From a virus, in IMG/VR virus record IMGVR_UViG_3300037502_002379, positions 1-64,000 of that record: a DNA stretch of 64,000 nucleotides; one strand, written 5' to 3'. The translations under genes and the position numbers were made by a program. The notes below the pieces were generated by a model, which saw only the letters and a program-made list of their open reading frames with translations, was not told the DNA's origin and did not search any database. Numbering within the stretch: position 1 is the first letter of the stretch; each line of letters starts with the position of its first letter. Below, piece after piece: positions 1 through 64,000 of this stretch.

Positions 1-83
1 TGCGGGTCTGTTTTTAAAATGTATGTATGGTTGAAATTGTGGGTCGCGTAAATTTAAGACCTGTATACTTACAATTGTGGGTC
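1..83. repeat. GGGTC-type direct repeats (possible iterons)
   Basis: The 11-mer AATTGTGGGTC occurs at 35-45 and 73-83, and a third partial copy (TGCGGGTC) opens the window at 1-8. The copies are spaced 37-38 bases, about 3.5 helical turns. They lie upstream of a RepL-like replication gene, so iterons or regulator-binding sites are possible. The array may continue left of the window. The function is inferred from position only. Confidence 0.4.
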
Positions 84-320
84 TAATCACACATCACCCC
101 CCATCGCATAATCGCAGCCAAGTGATTTTTGCACTCCCCCCCGTCACGTCCGCGCCTAAACAATCCATTAACCCAAACAAAAACAGACAGACAAACACCA
201 AACCGAACGGACGCAAGGCAAACCGAAAGCGAAGCAGCATAGGCAAAACCGATTGAGCAGCGAACATTGCGAACAGAAGCGAATGTGTAAAATAATTTAT
301 ACAGGTATAAAAAAAGTTAA
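84..320. other. Gene-free region upstream of the rep-like gene
   Basis: I see no convincing gene here. Two C-runs occur near 107 and 146, and the + strand from about 205 to 285 is purine-rich with the words CAAACCGAA, GCGAAGCAG and GCGAACA recurring. An inverted pair GGTAT/ATACC (304-325) flanks the start of the following promoter and could be an operator. The base-composition bias next to repeats would suit a replication origin, but nothing proves it. Confidence 0.3.
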
Positions 321-328
321 TACCTTTG
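321..328 (+). promoter_or_regulatory. -7 element TACCTTTG of the rep-like gene
   Basis: TACCTTTG matches the Bacteroidota -7 consensus TAnnTTTG. It lies five bases before the ATG at 334, so the transcript would be leaderless or nearly so. No good -33 TTG is visible. The element overlaps the GGTAT/ATACC inverted repeat, which suggests autoregulation. Confidence 0.5.
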
Positions 329-333
329 TGGGT

Positions 334-834
334 ATGAATAACAGTATAGCTATCAACCCGTTTCTGCAATCGTGGCGGCTAAGAGTATTGCAGATGAAAC
401 GCAAGCGAACAACGGCAGACACTCAACATATAAACGATAACGATGGGGTTATACTCGAATACACAGAGGAAACAGTTACATACACAATAGAACAACAAGC
501 TAAATGCAGCGTGTATAGACTGCCATATATTGATAATGTTCTATTTGGTGAGATTGACAACTGCGCGAAAGCCTTATTCTTATATATCATTTACCACATA
601 CCGAAAGACAAAGATTATATTTCACTCAGTTCAAAGCGTGTGTGTTCAAGTATGAATATTAGCAGACCAACACTTGTTAAGTCTATACGGCAACTGTGCG
701 ACATTGGTTTGCTATGCAAAAAGCCGTCTTTGTATGATTATTGGGTCAATCCTGAATACCTATTTAACGGAAATCGCATCAAATTTGCGCAAGGTGTAAA
801 AAACGATATTGTAGAAATAGTTGAATTACAATGA
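334..834 (+). CDS. RepL-like winged-helix replication protein
   Basis: A protein of 166 residues if translation starts at 334. An upstream in-frame start at 253 would lie before the promoter, so 334 is preferred. The C-terminal half has a winged-helix pattern (SSMNISRPTLVKSIRQL, then LGLL-like turn) followed by YWVNPEYLFNGN, which resembles the NP..F.GN ending of RepL plasmid replication proteins and related Bacteroidota phage proteins. The likely role is origin binding or transcriptional control. It is the first gene of the left + strand block and sits next to GGGTC repeats. The family assignment is by motif resemblance only. Confidence 0.5.
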   Translation: MNNSIAINPFLQSWRLRVLQMKRKRTTADTQHINDNDGVILEYTEETVTYTIEQQAKCSVYRLPYIDNVLFGEIDNCAKALFLYIIYHIPKDKDYISLSSKRVCSSMNISRPTLVKSIRQLCDIGLLCKKPSLYDYWVNPEYLFNGNRIKFAQGVKNDIVEIVELQ

Positions 835-944
835 CTTATGCAAAATCGGCACTGCTTATTATATATATACAACGCCACTTTTAAACAAATGACTGAAAAT
901 CAGCATTTTATGACATTGCGAATTTTACACCTTCAATTTTTTTG

Positions 945-952
945 TAGTTTTG
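945..952 (+). promoter_or_regulatory. -7 element TAGTTTTG and structured leader
   Basis: TAGTTTTG matches the -7 consensus and is followed by a leader of about 100 bases before the ATG at 1057. That is unusual here, since most units are almost leaderless. The leader can form a GTGG/CCAC hairpin (about 952-978) and a perfect AGCGAA/TTCGCT hairpin near 1010-1023. No clear -33 element is seen. Confidence 0.4.
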
Positions 953-1056
953 TGGTGGCAAAGGAGGGGTAAACCACATCATCTACCCACTTTGCGAAAC
1001 AACGCTATTAGCGAAAATTCGCTGTTAGTTATCTTATTGGAACATTAACATATCAT

Positions 1057-1587
1057 ATGCCGTACGGGAATAATGCACAGAGTAAGCAAATAAGGCGCAA
1101 TAGAAGACAGTATTTTATTAAAGTAGCCATGAATACAAAGAACGTGGTTGACTTCCTTACATTCGATTTAAGCAGCTATTTCAGAGTTCAATACATAGTC
1201 ATGTTTATTTTAAAAGGCATACCGTTTAATTTACGGGAGTTTTTATTGGCTACATACTATTTACAGATTAACGGTGAAATAGTGTATGCAAAGAAATTGC
1301 ATGACATTTGTCCTCACATTAAAAAAACCACTTTGGCTAATATGCTGAAATACGAATTAGTGTTGGACGATGGTCTAAAGGTAAGCGGTAAAGGAGGACC
1401 TAAAGTAAAATCTTTTGTGGTCCATCCTTACTATTACAACCAGATAGAAAGAGCTTTAAAAGAATGTGCGCACACGATACGCGACACTAACAGCAAGCGC
1501 AGAAAGAAAGAACAGAGCGCAAAAGATGCTGAAAATATGGGTGCTGATTCAATAGATTTTGGAAGTATTTTCGATGAATTAGAATAA
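1057..1587 (+). CDS. Unknown early protein, basic with acidic tail
   Basis: 176 residues from ATG 1057; an internal ATG at 1129 would give 152 residues, and the sequence does not decide between them. The N-terminus is very basic (KQIRRNRRQYF). The middle reads like a small helical DNA-binding fold (AKKLHDICPHIKKTTLANML), followed by GKGGPKVKS. The C-terminus is Lys/Arg-rich, then acidic. I do not recognise the family. It has its own promoter and is separated from the rep-like gene by about 220 bases, so it may be a replication partner or early regulator. Confidence 0.6.
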   Translation: MPYGNNAQSKQIRRNRRQYFIKVAMNTKNVVDFLTFDLSSYFRVQYIVMFILKGIPFNLREFLLATYYLQINGEIVYAKKLHDICPHIKKTTLANMLKYELVLDDGLKVSGKGGPKVKSFVVHPYYYNQIERALKECAHTIRDTNSKRRKKEQSAKDAENMGADSIDFGSIFDELE

Positions 1588-1689
1588 TTTACATTTTTTA
1601 ACATTCTGCTAAAACGCTTGCTATATCTACGTCCTAGCCGTTCTAAAATGATTTTTTGCTGATTAAGTGAAACTATTTTTGGTGTGCTC

Positions 1690-1721
1690 TTGTATATATG
1701 AATATATATTCAATACATTTG
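1690..1721 (+). promoter_or_regulatory. Promoter with palindromic operator
   Basis: A -33 TTG at 1690-1692 and a -7 TACATTTG at 1714-1721 are separated by 21 bases. The spacer holds the perfect 14-bp palindrome TGAATATATATTCA (1699-1712), well placed for a dimeric repressor. The promoter drives the small-gene operon beginning at 1750. Confidence 0.6.
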
Positions 1722-1749
1722 CACATCATTAATCAACAAAAACAATTTT

Positions 1750-2166
1750 ATGAAAAACAACACAGTAACAACTTTAGACAGTATTAAAGAACAAATTATT
1801 GACCGTTTGCAAGACTACAAAGGCGGCTTATATTATGGTTGCGACCTTGCTTACAAATTATTTGAGGGTGAAAATGCGAACGGTTCAGTATTTTGCAACA
1901 CTTACAAAACAGTTGAGTTTATCAAAGAAAATTTCGATTTGTTTGGCGACTTTGTTCAGCATTGGGATAATGCAACGGGTGAAACACTTAATCCATTTAG
2001 TGAGCCTGAAAAGTGTCATGTAATCTTTTTGCTAGAGGCTGCAAATTCAATTCTATCTTCATGTGGCTATATTTCAGAAAATTGGGATAATCGCATAGAA
2101 TTAACCGAAGATGTTATTGAAACGATAACAGAGCAGGTTAATGAGTTTGATGGGGATTTATTCTAA
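1750..2166 (+). CDS. Unknown acidic phage protein (138 aa)
   Basis: 138 residues, acidic, starting 29 bases after the -7 element behind CAAAAACAATTTT, a typical Shine-Dalgarno-free Bacteroidota start region. The sequence has a YYGCDLAYKLFEGENANGSV segment and ends FDGDLF. Acidic, single-domain early proteins of this size are often antirestriction or host-takeover factors in phages, but there is no specific motif to support that. The out-of-frame ORF inside it is a shadow. Confidence 0.7.
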   Translation: MKNNTVTTLDSIKEQIIDRLQDYKGGLYYGCDLAYKLFEGENANGSVFCNTYKTVEFIKENFDLFGDFVQHWDNATGETLNPFSEPEKCHVIFLLEAANSILSSCGYISENWDNRIELTEDVIETITEQVNEFDGDLF

Positions 2167-2249
2167 CATTTCATTTTCGCGCTCGGTTAAGCCGTATGCC
2201 TCAAGAGCAGGCGCGAAAGCTATTTTTTAACAATCAAAAATCAATTTTT

Positions 2250-2465
2250 ATGAAAAATGTTTATGGTGTTTTATTAAATGGTTCACATGTAGATGTGTCA
2301 AAAACTGAAAAAGGCGCAAAAAACTTTGCAACTAGGAATGGTTATTTAACCGTAACCGTAAGATATAACTGTGGATATATAGCGAGAGAAATAGCGCACA
2401 AATACAATGGCAAATGGAAAACCATAAAGCCAGAAAATTCACAAATAAGATACAACACCAAATAG
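2250..2465 (+). CDS. Small basic protein (71 aa)
   Basis: The start at 2250 is chosen because it follows CAATCAAAAATCAATTTTT, nearly the same start region as the gene at 1750; the longer frame from 2196 lacks this. The 71 residues are Lys- and Asn-rich with a beta-strand pattern (GYLTVTVRYNCGYIAREIA). No family is recognised. It is a probable member of the early operon from the 1714 promoter. Confidence 0.6.
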   Translation: MKNVYGVLLNGSHVDVSKTEKGAKNFATRNGYLTVTVRYNCGYIAREIAHKYNGKWKTIKPENSQIRYNTK

Positions 2466-2474
2466 CCCAATACC

Positions 2475-2648
2475 ATGCAAAATACATTAAAAAACGCTTT
2501 ACAGGTTTACATCAAACATTGCCAAACCATGCGAGACAACGCAAAGCACATTGATGAGGTATATCATTGGCAAGGCGAACAAAAGAACGCAAACCACGCT
2601 TTAATTGAAATTATAGCGGCACAACCTCAAACAGACTTGATTTTTTAA
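2475..2648 (+). CDS. Small helical protein (57 aa)
   Basis: An ATG at 2475, nine bases after the previous stop, opens 57 codons ending at TAA 2646-2648. The product (MQNTLKNALQVYIKHCQ at the N-terminus) looks alpha-helical, rich in His, Asn and Gln. It fits the gap between two genes exactly and on the same strand, which is the main support. Confidence 0.5.
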   Translation: MQNTLKNALQVYIKHCQTMRDNAKHIDEVYHWQGEQKNANHALIEIIAAQPQTDLIF

Positions 2649-2665
2649 CTAAACAACATAACAAC

Positions 2666-2866
2666 ATGAAAAACGCAACAAACAGCGCCATGATTCTGCT
2701 TGCATGTGCAACATTCGCACTGATAACAACGATTTACGCAAACATTCACGACCAGCACAAAGCAAAGACACAACGCCAACGCTATTTAGATTGCGTAGAA
2801 AGCACGAACGGCACAGACGCGGAATGTGATTCATGTTTCTTTATTATTCACCATGTAAAGCCGTAA
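2666..2866 (+). CDS. Small membrane protein (66 aa)
   Basis: 66 residues with one hydrophobic helix near the N-terminus (ILLACATFALITTIYA, about residues 10-25), then a polar tail containing CVES...CDSC. It is probably an N-terminally anchored inner-membrane protein or a lipoprotein-like peptide. Its 3' end lies three bases before the next ATG at 2869, so the two are likely co-translated. Function unknown. Confidence 0.5.
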   Translation: MKNATNSAMILLACATFALITTIYANIHDQHKAKTQRQRYLDCVESTNGTDAECDSCFFIIHHVKP

Positions 2867-2868
2867 AT

Positions 2869-3210
2869 ATGAAAGTAGAACAATTAACAAACGGACAATT
2901 GTATAAAACCAAAAAGGGGGCGCGTGTGAGTGCCTTTGAAAAAGAACGGCTGAACCGTTTTGCCGATAGCTTGTTGTGGATTCTGAATAACGAAAAAGCA
3001 GCAACCGCGAAACTATCCGGCACATTCAATTCTCAAAAAACCTATTTTGAGTTTCTCAATGCTTTCCGATTCGCGCAGCAAATACGCTTTTCCGTTGCGC
3101 AGGGGAATGAAATTGACATTAGCCAATACAAGGGCAGGGAAAAGCAATTTGAGGCTGTAATAGACCGTATTAAAGCCGAAGGGCAACAAACACGTATTTT
3201 TAATCATTAA
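2869..3210 (+). CDS. Unknown early protein (113 aa)
   Basis: The ATG at 2869 is chosen over 2833 because 2833 lies inside the upstream gene and this start follows it directly. The 113-residue product is basic and helical (EKERLNRFADSLLWILNNEK; FEFLNAFRFAQQIRF) with no catalytic motif. The operon position suggests an early phage function; no family is recognised. Confidence 0.6.
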   Translation: MKVEQLTNGQLYKTKKGARVSAFEKERLNRFADSLLWILNNEKAATAKLSGTFNSQKTYFEFLNAFRFAQQIRFSVAQGNEIDISQYKGREKQFEAVIDRIKAEGQQTRIFNH

Positions 3211-3223
3211 ACAATAAAACAAA

Positions 3224-3496
3224 ATGGAAGCAAAAACAAATTGGTACACAAAAACCGAAAGCAATCAGCCGATAATAGCGGATGAGGAAACAGGCGACAC
3301 TATTGCCGTAATTTACAATCAAAAAGACGGAAGCGAAAAGCAGATAGCAAACCTAATTGCAAGCGCGCCCGAACTTCTTGAAGCGCTTACCGATGTGCTA
3401 AGGATATTAAACCTTGAACCAACTTACGACAATTTGTACCAAAGGAACAAAATTGAAGCATTAATTAACAAAGCAAAAGGAAATACATCATGCTAA
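3224..3496 (+). CDS. Small phage protein with ANLIASAPELLEAL motif
   Basis: 90 residues. An N-terminal beta-hairpin region (ADEETGDTIAVIYN) is followed by IANLIASAPELLEALTDVLR, a motif found in many uncharacterised phage early proteins of the Ea22/ead-like kind. The protein at 17131-17448 carries a related NACLIADAGN segment and may be a distant relative in the same genome. Role unknown. Confidence 0.6.
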   Translation: MEAKTNWYTKTESNQPIIADEETGDTIAVIYNQKDGSEKQIANLIASAPELLEALTDVLRILNLEPTYDNLYQRNKIEALINKAKGNTSC

Positions 3497-3681
3497 AAGC
3501 TACACTATTACTAAAAAGGAGGGCGAAAATTGCCATTCTAGGACGGCAAGCAGCCGAAGATGGGTATTTTCACAAGGTGATGCAGGCACATCATTTATTG
3601 CGCCAAATTGATGAACAATTATTAGGTTTGACTTCACAAAAACCGTTTTATGCCGTACACAATAACCGAACCTTGTCTTAA
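3490..3681 (+). CDS. Small basic protein (63 aa)
   Basis: 63 residues, overlapping the previous stop by seven bases, which suggests coupled translation. Lys/Arg-rich helix at the N-terminus (MLKATLLLKRRAKIAIL), then HKVMQAHHLLRQIDEQLL. No family recognised. Confidence 0.45.
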   Translation: MLKATLLLKRRAKIAILGRQAAEDGYFHKVMQAHHLLRQIDEQLLGLTSQKPFYAVHNNRTLS

Positions 3682-3841
3682 CGCTGTAATTCGCGCAGAA
3701 GCCAATTATCAAAATGCGGAACACTTTTACCTGTGTGCTTACCGTAAAGCTATGCAGCATCCAACATTTAATAACCAACACACGCTAATTAAAGCAGGTC
3801 AAATATGGTGGCTTGCATCAGCGAACCGAAATTTTAATTAA
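3650..3841 (+). CDS. Small protein (63 aa)
   Basis: 63 residues in a different frame, overlapping the preceding gene by 32 bases. Helical, with aromatic residues near the end (GQIWWLASANRNF). The order of tightly overlapping short frames supports a real gene, but nothing identifies it. Confidence 0.4.
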   Translation: MPYTITEPCLNAVIRAEANYQNAEHFYLCAYRKAMQHPTFNNQHTLIKAGQIWWLASANRNFN

Positions 3842-3853
3842 CAAATCAAACCA

Positions 3854-4033
3854 ATGCAAAACAACAACACATTCCTGACCGCAAAACAATACGCTGAAAA
3901 GTACAACATTACTAAAAGGGAGGCGATACACCGTTGTACCCGTAACCGAGTGCATTACTACAAGGTGGGGCGCGAATATCGGATTGAGGATAAAGACCTC
4001 GTGAAGATTAAACCCGGACGCAAGACCAAATAG
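3854..4033 (+). CDS. Excisionase-like helix-turn-helix protein
   Basis: 59 residues starting with ATG at 3854. The pattern TAKQYAEKYNITKREAIHR, then YYKVGREYRIEDKDLVKI, is the MerR/excisionase-type helix-turn-helix plus wing (HTH_17-like). Such proteins act as excisionases (recombination directionality factors) or as small regulators. A tyrosine recombinase lies at 11855-12676, so a partnership is plausible. It is the last gene of the left + strand block and is followed by a terminator. Confidence 0.65.
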   Translation: MQNNNTFLTAKQYAEKYNITKREAIHRCTRNRVHYYKVGREYRIEDKDLVKIKPGRKTK

Positions 4034-4049
4034 GCAGCAAACCGACAGC

Positions 4050-4079
4050 AAGCCGTTCCAATTGGGGCGGCTTTTTTGT
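4050..4079 (+). terminator. Rho-independent terminator of the left + operon
   Basis: AAGCCGTTCC, loop AATT, GGGGCGGCTT form a 10-bp stem followed by a T-run. It lies between the convergent genes ending at 4033 and 4092 and has a T-tract only on the + strand. Confidence 0.8.
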
Positions 4080-4091
4080 TTGTGGGAAAAC

Positions 4092-5867
4092 CTAAAAAGG
4101 CGCTGGTTCTAAATCTGAATTGTTTTTACCGAAAATCTTTTGATAGTATTGATACTGATTTTGCTCTAAAGGGTTCTGCCTGTTAAGAAAATACCTGTTT
4201 TTAGCCCTGTCAAATGTAAACACACAAGTACCGGGAATACCAACCAATTTCTGCTTCTTAACCTTTCTGACAATTACCTCAACCGTTGTGTTCATAGGGT
4301 CGGTTAAAATGTACGGGCGGTGTAAAACAATTATGTTGTCCATCTTGTTACCCCACATAGCACCCCCTGCAATATCGTAAATATCAGGTACATCATAGTT
4401 TCCGTCCTTAGTCTTTTGCATCGTTTTAGGGTGAGCCGATATAACGTAACGCAAATTATGTTCTACTGCAAACCGCTTTCTTTCGCGCAAAAAAGCCGAT
4501 AGGAATTTATCATCCCGTTCAGAAGTATCTACCTCTAATTGATTAAACGGGTCAATAAACACCCCTTGTATGTTTTTGGTTTCAATCAGATGTAGAACGT
4601 TTGCATCTATTTCTGAAACCGTATGTTTATCGGGGTATATGTAGAAAAAATGTTCTTTGATAAACTTATAGCCGTCCTCGTATTGCTCAAATGTCATTTG
4701 GTTGCGGTCATAGTACGGGTCGGTACTTTTCCCTACTAAGGCATGAATAAGGGTGTCTATAAATTCATCAACGGGATAGTTTTCGGGAGAGAATACTGCC
4801 CATTTCCATCCGTCAAAAACCGAACGCATAAGCATGAGTTGTAGCATAAACTCTGTTTTGCCTGCGTTTGGTCGGGCTATTATCAAGGTTATTTCACCCT
4901 CTTTCCACTTAAAATTTATGTCAAATTCAGCAAAGTGTGTTGTTTCACCACGCTTTTTGCCATGAAAAAATTGCTTTTTCATCTCCTCCCACACCCCATC
5001 CACTTCAATAATACCATCCGATTTTATCTGTACGGGCGTGTATTCATCAACCGAAATAGGGTTGCGCTGCCCGTATTTAATACCGTTCTCTATGGTTTTT
5101 ATAGCACCCTTTATGTCAGCTATATCCTTGTTGGCAATTTCTGCCTCCAATATTCTTTTAGCCTCAAAGTAATCCACATAACCCGATGCAATGTAACCAC
5201 CCATCAAGCGTGAGGCTTTTAACAAAACATTATGCTTTTCACCGTCAACTGAATTGCGTATCATCTGTACGGCTATTTGTATCTTAGCGTAGTTTGTTTT
5301 GACTTGCGTATCTAAGTTGCCGCCAACGGGTGTTGTGTCAATCAGTTCCTCCATATCAGTAAACTCAACAGCATTTTTGTTGATGTATATGTCGGGGTCA
5401 TAGCTTTCAAAACACACCCTGCTGATGTTAATTGAGGTGGCATCTAATTCGGGAAAGCGTTTTAACAGCGCCTTGTAATGCTTCCGATGGTTGTCTATTG
5501 AAGGGGGGATTTTTACCAATACTTTCAAACCATCTCCCGATGGGCTGACAAACACCGAGTAAACGAACTCATTAGAAGCGATTTCAGCCTTTTTTTCGGG
5601 CAATTTGGCAATATGGTCAAAATCAAGCACACAAAGCCCGCTATGAGCCTCTATTGCGCTGTCCTTGCGTTCTGTAAACCTACCTGCAAAGATGATAGAC
5701 GGCAACATCTTCTTTTTGTCGCGTCTTACAGCCTCGTCAGTTTCATTTCTGATTTCGTCTATTTGTTGTTTTATCTTGCCGTTTTTTATCCGGTCAAGAA
5801 TAACATCAACCTGCACATAATACGGCTGCTTTGTTTCTAAAGCGTTTTTGTAAACTGTTACTATCAT
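4092..5867 (-). CDS. Primase-helicase (VirE_N/BT4734 domain + DnaB-like ATPase)
   Basis: 591 residues. The N-terminal part (about 1-175) has the pattern of VirE_N/BT4734-like primase-polymerase domains: LDFDH (81-85), SPSGDGLKV (108-116) and DATSINISRVC (142-152). The C-terminal part is a RecA-fold helicase with Walker A ARPNAGKT (331-338) and Walker B FIDPFNQL (437-444). It should prime and unwind DNA at the phage fork, replacing host DnaG and DnaB. The ATG overlaps the stop of the upstream nuclease gene as ATGA, so translation is coupled. It is the last gene of the replication operon. Confidence 0.85.
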   Translation of the reverse strand: MIVTVYKNALETKQPYYVQVDVILDRIKNGKIKQQIDEIRNETDEAVRRDKKKMLPSIIFAGRFTERKDSAIEAHSGLCVLDFDHIAKLPEKKAEIASNEFVYSVFVSPSGDGLKVLVKIPPSIDNHRKHYKALLKRFPELDATSINISRVCFESYDPDIYINKNAVEFTDMEELIDTTPVGGNLDTQVKTNYAKIQIAVQMIRNSVDGEKHNVLLKASRLMGGYIASGYVDYFEAKRILEAEIANKDIADIKGAIKTIENGIKYGQRNPISVDEYTPVQIKSDGIIEVDGVWEEMKKQFFHGKKRGETTHFAEFDINFKWKEGEITLIIARPNAGKTEFMLQLMLMRSVFDGWKWAVFSPENYPVDEFIDTLIHALVGKSTDPYYDRNQMTFEQYEDGYKFIKEHFFYIYPDKHTVSEIDANVLHLIETKNIQGVFIDPFNQLEVDTSERDDKFLSAFLRERKRFAVEHNLRYVISAHPKTMQKTKDGNYDVPDIYDIAGGAMWGNKMDNIIVLHRPYILTDPMNTTVEVIVRKVKKQKLVGIPGTCVFTFDRAKNRYFLNRQNPLEQNQYQYYQKIFGKNNSDLEPAPF

Positions 5868-6160
5868 TTTGTAAGTTTTTCGTAATTCAAAATATGCAAT
5901 CCGTCATTATACAAATCATAGTTAGCACCAACTTTGCTTTCGCTCCAAATCAATCTATTTGACATGGTGAACTCTCCTATTTCTTCACCTCTTTTTCGGT
6001 CAAACCTTTTAAACTCCAACCCAAAATTCAACCCAGTTTTGCGATGTGTAATAATAAAATCTATCCGATATTTACCGCACTCACTCCATACTTCCTCGCT
6101 TATCATAAAATACTTTAATAGCCTATTGACGATTTTGCTTGAAAATTCTTTTTCTGTCAT
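5864..6160 (-). CDS. Small PD-(D/E)XK nuclease-like protein
   Basis: 98 residues. The arrangement WSECGKYRIDFIITH then FGLEFKRFDR gives E-x6-D-x(n)-ExK, typical of PD-(D/E)XK folds such as VRR-NUC or archaeal-type Holliday junction resolvases. It overlaps both neighbours (primase-helicase and initiator). The likely role is junction or flap cleavage during replication. The fold is assigned by motif only, and the protein is short for the family. Confidence 0.55.
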   Translation of the reverse strand: MTEKEFSSKIVNRLLKYFMISEEVWSECGKYRIDFIITHRKTGLNFGLEFKRFDRKRGEEIGEFTMSNRLIWSESKVGANYDLYNDGLHILNYEKLTK

Positions 6161-6978
6161 TAGCCAAACAAATCTGATGTTTTAATAAATGTTTTGTCTT
6201 TACTGCGTCTATACTCGTCTGTTAAAACGTGTTCGCCTTTTCTGTTTAGCCAATTTTGTAGTGTTAAACCTACATTAGTATTTTTCTTAACAGTATCTTT
6301 CCAATTCTCCATCTCCAATAAAACTTCCTCTATAAACTCACGTTTGTATTTTTTCGATATGCTCTCCATTGTTTTTGAATCCATTTGCACTTCCATCCTT
6401 TTTAATCGCTTGCATTTTTTCTCAACTATAAACTGATTTATCCAATGGCTTCCTATTGCGTCAATTTCTTCTTTGTAATCATTCACCCAATTTTCTATGT
6501 TGGCTGAAACTATTTCATAATTATCCTCAATAACCTTTTTAACAGTAACATCGTTAGATGGTATGGCTATTGTTATTTTATCGTTTATATGTTTATTAGT
6601 TTCTAAGTTTAATTGTTTATATAAGTTCCCTTGCTGTTCCTTTTCTGTTCCTTCTTTATTCCCTCTTTGTTCCTTTATTATTCCCTCATTGTTCTCAAAT
6701 TCAAGAATAAAAATCTTTGGTTTAGTTGTTGTGTTTTTAATGCCTTGACTATAAACAATAAACCCCAAATCATTCAACCTTTGTATTGAAGAATAATAAG
6801 TATTTTTTGACACCTTAGATGTTTGGCATACAATATCCCAATGACACACAAAAGGGTTTAGCCAATTTAACTTATTGCAATAATTTAAAAGGCTCATGTA
6901 AACCGAAATATCTATCCCAGATAATTCAGAAGATTCAGCTTTAGCCCAAAAGCCATTTATTTGTGTAAGGTAGTTCAA
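6160..6978 (-). CDS. Winged-helix replication initiator (lambda O/DnaD-like)
   Basis: 272 residues from a TTG start at 6978; no ATG exists upstream in frame, and YLTQINGFW is the usual N-terminus of such Bacteroidota phage proteins. Residues about 20-100 form a winged helix (DIVCQTSKVSKNTYYSSIQR, LNDLGFIVYS). A charged linker (KEGTEKEQQGN) follows, and the C-terminus ends with TLQNWLNRKGEH, a DnaD/DnaT-like helicase-loader feature. It probably binds the origin and recruits the adjacent primase-helicase. Confidence 0.65.
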   Translation of the reverse strand: MNYLTQINGFWAKAESSELSGIDISVYMSLLNYCNKLNWLNPFVCHWDIVCQTSKVSKNTYYSSIQRLNDLGFIVYSQGIKNTTTKPKIFILEFENNEGIIKEQRGNKEGTEKEQQGNLYKQLNLETNKHINDKITIAIPSNDVTVKKVIEDNYEIVSANIENWVNDYKEEIDAIGSHWINQFIVEKKCKRLKRMEVQMDSKTMESISKKYKREFIEEVLLEMENWKDTVKKNTNVGLTLQNWLNRKGEHVLTDEYRRSKDKTFIKTSDLFG

Positions 6979-7076
6979 AGCAAAACAGCGCAGCCCAAAG
7001 CATAATGGCTCACCCGTTGCGAAGTAATCGCTTTGGACATTACACTAAGGACTGCATTGTTTTTAAATGTTTTCAT
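6975..7076 (-). CDS. Possible 33-residue leader peptide of the initiator gene
   Basis: A 33-codon frame starts with ATG at 7076, 16 bases downstream of a -7 element, and its TGA overlaps the TTG start of the initiator gene. Such a leader could couple translation of the weak TTG start. The peptide itself shows no motif. Confidence 0.3.
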   Translation of the reverse strand: MKTFKNNAVLSVMSKAITSQRVSHYALGCAVLL

Positions 7077-7091
7077 AACGAGTGAGCAAGG

Positions 7092-7099
7092 CAAAGATA
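7092..7099 (-). promoter_or_regulatory. -7 element TATCTTTG before the initiator
   Basis: On the - strand, TATCTTTG followed by CC matches the -7 consensus. It is placed to transcribe the leader peptide, initiator, nuclease and primase-helicase genes independently of the longer upstream operon. Confidence 0.5.
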
Positions 7100-7139
7100 A
7101 TGTTTTGTTTGATATTTTAAACATTTTTATGAAAAAAAA

Positions 7140-7280
7140 TTACTTTAATACCAACGTGTAAGTTCCTATCTTAATAGACTTATATTTGCCCCTTTTAATT
7201 CCTTGATATACTGCTTGTACAGTAATTCCTTTAAGTTGTGCAAAATCCTTTACAGGTATGCAATTTGCTTTTACATCCAT
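7140..7280 (-). CDS. Small HTH protein (46 aa)
   Basis: 46 codons from ATG at 7280. The sequence IPVKDFAQLKGITVQAVYQ, then GIKRGKYKSIKIG, is a compact excisionase/MerR-type helix-turn-helix resembling the protein at 3854. It is probably a small DNA-binding regulator. It lies two bases downstream of the DnaA-like gene stop at 7283. Confidence 0.5.
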   Translation of the reverse strand: MDVKANCIPVKDFAQLKGITVQAVYQGIKRGKYKSIKIGTYTLVLK

Positions 7281-7282
7281 TT

Positions 7283-7627
7283 TTATTGTTTGTTTTGTTT
7301 AAAAGTTAATCTTGTTGGCTCAATGCCGTTTGAGAATATAGAAAGGTCTATTCTGTTTACCAACAACCAAAATTCGCCATTGGTATGTATTAAATTATTG
7401 CAAGCCTTCCTGCAATAAATCACGCTACTCGTTTTGAACGGATGCGCGAACTCTTGCCCGATTTCTTTCAGCCCTAAGCGAGTATATCGCCAAAGAAAGA
7501 ACATAATCAGATGCCGCGTTTTAACGAGCGCGTCCGTTCGTTTGGCTGTGTTCACATCTTTCCATTTAGTACCCATTGCATCGCAACAAGTATTTTTTAT
7601 CAGTTTGATTTTCTGTTGTTTGGTCAT
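7283..7627 (-). CDS. DnaA domain IV-like DNA-binding protein (divergent)
   Basis: 114 residues. RHLIMFFLWRYTRLGLKEIG followed by SSVIYCRKACNNLI parallels DnaA domain IV (helix-turn-helix, then D/S-HSTVxxA recognition helix), with the DHSTV signature degenerated to SSVIY. There is no AAA+ ATPase domain. It lies directly downstream of a second, clearer domain IV protein. It could bind DnaA boxes to start phage replication or to displace host DnaA. Confidence 0.6.
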   Translation of the reverse strand: MTKQQKIKLIKNTCCDAMGTKWKDVNTAKRTDALVKTRHLIMFFLWRYTRLGLKEIGQEFAHPFKTSSVIYCRKACNNLIHTNGEFWLLVNRIDLSIFSNGIEPTRLTFKQNKQ

Positions 7628-7630
7628 GGC

Positions 7631-8038
7631 TTAAAATATTAATTTCAACCTCATTTCAATACCGTTAATAGCTTGCGTAACGTCCTCATAAACGCCATAT
7701 TCAACCTTCATTTTATCCCTTGCGTGTATGACTGTGCTATGGTCTTTGTGTTTGGCTTTGCCTTGCTTTTGACATCCAGTAAACAGCGAACCAATTGCTT
7801 TCAAATCTAATCCGCTATGCTTGCAAAGAATGTACATAGCTATTTGCCTGCGCTTCACAACTTCGCGTTTTCTTGTTGGGTTGCTTAGTTCCTCCCATGT
7901 GCAGCGGTAGTGTTCGCAAATCTGCTCTTGAATTAGCTTTGCCTTTTCGTGTGGAAAATAGGCTTTCTTAGTTATATGGTTTAACCCTGCGAACACATAA
8001 GGGTTAATCATTCTGTTTCTTGTTGTTGTTAGTTCCAT
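7631..8038 (-). CDS. DnaA domain IV-only protein
   Basis: 135 residues. Residues about 60-110 are a DnaA C-terminal domain: RRQIAMYILCKHSGLDLKAIG, then KDHSTVIHARDKM containing the diagnostic DHSTV(x)HA recognition helix (99-106). The ATPase part of DnaA is absent. It belongs to the recombination/replication operon and is followed after three bases by a paralogue-like protein. Likely binds DnaA-box-like sites in the phage or host origin. Confidence 0.75.
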   Translation of the reverse strand: MELTTTRNRMINPYVFAGLNHITKKAYFPHEKAKLIQEQICEHYRCTWEELSNPTRKREVVKRRQIAMYILCKHSGLDLKAIGSLFTGCQKQGKAKHKDHSTVIHARDKMKVEYGVYEDVTQAINGIEMRLKLIF

Positions 8039-8697
8039 TTGATTTTGTCTTTAAGTATGTTCAAATAACTGCTTGCCTCCGTTGCCTTTTCGAGTATCAG
8101 CTTAATGTGTTCTTCATCGCGCTTAACTGGTATAATCTTGATGTGCAACTTTTCATCAAATAGGCGGTCATCATAGCTAATAAAGTCGCAATTATCGCGC
8201 TCACACAAATACATATTAAGTTGCATTTGGCTGTAATATTCAGGCTTCAGGTCGCGCAAATCTTCGCCCGTATCGCAAAGCAAGTATTCAAGGTGGTTTT
8301 TACTTTCTGGGCATTTAATCTCGCAAATACGGTCAGCAAGTATAATATCAGGAGTACCGCCAACATTAAAGGCGTCGTCCCAAAAGAACACATAGCCACC
8401 AATAGAAGTGTAAATAAAATCTTTGGAGTTTATGTCAAGGTCAAAAGCATTGGCATAGGCTAAAACGGCTTGCGGCTCAAGTTCATTGCCGCGCTGCATT
8501 TGGGCGTTGTAATAGTCGGGCGCTGGCGGTGCAATCATTTCGGCTAAAATTTCTTTAACGTAGGTTTTAGCGCCAACACTTAGCCCCGTTCCGCTTTTAG
8601 CCTTAGCTAGTAAGCGGTTAATTTGTGAGGCTGTAAACAATCCGCGCCTAAATCCTTTCCAATCTTCTTCTGTTTCAAATACTTTGCGGTTAATCAT
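8029..8697 (-). CDS. YqaJ/lambda-exonuclease-like recombinase nuclease
   Basis: 222 residues. N-terminal WKGFRRGLFTASQINRLL and the motifs RGNELEP, GGTPDIIL and CEIKCP are the YqaJ core (acidic residue of PDIIL, then E-x-K). It should degrade one strand of double-stranded ends and work with the Rad52-like annealing protein two genes upstream, forming a SynExo-type recombination pair. It overlaps both neighbours by a few bases. Confidence 0.85.
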   Translation of the reverse strand: MINRKVFETEEDWKGFRRGLFTASQINRLLAKAKSGTGLSVGAKTYVKEILAEMIAPPAPDYYNAQMQRGNELEPQAVLAYANAFDLDINSKDFIYTSIGGYVFFWDDAFNVGGTPDIILADRICEIKCPESKNHLEYLLCDTGEDLRDLKPEYYSQMQLNMYLCERDNCDFISYDDRLFDEKLHIKIIPVKRDEEHIKLILEKATEASSYLNILKDKIKWN

Positions 8698-8969
8698 ATA
8701 TCAATTTTTAAGTTTGAGATGTATTCTTGTTTGTCATTGGCATTTCCATACCCATGTTCACCTCTTTCACTACCGGCATCAAAAGCTTTTTCAATTTCAG
8801 GAATTAAAGGAGTTGATTGAGATAGAATTAATTTTAGTTCATTTATTTTAGCAAAAATTCTTGTATCATCTTGCTCGTCTAGTACTTCTTCTTTTCTCAG
8901 TTCTTCTATTCTTTTTTTAATAGCTGTTACATTGATGACAGCACATTCATTTGCGCTTGTTTTACTCAT
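8694..8969 (-). CDS. Unknown protein between exonuclease and annealase (91 aa)
   Basis: 91 residues, acidic, with a probable coiled-coil (IKKRIEELRKEEVL). It overlaps the annealing protein gene by eight bases and the exonuclease gene by four. Its position inside a recombinase pair suggests an accessory or partner protein, but no motif identifies it. Confidence 0.6.
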   Translation of the reverse strand: MSKTSANECAVINVTAIKKRIEELRKEEVLDEQDDTRIFAKINELKLILSQSTPLIPEIEKAFDAGSERGEHGYGNANDKQEYISNLKIDI

Positions 8970-9510
8970 TTCCTAGTTTCTCCTTATTACTTTTAGTGAA
9001 AGCCTCAAATAGATTTTTGTCAGGCGTAAATTCTACAATATCCTTTCGGTTAAGGTTAGCGCCAAACAAGTTGCCAAACATGTCCGCAGCGTCTTTTATA
9101 GCTACCGTTTTTGCAATCGGAAAAGCCATTGATAACGCTCCGTTGTTTATGTTCACAAGGTCAGCAGGTGATGTTCCCTTAGCCGTTTGAAGCTGTGCCG
9201 CGCCAATCCCATCGTGGAAGCTCCATTCGCCCGTCAAAGGCGATTTAAAGTGAACGCGAACTGTAACCCATACCCCGTTAAAGGCTGTACCTTGCCCCGT
9301 AATCTCAATACGATACTCTTTGAATATCTTACGTAGCAACAATTCAATTTTGTCAATAGGCAGGTATTTATAGCCCTTAATGTATGGGTGTTCTTTCACC
9401 CATCGTTTCGGAGGTTGCGCGTTTAGCAATGCGTTTAGCGCATCATTTTTATAGGCTAGTTCAATGTCGCCAGTTAAATCAGCTAGCGTTGGCAGTTTGT
9501 TTTGTTCCAT
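8962..9510 (-). CDS. Rad52/Sak-like single-strand annealing protein
   Basis: 182 residues. The N-terminal part has YKYLPIDKIELLLRKIF and EWSFHDGIGAAQLQT; the C-terminal ALSMAFPIAKTVAIKDAAD followed by MFGNLFG resembles the conserved helix of phage Sak/Rad52-type annealases. It would coat resected DNA and promote annealing, partnering the YqaJ exonuclease. The subfamily assignment (Rad52-like rather than Erf) is tentative. Confidence 0.7.
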   Translation of the reverse strand: MEQNKLPTLADLTGDIELAYKNDALNALLNAQPPKRWVKEHPYIKGYKYLPIDKIELLLRKIFKEYRIEITGQGTAFNGVWVTVRVHFKSPLTGEWSFHDGIGAAQLQTAKGTSPADLVNINNGALSMAFPIAKTVAIKDAADMFGNLFGANLNRKDIVEFTPDKNLFEAFTKSNKEKLGNE

Positions 9511-9519
9511 TTTTATTGA

Positions 9520-9966
9520 TTAAAGATTTTCTAAAAGATTTGCGTTGCGGAGGATTTCGATTGCGTTTTCAGCGTGGGCTAAAAACTTGAATTTACTAGA
9601 GATTTCATCGAATGCGCGATAGTGGACTACGTATTGGTCTGCTTGTTTTACAAGCACATAACCCACACCCCTATAATCCACCTCCTCATTGTAATAATCC
9701 GCAATGTTTTGCAGTGCGATTAGCGCCTGAATCCGCTTGCATTGGCGCTCGGTGGAGAGTTGCGAGTGGTACGCATCATCATCTTCTTTGTAATCGGTGC
9801 ATATAATTTCATTTGCTTCATCTATGCACCATTTAGGCCTAACCTTATTAAACACCTCCTGCAATGTTGGAAGTGTCGGCTTTGTTTCTGGTTGCGGTTG
9901 CGGCTCAACTAATCTGATTTCGTAAGTCTTGCCGCCTAGTTCGATTGTTTTTGTTTCTGTGTTCAT
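9520..9966 (-). CDS. Unknown operon protein (148 aa)
   Basis: 148 residues. A Pro/Gln/Glu-rich stretch (VEPQPQPETKPTLPTL) follows a short beta start (KTIELGGKTYEIRLV). The rest is mixed and acidic. No catalytic motif is seen. It lies nine bases upstream of the annealase gene in the same direction, so it is probably an early protein of the recombination operon. Confidence 0.65.
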   Translation of the reverse strand: MNTETKTIELGGKTYEIRLVEPQPQPETKPTLPTLQEVFNKVRPKWCIDEANEIICTDYKEDDDAYHSQLSTERQCKRIQALIALQNIADYYNEEVDYRGVGYVLVKQADQYVVHYRAFDEISSKFKFLAHAENAIEILRNANLLENL

Positions 9967-9967
9967 G

Positions 9968-10207
9968 TTATTGGTTTTGAATTGTGATAGGTTCGTTGTA
10001 GTCTGTAAAGAAATTCATATCCCAATTTTCAGAATAACTACCAACACTATAATTATCCAAGCTGCCCGACTGAATAACTATTCCAATTTTCTCAGACAAA
10101 AAAAATACTATCCTATCTGAAGGATTTCTGCAAGTTGTAATCATCAGTTTAGGAAAAGGTTTTACTTCTTGCGTTTTTGCTTCGCCAAGCGTTACTTTGA
10201 TTGCCAT
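9968..10207 (-). CDS. Unknown small protein (79 aa)
   Basis: 79 residues, predicted mostly beta (MAIKVTLGEAKTQEV; IGIVIQSGSL). Single base to the next gene, consistent with an operon. No recognised family. Confidence 0.55.
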   Translation of the reverse strand: MAIKVTLGEAKTQEVKPFPKLMITTCRNPSDRIVFFLSEKIGIVIQSGSLDNYSVGSYSENWDMNFFTDYNEPITIQNQ

Positions 10208-10208
10208 G

Positions 10209-10367
10209 TTATTGATTGTTTTGTAATGAATAAATCTGATTAAGTGTCAGTCTGCTAAGTATCAGCAAATGCCAACAGAATAGCATATTGCGCATATTCG
10301 GAAACAGTCCGCATTGTAAGCAGAATATCTTGACTTCGCGAGGTGAAATGTTTGGTTTTGGTATCAT
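10209..10367 (-). CDS. Small Cys-containing protein (52 aa)
   Basis: 52 codons from ATG 10367 to TAA at 10209-10211 fill the gap between two operon genes exactly. The N-terminus PNISPREVKIFCLQCGLF reads like the start of a small helical regulator; a CLQC pair and an FCWH segment are present. The exact fit is the main evidence. Confidence 0.45.
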   Translation of the reverse strand: MIPKPNISPREVKIFCLQCGLFPNMRNMLFCWHLLILSRLTLNQIYSLQNNQ

Positions 10368-10368
10368 T

Positions 10369-10851
10369 TTATCCGGTTATGTCTTTAATGAATGATAGGT
10401 CAAGCGGAGTAAGTTCGGGCTTTAGTTTTTGCATTTCGGCAGCTTCTTGTTGATGCCTTTTATCCATTTGTTCTTTTTTATCCAACCATTCAACATAGTC
10501 AGGATTGTAAAAAAAGAAGTAATTTGTTTTGCCTTTTAGCTGTTCTAATGGTTGTGTTATTTCGGTTTGTGTTTTCCCGTTCTTTTCAAGGAGCAAGCCT
10601 CCATCTTTTCTAACCTGCAATAGTTTAACAATACTACCATCTGAATAAGATTGTTTATGCAAGCACATAAACGGCTCAAATTCAACATTTGCCTTTATGT
10701 GTTCGTCAATAGCTTTGCGGCAATCTTTTAGGCTTTTGCGACCTTTTTTGCGCCAATTGTCTTCGATTAGAAGTTCAACCGTGAATTTATCAGTATCGGC
10801 ATTGTACCAAATCTGATGTTCTCTGTAAGTTTCGACTAAGAATTTGTCCAT
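10369..10851 (-). CDS. Unknown operon protein (160 aa)
   Basis: The start at ATG 10851 is chosen because the longer frame begins with a TTG lying inside the promoter -7 element. The product is charged, with KKGRKSLKDCRKAIDEHIK and a NYFFFYNPDYVEWLDKK segment, then a Gln/Glu-rich helix. No family recognised. It is the first gene after the 10873 promoter. Confidence 0.6.
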   Translation of the reverse strand: MDKFLVETYREHQIWYNADTDKFTVELLIEDNWRKKGRKSLKDCRKAIDEHIKANVEFEPFMCLHKQSYSDGSIVKLLQVRKDGGLLLEKNGKTQTEITQPLEQLKGKTNYFFFYNPDYVEWLDKKEQMDKRHQQEAAEMQKLKPELTPLDLSFIKDITG

Positions 10852-10872
10852 TTTTACTGTTTTAATTATGCG

Positions 10873-10908
10873 CAAATATATGCTTATTGTTTTGACATTT
10901 ACAAATTA
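10873..10908 (-). promoter_or_regulatory. Promoter with TGTTTTGACAtTTACAAA motif
   Basis: On the - strand: -33 TTTG, 21-base spacer, -7 TATATTTG (10873-10880). The + strand 18-mer TGTTTTGACATTTACAAA (10888-10905) covers the -33 region and recurs with one mismatch at 17480-17497 in another promoter, suggesting a shared regulator. It would transcribe the recombination and replication operon. Confidence 0.6.
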
Positions 10909-10925
10909 TCCACAAAAAAGATTTG

Positions 10926-11354
10926 TTAATTATTTTCAGCGTCTTGTTTTTCTTGCCAAATAATATCTTTCAAACACTCCTCGCACACTAGAATATCCCC
11001 CATGCGCTTGTCAGCGTGATTAATCAGCAAATCTTCCTCAAAATAATTTCTACAGTCAAAACATTGCTCCGTTTCGATGTCCTCGATTTCGGGATAGCTT
11101 CTGTAATCGGGGCTAAACAACCAAAATATCATTAGCCCGTGCTGCGATACCCTGCGCTGCGATTCCCGTTCGCGCTTGACAATCTCATCCATCACCGGCT
11201 GATAGTGCTTAAAGTGCGCATTAAAATCGGTGTGGTCGCCTTTGTACAATGCAGCATCAATCGCTACTATCCAATCAGGGTAGTGCTTAGGCGTTACTTT
11301 GTCTTTTGTTTCGTAGTAAGTCGCTACGAAGTGGTCAATTGTTGTTTGGTTCAT
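10926..11354 (-). CDS. Zinc-ribbon-like unknown protein (142 aa)
   Basis: 142 residues. A C-terminal CFDC...CEEC pair (about residues 98-128) suggests a zinc-binding ribbon. The N-terminal part has YPDWIVAIDAALYKGD and a basic helix (KRERESQRRVSQ). Its ATG overlaps the upstream stop region. DNA or protein binding is possible; no family is recognised. Confidence 0.55.
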   Translation of the reverse strand: MNQTTIDHFVATYYETKDKVTPKHYPDWIVAIDAALYKGDHTDFNAHFKHYQPVMDEIVKRERESQRRVSQHGLMIFWLFSPDYRSYPEIEDIETEQCFDCRNYFEEDLLINHADKRMGDILVCEECLKDIIWQEKQDAENN

Positions 11355-11749
11355 ATATTCTTATACGGATTGTTTGGTAATGTTGTTGCGTCAATGGCTT
11401 CGTTGTCTTCGATTAGACCGAAAAGGTCAAAGCTGCGTGAGAGTAGGTAGGCAGCACCCATTGCTATTTCTAGCAACTTTAAAGGAAACAAATGACCTTT
11501 TATAATTTCATCTATAGTATCTATTCGGACTGAATCCGAATCTTCTATGCTATTAGGATTTACAAGTTTGTAAAACTCAAGCTTTTCTTCCTCTGTCATA
11601 TCCGACAACGGGCGAAGGATTGGCTTGTGTGGATTGTCTGACTGTTTCCAATTTGAAGGAAAGTGTGACGGCTTTAACTCGTAAATCTGATTATTGTAAT
11701 CCATACACTTGCAGCCTAAGTACAAATGCGCTACGTCTTTGAATTTCAT
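11351..11749 (-). CDS. Unknown operon protein (132 aa)
   Basis: 132 residues. An N-terminal beta region (FKDVAHLYLGCKCMDYNNQ) is followed by PLSDMTEEEKLEFYKLVNP and a hydrophobic C-terminal stretch. This resembles widespread unknown Bacteroidota phage early proteins. Its ATG overlaps the stop of the small membrane protein upstream as ATGA. Confidence 0.6.
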   Translation of the reverse strand: MKFKDVAHLYLGCKCMDYNNQIYELKPSHFPSNWKQSDNPHKPILRPLSDMTEEEKLEFYKLVNPNSIEDSDSVRIDTIDEIIKGHLFPLKLLEIAMGAAYLLSRSFDLFGLIEDNEAIDATTLPNNPYKNI

Positions 11750-11850
11750 AATAAAAATATTGCTAGTGAAAAAATAATAATCCCTCCGAATAACAGCACG
11801 CAGCCCGAATAGAACAGCGCGGTGTCAAGTTGTTTGTAGTTGATGTTCAT
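11746..11850 (-). CDS. Small single-helix membrane protein (34 aa)
   Basis: 34 codons from ATG 11850. Residues about 12-34 are a hydrophobic helix (ALFYSGCVLLFGGIIIFSLA). The TGA overlaps the next ATG (ATGA), which is strong evidence of coupled translation and of a real gene. It lies just downstream of the recombinase gene. Confidence 0.6.
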   Translation of the reverse strand: MNINYKQLDTALFYSGCVLLFGGIIIFSLAIFLL

Positions 11851-11854
11851 GTTA

Positions 11855-12676
11855 TTAAATAATTATTTTCTTAATAGGGCTTGCAGTGCCTAAAATATCT
11901 ACATCTGCTATCTTTATATACCCCGCAGTTGTATTTATATTTTTATGACCTGCAATTTTTTGTACCGTTCTTAAATCAACGCCATCTATTACCATTTGAG
12001 TTAAACAACTGTGTCGTAAAGAGTGTGATGATATTTTCTTTTTAAAACCTAATTTATTTGCAATAGACTTAACAAGTGTCTGTATGCTTTTTTCTGAATA
12101 CTTACCACCTTTAGCGCCCTCAAATAAATATGTTTTTGTTTGGTAAATTTTCCAATATTCCCTTAATAATTTTACAATGGCAGAATCAAGCATCACTATC
12201 CTGTCAACTTTTCCTTTCCCATTTTTTACTTGTATTTTATTATTAGAAGTATCTATGTCTCTAATTTTTAAATTTACAACCTCTCCTACTCTAAGGGCAC
12301 ATGAATACATTATACAAATAATAGCTTTATGCTTAATATTTTTTGTGTAATTAACCATTCGCTGAAACTCATCAACTGACAATACATCTGGTTGCTTTTG
12401 CTCAATTTTAGGTCGAGGCAATATTTTATTATTAAAATTCTTATCTAAACATAACCTGTAATAACACTTAAAGGCATTTATTACAGCCATTCTTGTTGAT
12501 GCAGAATAATGAGTTTTACTTAGCAAGTACATACGCAAATCATTTTCGGATATATCTTTAGCATCTTTATTAAAATGTTTTGAAACATTAGATACTATTG
12601 ATAAATAACTCCTTGAAGTTTTGCCACTAAAGTTTTTTAGAAACATCAATTCTTTAAAATCTTGCAATTTATCCAT
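11855..12676 (-). CDS. Tyrosine recombinase (Xer/integrase type)
   Basis: 273 residues. An N-terminal SAM-like core-binding domain (about 1-95) precedes a catalytic domain with the full set R129 (SCALRVGE), K156 (GKGKVDR), H218-R221 (HSLRH), H244 (AGHKN) and Y253 (TTAGYIKI). The C-terminal SPI ending recalls XerC- and IntI-like Bacteroidota recombinases, but the extra loop between the active-site lysine and HxxR that marks IntI is absent. It could integrate the phage, resolve its genome, or act on the attC-like cassette sites that begin 53 bases upstream of its ATG. Confidence 0.85.
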   Translation of the reverse strand: MDKLQDFKELMFLKNFSGKTSRSYLSIVSNVSKHFNKDAKDISENDLRMYLLSKTHYSASTRMAVINAFKCYYRLCLDKNFNNKILPRPKIEQKQPDVLSVDEFQRMVNYTKNIKHKAIICIMYSCALRVGEVVNLKIRDIDTSNNKIQVKNGKGKVDRIVMLDSAIVKLLREYWKIYQTKTYLFEGAKGGKYSEKSIQTLVKSIANKLGFKKKISSHSLRHSCLTQMVIDGVDLRTVQKIAGHKNINTTAGYIKIADVDILGTASPIKKIII

Positions 12677-12679
12677 AAT

Positions 12680-12688
12680 GCAAAGATG
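12680..12688 (-). promoter_or_regulatory. -7 element of the recombinase gene
   Basis: CATCTTTGC on the - strand lies three bases before the ATG, so the recombinase mRNA would be leaderless. The first base departs from TAnnTTTG. A perfect ACTAT/ATAGT palindrome lies about 30 bases upstream (12719-12731) between the last cassette boundary and this promoter and may be an operator or att core. Confidence 0.45.
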
Positions 12689-12728
12689 CTAATTATTTTT
12701 GATATACGCAATATTGGACTATATAATA

Positions 12729-12737
12729 GTTACCTGC
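12729..12737 (-). repeat. attC half-site (inverse core) after the C5 methyltransferase
   Basis: - strand GCAGGTAAC lies five bases after the methyltransferase stop codon and is the exact complement of the cassette's 5' boundary GTTACCTGC at 13739-13747. The rest of an attC stem is not visible, so this end of the block is truncated or has been replaced by the recombinase promoter region. Confidence 0.6.
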
Positions 12738-12742
12738 AAGCA

Positions 12743-13705
12743 CTACGGACGTTCTTCGATTAAGCATTTCGGTTCAGTTTTAAATAATTTTTTTTCCTCC
12801 ACTTTTAAAAAAGAAAAGATATGTTCAACTATTCCAACAGTCCATCCATCACCAATCAAATTGCCCGCCTGTGCCTTGTTTAAATTTCTTGTATATCCTT
12901 CGGGTATATTATGAAGCCTTTCAAGTTCCTTTTGTGTGCAATACCTCACTCCCTTACTTTCGTCCATTGTTTCGTCTGTATAAATGATTGTAGTCATTCC
13001 AGTAGTTGCGTAACGGTGCAACATATATCTTTGGTTTGCATCTCGGCCACAACTTGTATTTAAACAAGTATGTTTCTTTTTATCAGAATATCCGTATTCC
13101 AAAACATCATTTAACAGTATCTTTTTATCTCTCGGTTGTGGTATTGCACACTTTCTGTTTCCAAATAAATCAAAAGTTTCAGGCCCGATATTAGTCCAAA
13201 ACAATCTATCTCTCAATGCACCACTCACTCTACTTCCACAAAGTCTTACAGGTTCAGTTCCTAATAATTCAGATATTGTATTGTAGCCTAAATCATCCAT
13301 TATCACATTTTCAAGCAAATAGTAATCGGGTTTAGTTTCTTCGAGTAATCTTATGTATTCATAAAATAACATTGATTTCATTCCTTTTAATCCATCCCTT
13401 ACGCTATTTGCCCTACTAAAATCTTGGCACGGGCTACCTCCAATCAATAAATGTATTTTTGGCAAATCTTGGCCTTTCACTTTTGTAACATCTCCAATCT
13501 GAATAGTATCAGGAAAATTATCCATTGTGCATTGTATGGCGTGTTTCTTTATTTCGGCTGCATAATATCGTGTAGGTTTCAATCCTACATTATTAAGGGC
13601 AATTTGTCCGCAACTCATACCATCAAATAATGATAATACGTTAAATTCTTCGGCAAAGCCGTTTTTGCCATCCCTCAAAAAATTATTTAAAACTGTTTCT
13701 TTCAT
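12743..13705 (-). CDS. DNA (cytosine-5) methyltransferase
   Basis: 320 residues with the C5-MTase motif order: motif I LSLFDGMSCGQ (24-34), motif IV GGSPCQDFS with the catalytic Cys of PCQ (93), motif VI ENV (132-134), motif VIII RDRLFW, and a C-terminal region ending GNLIGDGWTV (motif X). The target-recognition region is short, as in Dcm/DNMT3-like phage enzymes. The expected role is to protect phage DNA from host restriction. No cognate endonuclease is adjacent. It is the cassette nearest the recombinase. Confidence 0.9.
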   Translation of the reverse strand: MKETVLNNFLRDGKNGFAEEFNVLSLFDGMSCGQIALNNVGLKPTRYYAAEIKKHAIQCTMDNFPDTIQIGDVTKVKGQDLPKIHLLIGGSPCQDFSRANSVRDGLKGMKSMLFYEYIRLLEETKPDYYLLENVIMDDLGYNTISELLGTEPVRLCGSRVSGALRDRLFWTNIGPETFDLFGNRKCAIPQPRDKKILLNDVLEYGYSDKKKHTCLNTSCGRDANQRYMLHRYATTGMTTIIYTDETMDESKGVRYCTQKELERLHNIPEGYTRNLNKAQAGNLIGDGWTVGIVEHIFSFLKVEEKKLFKTEPKCLIEERP

Positions 13706-13738
13706 CTAATTAGCTTTATCGTTTAATAAACCGTGCCA

Positions 13739-13839
13739 GCAGGTAACAAGGTATTTGCAAAATTGCCCATCAACATTGTGCTTAATTTGAAGTATCTGCA
13801 AGGGCAACTTCGCAAATACCCAAACGTTATGCCCAATGC
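13739..13839 (-). repeat. attC-like site A
   Basis: The outer boxes on the - strand are GGGCATAAC and GTTACCTGC. The stem GGTATTTGC-GAAG-TTGCCC pairs with GGGCAA-TTTT-GCAAATACC: 15 bp plus a symmetric unpaired block. The boxes do not match each other beyond TAAC/GTTA, but GCATTGGGCATAAC matches the 5' boundary of its own cassette at 14264-14277 in 13 of 14 positions. Length about 100 bp, within the attC range. Confidence 0.75.
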
Positions 13840-14234
13840 TAAGACAGCGTTCTGCCAAAACATGTGACTTTTTGACCATCTTCAAAATGACTTGCTTTTT
13901 CTAAAAGTTCATTCATAATGTCATTGATATTAAAATTATGTGAGAAACCCATCTCAATTTCATAGTTACCGTTTCGGTCAATAACACAACCCATTGCTTT
14001 TTCAACGCTTTCGGTTAATAGTTCTCGATAAAAATCTTTATCTATATTCAAATCCTTTACAATAATGTGTGTTGTGAATTTTCTACTTTGTATTCCACAC
14101 ATTGAAACTTCTGATGGGTTTCCATTTCCTAATTGAAACTGACCAAACATAAGCAAGTCATTATCATCACACCAATGGTAATCCTTTTCGTTTACATAAC
14201 CTTTCGGTCTTGAATCTGCTACAAATACTTTCAT
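13839..14234 (-). CDS. Cassette-borne unknown protein (131 aa)
   Basis: 131 residues. The N-terminus MKVFVADSRPKGYVNEKD, then DLLMFGQFQ and SMCGIQSRKFTTH, recalls DUF7715-like proteins, but I cannot confirm this. The C-terminal part is helical and acidic and ends GQKVTCFGRTLS. Its stop codon abuts the inverse core of site A, the usual arrangement in integron cassettes. The cassette runs from the GTTA box of site B to that of site A. Function unknown. Confidence 0.7.
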   Translation of the reverse strand: MKVFVADSRPKGYVNEKDYHWCDDNDLLMFGQFQLGNGNPSEVSMCGIQSRKFTTHIIVKDLNIDKDFYRELLTESVEKAMGCVIDRNGNYEIEMGFSHNFNINDIMNELLEKASHFEDGQKVTCFGRTLS

Positions 14235-14263
14235 TTTTCTGTTTTAAAATTGTTCAAAAAAAG

Positions 14264-14403
14264 CACTGGGCATAACACGTGTTTTGCGTTATGGTGGCTG
14301 ACGTGCTGAAATCAACCGCAGTAATTCTATTTGGCTTTAGTGCTATGCCGACAGTTAGTGCTACTAATCCGCCACAAACGCAAAGCACCTGAACGTTAGG
14401 CAC
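14264..14403 (-). repeat. attC-like site B
   Basis: The - strand boxes are GTGCCTAAC (canonical RYYYAAC; its TAA is the stop codon of the upstream ORF) and GTTATGCCC. The stem GTGCTTTGCGTT-x-TGGC pairs with GCCA-x-AACGCAAAACAC, 16 bp with small bulges. The terminal loop is about 70 bases and contains GTGCTGAAATCAA on the + strand (14303-14315), shared in form with sites C1 and E. Confidence 0.8.
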
Positions 14404-14659
14404 AATATGCTTTCCTGTATCGCTCAATTATGGTATCGTTTTCTGCAAATGGTAATGCTATCGGGCATGGGTGGTCAAAGTCAAAAAAACTTTCCTCTCC
14501 ACATTTACTACACTTGTAATGAACAACATTCCTTTCTTCAACATACACATCTCTGATAAATGATAAGTTTTTTTGCCCTTCATCATCTGTATCGCCACAC
14601 ATTTCATTTTTACATTTGCAGTAAACGAATGTTCTTTGGTTCTTCTTCCTAATCCGCAT
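14396..14659 (-). CDS. Cassette-borne zinc-ribbon protein (87 aa)
   Basis: 87 residues from ATG 14659. A longer frame from 14746 exists, but its first 29 codons lie inside attC-like site C1; the cassette boundary at 14671 makes 14659 the natural start. Two cysteine groups (CKCKNEMC and CSKC) form a likely zinc ribbon; the C-terminus is ERYRKAYCA. The stop TAA lies inside the GCCTAAC box of site B. Function unknown; a nucleic-acid-binding or Cas-like ribbon role is only a guess. Confidence 0.65.
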   Translation of the reverse strand: MRIRKKNQRTFVYCKCKNEMCGDTDDEGQKNLSFIRDVYVEERNVVHYKCSKCGEESFFDFDHPCPIALPFAENDTIIERYRKAYCA

Positions 14660-14662
14660 ACT

Positions 14663-14796
14663 GCTCCTAACATGGTATTTATGCCATGCCGTATTTAGTG
14701 CTTTAATCAAGTTTGTCATTCTATTTAGGTTTAAATTGTTAACCAACTTTTGTCTTTCAAATCGGCACGGACATAAATACTCGTCCCGTTATAAGC
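14663..14796 (-). repeat. attC-like site C1
   Basis: The - strand boxes are GCTTATAAC and GTTAGGAGC. The stem GTATTTATG plus CC-x-TGCCG pairs with CGGCA-x-GG plus CATAAATAC, about 16 bp with a bulge. The loop has GTGCTTTAATCAA (14698-14710), like sites B and E. The site overlaps the 5' extension of the neighbouring reading frame. Confidence 0.7.
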
Positions 14797-14893
14797 AAGT
14801 GGCTGTGGTTAAAGTTCAACATTCCGAACTCCTCCTGTGGTTATCGGAGGCAGTCTTTGAACTTTACCACTCCACAGCCACCAGACTTATAAC
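14788..14893 (-). other. ORF-less hairpin cassette
   Basis: This unit between sites C1 and C2 has no meaningful ORF. It folds almost entirely on itself: GTTATAAG, GTGGCTGTGG and AAAGTTCAA pair with TTGAACTTT, CCACAGCCAC and CTTATAAC, with an inner CTCC/GGAG hairpin. About 35 paired bases in a 106-base element. It could be an RNA-level element, a terminator-like spacer or a relic. A 21-codon frame behind GGAGGAG is possible but unconvincing. Confidence 0.6.
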
Positions 14894-15012
14894 ATGGGCT
14901 AAAACGCAATAGGCACGGAGTACCTTTCAGCATTTGTGATAGCATTGAACCACTTGTCCCGTTTAGTTCTGTATGCACACCTACTGCGTTTAGCCCAATT
15001 CCGTTATGCTCC
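14884..15012 (-). repeat. attC-like site C2
   Basis: The - strand boxes are GGAGCATAAC (its TAA is the stop of the 15004 gene) and GTTATAAGTC. The stem CCTA-x-TGCGTTTAGCCCA pairs with TGGGCTAAAACGCA-x-TAGG, with one extra A on one arm, like the extrahelical bases of attC sites. The inverse core matches its own cassette start GTTATGCTC at 15676-15684, nine of nine. Confidence 0.75.
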
Positions 15013-15189
15013 ATTGCTACGTGTCTGCTTCGATTTGAAATTTGTGGAAGTTTTTTGTTCTTTTTTCTCCCCACGCACAAGAAAAATCAAATGGTCTTGA
15101 ATAAAGTTTTTAAGGTCTTTATCTGCGTCAATAGCCATCTTCTTTAAGTCTTTGACTATTTCTTCGGGTATGTCAATTAGCTTTTTCAT
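15004..15189 (-). CDS. Small RHH/antitoxin-like protein (61 aa)
   Basis: 61 residues. LIDIPEEIVKDLKKMAIDAD, then KDLKNFIQDHLI, resembles the short strand-helix-helix of ribbon-helix-helix-type phage proteins, followed by a basic tail. It could bind DNA or act as an antitoxin or regulator. The stop codon is part of the attC-like site C2 box. Third gene of a three-gene cassette. Confidence 0.6.
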   Translation of the reverse strand: MKKLIDIPEEIVKDLKKMAIDADKDLKNFIQDHLIFLVRGEKKEQKTSTNFKSKQTRSNGA

Positions 15190-15192
15190 AGA

Positions 15193-15297
15193 TTATTCAA
15201 TACCCATACCATCGGATTTTTTGTAAATTATAATTCCAAAAATTACCCAAACTACTATTACAAATATAAGGGCTTGTCCTATTGTTATATCGCACAT
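15193..15297 (-). CDS. Small single-helix membrane protein (34 aa)
   Basis: 34 codons from ATG 15297, overlapping the 3' end of the 15285 gene by 13 bases. A hydrophobic helix of about 20 residues (QALIFVIVVWVIFGIIIYKK) ends in a positive YKK cluster. Toxin-like, holin-like or membrane-regulatory roles are all possible. The overlap with its upstream gene and three-base spacing to the RHH-like gene support it. Confidence 0.55.
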   Translation of the reverse strand: MCDITIGQALIFVIVVWVIFGIIIYKKSDGMGIE

Positions 15298-15533
15298 AAT
15301 TTCCTTTTTGCTTCAAATAAATCAAACATTTGTTCACCAGTTAGCGATAATGTAATTCTACCACCATCAGTGTAAGTGCCTGTAATTTCATCTTCTTCCA
15401 TTGCATCATAAACTTTAGAAAGTATCATTGCAATAGTTTCTAATTCATCCGCAGTTAATTTTTGACTGCGTTTTTTTGGCTGAGCGTCTAATGTGCTGTT
15501 GCCAATATTTCTTTCGTTAATTCTATATCCCAT
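15285..15533 (-). CDS. Small unknown cassette protein (82 aa)
   Basis: The start ATG 15533 is chosen because the longer frame begins upstream, inside the promoter region. 82 residues: KKRSQKLTADELETIAMIL, then DEITGTYTDGGRITLSLTGEQMFDLFEAKRK. Helical ends around a beta-hairpin. No recognised family. It is the first gene of a cassette that carries its own promoter, which is unusual for integron cassettes. Confidence 0.6.
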   Translation of the reverse strand: MGYRINERNIGNSTLDAQPKKRSQKLTADELETIAMILSKVYDAMEEDEITGTYTDGGRITLSLTGEQMFDLFEAKRKLCAI

Positions 15534-15556
15534 TTTATGTGGTTTTAAATTATATG

Positions 15557-15587
15557 CAAATATATGCCGTATATATGACATACGCAA
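15557..15587 (-). promoter_or_regulatory. Cassette-internal promoter
   Basis: On the - strand a -33 TTG (15585-15587), a 20-base spacer and a -7 TATATTTG (15557-15564). It drives the 82-residue gene and the two following small genes independently of the rest of the block. Confidence 0.6.
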
Positions 15588-15675
15588 GAAAAAAGTAAAA
15601 TATTTTTTGCCTACCCATAAAAAAAGAACAAAAACCTTGCTCCTATTGAAGTTTACTGCTAAAAATCCGCAACGA

Positions 15676-15775
15676 GAGCATAACAGCGGTTTTGCGTCAG
15701 GCGGGGTGCGGTGCTAACTTTGAACATTCGTGCTAATAAACCCGCCCGAACGCAAAGCCGCAAAACGTTATGTGC
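15676..15775 (-). repeat. attC-like site D
   Basis: The - strand boxes are GCACATAAC and GTTATGCTC. The stem GCGGCTTTGCGT-x-GGCGGG pairs with CCCGCC-x-ACGCAAAACCGC, about 18 bp. The inverse core matches its own cassette's start GTTATGTG at 16794-16803 rather than the GTTATGCTC box of the same site. Length 100 bp. Confidence 0.8.
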
Positions 15776-15794
15776 AATTTTCTTTTTCATTTTT

Positions 15795-16742
15795 TTAGCC
15801 AACGCTCAAATGATTTAATGATTTTTTGAATGGGTTATACTCATAATCTTCCCAACTGCACGAATTGAAGATTATCCTATTGTTTACATATCTTGTGTAT
15901 GCTTTTTGATACCTATCATCTTTATTGTATGGCATTACAAAAGGCTTACATCCCAATTTCCTTAAAAATTCAACTCTGTAATAATCTTCTTCGGGAGAAG
16001 TATCAAACCCAATTAAAACAAAGAATTGCATATGTTCGCAAGGTATTCCCCATTTATTACAGCGTTCAATACCTCTAATTATTACCTTTTCATCTTTGAA
16101 TTGGTCCCACGCAAATGTCAAGTATCGTTTGTTGAATTTTGAATTGTAATACTTCACTTTTGCTAATGCTTCTGCTTGTCTATCTGAAATAATGCGAATA
16201 TTCAAACCTTGAACAAAGCAAACTTTCAAATCAAGTTCTGCAATTCTATTCAAATTAGCTTCCCAATTTGTGCCACCAAAAAAATCATTATCCAAAAGCA
16301 TCAAGTTTTTACCGCCTGATGGGTTAGTGATAAGTTCGTCAATGGTATTGTAATTGTATGGTCTGCCTTCTTTTTTTGGCACACAACAAAAATCACATTT
16401 AAAACGGCATCCTTTCATTGAAAATCCATAATGAAAAGGAGTATTTGGATAAATCTCCCAATCCATTGGAGCATTTTCAATTTCAGCAGGTAGTTTGTTA
16501 TAAAAATCAATTCCAGTTCCACCAATCACCATATTTTCGGGTATTTGTGGCATTTCGCTAAAATTAAAAATCTTACTTGCATAAATCTTATCGTATTGAC
16601 TTGCAAACAATATTCCTTCATACCATTCGACTGTATCGCCAATAGATTTATGGTAAGCCGATATTTTCATAAGTGCAATATTTGGAAATTGTACTCCTTG
16701 ATAATCCGTTCCATCAACTTGATATATTGCTATTCGTGCCAT
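15795..16742 (-). CDS. Radical SAM enzyme
   Basis: 315 residues. The N-terminal part (1-70) resembles the small Rossmann-like domain preceding many radical SAM cores (ALMKISAYHKSIGDTVEW). The cluster motif CxxxCxxC is at C112, C116 and C119 (GCRFKCDFCC), followed by glycine-rich GGKNLMLLDNDFF. The target is unknown; in phages such enzymes often modify nucleotides or peptides. It occupies a whole cassette by itself (GTTATGTG/CACATAAC). A near-identical inverted stretch, TTTTCTTTTTCATTTTTT, flanks it at both ends. Confidence 0.8.
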   Translation of the reverse strand: MARIAIYQVDGTDYQGVQFPNIALMKISAYHKSIGDTVEWYEGILFASQYDKIYASKIFNFSEMPQIPENMVIGGTGIDFYNKLPAEIENAPMDWEIYPNTPFHYGFSMKGCRFKCDFCCVPKKEGRPYNYNTIDELITNPSGGKNLMLLDNDFFGGTNWEANLNRIAELDLKVCFVQGLNIRIISDRQAEALAKVKYYNSKFNKRYLTFAWDQFKDEKVIIRGIERCNKWGIPCEHMQFFVLIGFDTSPEEDYYRVEFLRKLGCKPFVMPYNKDDRYQKAYTRYVNNRIIFNSCSWEDYEYNPFKKSLNHLSVG

Positions 16743-16793
16743 AAATGATTTAATGATTTAATTGCCCACGCACAAAAAATGAAAAAGAAAACA

Positions 16794-16930
16794 GACACAT
16801 AACAGCACATTGCCAAAAGTGGCGATGCGGTGCTAAAATCAAGTGTAGTGCTTCTAATTATCATTTGTGCTATATTCAAAATTTGTACTTCTAATTCGCC
16901 ACCATCGGCAATCTGCAACCCGTTATATCC
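16794..16930 (-). repeat. attC-like site E
   Basis: The - strand boxes are GGATATAAC (its TAA is the stop of the 16923 gene) and GTTATGTGT. The stem TTGCAGATTGCC-x-GTGGCGA pairs with TCGCCAC-x-GGCAATGTGC, about 17 bp with two bulges. The loop has GTGCTAAAATCAA (16830-16842), as in site B. The matching 5' boundary (GTTATATCC) is not seen upstream, so this is the first, probably anchored, unit. Confidence 0.7.
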
Positions 16931-17129
16931 CAAACAATTTATCAATATTCTGCTCGGTGCTTTCCGTTGCAAGTCCGTAGTTAATCGCGTTGTGGATAAC
17001 AGGTCTGCTGCGAAATGTTTGCTCGGCTATCCAAACATAAGTACCGATACTCGGTCTTAGCTTTTGCCACTTAGCCACTTTTTGCGGGTCAACTTGGCGA
17101 ACCTTTTCAATGTACGTTGATTGTTTCAT
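16923..17129 (-). CDS. Small HTH-like protein (68 aa)
   Basis: 68 residues, basic. VAKWQKLRPSIGTYVWIAEQ, then FRSRPVIHNAINYG, has the spacing of a small helix-turn-helix. The stop codon is inside the outer box of site E, as in integron cassettes. One base separates it from the gene upstream, so both are co-transcribed from the 17467 promoter, and the cassettes downstream may be read from there. Confidence 0.5.
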   Translation of the reverse strand: MKQSTYIEKVRQVDPQKVAKWQKLRPSIGTYVWIAEQTFRSRPVIHNAINYGLATESTEQNIDKLFGI

Positions 17130-17130
17130 T

Positions 17131-17448
17131 TTACTGTTTGATTTTTGCTAAAATATTCATTGCCATCAATACGCATTCATCAGAAGTATTATCGCTTTCA
17201 GTTACCTCCAATAGCGAATTTACTAGCAAATCGCGCTGAGAAAGCAATTCTGACGGCATCAGTCCGCATTTTTGCGCGGTGTTGCCTGCATCTGCAATTA
17301 AGCAGGCATTTTGTTTTGCAGCTATAATGCTTACATTATTGCTTGTTTGGGTAACACAAATTGTAGGTATTTTACCAAACTCTGCATTGCATACTACAGC
17401 CAATTCATTTTCAAAAGCAATTCTCCATTTCCCTTTTGTTATTTCCAT
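17131..17448 (-). CDS. Ea22-like small phage protein (105 aa)
   Basis: 105 residues. An N-terminal beta region (GKWRIAFENELAVVC) is followed by AAKQNACLIADAGNTAQKCG, the arrangement seen in phage proteins of the type encoded at 3224-3496, then helices to the end. Role unknown. It is preceded by a well-formed promoter and heads the transcript that runs into the cassette block. Confidence 0.6.
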   Translation of the reverse strand: MEITKGKWRIAFENELAVVCNAEFGKIPTICVTQTSNNVSIIAAKQNACLIADAGNTAQKCGLMPSELLSQRDLLVNSLLEVTESDNTSDECVLMAMNILAKIKQ

Positions 17449-17466
17449 TTGTTATTATTTACGCAG

Positions 17467-17497
17467 CAAAGGTACAAACTGTTTTGACAATTACAAA
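17467..17497 (-). promoter_or_regulatory. Promoter reading toward the cassette block
   Basis: - strand: -33 TTTG, 19-base spacer, -7 TACCTTTG (17467-17474). The + strand motif TGTTTTGACAATTACAAA (17480-17497) matches the replication-operon promoter at 10888-10905 in 17 of 18 positions, implying co-regulation. Confidence 0.65.
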
Positions 17498-17510
17498 AAA
17501 TAATTGTTAA

Positions 17511-17538
17511 AAGAAAAGGCAGCCTCATGACTGCCCCA
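17511..17538 (-). terminator. Terminator upstream of the 17467 promoter
   Basis: On the - strand GGCAG, an 8-base loop and CTGCC are followed by TTTTCTTTT. It would stop any read-through from the lysis operon or the small RNA before the early promoter. Confidence 0.55.
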
Positions 17539-17583
17539 AGCGATTGCGCTCCACCTCCGCTAGTTACGGATTGGTGCAAAAAT

Positions 17584-17612
17584 AAAAAAGCCCCTGAATA
17601 ATCAGAGGCTTT
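17584..17612 (-). terminator. Terminator of the candidate small RNA
   Basis: - strand AAAGCCTCTGA, loop TTAT, TCAGGGGCTTTTTTATTTTT: an 11-bp stem with one mismatch and a strong T-run. Confidence 0.75.
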
Positions 17613-17680
17613 CGCGTTAAACGCACCGGAAAATAAACGACCTCACCTAGTACGCGATAACTAAGCGCGTGAGGTACTAT
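17585..17680 (-). ncRNA. Candidate small RNA, about 96 nt
   Basis: A complete transcription unit without a credible ORF (no ATG in it): promoter at 17686-17715 and terminator at 17584-17612. The predicted RNA folds into a first stem CCTCAC/GTGAGG with an inner GCG/CGC pairing, a small GCGTT/AACGC hairpin and the terminator hairpin. It lies between the lysis genes and an early promoter. The role is unknown; an antisense or regulatory RNA acting on phage or host mRNA is possible. Confidence 0.5.
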
Positions 17681-17685
17681 TGCTG

Positions 17686-17715
17686 CAAAGATATAAAACT
17701 TTTCTATTTCCCAAA
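17686..17715 (-). promoter_or_regulatory. Promoter of the candidate small RNA
   Basis: - strand: -33 TTTG (17712-17715, inside the end of the spanin-like gene), 18-base spacer, -7 TATCTTTG (17686-17693), one of the best matches to the consensus in the window. Confidence 0.65.
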
Positions 17716-18318
17716 CACACGCCAATAAGCCCCAACCATGTGCGCTTGCCCTCGAATGTCATAGCCATAAAAGCCATTAAAGGACTTATACGAAACAGCA
17801 ACGGAAGGAGCTGCAACAAAGTCTGTAGCGGTGTTGTTTACGCCTACAATAGCGCCTATGTACACGCTAGGCAAAGGCTTTTTGACTTTGGTTATTATCT
17901 CTCTGATTTCGGGTTTTAGGTTCGCGTGTTGCAGCTTAAAATCTAACAGCGTGCCCAATACCGTAGTCGTGTAGATTATTTTGTAATTGTTAGCCTCGCG
18001 CAAGGTGTCTGAGTAAGTACAAGTGTCAGGCAGTTGCGTAACAATTTCTTTGGCTATTATTCGTATCGTATCGCATGGTATCGTATCAATTCGGCTAATC
18101 GCTTCTACTTTTGCTTTGTTCGGTTTTTTGCTGATTACTTTCGGATGTGTTACGGCTATTTGTTTAAGTGTGGTATCTCGGTAAATAGTATCATGTACAA
18201 CACTCACTACTTCGCCACAATTGCGCTTGCCGTAATGATAGCCAGCGCAACCGCCAACACATGAGAACAGCACCACAATAGCAGCGAATACAAGCAATAA
18301 TATTTGGTTTGGTTTCAT
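17704..18318 (-). CDS. Membrane-anchored lysis-associated (Rz-like) protein
   Basis: 204 residues. An N-terminal transmembrane or signal segment (LLLVFAAIVVLFSCVGGCAG, about 7-26, with Cys residues allowing lipidation) precedes a periplasmic beta-rich region (VVHDTIYRDTTLKQIAV) and a C-terminal barrel-like part (VYIGAIVGVN; SVAVSYKSF). Proteins of this plan follow endolysin genes in Bacteroidota phages and are often treated as spanin-like. It is the last gene of the holin-amidase operon. Confidence 0.55.
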   Translation of the reverse strand: MKPNQILLLVFAAIVVLFSCVGGCAGYHYGKRNCGEVVSVVHDTIYRDTTLKQIAVTHPKVISKKPNKAKVEAISRIDTIPCDTIRIIAKEIVTQLPDTCTYSDTLREANNYKIIYTTTVLGTLLDFKLQHANLKPEIREIITKVKKPLPSVYIGAIVGVNNTATDFVAAPSVAVSYKSFNGFYGYDIRGQAHMVGAYWRVFGK

Positions 18319-18536
18319 TAGTTTTGATTGGTTTCTTCGTCTTCAAAGATAATTTCTTCGTCTATTTCGATAGCCTCAACTAGCTTCAATGACTTTTTGA
18401 ATAGTCCAGGCGCGTCAAGCTGCACAGCCTTAGTTAGCCCCTCATCGTAATTTACAGCATACACGGTAATTTGCACCTCATTAGCGCTAATCGGTTCGGT
18501 GTATGCAAATGTTATCTGCCACATCATATTTTTCAA
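18318..18536 (-). CDS. Unknown small acidic protein (72 aa)
   Basis: 72 residues, beta then acidic C-terminus (IDEEIIFEDEETNQ). It overlaps the DUF3310-like gene by 50 bases in another frame; an internal ATG at 18524 would shorten the overlap only slightly. Function unknown. Confidence 0.5.
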   Translation of the reverse strand: MKNMMWQITFAYTEPISANEVQITVYAVNYDEGLTKAVQLDAPGLFKKSLKLVEAIEIDEEIIFEDEETNQN

Positions 18537-18732
18537 TCATTTTATTTAGATACCATTGTGCTTTTTTCAAGTCCTCTAGCCCGTTTTTTTGCTCACATCT
18601 CCAAATATACTTAATTATATTAGCCGTGCATACTGCCTGCAATCCCTTCTTTTCGGCTGTAGCTGCTTCTATCGCATCAATACACTCGATTTTGCCTTGC
18701 TTGTAATGCGAAGGGTTTATTTTATCGTTCAT
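18487..18732 (-). CDS. DUF3310 family protein
   Basis: 81 residues. INPSHYKQGKIECIDAIEAA, then IIKYIWRCEQKNGLEDLKKA and QWYLNKMIEK, are the DUF3310 hallmarks. The family is common in phages and has been linked to nucleotide kinase-type proteins, but its biochemical role is not settled. Two bases separate it from the phosphoesterase gene upstream. Confidence 0.8.
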   Translation of the reverse strand: MNDKINPSHYKQGKIECIDAIEAATAEKKGLQAVCTANIIKYIWRCEQKNGLEDLKKAQWYLNKMIEKYDVADNICIHRTD

Positions 18733-18733
18733 T

Positions 18734-19732
18734 TTACAAGACTTTCCCGTTTGTTATCTGTAAATTCCTAACCTCAAAATCACCGTTGTTTTGAACTGTA
18801 ATGTGCGCAAAACCAAGATTCCATTCGTTAAGAGAAAGATACTCTGGGTTAAGCTCACATAAGCAGCCTATAACCCAAGTTCCTTGCACACTGCGGCTGA
18901 TATTAGTCTTAATCATGCTTTGCGTTTTATGTTTATCACCGCAAATAGTGCTTTCGCCTGCACGAAGCCACAATGTACGGGCTGCATTTATACCGCCTCC
19001 ACCTTTGTATTCATTGCCATGTATAGCGTGCAACTTTCCTATTTTAATTACCTGCGCGTTAGGTATCCATGTAACACCGCGCTCACGAAGTTTAAGGATA
19101 ACGGGCAATCTAAACTCACTCATATCCAAAATAACGGGCGCTTTAACCCGTAAAAAACGCTCCCATCTTTTTTCGTGGTTGCCTTCTTTGTAGAATATTT
19201 TAGCCGTTGGGAAGTGCTTTGCCAGCACATCTAAAAACTGACGACAAATTTCAAATTCATAGGCTAAGTCGCGTGCGCTAGGGTTTTGTTCGTGAAAACT
19301 AGCCTTATGAAAGTCCATAATATCACCAAGCAGTAGTATGGTGTTTATGTTGTGCTTTTTGCCATAGTCAAGCGCTAAAGTCAAAGCCTCGTTATTTTGG
19401 TAAGGCAAGTGAATATCGCTTAAAACAAGGATATTATTGTTAGCCTTTGGCATCACATAGGCAATGGGCTTTTTTTCATCTGATGGTGGCAATCCGTACG
19501 GATTATCAAAACTAAAATTTCCTTCCATTTTCATAGGCTCTTTTACTTTTTTACGCTGACCGTTACCGTGCGCCCCCGTGTGGTATCTTATTAACGTTCG
19601 CGCGTCTTCAATGTCCTTAAACAACAAAGGATTTTCTTTAAATAGCTTTTCGGCTAATGCATGCTTGCTTGCTTTCGGGAAACGAGTAATGTATTCTTTA
19701 ACCTTTTCACCTTTGATGCTTGGTTTTGACAT
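18734..19732 (-). CDS. Calcineurin-like metallophosphoesterase
   Basis: 332 residues. An N-terminal helix-turn-helix-like part (about 1-50, ITRFPKASKHALAEKLFK) leads to a metallophosphoesterase domain with LSDIHLP (DxH), LLGDIMDF (GD), EGNHEKR (GNHE), HGNEYKGGG and GDKHKTQ (variant GHxH). Metal-dependent hydrolysis of a phosphoester, nucleotide or nucleic-acid end is expected. Similar HTH-phosphoesterase proteins occur in many phages. It lies between lysis and DUF3310 genes. Confidence 0.8.
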   Translation of the reverse strand: MSKPSIKGEKVKEYITRFPKASKHALAEKLFKENPLLFKDIEDARTLIRYHTGAHGNGQRKKVKEPMKMEGNFSFDNPYGLPPSDEKKPIAYVMPKANNNILVLSDIHLPYQNNEALTLALDYGKKHNINTILLLGDIMDFHKASFHEQNPSARDLAYEFEICRQFLDVLAKHFPTAKIFYKEGNHEKRWERFLRVKAPVILDMSEFRLPVILKLRERGVTWIPNAQVIKIGKLHAIHGNEYKGGGGINAARTLWLRAGESTICGDKHKTQSMIKTNISRSVQGTWVIGCLCELNPEYLSLNEWNLGFAHITVQNNGDFEVRNLQITNGKVL

Positions 19733-19736
19733 AAGC

Positions 19737-20306
19737 CTATTGTTTGCTTGCGTACTTGTTAAGTGTGTATGCTATTGCCTTTGCAATTCTAGTCTTTTCC
19801 GATTGATATTTCTCAATTTCTTCCTTGTTTGTAATAAAGCAAACTTCAATCAACACATTTTCGCCCGTCAATCGCATCCAACCTAACTGCTTTCGTGCGC
19901 TTTCGCTTTCGCGCTTTACACCTGCCACGCGCAACTGACCGCTACGCAACGGGCTATTAAGTATTTCGGAAATGTCCTCTGCGATATCTTTAGCCATATC
20001 GCGTTCAAAGTTAGTATAGGTATCTGGAATAAAACATTCTACCCCTTTCGCTTGCGGTGTGGCTGCATTGAAATGAATATCAAGCAATATGGCACTAGGA
20101 TTAACAAGTGCCTTAAAAGTGTTTATTGTTTGTTGTAGCGCATTCTTATCGTCATCTACAATTGGAGTAATCATGTGCGCTTTCAAAGCCGCTACAATTA
20201 AATCGCGCAATTCAGCCGCTAAGTCGCCCTCTTTGTAACCGTTGGCGCTTGCACCTGCATCCGTACCTTTGCGCGTATGCCCTGCGCTTATGAATATCTT
20301 TCTCAT
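19737..20306 (-). CDS. N-acetylmuramoyl-L-alanine amidase (endolysin)
   Basis: 189 residues, an Amidase_3-type fold: ISAGHTRKGTDAGA (Zn-binding His), EGDLAAELRD (Glu), LDIHFNA (His) and LIEVCFITNKEE (catalytic Glu). It should cut the amide bond between muramic acid and L-Ala to lyse the host wall. There is no signal peptide, so it depends on the holin encoded immediately upstream, with which it overlaps by four bases. Confidence 0.85.
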   Translation of the reverse strand: MRKIFISAGHTRKGTDAGASANGYKEGDLAAELRDLIVAALKAHMITPIVDDDKNALQQTINTFKALVNPSAILLDIHFNAATPQAKGVECFIPDTYTNFERDMAKDIAEDISEILNSPLRSGQLRVAGVKRESESARKQLGWMRLTGENVLIEVCFITNKEEIEKYQSEKTRIAKAIAYTLNKYASKQ

Positions 20307-20767
20307 TCCTGCTCTGATTTTTTAATTAAGATACGCTCTAAAGGCTTTAAAATATCTACACCCGTGATAGCTGTAATATTCTCCCGTACAGATTGAATTT
20401 CGGTTACTGCAATGATAGCCACAACAGCCTTAGTCATTGGAACTACATCTCCAAAATAGCCTTCTAAAACGTGTGCAATTAATATCCCTAGAAAGTAAGC
20501 CATAACAGCGTAAAACTTTCGTATCATTTTGCTGCTCTTTATTTCTTCGCCTTTGCTTTTAGCGCCTATTATCCCCGTAACAAAATCAATGACACTAATC
20601 ATACCAACAAAGCACAATGTTGGCACTATTGGGTTAAGGAATGTGCATAGTGCCGCTAATGCCAAAAATGAATACTTTGCTAACCATTGCTCCAAACTTT
20701 CTCTCATATCAATCTTTTCATTTTTTGTATGAAAGCAGAAATATAGCCACAATAACACGTCTTGCAT
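20303..20767 (-). CDS. Holin (phage holin family 4-like)
   Basis: 154 residues from ATG 20767, or 134 from ATG 20707. Three or four hydrophobic segments are visible: FLALAALCTFLNPIVPTLCF, GMISVIDFVTGIIGA, FYAVMAYFLGILIAHVL and the AVVAIIAVTEIQS region, and a charged tail. It would form the membrane lesion that releases the amidase. A -7-like CACTTTTG sits four bases before the upstream ATG. The two possible starts recall dual-start holins, where the longer form inhibits the shorter. Confidence 0.7.
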   Translation of the reverse strand: MQDVLLWLYFCFHTKNEKIDMRESLEQWLAKYSFLALAALCTFLNPIVPTLCFVGMISVIDFVTGIIGAKSKGEEIKSSKMIRKFYAVMAYFLGILIAHVLEGYFGDVVPMTKAVVAIIAVTEIQSVRENITAITGVDILKPLERILIKKSEQE

Positions 20768-20863
20768 AAGGCAAAAGTGGTGTTTATTAAAGGCTACATT
20801 TCTACACTTTTCATCTGTTATTGAATTGCTTTTTCTTTGTTTTTAAGTTACAACTATCTGATT

Positions 20864-20956
20864 TTAACGCCCTTGTCCGTTATATTCTTTTTTAGGTGTT
20901 CGCTTCTGTTTGCGCTTCACCGCTTTGCCTTTAACCTTCGTTCTCTTCTTGTACAT
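20864..20956 (-). CDS. Very basic 30-residue peptide, overlapping gene
   Basis: 30 codons, 14 of them Lys or Arg (starts MYKKRTKVKGKAVKRKQ). The ATG at 20956 lies inside the 3' end of the 20931 gene in another frame, and the frame continues through the otherwise empty gap to TAA at 20864. A nucleic-acid-binding or ribosome-binding peptide is likely from composition alone. Confidence 0.45.
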   Translation of the reverse strand: MYKKRTKVKGKAVKRKQKRTPKKEYNGQGR

Positions 20957-21194
20957 CTTCTATTATTATTGGTTCATTAAACATTGTTTCGCTAATATTC
21001 AGCAAGATATAAATATCTTCACCCTCCGTTGGCTGCAAATCGGTTCTGTTTTTAAAGTTTTCGTCAAATGGTACAAACCATTTGTCCGCGTGTTCACCTT
21101 GCTTACATTGGATAGCGCCAACTGTTTCAGCGCTTGCGGGATAATAAAAACTTTCCCCGTTGTAGTTGTCTCTGTATTTGTTTACGTGCTTCAT
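20931..21194 (-). CDS. Unknown small protein (87 aa)
   Basis: The start ATG 21194 (MKHVNKYRDNYNG) is chosen; three codons upstream another ATG exists at 21203. Acidic C-terminus (IIIEDVQEENEG). It overlaps the end of the fibre gene by four bases and closes the virion operon. No family recognised. Confidence 0.55.
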   Translation of the reverse strand: MKHVNKYRDNYNGESFYYPASAETVGAIQCKQGEHADKWFVPFDENFKNRTDLQPTEGEDIYILLNISETMFNEPIIIEDVQEENEG

Positions 21195-22060
21195 AAATTC
21201 CAATAGTTTACAATGCCATTTCTTAAGTTTGGCGAAGGTTGTGAATTAAATATTACAATCTCTTGTACATTACCTGTTAGTGGTGATGTGTTATTAGATA
21301 GCCTACCCAAAAAAAGATTTGTTGCTGCATTAGCCGTAGAAGTGCTAAAATCTCTGACATTATCAGCAGTTCTATCATCCTTATTGATGTATGAATATGC
21401 TCTATTTGCTATTACAGCATCATTAGAATCGCCATATACAGTGTGTAGTATTCTAAAGTTATTTGGCAAGCCAGAAACAATTGTTTCTGCCCCAATAACG
21501 CCAGCAGCCGACCTATATATTTGCAACCTTGATGAATTATTGTTGATAACGTAATAAAATCCCGAGTTGGTTGTCGTAGTTATATTTGCTATCAATGCAG
21601 AATTAGGGTCGCCTCCAACATTATCTTTTTTGAAAACAGAAAAAATTGCGAATGGCGTTCCGTTGTGAATGAAATTAAACAAGGAAGTTGAAGCAGGTAC
21701 ACTCATAAATGTAGTTGCTGTTAATCTTATTGATGGCATACCGCCTTCAAGTATTAAAGCCCCTGCATTAACTATTTGAGGCTGATTGGCATTTGAGGTT
21801 TGCGTAAAATTTCTGTTGCCATATTGGTCATACCATATTGAAACGAACCCATTACCTGCTCCCACAAACAAAAGCAATGAAGCTGTGTCTAAATCTTGAC
21901 CAACAAAGCCAATGTTTTGTGTTGCATTATCACTTGACCTTCTTACTTGTATAGCATTACCGGTATAACTTGGATTAACCCTACGCAAACTCCATCCGCT
22001 ATAAGCGCCAACTATTGGTAATGCACCACCAAAAAAATTAAGCAAATCACCTATAATCAT
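21191..22060 (-). CDS. Tail fibre protein with lectin/arabinofuranosidase-like domain
   Basis: 289 residues. SLRRVNPSYTGNAIQVRRS, then GFVGQDLDTASLLLFVG and GFVSIWYDQYGNRN, are typical of the arabinofuranosidase-B-like/concanavalin-type domain found in phage fibres, ending with a LamG-like beta-sandwich (LFLGRLSNN; GNVQEIVIFN). It probably binds or trims host surface glycans. It overlaps the preceding fibre gene by four bases, which suggests joint assembly. Confidence 0.75.
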   Translation of the reverse strand: MIIGDLLNFFGGALPIVGAYSGWSLRRVNPSYTGNAIQVRRSSDNATQNIGFVGQDLDTASLLLFVGAGNGFVSIWYDQYGNRNFTQTSNANQPQIVNAGALILEGGMPSIRLTATTFMSVPASTSLFNFIHNGTPFAIFSVFKKDNVGGDPNSALIANITTTTNSGFYYVINNNSSRLQIYRSAAGVIGAETIVSGLPNNFRILHTVYGDSNDAVIANRAYSYINKDDRTADNVRDFSTSTANAATNLFLGRLSNNTSPLTGNVQEIVIFNSQPSPNLRNGIVNYWNL

Positions 22061-23025
22061 GCTACACCAAGTATAGTTAAAACTGCTTTAGAATTACCAA
22101 TAAAAGCCACACAAATTACATTGTTTTGTGAAGGTGTATAAGCTATTGAGCTAATGTTAGTCCAGCTAACGGGAAAACTTAATGTAGTGTCATTATGGTA
22201 AACAACCGCTACTAATAAATTTTGTGCATTTGTATAGCTAGTAAGTAACGCGCCACTACGGGGAGATGCTGGGCTACCAAATTGCTTTGGGTTATCAAAG
22301 GTTATAGTGTTACTTGCTACTACCTCTCTACTTATTCTAGGTTCTATTGGACTTGTAACGCCTTTAACATAAGACAATTCAGTTAATGACGGATATGTTG
22401 CTGTTGAAAGCGTTTGTATGTTTTTGCTTGCATCGGTTGCAAGTATTTCGGACGCTGTTTTAGCGTCTAGCTTTACGCCATCGTAAAAGGTAGCATTTTG
22501 ACCACCACCTGCACCAAACAAAGCAACATCGCTGCCGCTATTTGATTTTATTTTAACACCTGCACTACTATCTGATTGAAGGGTGTCGCCTTTAAAAGTA
22601 TCTGTTGTAAGTGTGTTTGTTGTTTTGTCGTATGTGAAGTCTGCATCAGCACCAAAATTACCTGCATCATTAAATTGAACTTGTTTATTTGAGCCTGCGG
22701 GAGCTGCACCTACCGTCCAATCCCTATTTTCTGATAAGTCTTTTGTGTCGCCATTAATTGTTATTGTTCGGGTTGTAGGTACTTTTTCATTAAGCAGATT
22801 ATTTGTTTCTTGCGTAGAATAAGCACCTACATTTGACGCTGTTAAGTCCGTTGTACCGTTAGGGTTTGGGCGTTTGTTGTTTATTTGTTGTGCAGAACCG
22901 CTTACAATCCTATACCCTTGATTGAAAATGTATTTGTAGCCCGTATCTTGCGCGACATACGTGATGTTAGGTCGCCCGATTGTGGGAAAATTCTCAAAAG
23001 AAGGGTATGCTTTTTCGGCTGCCAC
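22057..23025 (-). CDS. Tail fibre stem protein
   Basis: 322 residues. An N-terminal attachment part (YPSFENFPTIG; TYVAQDTGYKYIFN) leads to a repetitive beta-stem with KQVQFNDAGNFGADADFTYD and NTLTTDTFKGDTL, wording found in many Bacteroidota phage fibres, and a small C-terminal domain. Probably trimeric, linking the virion to the adjacent receptor-binding protein. A short region resembles the fibre genes at 42353-44113. Confidence 0.7.
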   Translation of the reverse strand: MAAEKAYPSFENFPTIGRPNITYVAQDTGYKYIFNQGYRIVSGSAQQINNKRPNPNGTTDLTASNVGAYSTQETNNLLNEKVPTTRTITINGDTKDLSENRDWTVGAAPAGSNKQVQFNDAGNFGADADFTYDKTTNTLTTDTFKGDTLQSDSSAGVKIKSNSGSDVALFGAGGGQNATFYDGVKLDAKTASEILATDASKNIQTLSTATYPSLTELSYVKGVTSPIEPRISREVVASNTITFDNPKQFGSPASPRSGALLTSYTNAQNLLVAVVYHNDTTLSFPVSWTNISSIAYTPSQNNVICVAFIGNSKAVLTILGVA

Positions 23026-23037
23026 ACTATATCGCTA

Positions 23038-23349
23038 TTATTCTAAATCAACTAATTCAACCGTAAACCCTGCATTTTCAAATTGCTTTTTAAAAGCATT
23101 GTGAGCATCGGTTAAGTTTGAAGTTTTAACCTTAGTTATGCTTGCCTCTTTCGGTATAATCGGTATAATATCGCCCTTTTTTGTTTTCTTGTAGTTGTCG
23201 TAGTGTTCTCTGGTGGCAAATGGAGCTATCATAGCCGTTTCTTCACCAAAAACATTATTACTGCAATACACTCTGTAATAGGCGGCATCTAAGGTTATAC
23301 CTGTGCCTTTCATTTCAAACCCTTTTTCTTTTGTAACTAATAAAGCCAT
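23038..23349 (-). CDS. Small virion-associated protein (103 aa)
   Basis: 103 residues, beta-rich N-terminus (GTGITLDAAYYRVYC), then a basic middle (NYKKTKKGDIIPII) and C-terminal helix. It lies among fibre genes and may be a fibre adaptor or chaperone. No family recognised. Confidence 0.55.
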   Translation of the reverse strand: MALLVTKEKGFEMKGTGITLDAAYYRVYCSNNVFGEETAMIAPFATREHYDNYKKTKKGDIIPIIPKEASITKVKTSNLTDAHNAFKKQFENAGFTVELVDLE

Positions 23350-23361
23350 GATTTTTTGTTT

Positions 23362-24093
23362 TTATGTTAATCTAATTTTTAATGCTCCATTGTAGTGATA
23401 GAAGTTATTTAAGCCAACACCTCCTGCTGCCGCTGCTGCGTCATTTACAAAATTCAAAGGCGCTAAACTTTCAGAACCTATTTGTCCGTTATAGTCAACA
23501 TTGAAATAAGCATCTCCGTCAACATCAATTGCATATCCTGAATCGCTAATAGTCATAGCCATCAAGTCGCCCGTGCTGCTGTGATAGTACCTGCCCCTTA
23601 CAAAATCACCGTATGCTGCAAAAAAGTTTCGACTATTGTTATCAAAGTCGGAAGCCATACAAATCATGCCGTATCCAACTCCCGTTGCTTTGTTGTAAGA
23701 GGCTGCGCATCTTCCTTTTTGGTCTAATCCATCCGCAGGATATGCAGAAAGACTTGACACGTTTACATCGCCTATTTGCGTTGCAGAAATAACCGTTTCT
23801 GGATTTTCTCTAGTTCCGTGAGAACCCATAAAAATACCGTCACCATTTGCGTGAACATTAAACTCGTCTTCTGCAAACAATCCTATAATATCCCAACTTG
23901 CCAACATCCCAATAGCTGCAAATCCCAAGTTTGTCAAATCGCCTATGGCAATGCCTTCATCACCAATAGCATCACCAAATTGAAGATATTTCCCATTTAA
24001 ACTAACTGTTCTGTCTTGCGTTAAAATCCCATCAGTGTTGTAGATATTCAAAGAAGCTCCACCACCGCTTCCTCCCATGTACATTTTACCCAT
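23362..24093 (-). CDS. Tail fibre/appendage protein (243 aa)
   Basis: 243 residues. Gly/Asp-rich repeats (GDAIGDEGIAIGDLTNLG; SDSGYAIDVDGDAYFNVDY) form the sort of beta-helical or triple-stranded shaft seen in fibres, with a small C-terminal end (GVGLNNFYHYNGALKIRL). It starts one base before the preceding gene's stop. Probably part of the same appendage. Confidence 0.65.
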   Translation of the reverse strand: MGKMYMGGSGGGASLNIYNTDGILTQDRTVSLNGKYLQFGDAIGDEGIAIGDLTNLGFAAIGMLASWDIIGLFAEDEFNVHANGDGIFMGSHGTRENPETVISATQIGDVNVSSLSAYPADGLDQKGRCAASYNKATGVGYGMICMASDFDNNSRNFFAAYGDFVRGRYYHSSTGDLMAMTISDSGYAIDVDGDAYFNVDYNGQIGSESLAPLNFVNDAAAAAGGVGLNNFYHYNGALKIRLT

Positions 24094-24094
24094 C

Positions 24095-24577
24095 TTACTT
24101 CGTTTCTATGATTAACAATTCAGTACCCGTTCCGTCCACTACCTTAGCCGCTTTTTGTGGTGTTTGCGGTGAATATTCTTCATTGATTGCAACCGTAGCA
24201 GAAACATCTACTCCGTCATACATTCCATCCACGCTGCCTTGATTAACAAGCGAATACGAAATCAAATCAGCCGTTACCACATAAGCTGTTTCAGCCGCTA
24301 AAGGAGTTGTAAATGCGCTATCCAACTGCACGTTGAAGCTACCTGCCGCAATCGGATATACACCTGTTACCTTTCGCACTTCTTCGTTTGCAATAGAGAA
24401 TACATACAGATTATCTGAATGTTTGTAGTTCGCACCAAACACATCTTCGGGCGTTTCATTTGTTCCCGAATAGTTTAAAACTGTGTCCACATCGCTATCG
24501 GTTGTGAACGTACCCGTTTTGGTTTGATACGCAGGGATAGTGCTTAATCCCGTTACTAATCTTGTTGTTGTTGCCAT
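24095..24577 (-). CDS. Small virion protein (160 aa)
   Basis: 160 residues, almost entirely beta (VTGLSTIPAYQTKTGTFTT; GSFNVQLDSAF). A -7 element TAATTTTG at 24582-24589 lies four bases before its ATG, so it heads a transcript covering the fibre genes. Probably an appendage or decoration protein; no family recognised. Confidence 0.6.
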   Translation of the reverse strand: MATTTRLVTGLSTIPAYQTKTGTFTTDSDVDTVLNYSGTNETPEDVFGANYKHSDNLYVFSIANEEVRKVTGVYPIAAGSFNVQLDSAFTTPLAAETAYVVTADLISYSLVNQGSVDGMYDGVDVSATVAINEEYSPQTPQKAAKVVDGTGTELLIIETK

Positions 24578-24607
24578 ACCGCAAAATTAAGAATTTTTGT
24601 GAATTTA

Positions 24608-27600
24608 TTAGTCTGTTAGTTCGGTTGGTTTATTAGTTTCTTTAGCTTTATTTTCTACTGCCGCTTTTATATCATAATAAGAAGGAAGCCCACCACCCAT
24701 AGTCATAAGTAAAATGTGAAGCGCATTTACTCCCGTATTAGCTATTTGCCATAACTCCTTTTCTTCATCGGTTACATTTTCGCCATTGGCAACTTTTTTT
24801 GATATGTCGGCTATATCCATAACCGTACCACTTGCATTAGTAACACCTTCTGAAATTACACCCAAAGCAGGTATTAAATCTGCTTCGTATTTCTTAATAG
24901 CTTCATTTGCAGCAAACTTATTTTTACTTGTAATTTTATCAATATCAGGCGACAACCCATAAAAGTTCTCCTTGGCAATATCTCTTATTTTCTTTTTAAC
25001 TGCCTCGTCTTTTGTGTTGTAAGCAGCAATCGCCAATGCTGATTTTGATATTGTACTGCCTATTGCTCCATACTTAGCAGAAGCGATGTTTATTGCTTGC
25101 CCCGCTACCGTTTTTGATAAACCTTCTGTCGTAAACTTATCTTCAAGTTGCTTCTCTTGTTTCTTTTCTTCTTCCTCTCCTTTTATTTGTGCAGCAATAG
25201 TTCTAACCACTTGCCCCATGTAAGCATACACAAGCATATTTATTGATACCGCCAAAGGCTTTCTCAAAGAACGCAATGCGCCTATACCCTCACCTTCTTT
25301 CCATCGTTCTGCAACCTCCTTAAATCCGTTCCAAAATTCTTTTTGCTCTCTGTATGGATAACCACCCATGAACGATATTATCTGCCCAGTAGGCGTATCA
25401 GCGTCTATGTTTTTAATATCCTTGCCAAATAAAGGAATTGTTTTACCGCTAAAGGGAATTTTAATCTCTCGCCTTGCGCCAAATCTACTCCCGCTACCTA
25501 TAATTTTCTGCACTTCGTTTGACGCAACTGCATTAGCATCTTTTATGGCTTGCAAATTATCTGAACGATATTTCTCATCACTTCTAAACTTACTTATATC
25601 AAAATCATTCCCTGTTGCAGCCTTAAATTCATCTCTGAAAATAGGCATATAAACAGTTTTCATCATTGTCATTTCGGGAGTACCTCCAAGATAATAAGCC
25701 GCTTTTTGCATAGGCGACATCGACTTAATTTCACCTTCTGTTAATTGGAACTGTTGGTTTACATTAAGTCTTTCTGCAAGTGGGCTACCCGTAAATTCAA
25801 GAATATCCTTCATGCCACCACGCTTAAACAATTCTATATATCCCAATGGTTCACCACCTCTTGTTGGCATAGATGATAATGTTGCAACAAATTCTTTAAC
25901 AGTCTTTAGTGGGTTTAGCTGTACTAATGTAGAACGCAAATTTTGCAGCTTTCTTATCGGGTCTGATTTTAAAGTATTGCCGTACTGCCTAACCAATGAT
26001 TCCTTTACATCTTTAGCCACAACAGCCATCACATCGCTTGTTTTCTTATTCGTTGCGGCATTGATAGTTCGGTTAACTTCCTGCATTGCCTTAGTCAATT
26101 CGTAATCTCTATTGGCATTTGAAATAGCTTTTTCAGCAGTTTCAACAATATCATAATTCAATGCTTCGACTTCTTGACTTGTTCTTGATTCTCCAAACGG
26201 GCTTTTAATAGAAATTCTATTTGTTTTGCTATCAATAGCCACATCATAAGTATCGTCATCAATAGTGGCATCTCCATCCCTTCTTATTCTTGGGGCATAA
26301 AATGGCTGTGCATTAAATTCTTTACCACGCATTTCGTTTGACGCTTTTTGCTTATCGGCATTAACATCTTCTGCGTACTTAAACCACTTAGCAAGTGCAG
26401 CACCTTCCTCTTTTGTAAGATACTTGCCATCGTTTGCCATAAAACTATCGTACAACTCTTTTGGAGAAAGTGATTTACCCGATTCTAATTTATCACCTAC
26501 CAATGATTCCCACGCCTTTAATACTTCTTTAGCTTCTTTTTCGTCTTTAAATCTTGACTGCAACTTTTTATCAAACACATCTTTAACCCAATCTCTATTC
26601 CCAATATTTTCAACCTTTGAAAATTTAGGATTGTATTGCGCCATATACTCTTGTAGCATATTCGCCACTATACCCATACGCAAACGACTTTGTTTGTTCT
26701 GATTGCCAAATATGCTTTTCAACTCATTTACTCCTAACTGTGTTTGCCTATTAGCTTTTTCAATAGCTGAAATTAAAGGGTCGTAAATATACTTAGTCAA
26801 AGCCCCCGCTTTCTTTCTACCAAGTCCTAATTCACCCTCCCTAAAAGCAACTTCTTCTTTTGCAAGTTCATTTAGTTTGGCATTTACATTTTCAACAGAA
26901 GGAGATTTAGCTTCAACTTGCCTTGCAACAGCTTCTGCATTTCGTAAAGCATTGGCTTCGCTAACTATATCTCTAAGCCTATAATGGTCAACAAATCCAT
27001 CTGCTACGTTCTGTAAAATATCAGCTAAATCGGAAAGCATTTCAGGTGGCAACCTCTTTAAATCAGCAGGTTTAATAGCCGAAAATTCAAACAGCAATTC
27101 TTTGTCCGTAGGAGATTTTATATCCGCAACTGCATCTTTGTATTCTTGTGTTGATTGTACCGCCAAAGCATCCTTAATCAAGTCAGTCTTTAACCTATCC
27201 ACATCAGCACCAAACTTAGCATCAAATGCTTTTCTATCTTTTGCCAAAGCATCAAGCAAATCATTTCTTTCTTGCTCAGTTATAGTGCCATCTTCAAACA
27301 ACTGATTAACACGCTTATTAAAAGCACGAATGTTTTTAAGCAATTCCTTGTAATCTTCAATGGTATCAATTTTCGTTGATAATGCTTTTTTCAAAGCATC
27401 TTCTGCTTCATTAAATGTTTTTACGTTTTCAAATGGTTTTGGCTGCCTTTTAAACTGCGTAATGTCATAAAACATTTCTTGCATCTTCTTGTAATTCGGC
27501 ACACCATTAGCTAAGTCATTTAACGCTGCTATATAATCAGGCAATTTATCGGAAGGTATATCTTCGGGCTTTATAGTAGCAAACTCTTTTACCGCGCTAT

Positions 27601-30600
27601 TAAATGATGTGTGATTTCTGCGCCTTGCTCTTTTCTGCAAGTCAGACACCTTCTGCATTTCCTCCACAAAATTCGCATCATCAATTACTTTTTGCGCGTA
27701 GTCTAAAAACTTATCTAATTGCGCCTCATTTTTTACCGAAGCTGCACGATTTATTAATGCTTTTATCTGTGTAGGCTTTAGCGTTTTTGCTATCTTGTTG
27801 TTATCAAGAAAATCTTTAATGCGTTGAGCAAACTCAAATTGTTCTTTTTTCGCACCCCTAAAACCCTCCCTTGCCGCTTTGACTTCAAGGCGAATTTGGT
27901 CTTTAAGGGCAGCTTTTTCATCAACTTCAACCTTTTTTCTTTCGGGCTTGAACGATTTATCCACTTCTCTTTTAGAAACAGATTTGCCACGTTCTGCATT
28001 ATATTCACTTTGCGCTTCACTAAAAACTTCTACCAACGCAACATCATCGGCAGCAACATTAAATCGCTTGTTAAATCGTTCTTTAAATTCTTGAAAATTT
28101 AATCCACCTTCTTCTGCTTCAAACTGTCTTTTAGCATAATCTTTCCACTTGCTAAAGTTTTCTGTTTCTTTTTTAACATTTGCATTAGCTGCATCCCATG
28201 CTTTTTTTATAGCATATGTTAATTCTTCGCCTATCTCTTTAGCAAAATCAGCCGCATTTTTTACACCTTTTCGTATATATAAATATGCCAACTCTGTGTA
28301 TAAATCAAGATTTTCAAAGTCTAAGCCGCTATAAAGTTTACCCTTTTTTCTTTCTTTTAGTTCAGCCAATTTTTTCGCTATCCTATCATCAATAGTTTCT
28401 GCACTCTCTACTACGGGTTCTTGCTTTGCTTTTTCTGCTGCTCGCTCTGCTTCTTGCTGTCTTGCATCACGCTCTTGAATAGCTTTACGGTTAGCATCCT
28501 CCGCGCCTTCCACAACTTGTTCTCCTTCGATTGCGGCTTTTGCAAGCTCTCTTTTTCTTTGTTCATCTGTTAAATTGTTTAAGTATTCATCGTATTCTTT
28601 AGCTAAAGCATCCGCATCTTTATCTGATATAGGCTTTACATTTATATCATCAATAGCTTCTTGCAAATTTTTGGATTCTTGGTAGAATCGCTCCATCCCT
28701 TCTTCATCAAGTTCATATCCAAGTATAGCCTCTGCATCTGCTAATAATTCCGCACGCCTTGAAGCTGTATTGTTTTCACCGTAAAAAGTACCTTCTTTTT
28801 TTGTTTTTCCCAAACCAACACCATTAGGATATTTAACAATAAAATCATAAATATCTTGTTCTGTTATTTCAATGCCTACAAGGTCGCTCATTTCCTTTGC
28901 AAGCTGGTCTATGGTTGTTTTTATTTTAGCATTAGCTTTAGCAAAATATGATTTCCTAATTGAATCATTTACATAGTTCCTATCACCAACCGCATTGAAA
29001 CTTTCTTCTGTTATTCTGCCCATGTTATCAGCAATAACAGATTCTTTGTAATCAGAAACATTATCAGCAAACTCGCCTTTCACCATATCGGCTTGCATCA
29101 ACTTTTCAGACGCTCGCCTAATTCTTACTTCTTCATCGGCAAGTGTTTGTTTTAATACTTCATCTTTAGTGGCATCAATTTGTTCTTGCTTAATTGTAAC
29201 AATCGGAGGCGCGGTTATACTTGGTGCTTCTATGGGTTGTTTAGCTACTACTTCTCCCCCTTCCGCTTGAAGTATTCCACCACCGCTAACCTCTGTTGCG
29301 CTTCCTTCTTGGATAGGTTCGACTTGGATAGGTTCTTGCCTTGTTCCGACTTCACTTGATACCCCTGACTTGTTTTGACTATCATTTTGTTTATTTAAAA
29401 GTTCCTCTACCGCTTTTACTAATTCAGGATTACTGCCGTCTGCTTTGGCTTTATGGTAGGCTTCGGAGATAGCTTTACTATTTTTTGATTGTGGTATATA
29501 CGTTGACCTTTCAACAACAACTTCTCCATTTGAATTTCTATATGAATTTTCAAATAAGTCAGAGGCATCCCTTGTAGCCAATTTAGCTGTTTCTGTTCCT
29601 AAGTGCTTAGAGTTAAATAATTTTACGGCAGAAGGATTGTTTTCAAATTCGTTTTTATCATTTCTAAAGTATTGTTGTAGCTCTATTTCAGTATTACCTT
29701 TTTTGTCTATTTTTCTTTCAACTACCCAATACTCGTCTTCATTTACAACTATCCTATCGCCCGTCTGAGCGTTTGCAATTAACCATTCGCCTAATGCTTT
29801 AGGAGATTGTTCAGTTTTACTTTGTTCGCCAGCTTTATTAAAACCTTCTGATATTTTTTGTGTAATACCTAATGTTTCAGATGTAACGTCTGTACCTTCT
29901 ACAATTTCTTCGCCAATTACTTTAGTTTTAGTTTCTGTGGCTGCTGTTTTTTTCTTTTTTGTTAGCTCATCCAACGCCTTAGCCGTTGCTTCTACGTTTG
30001 CTAATGCAGGATTTTGTTCAGGTATAACTTGACTTTCGGGTTGTGTTTGTAAAGGTGTGGCTTGATTTTCTACATCGGCAACGGTTGCTTCTGCCCCAAC
30101 TCCACTATCCTCAACAACACTTTCTGATACTGTTTCTGCAACTCCTTCTTCTGCTTTTGTGGTTGCTTCTGTTGCAGTCTGTTGTATAGGTTCTCCAACT
30201 GCTGTTGTAGTTGCTGCATCGGTTTCTTTTTTCGGTTCTACTTCAAATGTTCGCGGTGCTTCTAAGAACTGTTTCTGTGCTGCATCCCACATTCTAACAT
30301 CGCCTTTACGAGTAATGTACAACTGCCCGTCTTTTAATTCAGATGTATTCTCCCCTGCGCTGTCCATGTATTTCGGTGGGAGTGGAATAGCTATTGACTT
30401 GTCTAATTGGTCAATCTGCATCTGCACAATAGGCTTAACGGCATCGCTAACTTTTTCCATTTCGGATTCAAGTTTCTGACGCTGTTCAATGATTTCAGCC
30501 ATATCGTTCTGCTCGTCCAAAGTCATATTACTTGGCATAGCATTTAAGGCTTTCTTTCTGTTGATAACATCTTGTGTTATTTCGGCTGCCTCTTGTTCGG

Positions 30601-31696
30601 TTATTGCGCCTTGCTTAACGGCTTCTTGGGCTGCGGCTTGCGACACCTCAATAGGTTGTGTAGCGGCAATAGTAACTGCATCTTTTTTATCGGCTTTGTC
30701 AACGCCTTTCGTGTATAGTTTGCCTATCGTGCTTTTGGATATGTAATTAATAACGGGTTGCGATGCTTGTGTGCCTGCTGTAAATAATAATTCGCCTGCA
30801 ACATTCTCCGCAACACCACTTGTCAACTCACGTTTCAATCCTTGCTTTTGCGCTTCTACGTTGGTTGCTAACTGCGCACCACCTGCCGTTCCTGCATCTA
30901 TTGTAGCATCCAACGCAAACTCAATACCTTTCTTTAGCAACTTACTACCCGACTTAAACGGTATGCTTGCTACTCTTGTTATTGGTAACGCACCCATTGC
31001 GCCCTCTGCCACACCGCCTATGCCGCCAGTTTGCGCTACTTGCTGTGCTATGTCAATGGCTTGGTCGGGTGTTTTGCCTTCTTCAATGGCTTGGTAATAC
31101 GCTTCTTTAAACGCACCCGTAAATCCTTGTCGGTATCCATCTCCCATAGCCACGCCCGTTGCAGCTACAACACTCGCAATAGGTGATGCAGGTGCGGCTG
31201 CTATACCCGCACCGATTGACTTTAACATACCTATGCCACTACCTCCTATAATCTCTGCTCCCGTTTGAAATATGTTTTGTTCTTGCTGTGGTAATTGCTC
31301 CGACCGTCTTTTTTCAAGCAATTCAATCTTGCGTTCTTTCGGAACGTTTGATGCCAAAATATCGTAGTCAATGCTATTGTCAGTGTATGATTTAATACCA
31401 CGCATAAAAGCTGATTTGACCTTTGTTGCTTCGGACGGCTTTTCACCAACAACCTCTACTTCTTTCACCATGTACCCTTCGGGCGTAGGCGTTACTATCT
31501 TTTCGTCAACAGTTGTCGTAGGTGTCGCAGAAGGCTCTGTACGCTGCTGCAAAGGCTGCGATTGTTCGTTGCCACCATTTTTTTTTTCAATGGCTACTCC
31601 TCCAAACTCTGCAAACGGGTCGTCTGTTTGTTGTGTAGGTTTTGTTTCTATTGCACTACCTCCAAATTCCGCAAATGGGTCTTTATCTTCTTGCAT
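24608..31696 (-). CDS. Giant internal virion (cargo) protein, 2362 aa
   Basis: 2362 residues, the largest gene. Begins with two DPFAEFGG repeats, a Pro/Thr-rich linker and a hydrophobic Gly/Ala-rich segment (GGSGIGMLKSIGAGIAAAPA, about 150-170) that could be membrane-active. A long charged, coiled-coil middle is followed by a polyvalent-protein-like C-terminus (GSPLAERLNVNQQFQLTEGE; PTGQIISFMGGYPYREQKEF). This matches large ejected cargo proteins of crAss-like and related podoviruses. No polymerase motif was found. It overlaps the next gene by three bases. Confidence 0.65.
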   Translation of the reverse strand: MQEDKDPFAEFGGSAIETKPTQQTDDPFAEFGGVAIEKKNGGNEQSQPLQQRTEPSATPTTTVDEKIVTPTPEGYMVKEVEVVGEKPSEATKVKSAFMRGIKSYTDNSIDYDILASNVPKERKIELLEKRRSEQLPQQEQNIFQTGAEIIGGSGIGMLKSIGAGIAAAPASPIASVVAATGVAMGDGYRQGFTGAFKEAYYQAIEEGKTPDQAIDIAQQVAQTGGIGGVAEGAMGALPITRVASIPFKSGSKLLKKGIEFALDATIDAGTAGGAQLATNVEAQKQGLKRELTSGVAENVAGELLFTAGTQASQPVINYISKSTIGKLYTKGVDKADKKDAVTIAATQPIEVSQAAAQEAVKQGAITEQEAAEITQDVINRKKALNAMPSNMTLDEQNDMAEIIEQRQKLESEMEKVSDAVKPIVQMQIDQLDKSIAIPLPPKYMDSAGENTSELKDGQLYITRKGDVRMWDAAQKQFLEAPRTFEVEPKKETDAATTTAVGEPIQQTATEATTKAEEGVAETVSESVVEDSGVGAEATVADVENQATPLQTQPESQVIPEQNPALANVEATAKALDELTKKKKTAATETKTKVIGEEIVEGTDVTSETLGITQKISEGFNKAGEQSKTEQSPKALGEWLIANAQTGDRIVVNEDEYWVVERKIDKKGNTEIELQQYFRNDKNEFENNPSAVKLFNSKHLGTETAKLATRDASDLFENSYRNSNGEVVVERSTYIPQSKNSKAISEAYHKAKADGSNPELVKAVEELLNKQNDSQNKSGVSSEVGTRQEPIQVEPIQEGSATEVSGGGILQAEGGEVVAKQPIEAPSITAPPIVTIKQEQIDATKDEVLKQTLADEEVRIRRASEKLMQADMVKGEFADNVSDYKESVIADNMGRITEESFNAVGDRNYVNDSIRKSYFAKANAKIKTTIDQLAKEMSDLVGIEITEQDIYDFIVKYPNGVGLGKTKKEGTFYGENNTASRRAELLADAEAILGYELDEEGMERFYQESKNLQEAIDDINVKPISDKDADALAKEYDEYLNNLTDEQRKRELAKAAIEGEQVVEGAEDANRKAIQERDARQQEAERAAEKAKQEPVVESAETIDDRIAKKLAELKERKKGKLYSGLDFENLDLYTELAYLYIRKGVKNAADFAKEIGEELTYAIKKAWDAANANVKKETENFSKWKDYAKRQFEAEEGGLNFQEFKERFNKRFNVAADDVALVEVFSEAQSEYNAERGKSVSKREVDKSFKPERKKVEVDEKAALKDQIRLEVKAAREGFRGAKKEQFEFAQRIKDFLDNNKIAKTLKPTQIKALINRAASVKNEAQLDKFLDYAQKVIDDANFVEEMQKVSDLQKRARRRNHTSFNSAVKEFATIKPEDIPSDKLPDYIAALNDLANGVPNYKKMQEMFYDITQFKRQPKPFENVKTFNEAEDALKKALSTKIDTIEDYKELLKNIRAFNKRVNQLFEDGTITEQERNDLLDALAKDRKAFDAKFGADVDRLKTDLIKDALAVQSTQEYKDAVADIKSPTDKELLFEFSAIKPADLKRLPPEMLSDLADILQNVADGFVDHYRLRDIVSEANALRNAEAVARQVEAKSPSVENVNAKLNELAKEEVAFREGELGLGRKKAGALTKYIYDPLISAIEKANRQTQLGVNELKSIFGNQNKQSRLRMGIVANMLQEYMAQYNPKFSKVENIGNRDWVKDVFDKKLQSRFKDEKEAKEVLKAWESLVGDKLESGKSLSPKELYDSFMANDGKYLTKEEGAALAKWFKYAEDVNADKQKASNEMRGKEFNAQPFYAPRIRRDGDATIDDDTYDVAIDSKTNRISIKSPFGESRTSQEVEALNYDIVETAEKAISNANRDYELTKAMQEVNRTINAATNKKTSDVMAVVAKDVKESLVRQYGNTLKSDPIRKLQNLRSTLVQLNPLKTVKEFVATLSSMPTRGGEPLGYIELFKRGGMKDILEFTGSPLAERLNVNQQFQLTEGEIKSMSPMQKAAYYLGGTPEMTMMKTVYMPIFRDEFKAATGNDFDISKFRSDEKYRSDNLQAIKDANAVASNEVQKIIGSGSRFGARREIKIPFSGKTIPLFGKDIKNIDADTPTGQIISFMGGYPYREQKEFWNGFKEVAERWKEGEGIGALRSLRKPLAVSINMLVYAYMGQVVRTIAAQIKGEEEEKKQEKQLEDKFTTEGLSKTVAGQAINIASAKYGAIGSTISKSALAIAAYNTKDEAVKKKIRDIAKENFYGLSPDIDKITSKNKFAANEAIKKYEADLIPALGVISEGVTNASGTVMDIADISKKVANGENVTDEEKELWQIANTGVNALHILLMTMGGGLPSYYDIKAAVENKAKETNKPTELTD

Positions 31697-33369
31697 TACT
31701 TACGTTTTGCTTGTGGGTATTTCTTTAAAAAATCAGCTAATTTATCTTCGGGGATTTGTCCTTCTTTCCCATTCAATACAACCGTTATCATTTTTGGCTG
31801 CGCTTGCTTTTCAGGTTCGGTTTTGGGTTGTGGTGTTTGCTGCTGCTGAACACTTGGCGGCACTACACCTTGCTTTTCTGTTACAACAAAAGGTTTATCC
31901 ACTTTCGCATTGAACTTAGCAATGTCGCTTTCTGTGGTCTTGTAAATTTTACTGTAATCAATCTTGCCGTCTTTACCCAAAAACTTCTTAATGGCTTCGT
32001 TTTTAGATGCAATTAGTTTGTCTGAATCCTTGCCTTTGCCTTGCAAGTAAACATCTGTTAATTGTTCTGGTGTTGTTGGAATAAACGGACTATCTCTTAA
32101 TTTTCTTCTGTAAGCGTCAATAGTTTCGGTTGTAGCGTATTTCATAATTCCGTCCTTGCCTACGGTAACAAATTCAATCTTGTTTTCCGTAACAATAGGT
32201 TCACCGCTTTTATCTAATTGATTTGCAACAGTACCGTCATCTTGCGGAATTTTTGGTGTGTAGTTGCCTATTGGCGCACCAACTTTCTGCCCTAAATAAA
32301 ATCGCTTTTCTTTTGTTCTTGGGTCAACAAATTGCACACCTGCTAATTCCCTTGAATCTTTTTGGTATATCTTGGTCATTCTTGCCAAAAAGCCCAACGC
32401 ATCTTCCGCTTCTTTTGCGCCTTTAAAATCTTCAAAACGCATTTTATTGCGCAACTTCAATTCTTCTTTATCGGCTTCACTCATTTTAAGTTCTTTATAG
32501 GCTTTCTCATTTGTCTGCCTATTCATAAACTCTTGCATAACATAAAAAGCTGCCATCTCATTAGGGTCTTGAACATCAAACCCCATTGTCTTGGCTTCTT
32601 CCATATCAGATGCAGCTGTGCCATTTTCAATAGCCATCTTGTACACCTTAGTAGCGGAATTTCTTATGTTCTTAGTGTTATCCCTAAATGCTGACCTTGC
32701 AAAAGCCTTTGCTTGGTCTGGTGTTACATTTACCATTTCCGATACTTCATAATCCCTTCCATCTATTTTCTCAATAGAAGGCTTACCAACTTGCCTTTCT
32801 GCAAATGCACCTTTTTCAGTTGTAAATATTTCTCCTACCGCTTCTTGCAATGTAGGCTGTTTCTTTATCTTAAATAGTTCGGGTCTTAATGCGCCTCTTT
32901 GGTCAATAGGTGTTGTGCGAAGTTTTGCTGCCTTAGCCTTTAAATCGTCTATGTCGTCATCTTCTTTGATGCCTTTAAACATTTCATCAAGCGCATCCTT
33001 ATCTTGCTTAGAGGCGTTAAAAATGGTCTTATATTCCATCTCTGCCGCCTTTGCAGCGTCTAATGCTTCTTTGGCTTCTTGTGAGTTTGGTCTTGTTGAT
33101 AAAATTTGATATGCTCTGCTTCTTGCTTTTACGGCATTGTTAAAGGTATTTTTTATCGCTTCTGAATCTTCGGGTAAATAACCCGTATCTGCTTTCAAAT
33201 CACCTATCAACGCTTTGGCTTGTTCGGCTTTGGCTGCTTGTTCTTTTGCGGCACGTAGCTGTTCGCGCTCAATCCTATTAAGCGCGTCTTGTTGGGCTTC
33301 GTAAATCCCTGCGTCATACGGGTCTGCAACGCCTATCCCCGAAGTAGATGAAATATATCCTGCTGCCAT
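31696..33369 (-). CDS. Cargo/internal virion protein (557 aa)
   Basis: 557 residues, highly charged and mostly helical, with Ala/Lys/Glu coiled coils (REQLRAAKEQAAKAEQAKAL). A Pro/Gln-rich linker (PPSVQQQQTPQPKTEPEKQA) precedes the C-terminal VVLNGKEGQIPEDKLADFLK. Start and stop overlap both neighbours. By position between muzzle and the giant protein it is probably packaged and ejected with the DNA. Confidence 0.6.
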   Translation of the reverse strand: MAAGYISSTSGIGVADPYDAGIYEAQQDALNRIEREQLRAAKEQAAKAEQAKALIGDLKADTGYLPEDSEAIKNTFNNAVKARSRAYQILSTRPNSQEAKEALDAAKAAEMEYKTIFNASKQDKDALDEMFKGIKEDDDIDDLKAKAAKLRTTPIDQRGALRPELFKIKKQPTLQEAVGEIFTTEKGAFAERQVGKPSIEKIDGRDYEVSEMVNVTPDQAKAFARSAFRDNTKNIRNSATKVYKMAIENGTAASDMEEAKTMGFDVQDPNEMAAFYVMQEFMNRQTNEKAYKELKMSEADKEELKLRNKMRFEDFKGAKEAEDALGFLARMTKIYQKDSRELAGVQFVDPRTKEKRFYLGQKVGAPIGNYTPKIPQDDGTVANQLDKSGEPIVTENKIEFVTVGKDGIMKYATTETIDAYRRKLRDSPFIPTTPEQLTDVYLQGKGKDSDKLIASKNEAIKKFLGKDGKIDYSKIYKTTESDIAKFNAKVDKPFVVTEKQGVVPPSVQQQQTPQPKTEPEKQAQPKMITVVLNGKEGQIPEDKLADFLKKYPQAKRK

Positions 33370-34361
33370 TATTTTTTATAAAAACTGTTTATTTGATTTA
33401 GAAAATTCGGGTCTTTAAGCATTTTTAAAATTTCATTATCTGTTGCATTTTTATCTGCAATTCCCATTTTTCTAACAAGAAATATATTTGAAATATCTTT
33501 AGTGGATAAAGATTTTGTATCAACTTCCTCGTCCTTAAATACCCTTTTCAAAAAGTCCTCTCGGCTTTCTTTTGGGGTGTATGGCGTATCTTCATCGCTT
33601 GATACTATGTCAATCGGCATTGGTTTAAAATCCTCGCCTTTATCGCTACTACTTGGCAGTACAGAAGATGATTTATTGCCAAATAAGCTAGTGGTCAATG
33701 CAGAAGTAAAAGCATCTCCTTTTGTTGGAATATATCCTTCTTTAGCTTGTTTTTGTTGATTAGAAAAATCTATTGCTGCGCTAATGCCAGCATCTAATCC
33801 ACCGCCTAGCGAAGTTAAAGCTCCCGTTGCTGATTTTAAAAACTGCCCTTCTGCTGCTTCGGTGCGCTTTAATGCGCTATCCTCTAAAGCCATAGCCCTA
33901 CGCTGCAATGCTTCGCGTCTTTCGCGTTGTTCAATTTCCAAATCGCGTTCCTTTTCACCAACTTGCCACAAAGTATTCAATGCTTGCCTTGCGCCTTGTG
34001 TTCTAAACTCTGCATCACGCGCTGCCAACTCTTGCGTTGCCTTGTTTTTAGCACCGATTGTTGAGGCTATTGCCGCACTTGCAACCGCACCGCTTGGGGA
34101 ACTTTGTTGTATCGCTTTTAAGTTGTTTGCTGCGTCTGCATCCAACATCTTTTGTGCTGTGAATGTAGATGCCAAACCTTGTGTAGCCATCATATCAGCA
34201 CCACGCCTTGCTTGCTCAAACTCCTTTCGCAAAGGTGTTTTCTTTATCTGCTTTGATTCTGCAATCAATTCAGAAGCCCTTGCGCGTTGCTTCCCTGCTC
34301 TGTTGGCATCAATACCTAGTTTTAATGCTGATGTTGCTAATCCGAAAATGTTTTGTAGCAT
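33369..34361 (-). CDS. Cargo/internal virion protein (330 aa)
   Basis: 330 residues. An Ala/Arg/Gln-rich amphipathic region (KQRARASELIAESKQIKKTP; REALQRRAMALEDSALKRTE) and a Gly-rich possible membrane-spanning stretch (FLKSATGALTSLGGGLDAG). The -7 TATCTTTG at 34366-34373 lies four bases upstream of the ATG. Probably an ejected protein or part of the ejection channel. Confidence 0.6.
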   Translation of the reverse strand: MLQNIFGLATSALKLGIDANRAGKQRARASELIAESKQIKKTPLRKEFEQARRGADMMATQGLASTFTAQKMLDADAANNLKAIQQSSPSGAVASAAIASTIGAKNKATQELAARDAEFRTQGARQALNTLWQVGEKERDLEIEQRERREALQRRAMALEDSALKRTEAAEGQFLKSATGALTSLGGGLDAGISAAIDFSNQQKQAKEGYIPTKGDAFTSALTTSLFGNKSSSVLPSSSDKGEDFKPMPIDIVSSDEDTPYTPKESREDFLKRVFKDEEVDTKSLSTKDISNIFLVRKMGIADKNATDNEILKMLKDPNFLNQINSFYKK

Positions 34362-34385
34362 AACGCAAAGATATTTAAAGTTTAG

Positions 34386-37300
34386 TTAAAAAGTTATTCT
34401 TTCTGAAACTTGATATGCTGTTACTATTCCTTTCAATGTTTCTAAATCGTTGCCATCGTTGCGCATTTTAACAACAATCATGTTTGACCTCATTGCCCGC
34501 CCGTTGATAATAGGATTAGATACCGCTACCGTATTCAAGTCGCGCTTAAATGAACTGTGCCAATATGCTTCTTTTTTGACAAAACTTGACTTGTCAATTC
34601 TTGACAACTGACCGTTATCATTGCTTATTTCGTATATCGTCCAATTGTTCGTATTAGCAGTATTCAGTATCTCTAAATACATTGCTTGCCATACTTTAGG
34701 CGCAATGTTTTCAGTATTGACAATATACCACAATTCCGATACCGCTTGCACTCCGTAAAAGTTATTGTACGTTGCGCTTCTGTCATGCAGCCATATTCTG
34801 CCCGATACAAACGAAACTATATTGTTACCCGATTGTCCGTATGCTTCGGGCGTGAATGAGTAAAATGTAGTCCATCTGTTTTTAGGCTCAAAGAAAGCAA
34901 TGGTCTTTGCAGGTGTACCGCCTATCAAAGTAAATACCGCTTCGTTTTTGTACTCGTCAAATTGACCTATAATACTTGTTCTGCCAACCAATTCAGATTT
35001 GAACAATGACTTTGCCTTGTAATCGCTTATTGCATTTAGCCCGTCATTAGCCCTTCTCCATACCAATGTCATACGTTGGTCTGCGCCATAAATGTAGCCA
35101 TTCCAAAAGAACACACTCTCTGCGTGTTGCGTTCCCCAATCTTGCATATACGGATTGTCCGTTCCAAAAAACTCCTCTGCCGATGCAACTAAAGACGATG
35201 CTTGTTCCGCGTCTATTAACAACTGACGCTTTAAATAACTCGACACAATCTTCTTGCTATGAATAGATATTAACGTATTTTCTACGGGTACAAGTCTAAA
35301 TAACTCACCATAAGATAGGCTTAACTCTTTTTCGTTTGCAGGTTCAAAGTTTGACAACCCATTGATTTGTGTATTAGGCAAATACAAGTTTGAGTGCTGC
35401 AATAATGTTGGTCTGAATATCTGATTAAGGCTATCCGTTACTAACCCCGTTCTGCCTATATCTTCATCTTCACTTTCGTAAAAGTCTGATATGGTTTTAC
35501 ACTCAAATATATCAACATAGTATTTAGATGCTGACCCTGCTTCAAATACAGGCACTTTGCGGTATCTAAAATAACTATCGCCACCTTCAAATGTTCCACT
35601 TGTAACGCTATGCTGCCCGTTTACTACATCGTAGCACTCACCTATCTCATACCATGTTTCTTCTTCTGTTTCCGCACCTAGCAAGCTGTTGTATATCTCA
35701 ATCATACAGCCGCTTTCTATTTCTACATTAACTCCGTTGTTGCGAAGTATTACGGTCTGTGTTGTGGTTTCATAATTGACAATCTCAAAGTCTATCAGTT
35801 GCTCATAGCGAACCCCGTTCTTATCGGCAACCAATCTTAACCTATCACCTGCATCAAATTCGTATGTAACAAGGCTGCTATTATTCAGTCTGTAATAATC
35901 AACAATATTGGTAATAGATACTTTTATGCTTGTATAGCCACCTGCTTCAAACGAAGTAAGTATTTCAGGCAATTCTGTTGTGCCATCTACATCGTATGAC
36001 GTTAAAGCAAGATACTGAACATCAGAACATATCCACGACAACTGCTTGCCATATATTCTATCCTTTGTTCGCATCCATTGGTATGTGCTTGCAAACGATG
36101 GCGCTGCCGATTGTAATGTCCAACTGATATTTGCTGCTCCATCTTTAAATACACCAATCTGACCGATTGCGTCTAACGGCTCTGTTATGAAAGGTATGTA
36201 AATATCTGCAACGGGTATTACGGTTGTATAGCGTCCTGCTTCATCGCTGTATCGCAACCCAAACCTTTTAAAGCTACCACGCTTTTCGGACTTGGTAATT
36301 ATGTTGCCGCTATCAGTTGCGATAACTGTACCAACATCAAACTTAGCTGTGGGAGAAAACGGAGGCGGTGTAGTTGTGGCGTTAGTACCAAACTCCGTAA
36401 ACTGTATGTTTTCTATTGCACCGTTGTCATAAACAATTGTACAAAAATCAGTACCGCCAAATATCAGATTATCAAAAATTCGGTTGTTGCTGTTGATATA
36501 CCCATTTTGCCATCTGCTACCCCATGCAATTAATCTGAAATTGCCCAAGTTATCTTGCGTTGCTAATCTTCCGTTGGTGTAAACAAGGTTAGCAAATACG
36601 GGTTCTCCGTTTGCATCAACTACTCTACCCGTAATTACACTTGAACAAGTAAGCCTTGCCAATGTGTTGGTTACGGGTATAATTAAGTCATTGAAATCAT
36701 CGCTAATAAATATGGTGTTATTCCATATCGTTGCAGAAGAAGCAGAATAAGGAGTAAGTGTTCCATTTTTTAAAGCCCACAAAGCCGATGTTTGCGTATC
36801 TCTGTAAATAACATCTCCACCCTGCCTAAGTGCTGTTGGTGCGTTTGGCGTTGCGCTTACTTGGTCTGCTAAAATTCTAATGGATTGCGTATCGTAATCG
36901 CTTGTAAAGAAGTATCCGTTATGGTCTGTAACGCATCTATTGTATTCAATATTTGGTGCGCTATCAAATGTAACAAGCGACCTTTCAACAGATATTGCCG
37001 ATTGCAAATCTTCTACACCAACTGCTCCGTTTGCATCGTATAGGTATCCCGTTGCAACTTTAAAATACCCATCTCCGCTATTATTGGGCAATTGCCGCCA
37101 AAGCACCATGTCTTGCACAACAAACTCTCCAATGTAAACATCTGAATTTGTTACTTCTACAACTATTTCGCCAACACCTCCTTTCCATGCACCACCAATG
37201 GGGCTATCATCTACTCCGTAAACATTGGTTGATGTCTGCTGATAGCTTCTACCTGACCTTAAATCATATATGCCACCTTTGCCCAATACATCGCCAAAAC

Positions 37301-39221
37301 TGCACCAATGCGAAGCAAGCCTTATGACGTGCCTTCCTGCGGGCAACTCCAACTCAAAAAAACTAAGCAGGTCTAAATCTTGGTCAGAAGGATTGGCTAT
37401 TTTATCTTGCAAAAAATCTCTATACCTATCCCTGCCTGCCGTAGATGAAAAGTCAATAATGCCGTTATCAAGCTGCGACAACTGCGCCCTGCTTATTTGT
37501 TTCGACACCGCAAATGTGTCTGTACCTGCTGCGTAAGCAACAAACCCTCCTTCTGGCAAGTATTGCTGCATGATAACAGCAACTTGTGTTGGGCTTAAAG
37601 TTTGTGTGCCTGGATTGTTTTCTATGTAAATATCACCACCTGCAACAATTACTCCACCAAACATAGGAATATTGCTTTGTGGGTCTTCGGGGTCATCCTC
37701 GTTTATCGTGGCGTTCTGTATCTGCCAAATCGGAGCGTTTGCTTTTGACGAAGGGTTTATTGTTTTTGACATTCCAAATGTAACGGCAGGACTATTCATT
37801 AAGGTTGGCTGATAAATTCTTACACCGCCCGTTACCTTATACAATTTCTTTTTTTCTAAATCATCAACATTAACTGTCAAGTTAGCATCAACACAATCGG
37901 GTGCGTCATACCCTTGCAATGCGCCACCCGTTACCAATCTGCCTTGTGTAAATGTTAAAGCATTAGCCTTGCGCGGAACGTTGTCAAACGGCACACTAAC
38001 CAAACTATCCGATACGGCTGCGGTTATTTGGTCGTTGTAAAAGTCATATTCGGCTGATACATTAACACCGTCTGTTGTATAAAAATCGCATGGTTCAAGA
38101 GTTACCACATCGCGCCACAATCCTTCGTTTCCTATACGATACAGCACCCGTACTGATTTTAACACTACCCAATTATTTGTGTTAATAACATCTGAATTGT
38201 TAAAATCAACTTTGATGTAATTAAACAACTCGTAGTTTTGGTCGTTGCAGCTAATGTTGTTCAGCCCGATATTGCTGATAGGCGACAACTTACTTTCTTC
38301 GTTATTGTCATAGATATACTGCAACCTAAATTGCCATACGTTGTTTTTAACAAAGTTAGATTGCCTTTCGCTGTCTTTACGCCATTCGTAGGTCGGCTGA
38401 AATGCAGGTATCCACTTAATTAAATCAAAGTATCTGTCAATCAAATTCAGCCCGTACCAATTATCTGCAACTACTTTATAGTTGCTGTTACCTGCAAAAT
38501 CAAAATAGACTTGATTAGTTCCCGTTTCGGTAACATTCAAATCGCATCCGCAACTTTCGGCTGTCAGATAGTTTTGTGAAGCATTGATGTCGTTGGCTAT
38601 TTGCTCAAATGCTTGTTCGCGTGTCAAGTTACCAACAAATGAGAACACCCCTGCAAACACTTGGTTGCCGTCCATATCGTATATGTTCCAACCCCATGAC
38701 TGAAACGGCTGCACATAGTTCTTAGGAAGATATACTTTCCATGATTTTTGCTTTTCGGTAATGTTGCCTTTAACCACGTTTATCATACGCGGCTTTACGC
38801 TGTCTGTCCAATACAGCAACTTAGCATCTACCAACTCTACACCCGTAATGTGTTCTTCATCGCTCCAGCCGAAATCGAATGTGATTATCTCTTGTATCGT
38901 TCCGTACGGATAGGCATTGCTTGTTTTACTTGGATAGTAGCGCAGTATCTTATGCTGCCCTTGACTGTTATAGACAAAGTATATGGTTGTGTTTTCGCCT
39001 CTGTCAAAATATGTTCCTATGCACTTGTTAATACCGCTTGGCAAAGTGTAGTTATCAATCAGCACATTGCCTTTGATATTGGTAACAACACCAAACTGCT
39101 TTTCATATCCTACGCTGTTGCTTATGTTAAGCGCATATCTGTAATCTTCGGGCGCTAATAGTCTGTTTTCGCTGTCGCTGTCTATGCCACCAATAGGACG
39201 ATTTTCGGTTTGTTTGTGCAT
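34386..39221 (-). CDS. Tail tube/muzzle-like protein (1611 aa)
   Basis: 1611 residues, beta-rich. The N-terminus ENRPIGGIDSDSENRLLAPE, then DYRYALNISNSVG and GVVTNIKGN, resembles the large muzzle/tail-stabilising proteins of crAss-like phages. A middle segment (GRVVDANGEPVFANLVYTNG) looks like a carboxypeptidase-regulatory-like beta domain. It should form the short tail below the portal rings. The -7 TAACTTTG at 39227-39234 is six bases before the ATG. Confidence 0.7.
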   Translation of the reverse strand: MHKQTENRPIGGIDSDSENRLLAPEDYRYALNISNSVGYEKQFGVVTNIKGNVLIDNYTLPSGINKCIGTYFDRGENTTIYFVYNSQGQHKILRYYPSKTSNAYPYGTIQEIITFDFGWSDEEHITGVELVDAKLLYWTDSVKPRMINVVKGNITEKQKSWKVYLPKNYVQPFQSWGWNIYDMDGNQVFAGVFSFVGNLTREQAFEQIANDINASQNYLTAESCGCDLNVTETGTNQVYFDFAGNSNYKVVADNWYGLNLIDRYFDLIKWIPAFQPTYEWRKDSERQSNFVKNNVWQFRLQYIYDNNEESKLSPISNIGLNNISCNDQNYELFNYIKVDFNNSDVINTNNWVVLKSVRVLYRIGNEGLWRDVVTLEPCDFYTTDGVNVSAEYDFYNDQITAAVSDSLVSVPFDNVPRKANALTFTQGRLVTGGALQGYDAPDCVDANLTVNVDDLEKKKLYKVTGGVRIYQPTLMNSPAVTFGMSKTINPSSKANAPIWQIQNATINEDDPEDPQSNIPMFGGVIVAGGDIYIENNPGTQTLSPTQVAVIMQQYLPEGGFVAYAAGTDTFAVSKQISRAQLSQLDNGIIDFSSTAGRDRYRDFLQDKIANPSDQDLDLLSFFELELPAGRHVIRLASHWCSFGDVLGKGGIYDLRSGRSYQQTSTNVYGVDDSPIGGAWKGGVGEIVVEVTNSDVYIGEFVVQDMVLWRQLPNNSGDGYFKVATGYLYDANGAVGVEDLQSAISVERSLVTFDSAPNIEYNRCVTDHNGYFFTSDYDTQSIRILADQVSATPNAPTALRQGGDVIYRDTQTSALWALKNGTLTPYSASSATIWNNTIFISDDFNDLIIPVTNTLARLTCSSVITGRVVDANGEPVFANLVYTNGRLATQDNLGNFRLIAWGSRWQNGYINSNNRIFDNLIFGGTDFCTIVYDNGAIENIQFTEFGTNATTTPPPFSPTAKFDVGTVIATDSGNIITKSEKRGSFKRFGLRYSDEAGRYTTVIPVADIYIPFITEPLDAIGQIGVFKDGAANISWTLQSAAPSFASTYQWMRTKDRIYGKQLSWICSDVQYLALTSYDVDGTTELPEILTSFEAGGYTSIKVSITNIVDYYRLNNSSLVTYEFDAGDRLRLVADKNGVRYEQLIDFEIVNYETTTQTVILRNNGVNVEIESGCMIEIYNSLLGAETEEETWYEIGECYDVVNGQHSVTSGTFEGGDSYFRYRKVPVFEAGSASKYYVDIFECKTISDFYESEDEDIGRTGLVTDSLNQIFRPTLLQHSNLYLPNTQINGLSNFEPANEKELSLSYGELFRLVPVENTLISIHSKKIVSSYLKRQLLIDAEQASSLVASAEEFFGTDNPYMQDWGTQHAESVFFWNGYIYGADQRMTLVWRRANDGLNAISDYKAKSLFKSELVGRTSIIGQFDEYKNEAVFTLIGGTPAKTIAFFEPKNRWTTFYSFTPEAYGQSGNNIVSFVSGRIWLHDRSATYNNFYGVQAVSELWYIVNTENIAPKVWQAMYLEILNTANTNNWTIYEISNDNGQLSRIDKSSFVKKEAYWHSSFKRDLNTVAVSNPIINGRAMRSNMIVVKMRNDGNDLETLKGIVTAYQVSERITF

Positions 39222-39255
39222 GGCAGCAAAGTTAAAAAATGTGAATGACTATATT

Positions 39256-40047
39256 CTATCTTTTTGGCGATTGGCTGAATGTTGCCAAATATGTTTGTTT
39301 CCAATCAAATGCGGTCATGGCTGCACTTCTTGCTCTAAAGCCTTTTAACGCTTGCGTGTAGTCTTGGTAGTATGGTTGCAAACTCAAACGTGTTGATAGG
39401 TTCGGGTTGTGTTTTTGTGCGCGGTAATGTACTGCGGCTTGCAATACGGGGATTGCACTTTCGGGTACTAATGTGCTATCGCCTTCCAATCCATCACTTT
39501 GATATTCCATGATAACTTGTTGGCTTCTTATCCAACTGTCAAAGGCTATAATACGCTGCTTTAAATCAATTTTAAAGCCCCCACGATATACATTACCACC
39601 GTAGCCGTAAAAGCCTCCGTAAAACGTACCGTCAAGCCATGTAGGATAGCTGTACCACCACAAGCCCCAACCAAAACCACCTGCATTGTCTAAGTTGCCA
39701 TTGCAGCCACATAGCATTTCTTGTTGTGCTTGCTGCGAAGGACAATCGCACCCTGCACTGTTTAAATTGATATTTCCTAAAATACGTTCGTTATATGATA
39801 GGTTCATAAACACTCCGTTGCAATTCACACCGACCTTAATAAAGTCAATGTAATCATCAGGCAGATACGCAATGTTGTTTTCGTTTATTTCAAGTATGGT
39901 AGTTGTGTTGCTGATAGGTAGCAATCCCGATAAACGTAGCTGTCTGTATTCGTCAATAGCATACTTGACAAACTTGCGGTACAGCGACATATCCTCTGCG
40001 CCTATATCCGCTAAACACGATTTTGCTATGTATCCTATGTTCTTCAT
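39256..40047 (-). CDS. Head-tail connector/ring protein (263 aa)
   Basis: 263 residues. An N-terminal helical part (MSLYRKFVKYAIDEYRQLRL) is followed by a Gly/Tyr-rich insertion (NAGGFGWGLWWYSYPTWLDG; YGGFYGYGGNVYRGGF). Position immediately upstream of the muzzle gene suggests a ring protein of the tail. It shares a base with the next gene, so translation is coupled. Confidence 0.6.
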   Translation of the reverse strand: MKNIGYIAKSCLADIGAEDMSLYRKFVKYAIDEYRQLRLSGLLPISNTTTILEINENNIAYLPDDYIDFIKVGVNCNGVFMNLSYNERILGNINLNSAGCDCPSQQAQQEMLCGCNGNLDNAGGFGWGLWWYSYPTWLDGTFYGGFYGYGGNVYRGGFKIDLKQRIIAFDSWIRSQQVIMEYQSDGLEGDSTLVPESAIPVLQAAVHYRAQKHNPNLSTRLSLQPYYQDYTQALKGFRARSAAMTAFDWKQTYLATFSQSPKR

Positions 40048-40637
40048 TAGCTTATGCTTTGTCTGCCGTCATTTGTTTTATCTTCCGCTATCTGCCCACC
40101 TAACAACAACTGCGAAACACGCCTTACCAATTCAGCCGTTTGCTCGTTTGATAATGGCAATCTGTCTGTATCGCTCATACCATTAATAGACGGTATCGCT
40201 ACCACCAATACTTCGCTCACAAACCACTCCAAATTCAAAAAGTACATTCTGTTGTTTTCTATCCAATATGTAGGCTGACTTACATTGCCTGCTTCCAAAT
40301 CGGAATAGATACCAACATCCCCTGCCTTAGCCATAAAAAACGGATTAAAGCGGTCTTGTGTCTTACTAACCGATATTAAACTGTTAGAGGATTGTACGCT
40401 TTCTAATGCGTTTTCTAATGGTATATATTTCAGATTAAGTGTGGCATCTTTCTTAACGGCAACAATAGACGATATGGCAAAGTCTGATTTGCTGTAACCT
40501 GCCTTTGTCCATTCAAGCATCAATTCACCAAAAACAGTATCGCACGTCCACGCTATCTGCTGTGGCTGAAACTTTCTGTCTTGGGAGTTTTGCCCTAAAT
40601 TCAATAAGATACCATCAACTATTTCGTACTTTGTCAT
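40047..40637 (-). CDS. Head-tail connector protein (196 aa)
   Basis: 196 residues. MTKYEIVDGILLNLGQNSQD, then IAWTCDTVFGELMLEWTKAG, recalls connector proteins of crAss-like phages in this position. Mixed alpha/beta, no enzymatic motif. It overlaps both neighbours by one base (stop/start sharing). Confidence 0.55.
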   Translation of the reverse strand: MTKYEIVDGILLNLGQNSQDRKFQPQQIAWTCDTVFGELMLEWTKAGYSKSDFAISSIVAVKKDATLNLKYIPLENALESVQSSNSLISVSKTQDRFNPFFMAKAGDVGIYSDLEAGNVSQPTYWIENNRMYFLNLEWFVSEVLVVAIPSINGMSDTDRLPLSNEQTAELVRRVSQLLLGGQIAEDKTNDGRQSIS

Positions 40638-41353
40638 TAGTTGCCTTGTGTTCTTCTTTGTTCAACCATCTGATATAGCATTTCTTCGCGTATGTTAATG
40701 CTCAAATACTTCAACACCCGTATGCAGAAATCTACAAACATGGTATCTGGAAACTCTATATCAACACTTGTATTCGGGTCGTAAATGGCTTGGTCGCCTT
40801 GCATGGTATATCCCCAAACGGGTGTAATAGGGTATCGCACATAAGTCAATTCGCCAACACTAATATCTTCGGGAAAAGCCTTGATACCATACGAATAAAA
40901 CGCCATAATCGGGTATCGGTATGATGGTCGCAGCACTGTGTTGTTTAACCTAACGCTTAACTCCGCATCGGTTACATATTCAAAAGTAGTTACTTCCTTA
41001 ATGTTGGTTGCGGGCTTTTTGCACTTTGCGCTTTTGCTTTCGGTGTAAAGAAACCGCATTGACGAAAATGCCGCATAATCATTAGGAATAGGAAAGTAAC
41101 CATCATTATTTGTTGTCAGTTTTTGTTTGACGATAAATTTACGCAAATCGTCTGTTATCTTTTGCGTAATCTGATAGGTTACTCTAGGCTGCGGATTGCC
41201 AACTTGGTATTCTTCGGGCAGTCCAATACGCTCTTTAAGCAAGTCATAATTGACCGCTTTGCATGATACGTTAAATTCATCGGGGCTAATACTGCCACTC
41301 TGACTTTTGTTTCCCAAATACATTATGAACTCAAAAACATCATTAATGTTCAT
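40637..41353 (-). CDS. Head-tail connector/portal-adjacent protein (238 aa)
   Basis: 238 residues. FEFIMYLGNKSQSGSISPDE, then NVSCKAVNYDLLKERIGLP, is a layout seen in the first connector gene of crAss-like clusters. A TAATTTTG -7 element (41358-41365) ends four bases before the ATG, so this gene starts the connector/muzzle transcript. A homing endonuclease gene on the other strand lies directly upstream. Confidence 0.55.
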   Translation of the reverse strand: MNINDVFEFIMYLGNKSQSGSISPDEFNVSCKAVNYDLLKERIGLPEEYQVGNPQPRVTYQITQKITDDLRKFIVKQKLTTNNDGYFPIPNDYAAFSSMRFLYTESKSAKCKKPATNIKEVTTFEYVTDAELSVRLNNTVLRPSYRYPIMAFYSYGIKAFPEDISVGELTYVRYPITPVWGYTMQGDQAIYDPNTSVDIEFPDTMFVDFCIRVLKYLSINIREEMLYQMVEQRRTQGN

Positions 41354-41414
41354 TGCGCAAAATTAATTAATTTTTTTATTCTAAATTTTTTATATTTGTT
41401 TCAAATTGTAGTCA

Positions 41415-42332
41415 ATGCGAAGATATACTGAAGAGCAAATTAACAGTAGTGAAGTTTGCAATATGTACAAAAAAGGATTTACATCTAGGCAAATAGCTAA
41501 ACATTTTAATTGTGACAAAGGGTGTATTTTAAAAAGATTAAAAGAAAATAATATTACGGCAAGAGGAAATGAATTAGCTAACAGAAAGCATTTTTTTAAT
41601 TACAGATACTTAGAAAAAATTGATTCCGAAGAAAAGGCTTACATTCTTGGATTTATAATGGCTGACGGTTGTGTTGATAGGCTAATGACAAGATTGATTA
41701 TAAATTTAGCTCATATAGATATTGACGTGCTAAAATTTATATCAAAGTGTTTTTCTTATGATAGCTCTTTGGTTTTTAAAAAATCAGTCTTAAACAGAAT
41801 GCCGCAATATTCGTTAAGTTTAAATAGCAAAGAGTTATGTATTGATTTGAAAAATCATGGAGTTTTGCCTATGAAATCATATAATGCAACCTATCCCAAA
41901 ACAATACCTAAACATCTAAACAAAGATTTTATAAGTGGGCTGTTTGATGGCGATGGTAGCGTTTCTCACAATCCATCTAAAAAAACAACTAATTGCTCTA
42001 TTGCTGGAACTCCTGAAATAATTATAGAATGTCAAAAAATATTATTAGAACAATATAACTTTTCAACATCTATTGAATATAAAAAAACAAAAAATTCTAC
42101 AACTGCTATTTTAAGATTTGGTGGAAGAAGAAAATCTTTAGTGTTTTATGAAACTATTTACAAAAGCCAATTTTTTAGATTAACAAGGAAAAACGATAAG
42201 TTTATACAATCTATGAGTGCAGATGTAAACCCGTATGGAATAAAAAAATGTAAGATTTGCGATTTAAAACACGAATCAAAAGGTTATTGTAGAAAGCATT
42301 TATATCAATACCAAAAAAGCATTCGCAAATAA
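41415..42332 (+). CDS. LAGLIDADG homing endonuclease with HTH and zinc knuckle
   Basis: 305 residues, on the opposite strand to all surrounding virion genes. Residues 5-45 form a helix-turn-helix (RQIAKHFNCDKGCILKRLKE). Two LAGLIDADG motifs at 75-85 (KAYILGFIMAD) and 171-181 (DFISGLFDGDG) carry the catalytic acids, making a monomeric enzyme. The C-terminus KCKICDLKHESKGYCRKHLY is a Cys/His zinc knuckle. It is free-standing rather than inside an intron. It would cut a homologous phage lacking the gene and so spread itself. Confidence 0.85.
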   Translation: MRRYTEEQINSSEVCNMYKKGFTSRQIAKHFNCDKGCILKRLKENNITARGNELANRKHFFNYRYLEKIDSEEKAYILGFIMADGCVDRLMTRLIINLAHIDIDVLKFISKCFSYDSSLVFKKSVLNRMPQYSLSLNSKELCIDLKNHGVLPMKSYNATYPKTIPKHLNKDFISGLFDGDGSVSHNPSKKTTNCSIAGTPEIIIECQKILLEQYNFSTSIEYKKTKNSTTAILRFGGRRKSLVFYETIYKSQFFRLTRKNDKFIQSMSADVNPYGIKKCKICDLKHESKGYCRKHLYQYQKSIRK

Positions 42333-42352
42333 AAATACCTCGTTTATGTTCA

Positions 42353-43543
42353 TTAGCTGCGTTCTACTACTACACTAATTAATGCCCTGCCACCTGCTGT
42401 TGTCTTTGCTGTGGTGAAACTTAATACATCACCTGCCACAAATGTGTTATTCGCTGTTGGTGTTGTGGTCTGCGCTGTGTTTAATGCAGCACTTGCGCTA
42501 AATGTTACAACACCGCTTGTCATTGTTGTGCCGCCTTGATTTTTCGGTGTTATCGTTGCGCTATCCGTAGCTGCAATTGCTTTTACAACCGTAGCGTAAA
42601 TAGTAACAACCGACCCTGCATATGGCATCAATATCTTGTTATCGCATTGCTCACCTGCCTCAAAGCTAACCGTAAAGTTTAGCACTTCGGTTCTTGCTTC
42701 TTGTGTCAATGTGCTTGGGGTCAATGTATCTGCTGTTACGTCTGCCGCAACAAGCAAGCCTACACTTGGTGTACCTGCCGCGTATTTCTGCAACCCCGTT
42801 GCTGCGCTGTTATCCAATCCCGTACCACCCCTGCTTACATTCAACGCTGCCTCGCTTGACATTACTCCGCTACCATCGTTTATCAACACATGGTTTGCTG
42901 TGCCGCTTGCAAGTTTGGTGCGAGCAATGGCTGCTGCTGCTGCAACTTTAGCATTTGTAATTACATTGTTTGCAATTGTGAATGTTAATTGGTCTGATAC
43001 TGCACTCCATGTTATTTCTGATGTTCCGCTTGCTTGTGCGCCAACAATATTTGTTCCGTTGTTTATCGGTATCTCTTGGCTTCCAATCGGTATGTATTGC
43101 AATACTCCACTACCGTCTGTTGCTACAATTTCATTTGTACCTGCACCGCTTAATTTATCCAACGCAACGCTATTGTCCAATAATTCAGTACCGTCAATAG
43201 AATCTGATTGCAATGCTGCCGTTTGAACAAACGAATACCATGCCCCTGCGCCTGCACTCCATCGGAAATACACACGCACTTTCTTTAATGATAAATATGC
43301 AGGTATTGACTGCCCTAGTATTGTAAAAGTAAACGCCCCGTTGGTTATCGTGCCGGGCAAGTCAAAGCAAATTGTCTGCCCTTCAAACGGTGTTCCACTA
43401 AGCGAAAATGTTAGGTTAGCCGCAAGCGATACGCTGCCACTTGTTTCTACAACATAGCGGCTAAATAAGTCTGTTGCGTTTATAGTTACAGTACCCGTTG
43501 CGGCTGCTACCGTAATATATCTTGTTGTAGGTGCTACTGACAT
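42353..43543 (-). CDS. Fibre protein (396 aa)
   Basis: 396 residues. An N-terminal small beta domain is followed by stem repeats (NEIVATDGSGVLQYIPIGS; NHVLINDGSGVMSSEAALNV) and RGGTGLDNSAATGLQKYAAG, phrasing found in many phage fibres. The C-terminal Thr/Ala-rich region ends ALISVVVERS. Probably a trimeric head or tail fibre. Confidence 0.7.
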   Translation of the reverse strand: MSVAPTTRYITVAAATGTVTINATDLFSRYVVETSGSVSLAANLTFSLSGTPFEGQTICFDLPGTITNGAFTFTILGQSIPAYLSLKKVRVYFRWSAGAGAWYSFVQTAALQSDSIDGTELLDNSVALDKLSGAGTNEIVATDGSGVLQYIPIGSQEIPINNGTNIVGAQASGTSEITWSAVSDQLTFTIANNVITNAKVAAAAAIARTKLASGTANHVLINDGSGVMSSEAALNVSRGGTGLDNSAATGLQKYAAGTPSVGLLVAADVTADTLTPSTLTQEARTEVLNFTVSFEAGEQCDNKILMPYAGSVVTIYATVVKAIAATDSATITPKNQGGTTMTSGVVTFSASAALNTAQTTTPTANNTFVAGDVLSFTTAKTTAGGRALISVVVERS

Positions 43544-43549
43544 CGTTTT

Positions 43550-44113
43550 TTATAAGTTGATTACGTAATATGTTACAATAACTTTAATATCGCTATCCCC
43601 TGCTGTTGGATTCGATGTGGCAGTTGTTAAAACCATATTGGCATTTGATACAAAATTAGAGCCAGATATACTGTATCCAGATGCTATATATCTATTGGAA
43701 AAAAAATTAGATGTGGCTGACAACACCCCATTTTCCGTACCAACTTGCTGTAAAGAGATAAACGCCCTCAATATTGTATCTGTTGCATATGGAGTTGTGG
43801 CATAAGTCATAACAAAATTTAATGCTACGGGAACAATTACGGTGTTTGCACCTTGTGCTGGAACTAAAACTACGGGAGATGTATTAATGTTTTTAATCTG
43901 CGCGGATGTTATAGTTACTGTTGATTGCTGCAATAAACCACTTCCCGCACCACTTGCCTGCCACGTAGCCACTCCGTTTGCATCAGAGGTAAGCACATAC
44001 CCATTTGTTGCCCCATCCTCAATGGATAGCTGACACCCCGATTTTACTGTTAATGATTCAGTTGTTTCAACTTGGCCTTCAAACCTATAATCTTGCTCTT
44101 GTATAATTGGCAT
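43550..44113 (-). CDS. Fibre protein (187 aa)
   Basis: 187 residues with the fibre-stem motif NGYVLTSDANGVATWQASG and a beta-rich C-terminus of 120 residues. Six bases after it lies the next fibre gene. Probably co-assembles with the products of the neighbouring genes. Confidence 0.65.
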   Translation of the reverse strand: MPIIQEQDYRFEGQVETTESLTVKSGCQLSIEDGATNGYVLTSDANGVATWQASGAGSGLLQQSTVTITSAQIKNINTSPVVLVPAQGANTVIVPVALNFVMTYATTPYATDTILRAFISLQQVGTENGVLSATSNFFSNRYIASGYSISGSNFVSNANMVLTTATSNPTAGDSDIKVIVTYYVINL

Positions 44114-44124
44114 TTCTGTATTTT

Positions 44125-46005
44125 TTAGATGTAATCAAAGTTTACTGTTGAACCCGCTGCGGTTGTAAATGCAAATGTTATGGTGTCAATTCCGTTATTG
44201 TACGACCAATCAGATGTTTGCAGCAATATACCGTCAAGATAAACTCTCAATAATGTTTTGCCAGTAGAGCCAATTATGCCTGTGTAAACATTTGTTGGCG
44301 TTGTTGTAAATGGAGTTCCGTATAGCACGTTATTGCTTTGAGGTATTGTCAAGTTACCTATTTTTTTACTTGTTACTATAAAGTATGGTACACTAACCGC
44401 GCCTATGTTAGAGGCCGTACAGTTCAATACAATCGGTATTGTTGACGCGAAGTTCAGCCCCGTTACGGTCATGTTTTCAACATTTGAAAATACAACATCG
44501 CCTATTGTGAATGTGCTTACAGAAGAAAAGGTTGCGTAAATACCACTTGTGAATTTGTGCTGCACCAATACGCTGTTTGAATTGTACTTGCTGTACGTTA
44601 GTTTGCCGCTTACAAATTGAGTGGAGCGAACATCTAATTCAAGTCTGTTATTAGGGAATGGTGGATTTTTTTCAAATGGAGGCAATGTTACTACACCGCC
44701 AAAAGATATTGTCGCTATTGCTGTTCCTGCGGAAATACTTATCTGATATTCTACTTCAACAATATCCCCATCGGATTGAAACGTATTGGCAGGCAATGAT
44801 TCCGTGAACAAATCTTCTGATGCCGTTGTAGCGTTTTGGATAACGGTTGTTTGTGCTACGGCAGGCTCATTGAATAATACCGTTGTACCGTTTTGCCCAA
44901 CAATAGCGTTTATATCCAATAGGTTTGTCCATGTAACACCGTTGTCGTAACTTACTTGTATATATCCACCGCTAACCTGCAAAAGTGGGCTGATACCGTC
45001 TGTACCGTCCGCACCGTCCGCACCGTTTATAATTGTGGTCGCAAGTATCGGTGTAGGTGTTTCGCCATCACATCCGCAATCGCAGGCATCGTCAATACCT
45101 ATGACCTCGTATATCTTGTCAATGTATTGCTGTATTTGGCTTGATGATTTACCGCATAACTGCGCTTGATAGGCTGCTGCGTATTCATCCCAAACAAAAT
45201 TGTAATCGTTCCATTCTTGTTGTGTTACCGCCCTTGCAGCCAATTTCTTTAGGAATTGTCCGCGATATTTCAGCAACACGCAAAGCAATTTGCAGAAGTT
45301 GGTATCGCATACCACGACTTGTTCGCCTTCGCCCGTAACCTCTACAATGATTGTGGTGTTGTTACCAACGGCATAAGTAAGCGTGCTTTCAATTAGCCAA
45401 CTCCATGTTCCCGTATATGGTATACCACTATTATACACAAGTACGGTTTGGTTGCCCGTTTGTGTTGGCTGATTGCTTAACGGAGGCGGTATCAAACTAT
45501 GTACTCTTGTCAAACTCGAATACGCCCCGTATGCTGTGGTGTCCGTGTTTTTAATGATTGCCGTGTTGCAATTAAACTCAAACGTAGAAGTACATTCGCT
45601 TGGGAACGGCTGACACAAATTGCCGCTATCTAACTTTGTTACGATGTTTGTAGGCAAGTTAGTTGTGCCAAAATCCTCAATGACTTGTACCTTGTAATTC
45701 ACGGTGTACGTGCCGAACAGATAACCACCGCCCGTTGCTGTTGGTATAGTAATTACCTTTGTAAAATCACTTGCGTTTATATCAACATCGGGTGAACTGA
45801 AATCGTCCAACACATATCCGCTATTGATGTAAACCACCGTTCCGTTTGGGTCAATCACTTGAAACAAGCCGTATATTCTGTAAGGACTTGCAAGCGTCAA
45901 AGCACCTGCGTAGTTAGATATATCGGTTAAAGTCAGATTGCCCGTAGTCAAATCAAACTGCTTGCTAACTACTATAACTGATTGGATTTGCGCTGCTGTT
46001 GCCAT
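44125..46005 (-). CDS. Large fibre/appendage protein with collagen-like segment (626 aa)
   Basis: 626 residues. The N-terminal half has PKD/Ig-like beta domains (FDLTTGNLTLTDISNYAGA) and a Cys-rich stretch (DDACDCGCDGETPTP). A short collagen-like GADGADGTDG run follows (about residue 335), probably a trimerisation point, then more beta domains. The -7 TATTTTTG (46023-46030) is 17 bases upstream. Probably a head or tail fibre. Confidence 0.65.
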   Translation of the reverse strand: MATAAQIQSVIVVSKQFDLTTGNLTLTDISNYAGALTLASPYRIYGLFQVIDPNGTVVYINSGYVLDDFSSPDVDINASDFTKVITIPTATGGGYLFGTYTVNYKVQVIEDFGTTNLPTNIVTKLDSGNLCQPFPSECTSTFEFNCNTAIIKNTDTTAYGAYSSLTRVHSLIPPPLSNQPTQTGNQTVLVYNSGIPYTGTWSWLIESTLTYAVGNNTTIIVEVTGEGEQVVVCDTNFCKLLCVLLKYRGQFLKKLAARAVTQQEWNDYNFVWDEYAAAYQAQLCGKSSSQIQQYIDKIYEVIGIDDACDCGCDGETPTPILATTIINGADGADGTDGISPLLQVSGGYIQVSYDNGVTWTNLLDINAIVGQNGTTVLFNEPAVAQTTVIQNATTASEDLFTESLPANTFQSDGDIVEVEYQISISAGTAIATISFGGVVTLPPFEKNPPFPNNRLELDVRSTQFVSGKLTYSKYNSNSVLVQHKFTSGIYATFSSVSTFTIGDVVFSNVENMTVTGLNFASTIPIVLNCTASNIGAVSVPYFIVTSKKIGNLTIPQSNNVLYGTPFTTTPTNVYTGIIGSTGKTLLRVYLDGILLQTSDWSYNNGIDTITFAFTTAAGSTVNFDYI

Positions 46006-46022
46006 TGAAAATACTTATGGCG

Positions 46023-46030
46023 CAAAAATA
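46023..46030 (-). promoter_or_regulatory. -7 element TATTTTTG of the fibre operon
   Basis: - strand TATTTTTG with TTTTG about 15 bases upstream. It lies just after a terminator for the preceding gene, so the fibre genes form their own unit. Confidence 0.55.
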
Positions 46031-46057
46031 ACATTTTTTCACATTCAAAAAGAAACA

Positions 46058-46092
46058 AATAAAAAAGCCCTCACATTTCTGCAAGGGCTTTC
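46058..46092 (-). terminator. Terminator after the 46111 gene
   Basis: - strand AAAGCCCT, a 12-base loop and AGGGCTTTTTTATTT. Positioned to end the transcript of 46111-47202. Confidence 0.75.
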
Positions 46093-46110
46093 TTTTATCG
46101 GTTAGGTTTG

Positions 46111-47202
46111 TTACGCCTTAGCTTCTTTGTTGCTTTTTAAAGCAAGCAATTGTTCTACCGTTATACCTAATTCGATTGCGGCTTTTTCTAACACGCTATC
46201 TTCTTTTTGCTCAACAATCCCTGCTGTGGCTTTTTGAATTAAGTCTTGGATAGATGATATGGTTGCCGTATCTGCCTTCTCAACAAGTTTCGCGGCTACA
46301 ACTTCGTGTTTGTTGCCATCTACTCCTTTAGGTAATTGCATGATAGGCTGTGCTTTGCCTTTGTTATAGTAAGGTGTTTCCTTACCCCACTTCACCCTTT
46401 GTTCGCTAAATGTCAAAATACCCAAATCAAAAGCGGTTTTAATCTGCGCTGACAATCGGTATGATTGCGAAGTCAAGTCTTTCAAGAACTTGTCAGGGTT
46501 TTCTTTTGCCTTGTTAGACAACCATACTCTGATTTTCTTGATTGGCGACTTAGCTGCGTTCTGCATACCATAAGATGTTGCCATATCCAATGCGTGTTCG
46601 TCTGACAACTTAGTCTTGTCATAGCACAACGCTTGTGCCTGTACCGCCCTTGCTGATTCGTAGTAGTCTGTTTCAGCTTCCAACTTAGGCTTCAATTCGT
46701 AAATCAAAAATCCTCCGTTCTGTGGTTTGTACAATGGCTCACCATCGTTATTCATCATCCACTTGTGGTTGGTCTGATTGCGCTCACTCATACGTAAGAA
46801 CAATAACACATCTTCTTGACCGGGATATACGGTGTAATTTCCGTCCTCAAACTGCAATCTGTCGCTGCCATTATACAGATAGATAGTGGTGTCGTCTTTT
46901 ACCGTTTCGGTTGTGTACAATACAACATTTTCAGAAATAGGCACGTTACCTTCATCAATAAAAGTGTTGTTGGCGTGTATCTGAAATCCGAATGTTTTTG
47001 CGTATCGTGGTTTGTAAAACACCGAATTATCTCTCGGTGATACCATTGGTACTAATTGTTTGTACCCTGCGCTTTGCCAAAATACTATTGGCTCTTTGAT
47101 TTGTACTTCTGAATTGTCTGCGCTTTTAGGCAATCCTAATGTTACCTTTAATCTGTCGTACACCTCTTGGGTGCTTAATAACTTACCGTTAATTTTTAGC
47201 AT
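46111..47202 (-). CDS. Virion protein downstream of the capsid gene (363 aa)
   Basis: 363 residues, mixed alpha/beta. The N-terminal part is conserved-looking (MLKINGKLLSTQEVYDRLKV; PIVFWQSAGYKQLVPM), with a middle VLLFLRMSERNQTNHKWMM. Located between capsid and fibre genes, it is probably a capsid-associated protein. No specific family recognised. Confidence 0.55.
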   Translation of the reverse strand: MLKINGKLLSTQEVYDRLKVTLGLPKSADNSEVQIKEPIVFWQSAGYKQLVPMVSPRDNSVFYKPRYAKTFGFQIHANNTFIDEGNVPISENVVLYTTETVKDDTTIYLYNGSDRLQFEDGNYTVYPGQEDVLLFLRMSERNQTNHKWMMNNDGEPLYKPQNGGFLIYELKPKLEAETDYYESARAVQAQALCYDKTKLSDEHALDMATSYGMQNAAKSPIKKIRVWLSNKAKENPDKFLKDLTSQSYRLSAQIKTAFDLGILTFSEQRVKWGKETPYYNKGKAQPIMQLPKGVDGNKHEVVAAKLVEKADTATISSIQDLIQKATAGIVEQKEDSVLEKAAIELGITVEQLLALKSNKEAKA

Positions 47203-47223
47203 GGTTAATTGTTTTGTTAATGA

Positions 47224-47262
47224 TTAAAAAAGCAAAGGGGTGTATTTCAACCCCTCTGCTAA
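47224..47262 (-). terminator. Terminator after the capsid gene
   Basis: - strand GCAGAGGGG, loop, CCCCTTTGC, then TTTTTT. Nine base pairs with one G-T. It follows the capsid stop at 47273 and probably limits how much mRNA continues into the next genes. Confidence 0.75.
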
Positions 47263-47272
47263 AAGTTAAATA

Positions 47273-48652
47273 TTATCCGTTCAGAACGAAAAACTTATTG
47301 AGCGCCTTGAAACGAATACCTGTTCTTGTCAGATAGTTTACGTTCAAGTTGTCAATTTGGTCGGTAGGTACGGGAGCGTTTGCACCTGTCTTCCAAATCT
47401 TCATTTCTGTTCCTGCTCCACCTTGTCCGATAACATCCAAGTATGTCAATTCCACATACCCTTTGATACCGCTTTGTCCTGTTCCTGCAAGTGGGTCAAG
47501 TGGCATGATAACACCCAAGTTAGGAGTAGTAAAGCCTGCTGCACCGTAGGTTTCAGGGTCGTTCAATTCCTGTATCTTAGCCAAGTGGAAGAAGTAGTTA
47601 CCTTTAGAAAATCCGCGCACGTTGTAGTTTGCGAAGATGCTATCAGTACGAACCGCTTGCTCGTTTACAACAGGGTTAGATACGCCTGTAAGTGTCTTAG
47701 AGAACACAATAGGGTTTTGAGTAAATGTGTTTACCACACCGTTCTCAATATCTTGGTACAAGCTACCACCTGCTACGATTAGGTTGTTCAAGCATCCTAC
47801 TTCTGCATCGAACACACGAACGATGTAGTCCATATCGGGAATACCGAAAGAACCCGGAGTTGTAGTTGTGCTGTTACCGTTTGCCAATACCGCAGGAACC
47901 ATACCGAATACGTTTTGCTCGCCAGGCTCTGTCAATGCGTTTGCGTTGGTTACAACTTGGTCGAACATCAAACCACCACCAATCATACGCTGAATACGCA
48001 TTTCTTCTTCAATCTGTGGCATGATAGCGAATACTCCACCCGGAATAGGCTGTCCACCGTATTGAGTTGTCCACGCATCTACGCTCAAAGCTGTACCTGT
48101 TGCGGTTGCAGTGCCTTTGATGATTTTGTTGTAGTATTGGTACAACTCAGGTTGAGTAAAGGTGCTTTGTGGCTGACCTGTACCTTCACCGCTTCTACGA
48201 GAGAAGTTGATAATTGGTGTACCTGCTGCAATGTTGTTGAACGGTACGTTATCTGCTTCGATTGTAAGAACGGGTGCAGAAGGAATAGACACGTCAATTG
48301 CTGTAATCTTACCGCGAACCTTGTCGGTTGTCATCACCTGCATACCAACTTGTGGGTAGAAAGTGTTGTCCGAATTAACATCGGCTACGGAAAGGGTTAC
48401 TGAAATGCTCAAACCGCCTGTTACGTTAGTACGAGGGCTGAATGATTTGATAATACGAGGCTGCTCATTGGTGAAGTTGGTGATTTGTGTTACACGCTGC
48501 TTCATACCCAAAAGTTGCAATAATGAATACAAGGTCAAACCGTTGTATTTATACTTCTGAACGTACAGATTTTGCACGTCAGGTTTCAACAAGTAGTTGA
48601 AGGTTGATAAGAGTACCTCACTCGCGGGTGCGGTAAATGATGTAGTTGCCAT
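47273..48652 (-). CDS. Major capsid protein
   Basis: 459 residues. It lies between scaffold and accessory virion genes in the expected order portal, scaffold, capsid. The N-terminal part SEVLLSTFNYLLKPDVQNLY and the body (DVNSDNTFYPQVGMQVMTTD; NLIVAGGSLYQDIENGV) are the sort of HK97-like phage capsid seen in crAss-like phages. Strong terminators downstream suit a highly expressed gene. The assignment rests mainly on position and size. Confidence 0.75.
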   Translation of the reverse strand: MATTSFTAPASEVLLSTFNYLLKPDVQNLYVQKYKYNGLTLYSLLQLLGMKQRVTQITNFTNEQPRIIKSFSPRTNVTGGLSISVTLSVADVNSDNTFYPQVGMQVMTTDKVRGKITAIDVSIPSAPVLTIEADNVPFNNIAAGTPIINFSRRSGEGTGQPQSTFTQPELYQYYNKIIKGTATATGTALSVDAWTTQYGGQPIPGGVFAIMPQIEEEMRIQRMIGGGLMFDQVVTNANALTEPGEQNVFGMVPAVLANGNSTTTTPGSFGIPDMDYIVRVFDAEVGCLNNLIVAGGSLYQDIENGVVNTFTQNPIVFSKTLTGVSNPVVNEQAVRTDSIFANYNVRGFSKGNYFFHLAKIQELNDPETYGAAGFTTPNLGVIMPLDPLAGTGQSGIKGYVELTYLDVIGQGGAGTEMKIWKTGANAPVPTDQIDNLNVNYLTRTGIRFKALNKFFVLNG

Positions 48653-48684
48653 TTGTTGACTGTTTTGTTTGTTTTAAAATTGGT

Positions 48685-49782
48685 TTAAAGAATACCCATC
48701 TGTTGCGCAATCTTCACTTCTATTTCTTGCGCTGTCAATGGTTTTTGCTGTGTTACAGCACCGCCTTTCGGGTCGGCATTGTGATAATCTTGTACTTCCT
48801 TCTTAATCTGATTACTTTGCAGTTGTGTGGCAACATGATTTATAATGTGCTGAAAGTTATTCACCTTATACAAGGCTGCCGCTATCTCATGCACATTTTG
48901 CTCATTTGGCTCAAAACCTCCGTTAATCATCGCTGCTGCGACATCTGCCTTAATTTGCTCTACCGCCTTAGTATCTACCACGAAATCCGCGACATCTACT
49001 TTGTCAGTTTTAAGGCTGATGGTCTTGAAGTTTTTAAGACTATCGTTTGTTAATTGATTGTATTTTGCTACCGTCTTTTCCCTGTCAATGCTTGCTAAAT
49101 CAGCTTGTGCTTTAGCAGGGTTGGTTGATAGCGTCTTGGTTTTTAGGTCAAGAATATTCTTTTTGGCTTCGAGGCTGTCAATTGTTAATTGCGCCTCACC
49201 TGCCAATCTTTCATCGTCCGTTGCAAGTTCGCTTAATCCGTAACGCTTGTTGATAAGCGCCTCGATTTGAGTGTCTGATAGCGAAGGGTATTTCAGTTTA
49301 AGGTCAAATGAAACAAGTTCCTTTGGTTGAAGCTGTGTTTCATCCAAAGCCATAAACTCGGCAATCTTACCCAACACTTTAGGTTGTTCTGCTGCCGATA
49401 CACCTTCGAGCAAACTGTCCAATGTTTCCGCAACCGATGTTTTGTATTTCGGCTGTGATTTTATTTGATTCAGTTCGTTTTGCAGTTGCTCAAACGCTGT
49501 AAATCTTTCTTTGATAGTCTGAACGTCTTTCGTTCCAAACTCTTTTTCAATGAACGCTGTGTAGTCAATTTGCGGTTCGGCTTGTGGCGCTGCCGCAGGT
49601 TGTTCTACTGCCGCAGGTGTTTCTACCGTTGGCGTTGTTGGTTGTTCAACTGTTGGCGCAGGCGGTGCTTGTTGCTGTTCGGGGATTAATCCGTGTTGCT
49701 TTAAAGCCTCTGTCATCATTTGTTGTTCCAATGATGGTGTTGGCGCAGCTTGCGTTTCTGTTGTAGTTAATTGGTCTGACAT
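48685..49782 (-). CDS. Scaffolding-like protein
   Basis: The start ATG 49782 is chosen since the longer frame begins with TTG in the leader. 365 residues. A Gln/Pro/Thr/Ala-rich N-terminus (PPAPTVEQPTTPTVETP) leads to a charged coiled-coil body (AEAQLTIDSLEAKKN; KTLSTNPAKAQADLASIDRE). This composition and the gene's place between portal and capsid are typical of scaffolds. The -7 TATTTTTG is at 49825-49832. Confidence 0.65.
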   Translation of the reverse strand: MSDQLTTTETQAAPTPSLEQQMMTEALKQHGLIPEQQQAPPAPTVEQPTTPTVETPAAVEQPAAAPQAEPQIDYTAFIEKEFGTKDVQTIKERFTAFEQLQNELNQIKSQPKYKTSVAETLDSLLEGVSAAEQPKVLGKIAEFMALDETQLQPKELVSFDLKLKYPSLSDTQIEALINKRYGLSELATDDERLAGEAQLTIDSLEAKKNILDLKTKTLSTNPAKAQADLASIDREKTVAKYNQLTNDSLKNFKTISLKTDKVDVADFVVDTKAVEQIKADVAAAMINGGFEPNEQNVHEIAAALYKVNNFQHIINHVATQLQSNQIKKEVQDYHNADPKGGAVTQQKPLTAQEIEVKIAQQMGIL

Positions 49783-49845
49783 TGTTAATATTTGTTGCAA
49801 AGAAAGTTAATATTCTACAAAGTGCAAAAATATCTTAAAAAAATC

Positions 49846-49873
49846 TTGCAAGCGTTATTGTGTAGTATGTTTG
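49846..49873 (+). promoter_or_regulatory. Promoter of the + strand gene 49878
   Basis: -33 TTG (49846-49848), 17-base spacer, -7 TATGTTTG (49866-49873) on the + strand, four bases before the ATG. It is back-to-back with the scaffold promoter on the other strand. Confidence 0.6.
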
Positions 49874-49877
49874 CGGA

Positions 49878-50048
49878 ATGAAATCTAACCTGCGCCAATG
49901 TATAGCAATAGATAGCGGTGTGCCGTATCTATTCCATACATGGATTAGAAAAACTAATTCAAACGGAGAAATACTTGTAGCCGTTGTAGAAGATACTTTC
50001 GGCTTGCTGCATGAAGTAATTTCGAGTAATCTAAAATTTATAGACTAG
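49878..50048 (+). CDS. Small + strand protein inside the virion module (56 aa)
   Basis: 56 residues from ATG 49878. IAIDSGVPYLFHTWIRKTNS, then VVEDTFGLLHEVISSNLKF. It has its own promoter and its stop codon overlaps the portal gene's stop tail-to-tail, leaving no terminator between. It is the only small + strand gene in an otherwise - strand module, which suggests an inserted accessory (moron) gene. Function unknown. Confidence 0.6.
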   Translation: MKSNLRQCIAIDSGVPYLFHTWIRKTNSNGEILVAVVEDTFGLLHEVISSNLKFID

Positions 50049-52333
50049 CCACCGTAAATAGCTTTAACCTGCGCTTCGGTAGCCTTTTCGTCTTTCTTCA
50101 ATTCAGACTTAACCGCACTTTGCTCAATCTTAGACGCGCCCGTTGCTTGCATCTTGCGTATATCTTCGTTGGTCTTGTGCGTGTATAATGCCATTTCGCG
50201 CTCCATTGACTTATTAGCCATTTCATCGGCAAGCATTAACTCTTGCTGTTTCGCTTGTGCTTGCGCTTCTGCTTGTGCAACACCAATACGCTCCGCATCG
50301 GCTGCCTTTTGTCGTCTGCGCTTATTCACAACCATCGTTACATATTGCTGCGTAAACTTGATACTTTGGCTTGTTTCGATAATGTTCTTCAAGAAAAAGA
50401 AATCATCGGGGTCAAGCGGTGAACTTGGTTCTTTGGTAACATCAATCAGATAATTCAACAAAAACTCTTTCTCTTGCTGCAATGGCTGCCTTACTACCTT
50501 TATGCCCAATTGCGTCAAACTAAAGTCATTCTCAAACTCTATCCACTTGCCTATCTTTTGGTTGTACAGTTTTTGCAGCCCGTACATCGTAGCCCGTTGC
50601 AACTTACCTGCTATATCAATAACGGTCTTTTCATGCAGCCATATCATTCCGTCAATAATATCGCTAAACCCGTTTAATGCGCTTTCTGTGCTTAGTTTTG
50701 CTACCGTTGCGGCTGTGCTTGCCATAGGTGTTGTGGCATCCATAAACTCATTAACACCAATAACAGCATTTACTAATTGAATGTTGTTCTGTATATCTTT
50801 CATATACTGTTCAGCCTCAATACCCCATCCGCTTTCTCTCGATTCGATTGGCTTGCCACCGCCTTCGGGTATCATGCTATCTTCGCTACGATATAAAAAC
50901 AAGCCAGTCTGTACCGCCAAATTCAATATCTGTTTAACGGTCATTTCCTTGTTATCCACAACCAATTTTTCGATAGCGGACAAATCAACCGTAATGCCAC
51001 TAGGAATAGCCCTTGCTTTTCTGTCTTGTAGCTTGTACCATGAAATGCTAATTGCATCAATAAAAGGAATAGCGCGTTCTGTACGACCTTGCTCCGATAC
51101 CTTGTAGATAGACAATGGCAACATACATTCGCGCTTGTTTAATTGGTCGCGGCTGAATGAATTTACTTTGCCGTAGTTATACACATAGTCAGTACCGATT
51201 ATCCACGAACATTCGTGTACGGTCTGTTTGTACATATCGCCCGATTCTACAATTATCTTGCGTCCGTCCTTTGTTATCTTTTCTTCTCTGCCTTTAGCCT
51301 TTTCGTACCCGCTTTTGTAATACGTTTCCGCACCGTTTTTGGTTACTTTTTTGTATCGTACAACATCGGTGCTAAACCAATACATCCTAACACGATACAC
51401 GTTATATCCTTTCCATGAAGAATAGTTATTGCCGTATAGTGAGTTGTATTGCTGAAACTGCGGATTGCCTAATGTTTGGTCGTAACGCTTGGCTATCTCT
51501 TTGTATTGGTCTGGTGTAAATTGGTCGCCTGCTTCTCTGTACACATCATACACACTCATAGGTTCACATACCCCTGCTATCCATACCTTTTCGCCCGTCT
51601 TGCCCGTATAATTCGGCAATATGACATTAGTCATGTTATATGACTTAACTTCTATTGCTTGGCTGTAATTGTTGATTCGCTTTTCAATACAAGCCATACC
51701 GTTGTCAAAGAAATTCTCCAACATTATACGTCTTACCACATCCCACTCGTTTTCGGATAATACCGCTTCCGTTCCTACTTCGGCTTGTATTTCTTCTTTC
51801 AGCTTTAAATAAAGATTGGCTAATAGTTCGTATTCTGGCAATTCATCGGGAACCCATGATAGGTCTTGTTGCGCTTCCAATGGCATATTGGTAACGCCCA
51901 TCATATCCATAAACTTCTTAGCTTCTGACAGCATTTCTTTTTCTGCCCACATATCCCATTTAAGTTGCTCCTTTTTAGCAACAGCATCGGGGTTTATGGC
52001 AGCGCATTGTACGCTGAAATCAACTTTGCTTAGGTACCCTATGACTATATCACGAACCTTTGGCAGAATAGATACTTGCCGCCAATTTATGTCCATGTAG
52101 TTTTCCTCCGCGTTTTGGCATAGTGCTTTTATATACCTTTCGATAGGCTGTTTGCCTTGCGCGTACAGTTCATTCAATATCCATTGATTGTACTTGCCGT
52201 TGTAATAGGCGTTGTTGTACATAGCGTAGTACCCCGCTTGCACATATTGTCTATGCCACTTTTCATCCTTCTCGTCAGGATTGATAAAATCATCGGGAAA
52301 TAGTACGAGATTGGGTACTCCGAAAATAAACAT
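50045..52333 (-). CDS. Portal protein
   Basis: 762 residues, the size of crAss-like portals. The helical N-terminus (ALCQNAEENYMDINWRQ, then LPKVRDIVIGYLSKVDF) and later segments WISWYKLQDRKARAIPSG and FKDITQ-like helices fit. The C-terminal part is rich in Gln/Ala/Glu (AEAQAQAKQQELMLADEMA), the barrel-like helical end. It would form the dodecameric DNA gate in the capsid vertex. The -7 TACATTTG is at 52349-52356. Confidence 0.75.
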   Translation of the reverse strand: MFIFGVPNLVLFPDDFINPDEKDEKWHRQYVQAGYYAMYNNAYYNGKYNQWILNELYAQGKQPIERYIKALCQNAEENYMDINWRQVSILPKVRDIVIGYLSKVDFSVQCAAINPDAVAKKEQLKWDMWAEKEMLSEAKKFMDMMGVTNMPLEAQQDLSWVPDELPEYELLANLYLKLKEEIQAEVGTEAVLSENEWDVVRRIMLENFFDNGMACIEKRINNYSQAIEVKSYNMTNVILPNYTGKTGEKVWIAGVCEPMSVYDVYREAGDQFTPDQYKEIAKRYDQTLGNPQFQQYNSLYGNNYSSWKGYNVYRVRMYWFSTDVVRYKKVTKNGAETYYKSGYEKAKGREEKITKDGRKIIVESGDMYKQTVHECSWIIGTDYVYNYGKVNSFSRDQLNKRECMLPLSIYKVSEQGRTERAIPFIDAISISWYKLQDRKARAIPSGITVDLSAIEKLVVDNKEMTVKQILNLAVQTGLFLYRSEDSMIPEGGGKPIESRESGWGIEAEQYMKDIQNNIQLVNAVIGVNEFMDATTPMASTAATVAKLSTESALNGFSDIIDGMIWLHEKTVIDIAGKLQRATMYGLQKLYNQKIGKWIEFENDFSLTQLGIKVVRQPLQQEKEFLLNYLIDVTKEPSSPLDPDDFFFLKNIIETSQSIKFTQQYVTMVVNKRRRQKAADAERIGVAQAEAQAQAKQQELMLADEMANKSMEREMALYTHKTNEDIRKMQATGASKIEQSAVKSELKKDEKATEAQVKAIYGG

Positions 52334-52376
52334 TCATGCTATTTTGCGCAAATGTAATACTTTTTGCAAAAGAATG

Positions 52377-53456
52377 TTAATCTGCTAAAAGTGAAATGTG
52401 TTCTTGCCAATATTGTCGAGGTCTTATATTTATCAAATATAAGTTTGTAGCCTTTTTACAACATGCAACATAGTCTTTTGTTAAAGTGGTATGCTTATGC
52501 AGTCTATCTACATACTCCCCTCTTACACTTAGCCTATGCTTGTACACTCTATTTGTAGCCTTAACGGGTAGTTGACCATGAATAACCACATTGAACTCAT
52601 ACGGCTCATGCTCGAATACAATCTCGAAATCTTGGTCGGTTTGGTGGCGTAACTGATTTACGTCAAATCCTTCGGGTACGATAAAAGTAATAAACGGGCG
52701 TGTGCATACGTCAAAATCATGTCGCCATATTGTACGCGGCTCTGTCCAACTTGAACCCGATAGGTGCGTAACGTAATCGGCTACATTAAACCCGTCAACC
52801 TTATAACCTAAATCTTGCGCTGCCATCATAGACAACACACAAGGCGAACCGTCATTGCAGAATATCGCAGGGTGGTAATGTCCGTTTACCAACTTAACTT
52901 GTACGTTCTGCAACTGCAAGTATATGTCGCGGTTGTAAAACGAGAATGAAGGGTGCGCGTATGGCAATACATCGGTTTCATCCAATGGTGCGCCATTTGC
53001 ATAGTTTTTTCTTGAAGTCAGCATCAGCGTTCCATAGCCGAACATATCGTCTGTTAATTGTGATATGGCTTGTTCTAAAAACCCACCGCGCTCAATGATA
53101 ACATCGCTATCCATTGCCAACACCCACTTTGTCGTAATGTGTTCGGTTATGGCTTTGTGCATGGTTATACCATGACTTGTTTTGCCGCCACTTGGGTTAG
53201 GTTTTGTCCACACACACAAGTTGCTGTGCTTGGTCTGCATAAACGCCAAATACTCCGAACTATCGTCTTGGCTATCACCGTCCACAACCAATACGGGAAT
53301 GTCGGGGTAAAATCGAAACAGACTTTCAAGGCACAATTGAATAAGGTCTTTTGTTTTACGTTGGCATATTAGCACCGTTACGTTCTTTTTCGCCCATTCT
53401 TCTTTGTGCTTTTGCGTGTTAATTCCGTATGGTCTGTCTAATTGTGTTTCAATCAT
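52377..53456 (-). CDS. Glycosyltransferase family 2-like
   Basis: 359 residues with a GT-A fold: NVTVLICQRKTKDLIQLCLE, VLVVDGDSQDDSSEYL and the DxD motif VLAMDSDVIIE (about 113-117). The C-terminal part holds a long acceptor-binding region (CNDGSPCVLSMMAAQDL). It may decorate virion proteins or the host surface; crAss-like phages do not normally have it between portal and terminase. A half attC-like site lies 44 bases upstream of the ATG. Confidence 0.7.
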   Translation of the reverse strand: MIETQLDRPYGINTQKHKEEWAKKNVTVLICQRKTKDLIQLCLESLFRFYPDIPVLVVDGDSQDDSSEYLAFMQTKHSNLCVWTKPNPSGGKTSHGITMHKAITEHITTKWVLAMDSDVIIERGGFLEQAISQLTDDMFGYGTLMLTSRKNYANGAPLDETDVLPYAHPSFSFYNRDIYLQLQNVQVKLVNGHYHPAIFCNDGSPCVLSMMAAQDLGYKVDGFNVADYVTHLSGSSWTEPRTIWRHDFDVCTRPFITFIVPEGFDVNQLRHQTDQDFEIVFEHEPYEFNVVIHGQLPVKATNRVYKHRLSVRGEYVDRLHKHTTLTKDYVACCKKATNLYLINIRPRQYWQEHISLLAD

Positions 53457-53499
53457 GGTTTATGTTGTTGATTATCAATATACATTCGCAAAGTATCAT

Positions 53500-53508
53500 G
53501 TTATACGC
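53500..53508 (-). repeat. attC half-site of the adenine-type methyltransferase cassette
   Basis: - strand GCGTATAAC is the exact complement of GTTATACGC, the box of site F at 54289-54297 that opens the methyltransferase cassette. It is followed by a stretch that also occurs after the half-site at 56081. The rest of the attC stem is absent. Confidence 0.55.
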
Positions 53509-53576
53509 AAGGGCTACATTCCGTCTCCGTTTGACAATTTCGTGTTCAAAAAAAAACAAAAAATTTCCCCACGCTT

Positions 53577-54233
53577 CTAAAATAATGTAGTTTGCATTTG
53601 TTCATTCTCTAATCGTTTTAATCCTGCCAAATAATATTCCTCTACTAATTCACACCCAACAAGGCTAAACTTCTCCCTATGGCAAGCAATCGCAATCGAA
53701 GCACTTCCCAAGTGAGTATCTAAAATCAAATCGCCTTCCTTTGCATAGTTTTGTAATATCCATTGGTATAGTTGTATTGGCTTTTCTGTCGGGTGTATGC
53801 GTTCTTGCTTGTTGCCCATATTTTGCTGTATAAATCCGTGCCAAGTCCATTTAAAAGTCCTTACAGCAGTATCAAAAGAAGTCCAAGCAAGTTCAGCATC
53901 AGCAAAATATCCGCCTACTTTGTTTTTATCCCAAACAAGCCAACAACTACTATTTTTATTTATCCGTTCAATAAAGTGGTTTGCCCCCCAAATGATTTGA
54001 TTTTTAGATACTCTCATTAGTTCGTCAAAATAAGCCTTGTCAGGTGCTTTTTTATCCCAATCGTATTTAGTGTATTGCTTTGCCTTTCCTGCTCCGTCAA
54101 TACCTATTTTACCGCCATCCATATCAATTCCGTATGGTGGGTCAACTATTGCTAAATCAAAATGTTTGTCAGGGTATTTAGCCATAAGTTCCATATTGTC
54201 GCAATTAAATAATTCTATTTTCCCTTCGCTCAT
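53577..54233 (-). CDS. DNA methyltransferase (N6-adenine or N4-cytosine type)
   Basis: 218 residues. Motif IV DPPYG is at 31-35 (LAIVDPPYGIDM); the FxGxG-type cofactor region is represented by LILDTHLGSASIAIACHREK near residue 175. The order (DPPY first, cofactor site last) is the beta class. It should methylate phage DNA against restriction. The cassette is bounded by GTTATACGC and GCGTATAAC. The sequence motif cannot tell adenine from cytosine. Confidence 0.85.
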   Translation of the reverse strand: MSEGKIELFNCDNMELMAKYPDKHFDLAIVDPPYGIDMDGGKIGIDGAGKAKQYTKYDWDKKAPDKAYFDELMRVSKNQIIWGANHFIERINKNSSCWLVWDKNKVGGYFADAELAWTSFDTAVRTFKWTWHGFIQQNMGNKQERIHPTEKPIQLYQWILQNYAKEGDLILDTHLGSASIAIACHREKFSLVGCELVEEYYLAGLKRLENEQMQTTLF

Positions 54234-54288
54234 TTTTTGTTTTTTTTGTTTGTGCTACTAATTAAGTTCCTACTAAATAACCGCCCCA

Positions 54289-54367
54289 GCGTATAACACG
54301 GGTTTGGCGCAATTTTCCCAACGCACAAGCCGACACACAACTGCGCCAAGCCCGAAAACGTTATCTC
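54289..54367 (-). repeat. attC-like site F
   Basis: The - strand boxes are GAGATAAC (its TAA is the stop of the epimerase gene) and GTTATACGC. The stem CGGGCTTGGCGCA pairs with TGCGCCAAACCCG, 12 of 13. Compact, about 79 bp. The opening box matches the far end of the downstream methyltransferase cassette (53500-53508) nine of nine. Confidence 0.75.
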
Positions 54368-55272
54368 ATTTCAGTTAAATACCAATCAATCGTTTTTTGC
54401 AGCCCTTGTTCAAATGTATGCTTTGACTTCCATCCTAATTCGGTCTGAATTTTAATGCTGTCAATCGAGCGCCTGTCAATGTTGTCAATGCTGCGTTTTG
54501 CAATATGTTCTTGCGATACAAATTTTTCTAAAAGAGTTTGTAATAAAGCCACTATATGCACAACGCTTAATTCTTGCATCGCTGATACATTGTATATTCC
54601 AATTGCTTTCTTCTCTATTGCTAATACTACGGCATCACACACATCTTCTACATAGGTGAAATCGCGTGTTTGTCTGCCACTTCCAATTATTTCAACATCT
54701 TCACCAACTACTGCTTTGTGTACCATCTTCCCAATCACTCCGCAATACGGGTTTGTGTGGCGCTGATTGATACCGTACACATTTGACAAGCGCAATATAC
54801 AAGTGTTTTTTTCGTTCATAAAAATATGTTCTGCCAACCACTTTGTTTCTGCATAGATGTTTGTCAGTTTGATTGGCGCTGTTTCGGGTGTGGGTAGAAT
54901 ATCAGCATTGCCGTAAACGCTTGTTGTGCTGATATAAATAACGCGCTTACCTGCTTTTATCAACTTACCAAACACATCAACGGTTGAATGATAGTTATTG
55001 TCAATCGTTTCTTTTCGGTGAGTTTGAGCGTAGATAATATTGCTTGTGGCGCAATGAATAATTACATCGCAAGACATCATTTCTTCCAACTGTGTGTTAA
55101 AGTTGGCTATCTTCCAATCAACACTAACAAGCAAGTCCAATGACTTTAAATTCTCAATAGTGCCGAATGACAAATTATCGCAGCCGTACACACACCAACC
55201 TTCGTCAATCATTCGCTTGGCAATGTTTGACCCTACGAAGCCCATAAGACCTGTTATATAGCATTTTTTCAT
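54361..55272 (-). CDS. NAD-dependent sugar epimerase/dehydratase
   Basis: 303 residues, extended short-chain dehydrogenase. The Rossmann start KKCYITGLMGFVGSNIAK has a GxxGxxG-like loop; STTSVYGNADI and IYAETKWLAE contain the Ser/Tyr-Lys catalytic set (YAETK). It would convert a nucleotide sugar used by the adjacent glycosyltransferases. The stop codon is in the box of site F; the start overlaps the upstream glycosyltransferase gene by four bases. Confidence 0.8.
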   Translation of the reverse strand: MKKCYITGLMGFVGSNIAKRMIDEGWCVYGCDNLSFGTIENLKSLDLLVSVDWKIANFNTQLEEMMSCDVIIHCATSNIIYAQTHRKETIDNNYHSTVDVFGKLIKAGKRVIYISTTSVYGNADILPTPETAPIKLTNIYAETKWLAEHIFMNEKNTCILRLSNVYGINQRHTNPYCGVIGKMVHKAVVGEDVEIIGSGRQTRDFTYVEDVCDAVVLAIEKKAIGIYNVSAMQELSVVHIVALLQTLLEKFVSQEHIAKRSIDNIDRRSIDSIKIQTELGWKSKHTFEQGLQKTIDWYLTEMR

Positions 55273-56039
55273 GGCTTAACCCCTTTTACTTTAATCAAAT
55301 AATCAGCAAAACTTACTTGCTCTTTTGGCTTTTCAAACACCACATAGTTTTTCCATTCGCGGTACAAAGTGCTATTTTCGGTGTGTTCCACGTAGAAGTC
55401 TTTGAGTATGCACCATCCCCAACGCCCTGCCATTCTCTGATACGAAGCGTGTTCCAACCATCCGTATATGCTGTTACCTCCATTCGGTACGGGTACACCG
55501 CCTATCTCATTCAAAAAGTCCATGTTAAAGCCGCCTTGTGCCCAATTGCTGCAACCATTAACCGAATACACATCATGTCCGTATTTAACCTTGTGGTGCA
55601 GCAAACCACCGTTCTGTGCTAACTTCTCGTGCGCGTCCGTATTCAATGACACCCATGCCATTTTAGGCTGCGCTTCAAACACATCTGCAATAGCTTTAAC
55701 CCATCCTTTTGTTTTTGTGCGTTCATCGGGGTCGGCACAAATAACACAACCACTTTCAATTTGGCTGTGCATTATCACTTGATTCCAATTCTGACTAACG
55801 CCAATATTGTCAATCTTAACGTACTCCGAACCGAACTTTTTAGCAAGCCCTTGTAGTAATACGCTGTTTGTTTCTTGCGCTTCTGATACGCTTTTAGGCA
55901 ATCCGTCAAAAAATATAGGGAAGCCAACATCAGCGATAATGTGCTTATCAAACTGACCGCCACATTGCTCGTACAAGTCTTGCGTGGCTTTTTCTACTTC
56001 CGTAAATAGGTTAAAAGCTAATGTGTGAACTAATATCAT
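55269..56039 (-). CDS. Glycosyltransferase-like protein (256 aa)
   Basis: 256 residues with a GT-A-like core: ILVHTLAFNLFTEVEKAT, KIDNIGVSQNWNQVI and a DxD-like CADPDERTKTKG. The C-terminal GWCILKDFYVEHTENST contains a His that could bind metal. Its substrate is unknown. It shares a transcript with the epimerase, suggesting a dedicated sugar transfer. Confidence 0.65.
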   Translation of the reverse strand: MILVHTLAFNLFTEVEKATQDLYEQCGGQFDKHIIADVGFPIFFDGLPKSVSEAQETNSVLLQGLAKKFGSEYVKIDNIGVSQNWNQVIMHSQIESGCVICADPDERTKTKGWVKAIADVFEAQPKMAWVSLNTDAHEKLAQNGGLLHHKVKYGHDVYSVNGCSNWAQGGFNMDFLNEIGGVPVPNGGNSIYGWLEHASYQRMAGRWGWCILKDFYVEHTENSTLYREWKNYVVFEKPKEQVSFADYLIKVKGVKP

Positions 56040-56080
56040 TTATATGTAGTTGGTTTTAATTTGTATTTGCGAAGTGTCGT

Positions 56081-56090
56081 GTTATGTGGC
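56081..56090 (-). repeat. attC half-site after the 37-residue ORF
   Basis: - strand GCCACATAAC, one base after the ORF stop at 56092, complements the 5' box GTTATGTGCC at 56221-56230 in nine of ten positions. The following stretch (ACGACACTTCGC) resembles the one after the half-site at 53500. No full stem follows. Confidence 0.5.
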
Positions 56091-56091
56091 A

Positions 56092-56205
56092 TTAAGTAAA
56101 CCATTGAATATAATACCCATCAAAACCTTTTACTATTTTACCACATTTAATCCAACCTTCAAAAGGTTCATACTTCCAAGCATACCCGTTTTCTATCTGT
56201 ATCAT
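56092..56205 (-). CDS. Small cassette ORF (37 aa)
   Basis: 37 codons from ATG 56205. The peptide (MIQIENGYAWKYEPFEGW; then IKCGKIVKGFDGYYIQWFT) has alternating aromatic residues like an OB or SH3-like fragment. It fills a unit bounded by matched GTTATGTGCC/GCCACATAAC boxes, as in an integron cassette. Function unknown. Confidence 0.45.
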   Translation of the reverse strand: MIQIENGYAWKYEPFEGWIKCGKIVKGFDGYYIQWFT

Positions 56206-56220
56206 TTTTTAAATTTTAAC

Positions 56221-56275
56221 GGCACATAACAATGGTGTTGCATAATAACCCCATCAAGTGTCGTGGTTAATTTTA
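56221..56275 (-). repeat. Minimal attC-like site
   Basis: The - strand boxes AATTAAC and GTTATGTGCC enclose a short hairpin, ATGGGGTT/AACACCAT with a 7-base loop. At about 50 bp it is shorter than the others and its outer box is weak. It follows the 56314 glycosyltransferase gene after about 39 bases. Confidence 0.4.
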
Positions 56276-56313
56276 AGTTTATACTAAGAACTACTACACA
56301 AAGCCATAAGCCA

Positions 56314-57822
56314 TTAAACAAAATACGGTGTTTTTTCATAGTCAATAAATATGTTGCTCATTATGTTCATGTTGTGAACTTCTTTGCATAGCCACATCTC
56401 CGCTTCATGTCGGCTTTTCTGATTAAGCGTTTTAACAGACGGCAATCGGTTTATATGTTCAGCATACGCCCACCAAAAGTTACCGCTATAATGACGCGGA
56501 AAGCCGCTGCTTTCATCAATGTACTTCACTCCACAGCTATCATACCCGTCCGCAATTGCCTCTAAACACTTTTGCCACAATGTTAAATTAAAGTGGTTCA
56601 TGTATGCCCTCCAATGGCTTGCGCTGCTTAGTGTTACACCTTTAGTGTGTATGTAGCATATCGCATCTTCTCTGAAATGCTTGGCGTGGTTTTCAAGCAA
56701 TTCCAATGTGATAAATTCGTAACGCTCAATGTTTTCTGAATACGCGCCAATGTTAATCTTGTGGTACTTATTCAACATCTTATTCAAGCGCATCTTTTCG
56801 GCTTTGTTGCCAACACACCCGATTGTTATTTTATCCGCGTTGTCATACAAGCCGCTCATGTGAATGATTGCCAACTGTTCTTCAACCACGCGCTCCCAAT
56901 TACCCATTAGCGCGACATGGTAAAACACCGCTATGTTATGGTTGCCTTTTCGCTTCTTAGGTGTGGCAAGCGCGTTTTTAGGTCGGTAGAATGTTTTGTC
57001 ATTCATCCCTAACTTCTTAGCAAAGTATTCAGACCATTCGTTGTAGTATCTCACTACCCGTTGGCTTTCTACTTTACTCCCTGCAATAGATATTCCATAG
57101 TAATTATCAATGGTGTGGTGCAGCCCTTCAAAGTTTATAAATGGCAGATAGATTGGTATGTATGGCTTTGTTCTGTATGCAGATTTAGGAAGATAATGAG
57201 TTATTGTGTTTTTTGAACTCTGATTTGTTATTTTTAATATATCCCAATCATCATTACTTCTAAATTGAAGAATAGACATGGCTATATCAATGCACACTTC
57301 ATCGGGTATTTCCCCTCTAAAATAATTTACCTTAAACTTTTCATTCTTTATGTCAATGTAAATTTCTCTTGCCTTCTCAAATATAACATCCGACATTTTA
57401 CTGCCATCGCAATATATCCAACTTGTATTTTGGCGCACATATTCATTAAATCCGTACAACTTCTTTACCTCGTCATGGTTGCACCAATCGGGGTATTTTA
57501 TGCTTTTATGCAGCACAATTGCTTCAAACGGGTACAGCTTGGTATGGTCAATAGGTTTGGTTACAATCGTATCTGCATCTAAAAACAATATCGGTTTACC
57601 ATTTCCATACTCGTCAATGTGCAATTTGTTAATCATTGCCGTTTCCAAATCGGTTTCGCCAACATATATCGGGCTTACTATCTCCGTAAACAACTCTGCT
57701 TTTCTGCCTTGTACATCTTGGTCTGTAACCAACATTATATCGTGCTTGCCGTAAACGCTTGCAGCTAATGTGCAAGCCATGTTGAGGTAGCTTTCGCCAA
57801 CGGCTATTGTTAATATCTTCAT
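56314..57822 (-). CDS. Two-domain glycosyltransferase (502 aa)
   Basis: 502 residues. The N-terminal part is GT8/GT-A like (ILTIAVGESYLNMACTLAAS; DxD in LFLDADTIVTKP, about 78-84). The C-terminal half has NIAVFYHVALMGNWERVVEE, CYIHTKGVTLSSASHWRAYM and GFPRHYSGNFWWAYAEHI, a pattern seen in capsule/glycan-processing proteins. Both domains may act on one sugar chain. A -7 TACTTTTG lies at 57830-57837, eight bases before the ATG. Confidence 0.7.
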   Translation of the reverse strand: MKILTIAVGESYLNMACTLAASVYGKHDIMLVTDQDVQGRKAELFTEIVSPIYVGETDLETAMINKLHIDEYGNGKPILFLDADTIVTKPIDHTKLYPFEAIVLHKSIKYPDWCNHDEVKKLYGFNEYVRQNTSWIYCDGSKMSDVIFEKAREIYIDIKNEKFKVNYFRGEIPDEVCIDIAMSILQFRSNDDWDILKITNQSSKNTITHYLPKSAYRTKPYIPIYLPFINFEGLHHTIDNYYGISIAGSKVESQRVVRYYNEWSEYFAKKLGMNDKTFYRPKNALATPKKRKGNHNIAVFYHVALMGNWERVVEEQLAIIHMSGLYDNADKITIGCVGNKAEKMRLNKMLNKYHKINIGAYSENIERYEFITLELLENHAKHFREDAICYIHTKGVTLSSASHWRAYMNHFNLTLWQKCLEAIADGYDSCGVKYIDESSGFPRHYSGNFWWAYAEHINRLPSVKTLNQKSRHEAEMWLCKEVHNMNIMSNIFIDYEKTPYFV

Positions 57823-57870
57823 TGGGCTACAAAAGTATATTTGTTATTCAATCTGTATTGACAATAAAAG

Positions 57871-60033
57871 TTAATATATCTGCGGCTTGTACGTTGGAAA
57901 ATCGGGCTGCTTGTCTTTTTGTACGGGTCGAACTTGAACAATAGGCTTTTTCGTAATCATATTGGCATTTATCCTTGCCAATGCAGCACCAACAAAGGCA
58001 TCATACGGCTGCAAATCTTCGTACTCCACCTCTTTCAACTGATTAAGCAATCTTGTAAACTTGCAATGGTCAACACAATAGTTCACATACCAATCCATTT
58101 CGTTGAACATCTTACCTTTGAGCGCTTCGTTTCCTGCGTTGTAAACACCGGGCGTTGATTTTTCTTCCACATACACACGCTTGCTATCTCTCTTTGCTTG
58201 CAGTTCGTATTTTAAAAATCCTTCATAACCCCTTTCCAAAAAGTATTTCAGATATGCTTCGGTAGCGTTTTTCTCTATGTACGCCTTGCTATTGGTGTAC
58301 ACACATTGCAGTATAATGTCCTCAAAAAATTCTTCTTGGCTTAGTGGTCGGTTAATGTACTCTATGGTAAAATCGTCCGTCAGCCAATCTTCGTGTTCTT
58401 TGCCTTTGTCAACTTCTTCGTTGTACTCTGTCCATGTGTATATCGCACCCATTGAGCCTTTCGCGTCTATGGTCTTGGCAAATCGGTAAGGGTCAACTCC
58501 TGTATAGTTGCCATTGTGTTCGGGGTGTCTTTGCTGTCCTTTCCACCGCCACTTGTTTGACTTGTCTTGCGACTGCAAATAGCCTACCAACCACCTTCCG
58601 TTATCGTCCTCTCTGAATATGACTGTGGTATCAGGTTTGTTATCCAACCACTCGAAATTGCCGCGCCTTAGTATGTACGGACTTCCGAACACAAACTTTT
58701 CCAACTGCGCTTCAATCTTTGACAAATTGAAATGACAGCTTTTAAATGAAGATATAAACCCTTCGCGTATGGTTACGGGGTGCTTACGGGTGTATGCTAT
58801 CCTTTGCCAACTATCTTTTATCTCTTGCTTTTCAAGTTCAATCTTTTCCTTGCCGCCAATATGTGATAGTCTTTTTGCAATGTCGTCTGTATAGCCTTTT
58901 TTCTTGTAGAAACCATACAGATACTTTTGCTGTTGTTCTGTTGGGGTGTTTACAATACTATCTCCATAAGCATCGGTTATCAGCGCTTCATAAGCAGGTA
59001 TAAAGTACGGCACTAATCCGCTTACTGTTTCGCCTAACTCATTTAGATTTTTAGTGTTGCTGTTATCCCATATCAACTTGTACTCCATACCGCCATTTCT
59101 CTCTAACTCCTCAATGGTTGTAATTAGGTGTGCTTTGCCATTACTTGTTCGCAAGGCATATTTTAATCTATCCCACAATTTAACAACAGATACATTAGTA
59201 TATTTACCCGGTTCATCAACCGTAACCCTGTGCAATGTTTCACTATCATAAGAAGCTGATGTTAATGCTTTTATGTCAATCTTACTTTCAAGAGGTTCTT
59301 CATCATAATTAAAATCAGCATCAGCACCTTTTTTACTAGGATAAGTAAAGTTGATTTCTTCCTTTGGTGCGGTGTTACCATCAAATATCGGCTGAAAAAA
59401 CCATACTAACTTTCTTCTAGGAAGGGTAATATATTTTCTAAAAAACTCCCTAGCCGATATTTCGTCTTTTGATAAAATCCCACAATGGCAACTTGCGGTT
59501 CGAGTAACATATTCCAATTCCTCACCACCTGCCATAGATGATTTTCCTACCTGCCTTGTGGTGAACATCAGACTGCCCCATACAGAAGGATTGTTGCACA
59601 CCACAAAGTTCCTAAACCAAAAGTATTTTAAATTATACACCCTAAAATCGGGTAACTGCCCATGCGGTAGGTAGTAGAAATTCAAATACCACCAAAAATT
59701 GCCCGGTATGTAGTAAGGCTTTCCGTTGATAAACTGCCATTCACCCTCCGCCCGTTTACGCCAACACATCCGTACAAACTGCGCTATTTCGGGGTTCTTT
59801 TGGCATATCGCCCTCGCTTCATCCCTTGTTACCAAATTCAGCTTTCTTACGTTTGGCGGTATGTATAATCGCTTAAAAAACTGTTGTTCTTTCGGCAGCT
59901 TAAAATTGGTGATGTCCTCCATTTTCGGAGGTTCGGGCAAGTCAATATAATACGGATTGATGTCTTGAATACCATCAAGTAAAACAATAAACCTTTCGGG
60001 TTCTTCTAAGTGCGCGTATTTAGGTAGTAGCAT
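57871..60033 (-). CDS. Terminase large subunit
   Basis: 720 residues. ATPase with Walker A TTRQVGKS (158-165) and Walker B VTVDEPGKY (D273, E274); the nuclease part begins at GVDPYRFAKT (512-521) with a catalytic Asp. Size and N-terminus match crAss-like terminases. It translocates and cuts phage DNA at the portal. Its ATG overlaps the upstream RusA-like gene by 14 bases. No small terminase is recognised nearby; the 61113 gene is one candidate. Confidence 0.85.
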   Translation of the reverse strand: MLLPKYAHLEEPERFIVLLDGIQDINPYYIDLPEPPKMEDITNFKLPKEQQFFKRLYIPPNVRKLNLVTRDEARAICQKNPEIAQFVRMCWRKRAEGEWQFINGKPYYIPGNFWWYLNFYYLPHGQLPDFRVYNLKYFWFRNFVVCNNPSVWGSLMFTTRQVGKSSMAGGEELEYVTRTASCHCGILSKDEISAREFFRKYITLPRRKLVWFFQPIFDGNTAPKEEINFTYPSKKGADADFNYDEEPLESKIDIKALTSASYDSETLHRVTVDEPGKYTNVSVVKLWDRLKYALRTSNGKAHLITTIEELERNGGMEYKLIWDNSNTKNLNELGETVSGLVPYFIPAYEALITDAYGDSIVNTPTEQQQKYLYGFYKKKGYTDDIAKRLSHIGGKEKIELEKQEIKDSWQRIAYTRKHPVTIREGFISSFKSCHFNLSKIEAQLEKFVFGSPYILRRGNFEWLDNKPDTTVIFREDDNGRWLVGYLQSQDKSNKWRWKGQQRHPEHNGNYTGVDPYRFAKTIDAKGSMGAIYTWTEYNEEVDKGKEHEDWLTDDFTIEYINRPLSQEEFFEDIILQCVYTNSKAYIEKNATEAYLKYFLERGYEGFLKYELQAKRDSKRVYVEEKSTPGVYNAGNEALKGKMFNEMDWYVNYCVDHCKFTRLLNQLKEVEYEDLQPYDAFVGAALARINANMITKKPIVQVRPVQKDKQPDFPTYKPQIY

Positions 60034-60460
60034 TTAGCTGATATACTCTTAGTTCAATTCGTGGTTTATTGCCGTAGATTTTCTTGCTTGCAACCTCACA
60101 TATACGCGAATCATTGACAAACACAATCCCTTCCAAAGCATCAAAAACGCCTTTCATCAAGTTATCATGTAAGTCAGGCTTCGTGTCTTTATAGAATATC
60201 GCCCCTTCTTTAATCGCTTGCTTCTGCTTCTTAGTAAATGTTTCTTTTATCGGAAACACAAATAAAACTTCAACCCCTATCGGTTCGTCAAACGGCTTGA
60301 AACACATCGGCAACTGACTTTTAACATCGTATGCTATGTTGCGTTCATTTTCTACCACTTCTTTCTTCTGAAAGGAAAATACCTTGTTGCCTTTAGCGTA
60401 GAATCGTGCTGATTGTTTCGGCTTTGGCGTTCCTAATATCGTTAGTTTTAGTTCGCGCAT
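60020..60460 (-). CDS. RusA-like Holliday junction resolvase
   Basis: 146 residues. KLTILGTPKPKQSARFYAKG, KDTKPDLHDNLMKGVFDALE and GIVFVNDSRICEV are RusA landmarks, with the catalytic acids in KPDLHDN and VNDSR. It resolves branched replication products before packaging, which fits its place directly upstream of the terminase. Confidence 0.85.
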   Translation of the reverse strand: MRELKLTILGTPKPKQSARFYAKGNKVFSFQKKEVVENERNIAYDVKSQLPMCFKPFDEPIGVEVLFVFPIKETFTKKQKQAIKEGAIFYKDTKPDLHDNLMKGVFDALEGIVFVNDSRICEVASKKIYGNKPRIELRVYQLNATT

Positions 60461-61065
60461 AATCCGATAATATGGTCAACATTCACATACACGTATTTTT
60501 CTTTCAGCGTTCTTTCCAATGACGCTTCAACGTACCTTTCGCAAGCAGTATCTAATACCACCGTACTGCCAACGGGTACATCAAAGCCATTAGGAGCATA
60601 GTGTATAACCGCCCGTTTATGCTTTTTGTGGTCTTTTTTAAGTTCTGCTACAATCAATCCGCTTTCGGTTTTTTTGCCGCTTATGTTGCCGTAACCCTCA
60701 ACAAACTCTGTTTCCTTATCCTCGTCCATAACACATAGCACCCATGTAGGGTTCATCGTTATGTTGTGGTCTTTATCCATGTAGAAATACACATCCTCCT
60801 CCAATATCTTCATGTATCGCATACCCTCATGTGTAAACAGCGCCTTGCCGTTTTGCTCTGACTGCGCGTTCCTAAAACACATCTGATGAAAATAGGCTAT
60901 CTTGCCTTTGTGTTCGCCCTCTGCCACCTCTGCAAATCTTGCGTTGGTGTACATATCATCGTGGATAACGGGCAAGTAAATCTTAACACCCCCTGCTTCG
61001 TAATAGCCCCTTTCGTCCAATGTTTCGGGCAGCAGTAATAATACACTTCCTTTTGTAGTTCTCAT
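60448..61065 (-). CDS. Unknown protein with possible GroES-like C-terminus (205 aa)
   Basis: 205 residues, beta-rich. The C-terminal part (VIHYAPNGFDVPVGSTVVLD, then ERYVEASLERTLKEKYVYVN) has the shape of co-chaperonin GroES/gp31-like proteins, with a VYVNVDHIIGL ending. If correct it could aid capsid folding through host GroEL. The homology is weak and needs a structure-based test. Its promoter TATCTTTG is at 61090-61097. Confidence 0.45.
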   Translation of the reverse strand: MRTTKGSVLLLLPETLDERGYYEAGGVKIYLPVIHDDMYTNARFAEVAEGEHKGKIAYFHQMCFRNAQSEQNGKALFTHEGMRYMKILEEDVYFYMDKDHNITMNPTWVLCVMDEDKETEFVEGYGNISGKKTESGLIVAELKKDHKKHKRAVIHYAPNGFDVPVGSTVVLDTACERYVEASLERTLKEKYVYVNVDHIIGLCAN

Positions 61066-61079
61066 TACGGTTAATTAGT

Positions 61080-61097
61080 TAATTTTGCGCAAAGATA
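61080..61097. promoter_or_regulatory. Overlapping divergent promoters
   Basis: TAATTTTG on the + strand (61080-61087) and TATCTTTG on the - strand (61090-61097) are joined by GC, so the palindrome-like TAATTTTGCGCAAAGATA holds two opposed -7 elements. RNA polymerases on the two would exclude each other, making the + gene 61113 and the - gene 60448 mutually exclusive in the short term. Confidence 0.55.
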
Positions 61098-61112
61098 ATT
61101 AACTTCATTAAC

Positions 61113-61706
61113 ATGGCATTAGATTTTTCTAAAATGAAATATACTATTGATACCAAGCCGTACAAGGATATTGAATCACTCAAAAAAGTATTTGAGCAGT
61201 TTTTATACCAAACAGATGCTATGAATACCGAACAGATAGTAAAGTACATTGTGTTCTGCTATCATAAGTTCTCTCCGTTTGTGATGAACACCGAATCGCT
61301 TATTGACCGCAAACGCGAAATACTCGATTACATCGGTGTGAAAAAAACCAAGCATGGTTACTATACAGACGATGTGCAGAAGATTATCAAAAACCAAGAT
61401 GCTGATGTTTCCCGTGCGGCTTGCCTTTTCCTTCGATACGAGAACAATATCAAATACTACTCATTTGTTCAAACCTTAGAGGCGTTCTACTCACTTAACG
61501 ACCAACTTGCAATTGGTGCATCTTCCGCTAAAGAAGGTAAGGACGTTGCTGATATTGCTATCAAACTTGAAAAGGTTGAAGATAGGTTAGAGAAACTAAA
61601 GCGCGAACTTGCCGAAGGTGATACGGCTTTGTGCGACCATATAGGTTCGCTTGAAAAGGATATTGAAAAAGGGTTAAAGTTGTTTCCCGAAGATTACGCT
61701 AGATAA
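61113..61706 (+). CDS. Unknown + strand protein (197 aa)
   Basis: 197 residues on the + strand, opposite to the virion genes. The helical body (KVFEQFLYQTDAMNTEQIV; KYIVFCYHKFSPFVM) ends in a coiled coil (VEDRLEKLKRELAEG; SLEKDIEKGLKLFPED). It is divergent from the terminase operon and shares a promoter region with it. A DNA-binding small terminase, regulator or virion protein is possible; no motif decides. Confidence 0.5.
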   Translation: MALDFSKMKYTIDTKPYKDIESLKKVFEQFLYQTDAMNTEQIVKYIVFCYHKFSPFVMNTESLIDRKREILDYIGVKKTKHGYYTDDVQKIIKNQDADVSRAACLFLRYENNIKYYSFVQTLEAFYSLNDQLAIGASSAKEGKDVADIAIKLEKVEDRLEKLKRELAEGDTALCDHIGSLEKDIEKGLKLFPEDYAR

Positions 61707-61740
61707 AAAAACGCGGCTGCATATTTCTACACAACCGCGC
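61705..61740 (-). terminator. Terminator of the 61764 gene
   Basis: - strand GCGCGG, an internal loop, CCGCG followed by TTTTTTT. It lies between convergent genes; the T-tract is on the - strand only. Confidence 0.65.
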
Positions 61741-61763
61741 CTCTCTGAAACTATGGGAAATTC

Positions 61764-62267
61764 TTATTGGTAAATCGCTTCGTATTCTTGCTGCGATACG
61801 CTTGCAGTACCCGTTACGGTGAATATTTGCTTATCTACGGCATTACCCAAATCAACATAAATCTTTGTGGTTGTATTTGCAGGGTCAAGCACTTTTGTTT
61901 GTACGTGTGCTGCACCCAAAATCAATGCTGTTGGAGGTATTTTGTCGCGCAAGTTAAACGCTACCCACTCGTCATATAGCTCGAACAAGTCAGCAGGTAC
62001 AAGTGCGTTCAATGCTGTGAAGAAAGCCGAAAACGTGTCTTGAGGAATAAAGTCGTACACATCGTATTGCTGCGGACGGGTTTTATTTGCTACCCATACC
62101 TTATAACTGTTTACCACCGTACCATCTTCCAATGTGCAGGTAGAAGGAAAAGCGCACAAAATCTTGTTTGCTTGCAAATCGCCAATGCTTGTGAAATTAT
62201 TATCTCTGCCGTTGATTTGATAGGTCAGCCAATACGGGTAAAAACTTGCAGATAGGTTGTTTGCCAT
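61764..62267 (-). CDS. Unknown virion-like protein (167 aa)
   Basis: 167 residues, beta-rich (ASFYPYWLTYQINGRDNN; TKIYVDLGNAVDKQIFTVTG). A single-gene unit with its own promoter (-7 TATTTTTG, 62285-62292) and terminator, at the head of the late region. Composition resembles capsid decoration or head-completion proteins, but no family is recognised. Confidence 0.5.
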   Translation of the reverse strand: MANNLSASFYPYWLTYQINGRDNNFTSIGDLQANKILCAFPSTCTLEDGTVVNSYKVWVANKTRPQQYDVYDFIPQDTFSAFFTALNALVPADLFELYDEWVAFNLRDKIPPTALILGAAHVQTKVLDPANTTTKIYVDLGNAVDKQIFTVTGTASVSQQEYEAIYQ

Positions 62268-62331
62268 TTCTAATTATTTGCAAGCAAAAATAACAAATTT
62301 TTAGAAACGCAAACTTTTTTTTGATTAAGGG

Positions 62332-63018
62332 CTATTTTGTTGTTAATTTATTTGGAAGATATATACCTCTTGAATATTTTGCTATTTTTAGATTTTTAGG
62401 GTTGTATATTATTTTTCTAACTCCATTATACGGAAATTGGCAAAATCTTCTTATTCTATCATTATCTTGAAACCACTCACCCTTAGTATTGTATTCTTCA
62501 AATATCTTGTGCATACGCTTTTCAAGATTTCCTAAGTCTAAAAATACATATCCAAAGTAATCTGACGGGAAAGCTGTACTCATTGAATCAAATCGTTTTT
62601 TATAATCCTTAGACCTTCCGATTTTAACCCTGCCATCAACAAAGACTATATACATATCATCTTCACCTTTTACAGCATTAAGTATAGCGTAATCTTCTGC
62701 AACGGTGTTAATTTTTGACTTCATTTTTTGCACATCGTATGAATCTAAAAACCTTGTCATATTTCTTGATTCATATATACTTCTTGACTTGTATTTTGAA
62801 ATGCAAAATTCTGCATACTCAAGCAACTCAATATGATTATTAAATTGCTTCAACTTTTTTATTTCAAAGTCATAAATCATAAATCCAAGTTTGAAAATAT
62901 CAAATACGCCATTTATTCTGTATGTATGGTCTAATTCGACAACTTCCGCTTTTATGCTTCTCATGCGCCTAATAACGTTTATCAACTCGCCTCGTATATC
63001 GTATTTATAAAAATCCAT
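62332..63018 (-). CDS. T5orf172/GIY-YIG-like protein (228 aa)
   Basis: 228 residues. The C-terminal part (about 125-195) has MYIVFVDGRVKIGRSKDY, then KRFDSMSTAFPSDYFGYVFL and LEKRMHKIFEEYNTKGEWF, the T5orf172/MUG113 pattern, a GIY-YIG-related fold found in mobile phage genes. The N-terminal 120 residues are helical and unfamiliar. It overlaps the next nuclease gene by one base. DNA-binding or nicking activity is likely. Confidence 0.75.
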   Translation of the reverse strand: MDFYKYDIRGELINVIRRMRSIKAEVVELDHTYRINGVFDIFKLGFMIYDFEIKKLKQFNNHIELLEYAEFCISKYKSRSIYESRNMTRFLDSYDVQKMKSKINTVAEDYAILNAVKGEDDMYIVFVDGRVKIGRSKDYKKRFDSMSTAFPSDYFGYVFLDLGNLEKRMHKIFEEYNTKGEWFQDNDRIRRFCQFPYNGVRKIIYNPKNLKIAKYSRGIYLPNKLTTK

Positions 63019-63479
63019 TATTGATTAATTTTTACTCTTTTAAAATCCCCGTTAGGCAATTGCACCATTTCATACATAGTCGCTTCTTTTTCCAATCTTA
63101 ATCGTTGTCTTTCTTTTTGCTGCTTTGCTTTGTTTTTACTATGTTGGCTTTCTCCTTTCTTTATTTTCAATTTAGCCCATTTTGAAAACGACTTCAATGA
63201 ATAAGTTTCAGCCTCGCTGTTTTTTATTCTAATAACACTATATCCCAGTTTATTTAAGAAGGCTGTTCTTTTTTCATCGTATTCTTCGCGACCATCATGC
63301 GAACTACCATCTAGTTCTATAATTGTTTTACCAATCAAAAAATCAACTATGTAGGGCTGAATTATTTTTTGAGTTTGAAACGGGATTTTTTTATCAATAA
63401 GTCTATTTTTAAATATTAATTCAGCTTTTGTTGGATTCTGAATCATTCTTTTAGACCTACTTAGTAATACTTTATACAT
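63018..63479 (-). CDS. DUF559/Vsr-like endonuclease (EDxHD type)
   Basis: 153 residues. NPTKAELIFKNRLIDKKIPF followed by YIVDFLIGKTIIELDGSSHD and GYSVIRI is the DUF559 nuclease core related to very-short-patch-repair (Vsr) enzymes and EDxHD homing endonucleases. The C-terminus is a basic Lys/Gln/Arg-rich tail. It pairs with the T5orf172-like gene, and both are probably mobile. The A+T-rich composition resembles that of the partner gene. Confidence 0.75.
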   Translation of the reverse strand: MYKVLLSRSKRMIQNPTKAELIFKNRLIDKKIPFQTQKIIQPYIVDFLIGKTIIELDGSSHDGREEYDEKRTAFLNKLGYSVIRIKNSEAETYSLKSFSKWAKLKIKKGESQHSKNKAKQQKERQRLRLEKEATMYEMVQLPNGDFKRVKINQ

Positions 63480-63735
63480 AATTGCTTTTGGAGGAGTTAA
63501 CCGTTGATGTGAGAAAGCCCCGTCAAAGTTTTACCTTTGTTGGTGCTTTCACTAATTGCTTTATGGAGCCAGCCACCGCATTAGTGTTTCAAGGTTCACT
63601 GATAGCCTTGAAATTGGTATCAACTGTGGAACGTATTCAGTCGCCCCCTGCATCTTACGGCTTTTACCTCTTAAGCCCACCGTTTCGCTTCGTGCAGTCG
63701 CCTTGTAGCGTTTAGAAAATCAGCGCAAGTGTATT
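63480..63735. other. Structured gene-free region next to the nuclease pair
   Basis: No convincing gene; a 77-codon + frame exists but I doubt it. Several stable hairpins are visible: GTGAGAAAGC.../GCTTTCAC with CAAAG/CTTTG inside (63510-63552), TTTCAAGG/CCTTGAAA (63587-63613), GGCTT/AAGCC (63659-63676), and a direct repeat CAGTCGCC at about 63638 and 63695. It could be a structured RNA, an intron remnant or the recognition site of the nucleases. A -7-like TACACTTG (- strand, 63726-63733) lies upstream. Confidence 0.4.
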
Positions 63736-63775
63736 TAGCCCCCCTTCTGAATTTCGATTTTATTTTTTCGGGAAT

Positions 63776-63869
63776 AAAAAAACCCCAAGTGTAAGAGCCT
63801 TGAGGTTTAGTGAGTGGAAAAATGGAAGTAAACCACTCACAGTATTTTGTTGCAAATCTCTTACCCTTG
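63776..63869 (-). ncRNA. Candidate small RNA, about 94 nt
   Basis: Promoter (63875-63905) and terminator with no credible ORF. The RNA would fold as a GTGAGTGG/CCACTCAC hairpin and a terminator AAACCTCAAG/CTTGGGGTTT with T-run. A 5' GTAAGAG (63858-63864) complements CTCTTAC in the terminator loop (63791-63797), a 7-bp pseudoknot or antitermination pairing. Size and plan resemble the RNA at 17585-17680. Confidence 0.5.
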
Positions 63870-63874
63870 CATCG

Positions 63875-63905
63875 CAAAAATAAGGACTTTTCGGAATATG
63901 CAAAA
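63875..63905 (-). promoter_or_regulatory. Promoter of the right-end small RNA
   Basis: - strand: -33 TTTTG (63901-63905), 18-base spacer, -7 TATTTTTG (63875-63882). Confidence 0.6.
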
Positions 63906-63907
63906 TT

Positions 63908-64000
63908 TTAATCTAACTTTTTTGCAAGTCTGTTTATTTTAATCTGTTTGATACCTTCAATCAGCACATCAGCATTAAGCATTAGGCGCAGTTGTGCAAG
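63908..64000 (-). CDS. 3' end of a truncated gene
   Basis: An open frame enters from the right window edge and ends with TAA at 63908-63910, giving the last 30 residues (LAQLRLMLNADVLIEGIKQI, then KINRLAKKLD), helical and basic at the end. The rest lies outside the window. No family can be assigned. Confidence 0.5.
   Translation of the reverse strand, partial: LAQLRLMLNADVLIEGIKQIKINRLAKKLD

Follow-up and report, generated by a model that had tools for sequence, protein, structure and literature searches.

The window, by which we mean the whole 64,000-base stretch of DNA analysed (a 64,049-base virus record minus 49 bases), carries on its minus strand the gene for a XerA-like tyrosine recombinase, an attI-like junction directly upstream of it and an array of six cassettes, each containing a long attC-like hairpin (Table 1). 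The grammar of these cassettes was recognised by reading the strand: all six start (R') with GTTNNNNNN and end (R'') with its reverse complement, wholly or nearly. The recombinase and the cassette genes share their reading direction, as the first-pass annotation of this DNA had stated; the recombinase also adjoins the last cassette boundary as claimed there, at a distance of 52 nt (from boundary 12729 to the ATG) instead of 53 bases. The short cassette 3 measures 215 bp, is devoid of a clear ORF and contains a second long hairpin.

Table 1. Position and composition of the recombinase gene, the attI-like junction and the cassettes in the window.
Feature	Position	Strand	Details
Whole block (array, attI and recombinase)	11851-16921		Absent in close relative L003
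Recombinase gene	11855-12676	-	XerA-like tyrosine recombinase, 273 aa, proposed cassette integrase
attI-like junction	12677-12737	-	GCAGGTAAC (12737-12729)^TATTATATAG..., plus 52-nt leader to ATG; motif recurs in relatives
Cassette 6, adjoining attI	12729-13825	-	Hairpin 13745-13828; C5 methyltransferase ORF 12743-13705; ends GTTACCTGC/GCAGGTAAC
Cassette 5	13826-14394	-	Hairpin 14274-14397; ORF 13839-14234 (DUF7715); ends GTTATGCCC/GGGCATAAC
Cassette 4	14395-14787	-	Hairpin 14669-14790, overlapping start of ORF 14396-14746; ends GTTAGG/CCTAAC
Cassette 3, short	14788-15002	-	Hairpin 14891-15005; ends GTTATAAG/CTTATAAC
Cassette 2	15003-15766	-	Hairpin 15682-15769; ORFs 15285-15587 and 15004-15189; ends GTTATGCTC/GAGCATAAC
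Cassette 1, far array end	15767-16921	-	Hairpin 16801-16924; radical SAM ORF 15795-16742; ends GTTATGTG/CACATAAC
Solitary cassette	53500-54359	-	Hairpin 54295-54362; methyltransferase ORF 53577-54233; ends GTTATACGC/GCGTATAAC

A hairpin scanner based on the pattern AAC-stem-loop-stem-GTT and run on the minus strand assigned scores of 22.4-30.2 to the six attC-like sites between 16924 and 13745, compared to 19.1 for the best other site on the same strand in the 8-20 kb region. Across the whole window, one more site on this strand reaches 21, and it belongs to the solitary cassette, at 54362. Single-strand folding of four window hairpins against shuffled sequences gave a clear result for two of them (z = -2.5 and -2.9) and not for the other two (z = -1.1 and -0.1); Rfam and tRNA searches of the window returned no matches, and repeat finding in the window recovered weak families only. 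The methyltransferase of the solitary cassette shares 65% identity with one carried on a cassette of G007, a backbone-related record described below. The stop codon of the gene before it is the insertion point of this cassette (TGAGATAAC), whose occurrence suggests insertion at secondary sites.

The recombinase is the sole PF00589 match in the record (E = 1.5e-39). Pfam and the structural model described below indicate a SAM-like, core-binding N-terminal domain and a catalytic domain only, the N-terminal arm-binding domain being absent from the 273-residue protein. Its catalytic set comprises R129, K154, H218, R221, H244 and Y253, with the lysine placed by alignment with XerD and IntI4; the first-pass annotation had named the same five other residues and had put the lysine at K156, which the XerD alignment amends to K154. 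The R-K-H-R-H-Y residues are present in all 118 rows compared, which represent 87 different proteins, 31 tree representatives having been entered twice. The protein reaches none of the curated NCBIfam cut-offs for XerA_Arch (188 bits, cut-off 220), XerC (151, cut-off 335), XerD (151, cut-off 330) or the integron integrase TIGR02249 (142, cut-off 265).

The IntI-specific loop is missing, as had been noted from the sequence at first pass, both in the short distance between the catalytic lysine and histidine and in the predicted structure. This distance spans 59-67 residues in the family (median 64), compared to 106 in IntI1, 105 in the IntI of Shewanella phage M16-3, 68 in XerC and 72 in XerD, and IntI4 is about 43 residues longer between the positions of K154 and H218 (in an alignment obtained in two pieces). 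An AlphaFold2 model calculated from 15 family members (mean pLDDT 86) resembles both XerA (5hxy; Foldseek E 5e-15; Z 22.1, rmsd 13.7 over 261) and IntI4 (2a3v; Foldseek E 2e-14; Z 21.6, rmsd 4.6 over 264), and a search of this model for the I2 helix found no helix between 165-178 and 195-209. The enzyme being without I2, the hairpin must be recognised in another way. Between the catalytic lysine and histidine, the family shows a conserved FNGQ...YS region (A3), which is the foremost candidate for the part that takes over from I2.

Using the ERF protein of the window phage as a query, we identified 31 related phage loci. In L003, whose ERF protein is 97% identical, the flanking genes are adjacent save for a small ORF in place of the block. 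Locus L004 carries different cassettes at the same place, with no recombinase gene after them in an incomplete contig; its array (L004:795-1110) terminates in an attI-like TAACTATCAATATA, and it has perhaps lost its recombinase. A reading of the dcm cassette (cassette 6) as one without attC at its recombinase side was rejected: the same junction is found in L004, L010 and L034, and then in the Freya phages, and we therefore regard it as attI-like. The dcm protein of L010, 94% identical to that of the window, lies between different attC-like hairpins, and the cassette ends display a compensating change (TTACCAGC/GCTGGTAAC in L010 versus TTACCTGC/GCAGGTAAC in the window).

A PF00589 search of 26 backbone-related records returned a single match over the cut-off, in G007, the record that contains L010 and thus the shared dcm array, and a match below it in G006. 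The G007 recombinase is 37% identical to that of the window, and the two ends of the contig overlap, with identity over 110 bp on the left side of a junction and over 117 bp on its right side and with one end having an extra 399-bp cassette, comprising a hairpin and an ORF, between GCTAAC and TATACTATG. This junction lies 51 nt before the recombinase start. The two states place the crossover at the sense-strand AAC and thereby fix the polarity: attI adjoins the recombinase and attC lies at the far end of the cassette, as in integrons. Single or few cassettes with 6/6 complementary ends occur in L007, L011, L018, L022, L026 and L033; a PF00589 search of the first four gave no match, and L013 and L024, also flagged for cassettes, are doubtful. 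The lytic Polaribacter phage P12002L (L042) has hairpins of the same grammar at 32492-32924 and 39123-39709 (minus strand), and a search of this phage for a recombinase of the window family found none.

Scanning viral_contigs with the window recombinase alone detected no relative, and with the Leef recombinase alone it detected Leef and one more. Searching IMG/VR with an alignment of five recombinases yielded 156 relatives, of which 80 were kept, together with L132 and L133; recombinases shorter than 240 aa (L053, L077 and L126) were left out. Clustering at 90% identity gave 62 clusters, and the loci scored are the 48 with at least 1500 bp upstream. At least one attC-like site lies upstream of the recombinase in 46 of the 48 dereplicated loci and at least two in 42 of 48 (mean 3.5), compared to at least one site downstream in 4 of 46 loci and at least two in 0 of 46. 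Six of the 48 loci have fewer than two upstream sites, and L058 has zero sites and no attI. Co-occurrence, which the first-pass annotation had proposed as a check, is thus borne out, the family not being equally common without such sites. When applied to Shewanella phage M16-3 as a positive control, the scanner recovered the classical attC sites, and the strand control yielded other-strand hairpins as well, as expected of symmetrical stems.

An attI-like site, defined as a 9-mer ending in AAC, located 25-115 nt before the start and having a 6/6 complement upstream, is present in 38 of the 48 loci, compared to 1 of 48 after shuffling and a background of 6 of 46 in the downstream control. Its distance to the start is 51-52 nt in 20 of the 38 positive loci, and the half adjoining the recombinase often reads TAYTATATGTA. 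Consecutive cassette ends are at least 5/6 complementary in 73 of 130 pairs, versus a mean of 5.4 and a maximum of 12 under random re-pairing. The attI 16-mer TAACTAYTATATGTAW occurs in at least 120 stretches of viral_contigs; among the matches listed, 28 are followed on the same strand by the recombinase (in 27 cases at a predicted 52-112 nt), 13 lie too near a contig end and 79 have no recombinase and look like chance, indicating that the motif alone is not specific.

Loci with 100%-identical recombinases reveal where the arrays change. Their DNA is identical as far as 61-69 nt before the start and then breaks at TAAC^TATTATATG (the caret marking the junction), to which different first cassettes are joined in L080/L085/L088, in L081, in L082/L087/L089 and in L083; likewise, L130 and L131, whose recombinases are 100% identical, diverge at TAAC^TATTATATATACA. 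Freya_1 to Freya_10, phages of one Polaribacter strain whose recombinase is annotated "integrase" and is 34% identical to that of the window, present seven array forms in ten isolates, joined to one attI. From a common anchor to the recombinase, the arrays measure 868 bp in Freya_1, about 1710 bp in Freya_2 to Freya_4, 2612 bp in Freya_5, 3084 bp in Freya_6 and the identical Freya_7, 4908 bp in Freya_8, 5503 bp in Freya_9 and 5810 bp in Freya_10. Those of Freya_1, Freya_2 to Freya_4, Freya_5 and Freya_9 coincide with Freya_10 over its first 822, 1660, 2566 and 5457 bases with zero mismatches, that of Freya_6 tracks Freya_10 over about 2570 bases before a cassette of its own, an inner block of Freya_10 is missing from Freya_8, and one cassette separates Freya_9 from Freya_10. 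All seven forms have AAC^ACCCCTATAAC beside the recombinase as their common junction (in Freya_2 to Freya_4, the joining side rests on gene position and on the start of Freya_1), and the same gene is preceded by AAC^GCCCCTATA in Leef_1 and by AAC^ACCCACATA in Ingeline_1. The junctions are exact in the seven Freya forms, in G007 and in the L070-L089 and L130/L131 groups, and homology between the units exchanged is limited to about 3-5 bp (AAC or TAAC) at the crossover.

A bacterial control, performed with a closer alignment, returned 26 bacterial contigs, of which 24 loci were scored. The attI motif is found among them at the three nearest recombinases (52-70% identity), which lie on MAG contigs named Chitinophagales, Flavobacteriaceae and Bacteroidales; L136 has five sites, L135 one and L134 none above threshold. 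Among the 21 remoter loci, two have two sites, one has a low-complexity 6/6 attI and none has both. A recombinase gene on a Flagellimonas plasmid has two hairpins upstream. The Bacteroidota genomes G030, G031, G032 and G028:C138 encode a chromosomal relative that scores 289-310 bits against the family profile, above the XerC/D-like genes of the same genomes; no array was found beside the chromosomal relatives examined, and the phage enzyme may derive from such a relative. A careful tree of 51 recombinases, from which two long-branch rows had been left out, places the 34 array rows on one side of a branch and XerC/D, two IntI and 12 other recombinases on the other. The phylogeny envisaged at first pass sets the array recombinases apart on a branch of weak support (29/85). 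Holding the array recombinases and the two IntI as one clade gave a p-AU of 0.057; with deep branches weak, the array recombinases may be older than IntI, sister to IntI or separate.

Across 168 sites, the cores are TAACG[GT]T and TGTTA, with 4-5 unpaired bases after AAC and usually one before GTT, and the hairpins span 49-322 nt (median 122). The classical sites of M16-3 likewise show AACG and TGTT on the recombinase strand, so that this asymmetry agrees with attC. A conserved extrahelical base was looked for in the 168 sites and none was found, the two arms having 89 and 94 bulges, with a small cluster (20) at stem position 12 of the AAC arm. With no single conserved bulge and a model devoid of the I2 helix, looking for extrahelical-base pockets, as had been proposed, proved uninformative for hairpin recognition. 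The longest cassette ORF lies on the recombinase strand, reading towards the recombinase, in 127 of 133 cassettes and on the other strand in 6, and the cassette genes of M16-3 diverge from intI; given this orientation towards attI, a Pc promoter reading from the integrase/attI side could not serve the phage ORFs. Among the 20 largest cassette proteins scanned, ten match DNA methyltransferases (four C5, six N6/N4), two TET-associated glycosyltransferases, one radical SAM and one PAPS reductase, and six have no match. The two glycosyltransferase cassettes (L099:1924-2799 and L084:3623-4486) represent DNA hypermodification as exchangeable cargo.

Comparisons between genomes establish, at the level of sequence, an attI-attC grammar, its fixed place beside one recombinase family and cassette-exact gain, loss and exchange at attI. 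We propose that the recombinase serves as integrase in an integron-like system carried by the phage, a reading to which the sequence evidence leads us to assign a probability of roughly 0.88. A new type of recombinase acting on attC-like hairpins had been one of three options raised at first pass, and it is the one that array co-occurrence and attI-exact exchange support. Outward from the gene, the order would be recombinase, attI-like site (about ACATATARTAG^TTA) and [cassette-attC]n, and the enzyme would join the attI-like site to attC-like hairpins at the common (T)AAC/GTT core, cassettes entering and leaving beside the recombinase's own gene. Circular cassettes, or attC strands exposed during phage replication, would fold; the enzyme would bind the hairpin R box and the attI core; and one strand would be exchanged at AAC/GTT and then resolved by replication. 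The cutting would probably be done by the window-family enzyme, and attC would be used as a folded single strand, presumably the ORF-sense strand; the strand exchanged and the resolution step are similarly conjectural, and the outcome of exact cassette exchange at attI is read from the genomes. Phages may use the system to swap DNA-modification genes against host restriction. We read the system as an integron variant and not as IntI, and consider it likely, with less confidence than the role of the enzyme, that it constitutes a second integron class in Bacteroidota phages, with a Xer-type enzyme that is devoid of I2 and recombines attI and attC hairpins, with antisense cassettes and with swappable DNA-modification genes; this class would be either a pre-I2 survivor or an independent invention.

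For Freya, Leef and Ingeline, the integrase led the original describers to infer that a temperate life is possible (Bartlau et al., PMC8776804); the main text, as available to us, does not contain the words "integron" or "cassette". Their reading, together with the "integrase" annotation in phages, would make the enzyme an ordinary lysogeny integrase that happens to adjoin a cassette array, and a double role in lysogeny and cassette movement may exist. As the sole role, we deem it very unlikely, because the attI-to-start distance is fixed in the majority value reported above (20/38), arrays lie upstream in 46/48 loci, the arm-binding domain is absent and cassettes change exactly at attI with the recombinase unchanged. 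This last observation also tells against the plain phage integrase considered at first pass, and the fixed attI beside the recombinase family, with the arrays upstream of it, against the enzyme being a bystander.

Cassettes also occur in records in which no recombinase was found (L004, an incomplete contig, P12002L and several backbone relatives), which may reflect a recombinase acting in trans or the activity of a different enzyme. In the latter case, cassettes would be moved by a host integrase (classical IntI) or that of another phage, the window enzyme being irrelevant or a helper. Solitary cassettes in several relatives and the ability of IntI1 to recombine, in E. coli, five of the six phage attC sites assayed (PMC9892861) are consistent with this account, which is nevertheless very unlikely, since attI adjoins the recombinase in a position kept across the family and one survey found IntI to be rare in Bacteroidetes (PMC9024848). 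Finally, hairpins can promote deletions and the nested Freya arrays resemble successive losses, but junctions generated by homologous recombination or polymerase jumping at hairpins, with no site-specific enzyme, are scarcely conceivable given crossover homology of so few bases and exact junctions in all the groups listed above.

The accepted account holds that gain of the I2 helix let integron integrases recombine single-stranded attC, with intermediates lacking (PMC7790495); it can be tested directly on a widespread recombinase family that has an integron layout and no I2. In surveys, an integrase is recognised by PF00589 together with the IntI-specific domain (PMC9668308), a definition by which the family could be overlooked: such surveys would miss it, and its arrays would be reported, if at all, as integrase-less clusters. 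The "integrase" genes behind the inferred temperate lifestyle of Freya, Leef and Ingeline (PMC8776804) would acquire another meaning, and the data suggest cassette-wise exchange of DNA methyltransferases and other DNA-modification genes by some phages. Cultures exist of both the Freya phages and their host, which leaves the idea open to immediate trial. A search of the open-licence literature, preprints being outside its scope, found no account of phages with a cassette recombinase other than IntI, which is not proof of absence. Phage attC arrays are known, and what appears to be new is a non-IntI partner recombinase with attI and antisense cassettes.

Clusters of attC sites (CALINs) have been described in phages, with methyltransferases and in one case in a Polaribacter phage (Qi et al. 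2023, PMC9892861); these authors sought IntI and, in the available part of their article, report no integrase for the phage clusters. Unlike CALINs as described there, the window-type system includes a non-IntI recombinase and attI. It resembles IntI integrons (class 1, and the M16-3 control) in having the 5' end of the recombinase gene at attI followed by [cassette-attC]n, complementary cassette ends and the AACG ... TGTT asymmetry on the recombinase strand. Features that define integrons are likewise present, namely attI beside the integrase gene, RYYYAAC ... GTTRRRY cores with complementary ends and a stem and, as genome comparison indicates, cassettes gained and lost at attI. In contrast with IntI, the phage family is without the insert (59-67 versus 105-106 residues from K to H), its hairpins span 49-322 nt (median 122), its cassette ORFs read towards the recombinase (127/133) instead of away from it as in classical integrons, and, unlike in integrons with Pc, a promoter from the integrase/attI side into the cassettes could not serve them. 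In fold, length and catalytic residues, the enzyme is similar to XerA, XerC and XerD, which resolve chromosome dimers at dif; unlike the phage family, the 21 more distant recombinase loci include none combining at least two sites with a 6/6 attI. A precedent is the CTX phage: host XerC/XerD, Xer enzymes that lack I2, integrate it at a folded single-stranded site. Unlike the phage cassette system, however, CTX uses host enzymes and moves the phage genome rather than cassettes.

Follow-up and report, generated by a model that had tools for sequence, protein, structure and literature searches.

Arrays of attC sites, known as CALINs, have already been described in phages (Qi et al. 2023, PMC9892861). 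The sections of that paper drawn on here describe attC-type hairpins, arrays in lytic phages and several DNA methyltransferase genes, as in the phage studied here, and suggest that the arrays arrived by off-target homologous or illegitimate recombination. However, the paper identified no complete integron among lytic phages, and these sections present no systematic reversal of the cassette genes. Related observations come from the variable islands of cryoconite phages, where, in the portions of Bellas et al. 2020 (PMC7468147) consulted, methyltransferases are the most frequent known genes in the swapped modules and five modules are annotated as integron gene cassettes. In those portions, the cassettes appear merely as an annotation, with neither attC sites nor an integrase mechanism.

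Here, we analysed a stretch of viral DNA of 64,000 nucleotides (the window), which contains cassettes at two loci. We consider it quite likely that the cassettes of the window phage belong to an integron-like system, in which locus 1 would be a complete platform and locus 2 would hold one certain and one probable cassette at other TAAC sites. A CALIN is defined as two or more attC sites that lack a nearby IntI. Locus 1 contains six sites, and its recombinase, at the attI position, is not an IntI according to the profile model, while locus 2 has a single certain site. Like the chromosomal integrons (IntI, attI and attC), the window contains a recombinase gene, an attI at the end of the array and complementary outer boxes around the G^TTA crossover. 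However, the score of its recombinase falls far short of the IntI cut-off and the match to IntI is broken into two parts, the phage genes face attI, and the phage cargo is mostly anti-restriction. The cassette arrays of Bacteroidota (L228, L232, L239, L152 and L196) share the attC family and the crossover side, and likewise end at a recombinase of the XerA-like family, but their genes point away from the recombinase and their cargo is diverse.

Cassettes at locus 2

Locus 2 is located between the genes for TerL (57871-60033) and the portal protein (50045-52333), as identified with PHROGs and as stated in the original prediction, and the distance between the cassette loci, first given as 38 kb, was measured at about 37-41 kb. 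The TerL and portal genes are side by side in three related phages, and a block of roughly 5.5 kb has therefore been inserted at locus 2.

The finder identified seven attC sites in the window with scores of 13-18, all with paired boxes and an imperfect hairpin as in integrons, against a background of 0.1 sites per shuffled window at scores of at least 12. One of these is the compact attC-like site previously proposed at 54289-54367, which we now place at 54363-54294 on the minus strand (score 13.3). It contains the boxes GAGATAAC and GTTATACGC, with spacers of 5 nt and 1 nt, and its arms, CGGGCTTGGCGCAG and TTGCGCCAAACCCG, pair near-perfectly in a fold of -18 kcal/mol. The stop codon of a gene for an NAD-dependent epimerase/dehydratase (54361-55272, minus strand; PF01370, E 1e-41) falls in the left box (TAA at 54363-54361), as had been noted. 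There is no matching start box upstream of this gene, and the epimerase is therefore the host gene of the insertion rather than a cassette gene.

The hairpin opens a mobile unit, unit B (53500-54359, minus strand), which contains a gene for an N6/N4 DNA methyltransferase of 218 amino acids (53577-54233, minus strand; PF01555, E 6e-17) and closes at a TAAC box with its C at position 53500. The boxes at its two ends, GTTATACGC and GCGTATAAC, agree at nine of nine positions, in line with the original description of a bounded adenine-type methyltransferase. The unit is 95% identical to positions 990-1808 of L104, an unrelated viral contig, with position 53500 as the precise limit of the homology. 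The right arm, the box and the gene are common to both, while the left arm and loop of the hairpin have diverged. Across the viral and bacterial loci, the boxes at the two cassette ends agree at at least four of the five variable bases in 129 of 154 adjacent site pairs, and almost never within one site. Since cassette-end boxes agree so often and the L104 copy ends at the identical base, the match between the methyltransferase boxes is not due to chance. Taken together, the comparison indicates that 54363-54294 is a genuine attC-type hairpin and that the methyltransferase unit is a mobile cassette. The flank on its target side (53457-53499, minus strand), which shows no homology to L104 past 53500 and matches the viral target profile weakly, is the leader of a glycosyltransferase gene (52377-53456).

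An ORF of 37 residues (56092-56205, minus strand; translation MIQIENGYAWKYEPFEGWIKCGKIVKGFDGYYIQWFT) had also been described as bounded by a pair of sequences. These boxes, GTTATGTG and CACATAAC, agree over 8 nt, but mismatch thereafter, and the hairpin that precedes the ORF (56269-56228) is weak, with a fold of -5.4 kcal/mol. This candidate unit A (56081-56265, minus strand) is thus a plausible cassette, but the case is weaker than for the methyltransferase cassette.

Scans of viral contigs with the 371-aa gene, TerL and the recombinase proteins, each used singly, revealed no close relatives of the window phage and no empty version of locus 2. The two glycosyltransferases at the locus had no tblastn matches in the phage collection, the TerL of the window was absent from seven other cassette-bearing viral records, which may be fragments, and Rfam gave no matches on the window.

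Cassette boundaries and target sites

The patterns used to collect the loci, viral as well as bacterial, all derive from a single attC family. The attC pattern matched only 3 of 395 Bacteroidota genomes, and the family is therefore not general in the phylum. Where contigs have a cassette in common, it begins with the TAAC box ahead of the hairpin and extends to the following TAAC box. The viral shared stretches ended at a stemless TAAC in 38 cases and past a hairpin in none, while some of the 84 viral starts were placed at (19) or inside (14) the hairpin, among them that of the window and L104 pair. These boundaries indicate that the mobile unit consists of a hairpin and then a gene, and that a stemless TAAC is the expected junction on the target side. 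As in integrons, the cassettes are discrete and mobile, with complementary ends. Some of the “stemless” ends in bacteria run into sequence that resembles a missed hairpin, which makes the count of bacterial array ends less clean than the viral count.

A search with only the core, GCAATATTGCGTGATATA, of a different phage attI identified 37 loci, 33 of which contain a TAAC exactly 16 nt upstream, and a matching cassette box was found beyond the TAAC in 25 of these loci. This indicates that the post-junction flanks in other phages are conserved attI sites. Comparison of the contigs demonstrates the unit boundaries, the recurrence of individual cassettes beside different flanks in other contigs and, in other phages, their placement at fixed, conserved targets.

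The two stemless boxes at locus 2 were originally read as half-sites, which could be damaged attC sites beside ordinary promoters. The sequences that follow these boxes are alike, as had been claimed, with 13 of 19 positions identical and every difference a transition, and both are located about 43 nt ahead of the start codons of glycosyltransferase genes, which speaks for this reading. However, the shared cassettes stop at the stemless TAAC and never past a hairpin, fixed attI sites adjoin variable boxes in 33 of the 37 loci identified with the GCAATATTGCGTGATATA core, and the post-junction sequence is present nowhere else in the window within three mismatches, although the pattern was itself derived from these two places. 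Damaged half-sites are thus very improbable, and the boxes are instead the attI-side junctions of normal insertions, at which the post-junction sequence is flanking target DNA rather than the remnant of a damaged site. The further suggestion of secondary targets or promoters holds as regards target DNA, but the fit to the general viral target profile, which was built from post-junction sequence to judge these flanks, is weak. The flanks rank just 50th and 106th of 601 TAAC sites, for which reason we refrain from calling them established attI sites. They may also act as promoters for the downstream glycosyltransferase genes.

The array and recombinase at locus 1

Locus 1 (16925-12729) comprises six cassettes, all on the minus strand. 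Unit 1 (15767-16921; hairpin 16925-16800) contains an ORF of 315 amino acids that was called radical-SAM-like from its sequence alone and has no profile match. The unit is 90% identical to positions 812-1979 of L096, and the match runs from the TAAC ahead of the hairpin through the next TAAC. Unit 2 (15003-15766; hairpin 15770-15681; boxes 9/9) contains small ORFs, unit 3 (14788-15002; hairpin 15006-14890; boxes 8/8) no ORF, and unit 4 (14395-14787; hairpin 14791-14668) an ORF of 71 amino acids (14458-14673). Unit 5 (13826-14394; hairpin 14398-14273; boxes 9/9) contains an ORF of 131 amino acids, and unit 6 (12729-13825; hairpin 13829-13744; boxes GTTACCTG and CAGGTAAC, 8/8) a gene for a C5 DNA methyltransferase (12743-13705). 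Position 14791 was considered as a stemless end that would divide the locus into two arrays, but a wider search identified a hairpin at this site, and locus 1 is therefore a single array.

Two of the cassettes recur in other viral contigs with different flanks, namely the one with the methyltransferase at locus 2 in L104 and the radical-SAM-like one at locus 1 in L096. This bears out the claim of repeated insertion and indicates that the two loci were filled through separate insertions.

The putative cassette integrase is a XerA-like tyrosine recombinase of 273 amino acids (11855-12676, minus strand; PF00589, E 2e-41), in which the residues R129, K154, H218, R221, H244 and Y253 are invariant. 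Its best match is to the XerA-type model, yet below the cut-off (188 of 220). The score against the IntI model TIGR02249 is 142 bits, with a cut-off of 265, and the match is split in two stretches, as is the match to 2A3V. The recombinase is thus not an IntI-family integrase with the extra helix domain that characterizes integrons. An attI-like site is contained in the leader of the gene (12677-12728, minus strand), which ranks 6th of the 601 TAAC sites in a profile built with the window left out. The leader and its junction are conserved upstream of the recombinases in three phages (the window, L145 and L243), placing an attI beside the integrase gene as in integrons. Since the array ends 52 nt before the recombinase gene, in a leader conserved among related phages, locus 1 looks like a complete integron.

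The strong recombinase matches near arrays are all located beyond the stemless end, in five viral and five bacterial loci (in L243 by reading). The recombinase family is Xer-like, as would be expected of Xer/pdif-like modules with short sites used by the host XerC/XerD. However, the sites are hairpins of 60-125 nt with variable, matching outer boxes, unlike the fixed 28-bp dif sites, which makes such modules hardly credible. No recombinase was found near the attI in the phages that contain GCAATATTGCG, and another integrase, perhaps encoded by the host, may therefore act there.

Gene direction and cargo

In integrons, the gene precedes its attC and reads away from attI, while all cassettes in the window are reversed in this respect. 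In a strict count, with a single objective rule for the polarity of attC, the ratio of the viral direction to the opposite direction was 131:0 for viral cassettes and 70:0 for viral contigs (two samples), versus 3:22 for bacterial cassettes. In a loose count per contig, 50 viral contigs had one direction and one was mixed, while 33 bacterial contigs had the opposite direction, six were viral-like and one was mixed; in a second viral sample, 57 had the viral direction, two the opposite and two were mixed. Overall, some 70 virus contigs show the reversed layout, which is very rare on the chromosomes of bacteria. It is also found in Flavobacterium phage hemulen6-1 and in Polaribacter phage P12002L (from PMC9892861), and in the latter matching boxes flank a methyltransferase gene that is oriented to the sites just as the genes of the window are. 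Our literature search identified no report of the reversal, of conserved phage attI sites or of an adjoining non-IntI recombinase.

The maps of the six viral-like bacterial contigs of the loose count (L183, L221, L184, L189, L235 and L205) were re-read. L183 and L221 look like wrong choices of ORFs, L184 and L189 contain genes for transposition such as Mu-like phages carry, and L235 contains mostly methyltransferases.

The single direction could also result from selection alone, if cassettes enter either way and only those transcribed along with their surroundings are kept. In line with this, 76 of 87 viral arrays are codirectional with the phage genes upstream. However, the direction was measured for each gene relative to its own attC, which insertion cannot change. 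Such selection could sort two pools, yet the split of 131:0 versus 3:22 means that two pools exist. We consider selection alone rather improbable.

The 116 viral cassette proteins include 27 N6_N4 methyltransferases, six C5 methyltransferases, five Mom, five D12, two Dam, one MT-A70 and one Tad2-like protein, so that DNA modification or anti-defence accounts for about 40% of the viral cargo. This is not so for the bacterial cargo, in which one of 55 proteins is an N6_N4 methyltransferase.

Finally, the arrays may be passive passengers, copied from host integrons or moved only by them in trans, with the window recombinase being an unrelated enzyme for lysogeny or dimer resolution. For most of the viral arrays, the stored DNA does not include a recombinase, and IntI1 is able to use phage attC sites according to the sections of Qi et al. 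2023 (PMC9892861) cited above. However, the recombinases, where present, adjoin the stemless end, and the leader with the junction is conserved in three phages. Furthermore, gene direction and cargo are sharply unlike those of bacterial cassettes, and the viral cassettes have therefore not simply been drawn from the bacterial pool. Passive transfer is thus unlikely, although it deserves some weight beside the integron-like system proposed here.

Discussion

From these features, we infer that the cassettes recombine. The platform at locus 1 would consist of the tyrosine recombinase gene, the attI-like site in its leader and the six cassettes. The recombinase would cut at the TAAC box, which reads G^TTA on the opposite strand, and the cassettes would be carried as circles and taken up at attI or, more rarely, at secondary sites, of which locus 2 would be an example. 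The genes point toward attI, opposite to bacterial cassettes relative to both attI and attC. The cassette genes have the direction of the phage genes around them, and their expression therefore probably depends on read-through of phage transcripts rather than on a promoter at attI, and the main role of the cargo would be DNA modification against host restriction.

More broadly, and with somewhat less confidence than for the window itself, we favour the hypothesis that phages of Bacteroidota have their own branch of integrons, with a XerA-like recombinase that lacks the IntI helix, a dedicated attI and a gene-reversed pool that is read by phage transcription, circulates among unrelated phages and is mostly anti-restriction. 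If true, many of the unknown small cassette genes would, because the pool is mostly anti-restriction, be candidates for anti-defence proteins, which could be collected by position, as any unknown gene inside such a cassette. It would also offer a mechanism for the ready swapping of methyltransferase-type genes between otherwise near-identical phages (PMC7468147). Direct predictions are provided by the cassette boundaries, the attI sites, a recombinase that can be assayed and the isolated phages hemulen6-1 and P12002L. For the biology of integrons, it would mean that an entire pool of elements can reverse the rule of a gene followed by its attC and still keep the side of the crossover.

Cassettes and their limits

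Locus 2 is placed between the genes for TerL (57871-60033) and the portal protein (50045-52333). On the minus strand, it contains in order an epimerase gene (55272-54361), a hairpin site (54363-54294), a methyltransferase gene (54233-53577), GCGTATAAC ending at 53500, a leader, and the start of a glycosyltransferase gene at 53456. Its boxes are GATAAC and GTTATAC, and the hairpin site combines long arms with spacers of 5 nt and 1 nt. At locus 1, the structure finder identified six attC-type sites of this same form, all on the minus strand, at 16925-16800, 15770-15681, 15006-14890, 14791-14668, 14398-14273 and 13829-13744. At the score threshold used elsewhere, shuffled windows contained 0.1 sites per window, and an extra match on the plus strand (38185-38358) was taken as chance. 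One unit in locus 1 (15002-14788) has no ORF and contains an inner inverted repeat, GTGGCTGTGG/CCACAGCCAC; it may have a regulatory role or act as an RNA.

The outer boxes are alike at 8 or 9 bases in five of the six units in locus 1 and in the methyltransferase unit in locus 2 (54359-53500), and at six plus bases in the locus 1 unit with a 71-aa ORF. The boxes were also compared across loci collected with a single attC arm pattern, 61 from viruses and 95 from genomes, which all belong to one attC family. In 129 of 154 adjacent-site pairs, the box that follows the first site was alike to the box that precedes the second at 4-5 of the 5 variable bases, while the two boxes within one site were seldom alike. 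Such agreement is the signature of circularising units, and the units in the window and in the sampled loci are interpreted as cassettes.

Cassettes shared between contigs gave the decisive evidence for the unit boundaries. The methyltransferase unit is 95% identical to positions 990-1808 of the contig L104. The match starts inside the right hairpin arm and halts exactly at the C of GCGTATAAC, beyond which the contigs diverge. The locus 1 unit with a 315-aa ORF is 90% identical to L096 (812-1979), from the TAAC ahead of the hairpin, across the hairpin and the gene, to just past the next TAAC, short of the next hairpin. Across all viral pairs, the shared stretches started at TAAC (n=36), at the GTTA box (n=19) or inside the hairpin (n=14), and their gene-side end was at TAAC 38 times and never after a hairpin. 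A gene therefore travels with the hairpin that precedes it, and the stemless TAAC, called a half-site in the original prediction, is instead the far edge of an insertion.

Gene direction relative to attC

The polarity of attC was set by a spacer rule alone, derived from the window and then used unchanged, and the direction of the longest ORF was scored afterwards. Under strict rules (agreeing boxes at the two sites that flank the cassette, and an ORF of 80 aa or longer over more than half of it), the count was 131:0 in viruses, from two separately drawn samples of 62 and 69, and 3:22 in bacterial genomes (70:0 and 2:14 by contig). The Fisher P-values, 7e-24 for cassettes and 3e-14 for contigs, represent an upper limit on confidence since near-identical contigs were kept. 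Looser contig counts were in agreement: 50 viral contigs pointed one way and one was mixed, and 33 bacterial contigs were opposite, six viral-like and one mixed; a second viral count gave 57, with two opposite and two mixed. Neither group differs from the other in the side that has the stemless end and any recombinase present, and the phage cassette genes therefore point toward the recombinase and the bacterial ones away from it. The genes upstream of viral arrays are codirectional with the array in 76 of 87 cases, which suggests that the cassette genes are expressed by read-through.

Qi 2023 (PMC9892861) showed that phages contain attC clusters and that IntI1 can use them, reports complete integrons for temperate phages only, and describes the direction of phage arrays as “typical” or “divergent”. 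A search of the open-licence literature, as distinct from subscription papers and preprints, gave no report of a reversed pool, such phage attI sites, or an adjoining XerA-like recombinase.

The recombinase and attI-like target sites

Locus 1 is closed by CAGGTAAC, an 8/8 match to GTTACCTG, and a tyrosine recombinase gene (12676-11855) begins 52 nt further on. The protein retains R, K, H, R, H and Y, and its best model is XerA, at 188 bits, under the cut-off of 220. The integron-integrase model gave 142 bits in two stretches against a cut-off of 265, and by this criterion the enzyme is not an IntI. Recombinases in L145 (61% identity) and L243 (57%) are preceded by the same leader, with a cassette junction at the matching position. 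In each of ten loci with a strong recombinase match near an array, this match was located beyond the stemless end; the loci are both viral (the window, L108, L145, L351 and L243, the last placed by eye as the site finder does not call its sites) and bacterial (L152, L196, L228, L232 and L239). A further match, in L285, is placed likewise, though 2 kb away from the stemless box. The viral contigs are fragments, and the absence of a recombinase from them therefore means little.

An 18-base core found after some stemless ends of other phages was used as an independent query, with neither TAAC nor hairpin. It identified 37 viral loci, six of them already in the earlier samples. TAAC was placed exactly 16 nt upstream in 33 of the 37, with variable sequence before it, and a matching GTTA box further upstream in 25 indicates that the site is occupied. 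No window-type recombinase was found nearby in phages of this group (L095, L101, L115, L137, L363-L393), in which every array has either small early genes or a conserved 344-aa gene of opposite strand next to its end. In viral arrays that lack a recombinase, the gene beyond the stemless end, 34-54 nt away, often encodes a small protein from one of two unrelated families of about 60-68 aa and 74 aa (L092, L094, L121, L323, L336, L356; L098, L122, L313, L339, L350). Most have the C-terminus -CPF or similar, which recalls the tip of the SSB tail.

History of locus 2

The genes for TerL and portal are adjacent in the related phages MW202828, phi18:3 and elemoA, and the block of glycosyltransferases and an epimerase between them (52377-57822) is therefore an insertion in the window phage, with the cassettes added inside it. 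Two of the glycosyltransferases have no relative in the phage collection. The methyltransferase unit entered after the epimerase stop codon and left it unchanged. Many viral arrays are alike in this: the first-box TAA terminates an ORF of 50 aa or longer in 25 of 72, compared to 335 of 6500 other TAACs.

The predicted cassette with a 37-residue ORF (56265-56081) has boxes alike for 8 nt but a poor hairpin, and is a weaker candidate than the methyltransferase unit. The repeat ACGACACTT is present in its hairpin spacer and again past its end. The sequences following the half-sites in locus 2, proposed as possible insertion targets or promoters, are indeed alike, but their fit to the viral target profile is modest, with ranks of 50 and 106 among 601, compared to 6 for the recombinase leader. 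The searches brought up no phage closely related to that of the window, and hence no empty version of locus 2. The closest TerL relative, L005, has 37% identity. This contig contains about 4.5 kb (9990-14490) with no Ns and no ORF of at least 60 aa under the standard bacterial code, possibly a recoding or non-coding stretch.

Cargo and isolated phages

The 116 viral cassette proteins include 27 N6_N4 methyltransferases, six C5, five D12, five Mom, two Dam and one MT-A70, and one has a Tad2-like (Thoeris anti-defence) domain. DNA modification and anti-defence thus make up about 40% of the viral cargo, an approximate share since a single protein can fall into several families. The N6_N4 methyltransferase was identified in one of 55 bacterial cassette proteins. 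Five methyltransferases in phage cassettes were already noted by Qi 2023 (PMC9892861). The viral contig L086 contains at least five regions resembling the window methyltransferase, several within one cassette array, and may represent a stockpile of DNA methyltransferases.

In Flavobacterium phage hemulen6-1, the boxes of three sites agree and the genes run in the viral direction; Polaribacter phage P12002L carries a methyltransferase cassette of this orientation as well. These two isolated phages provide material for a test.
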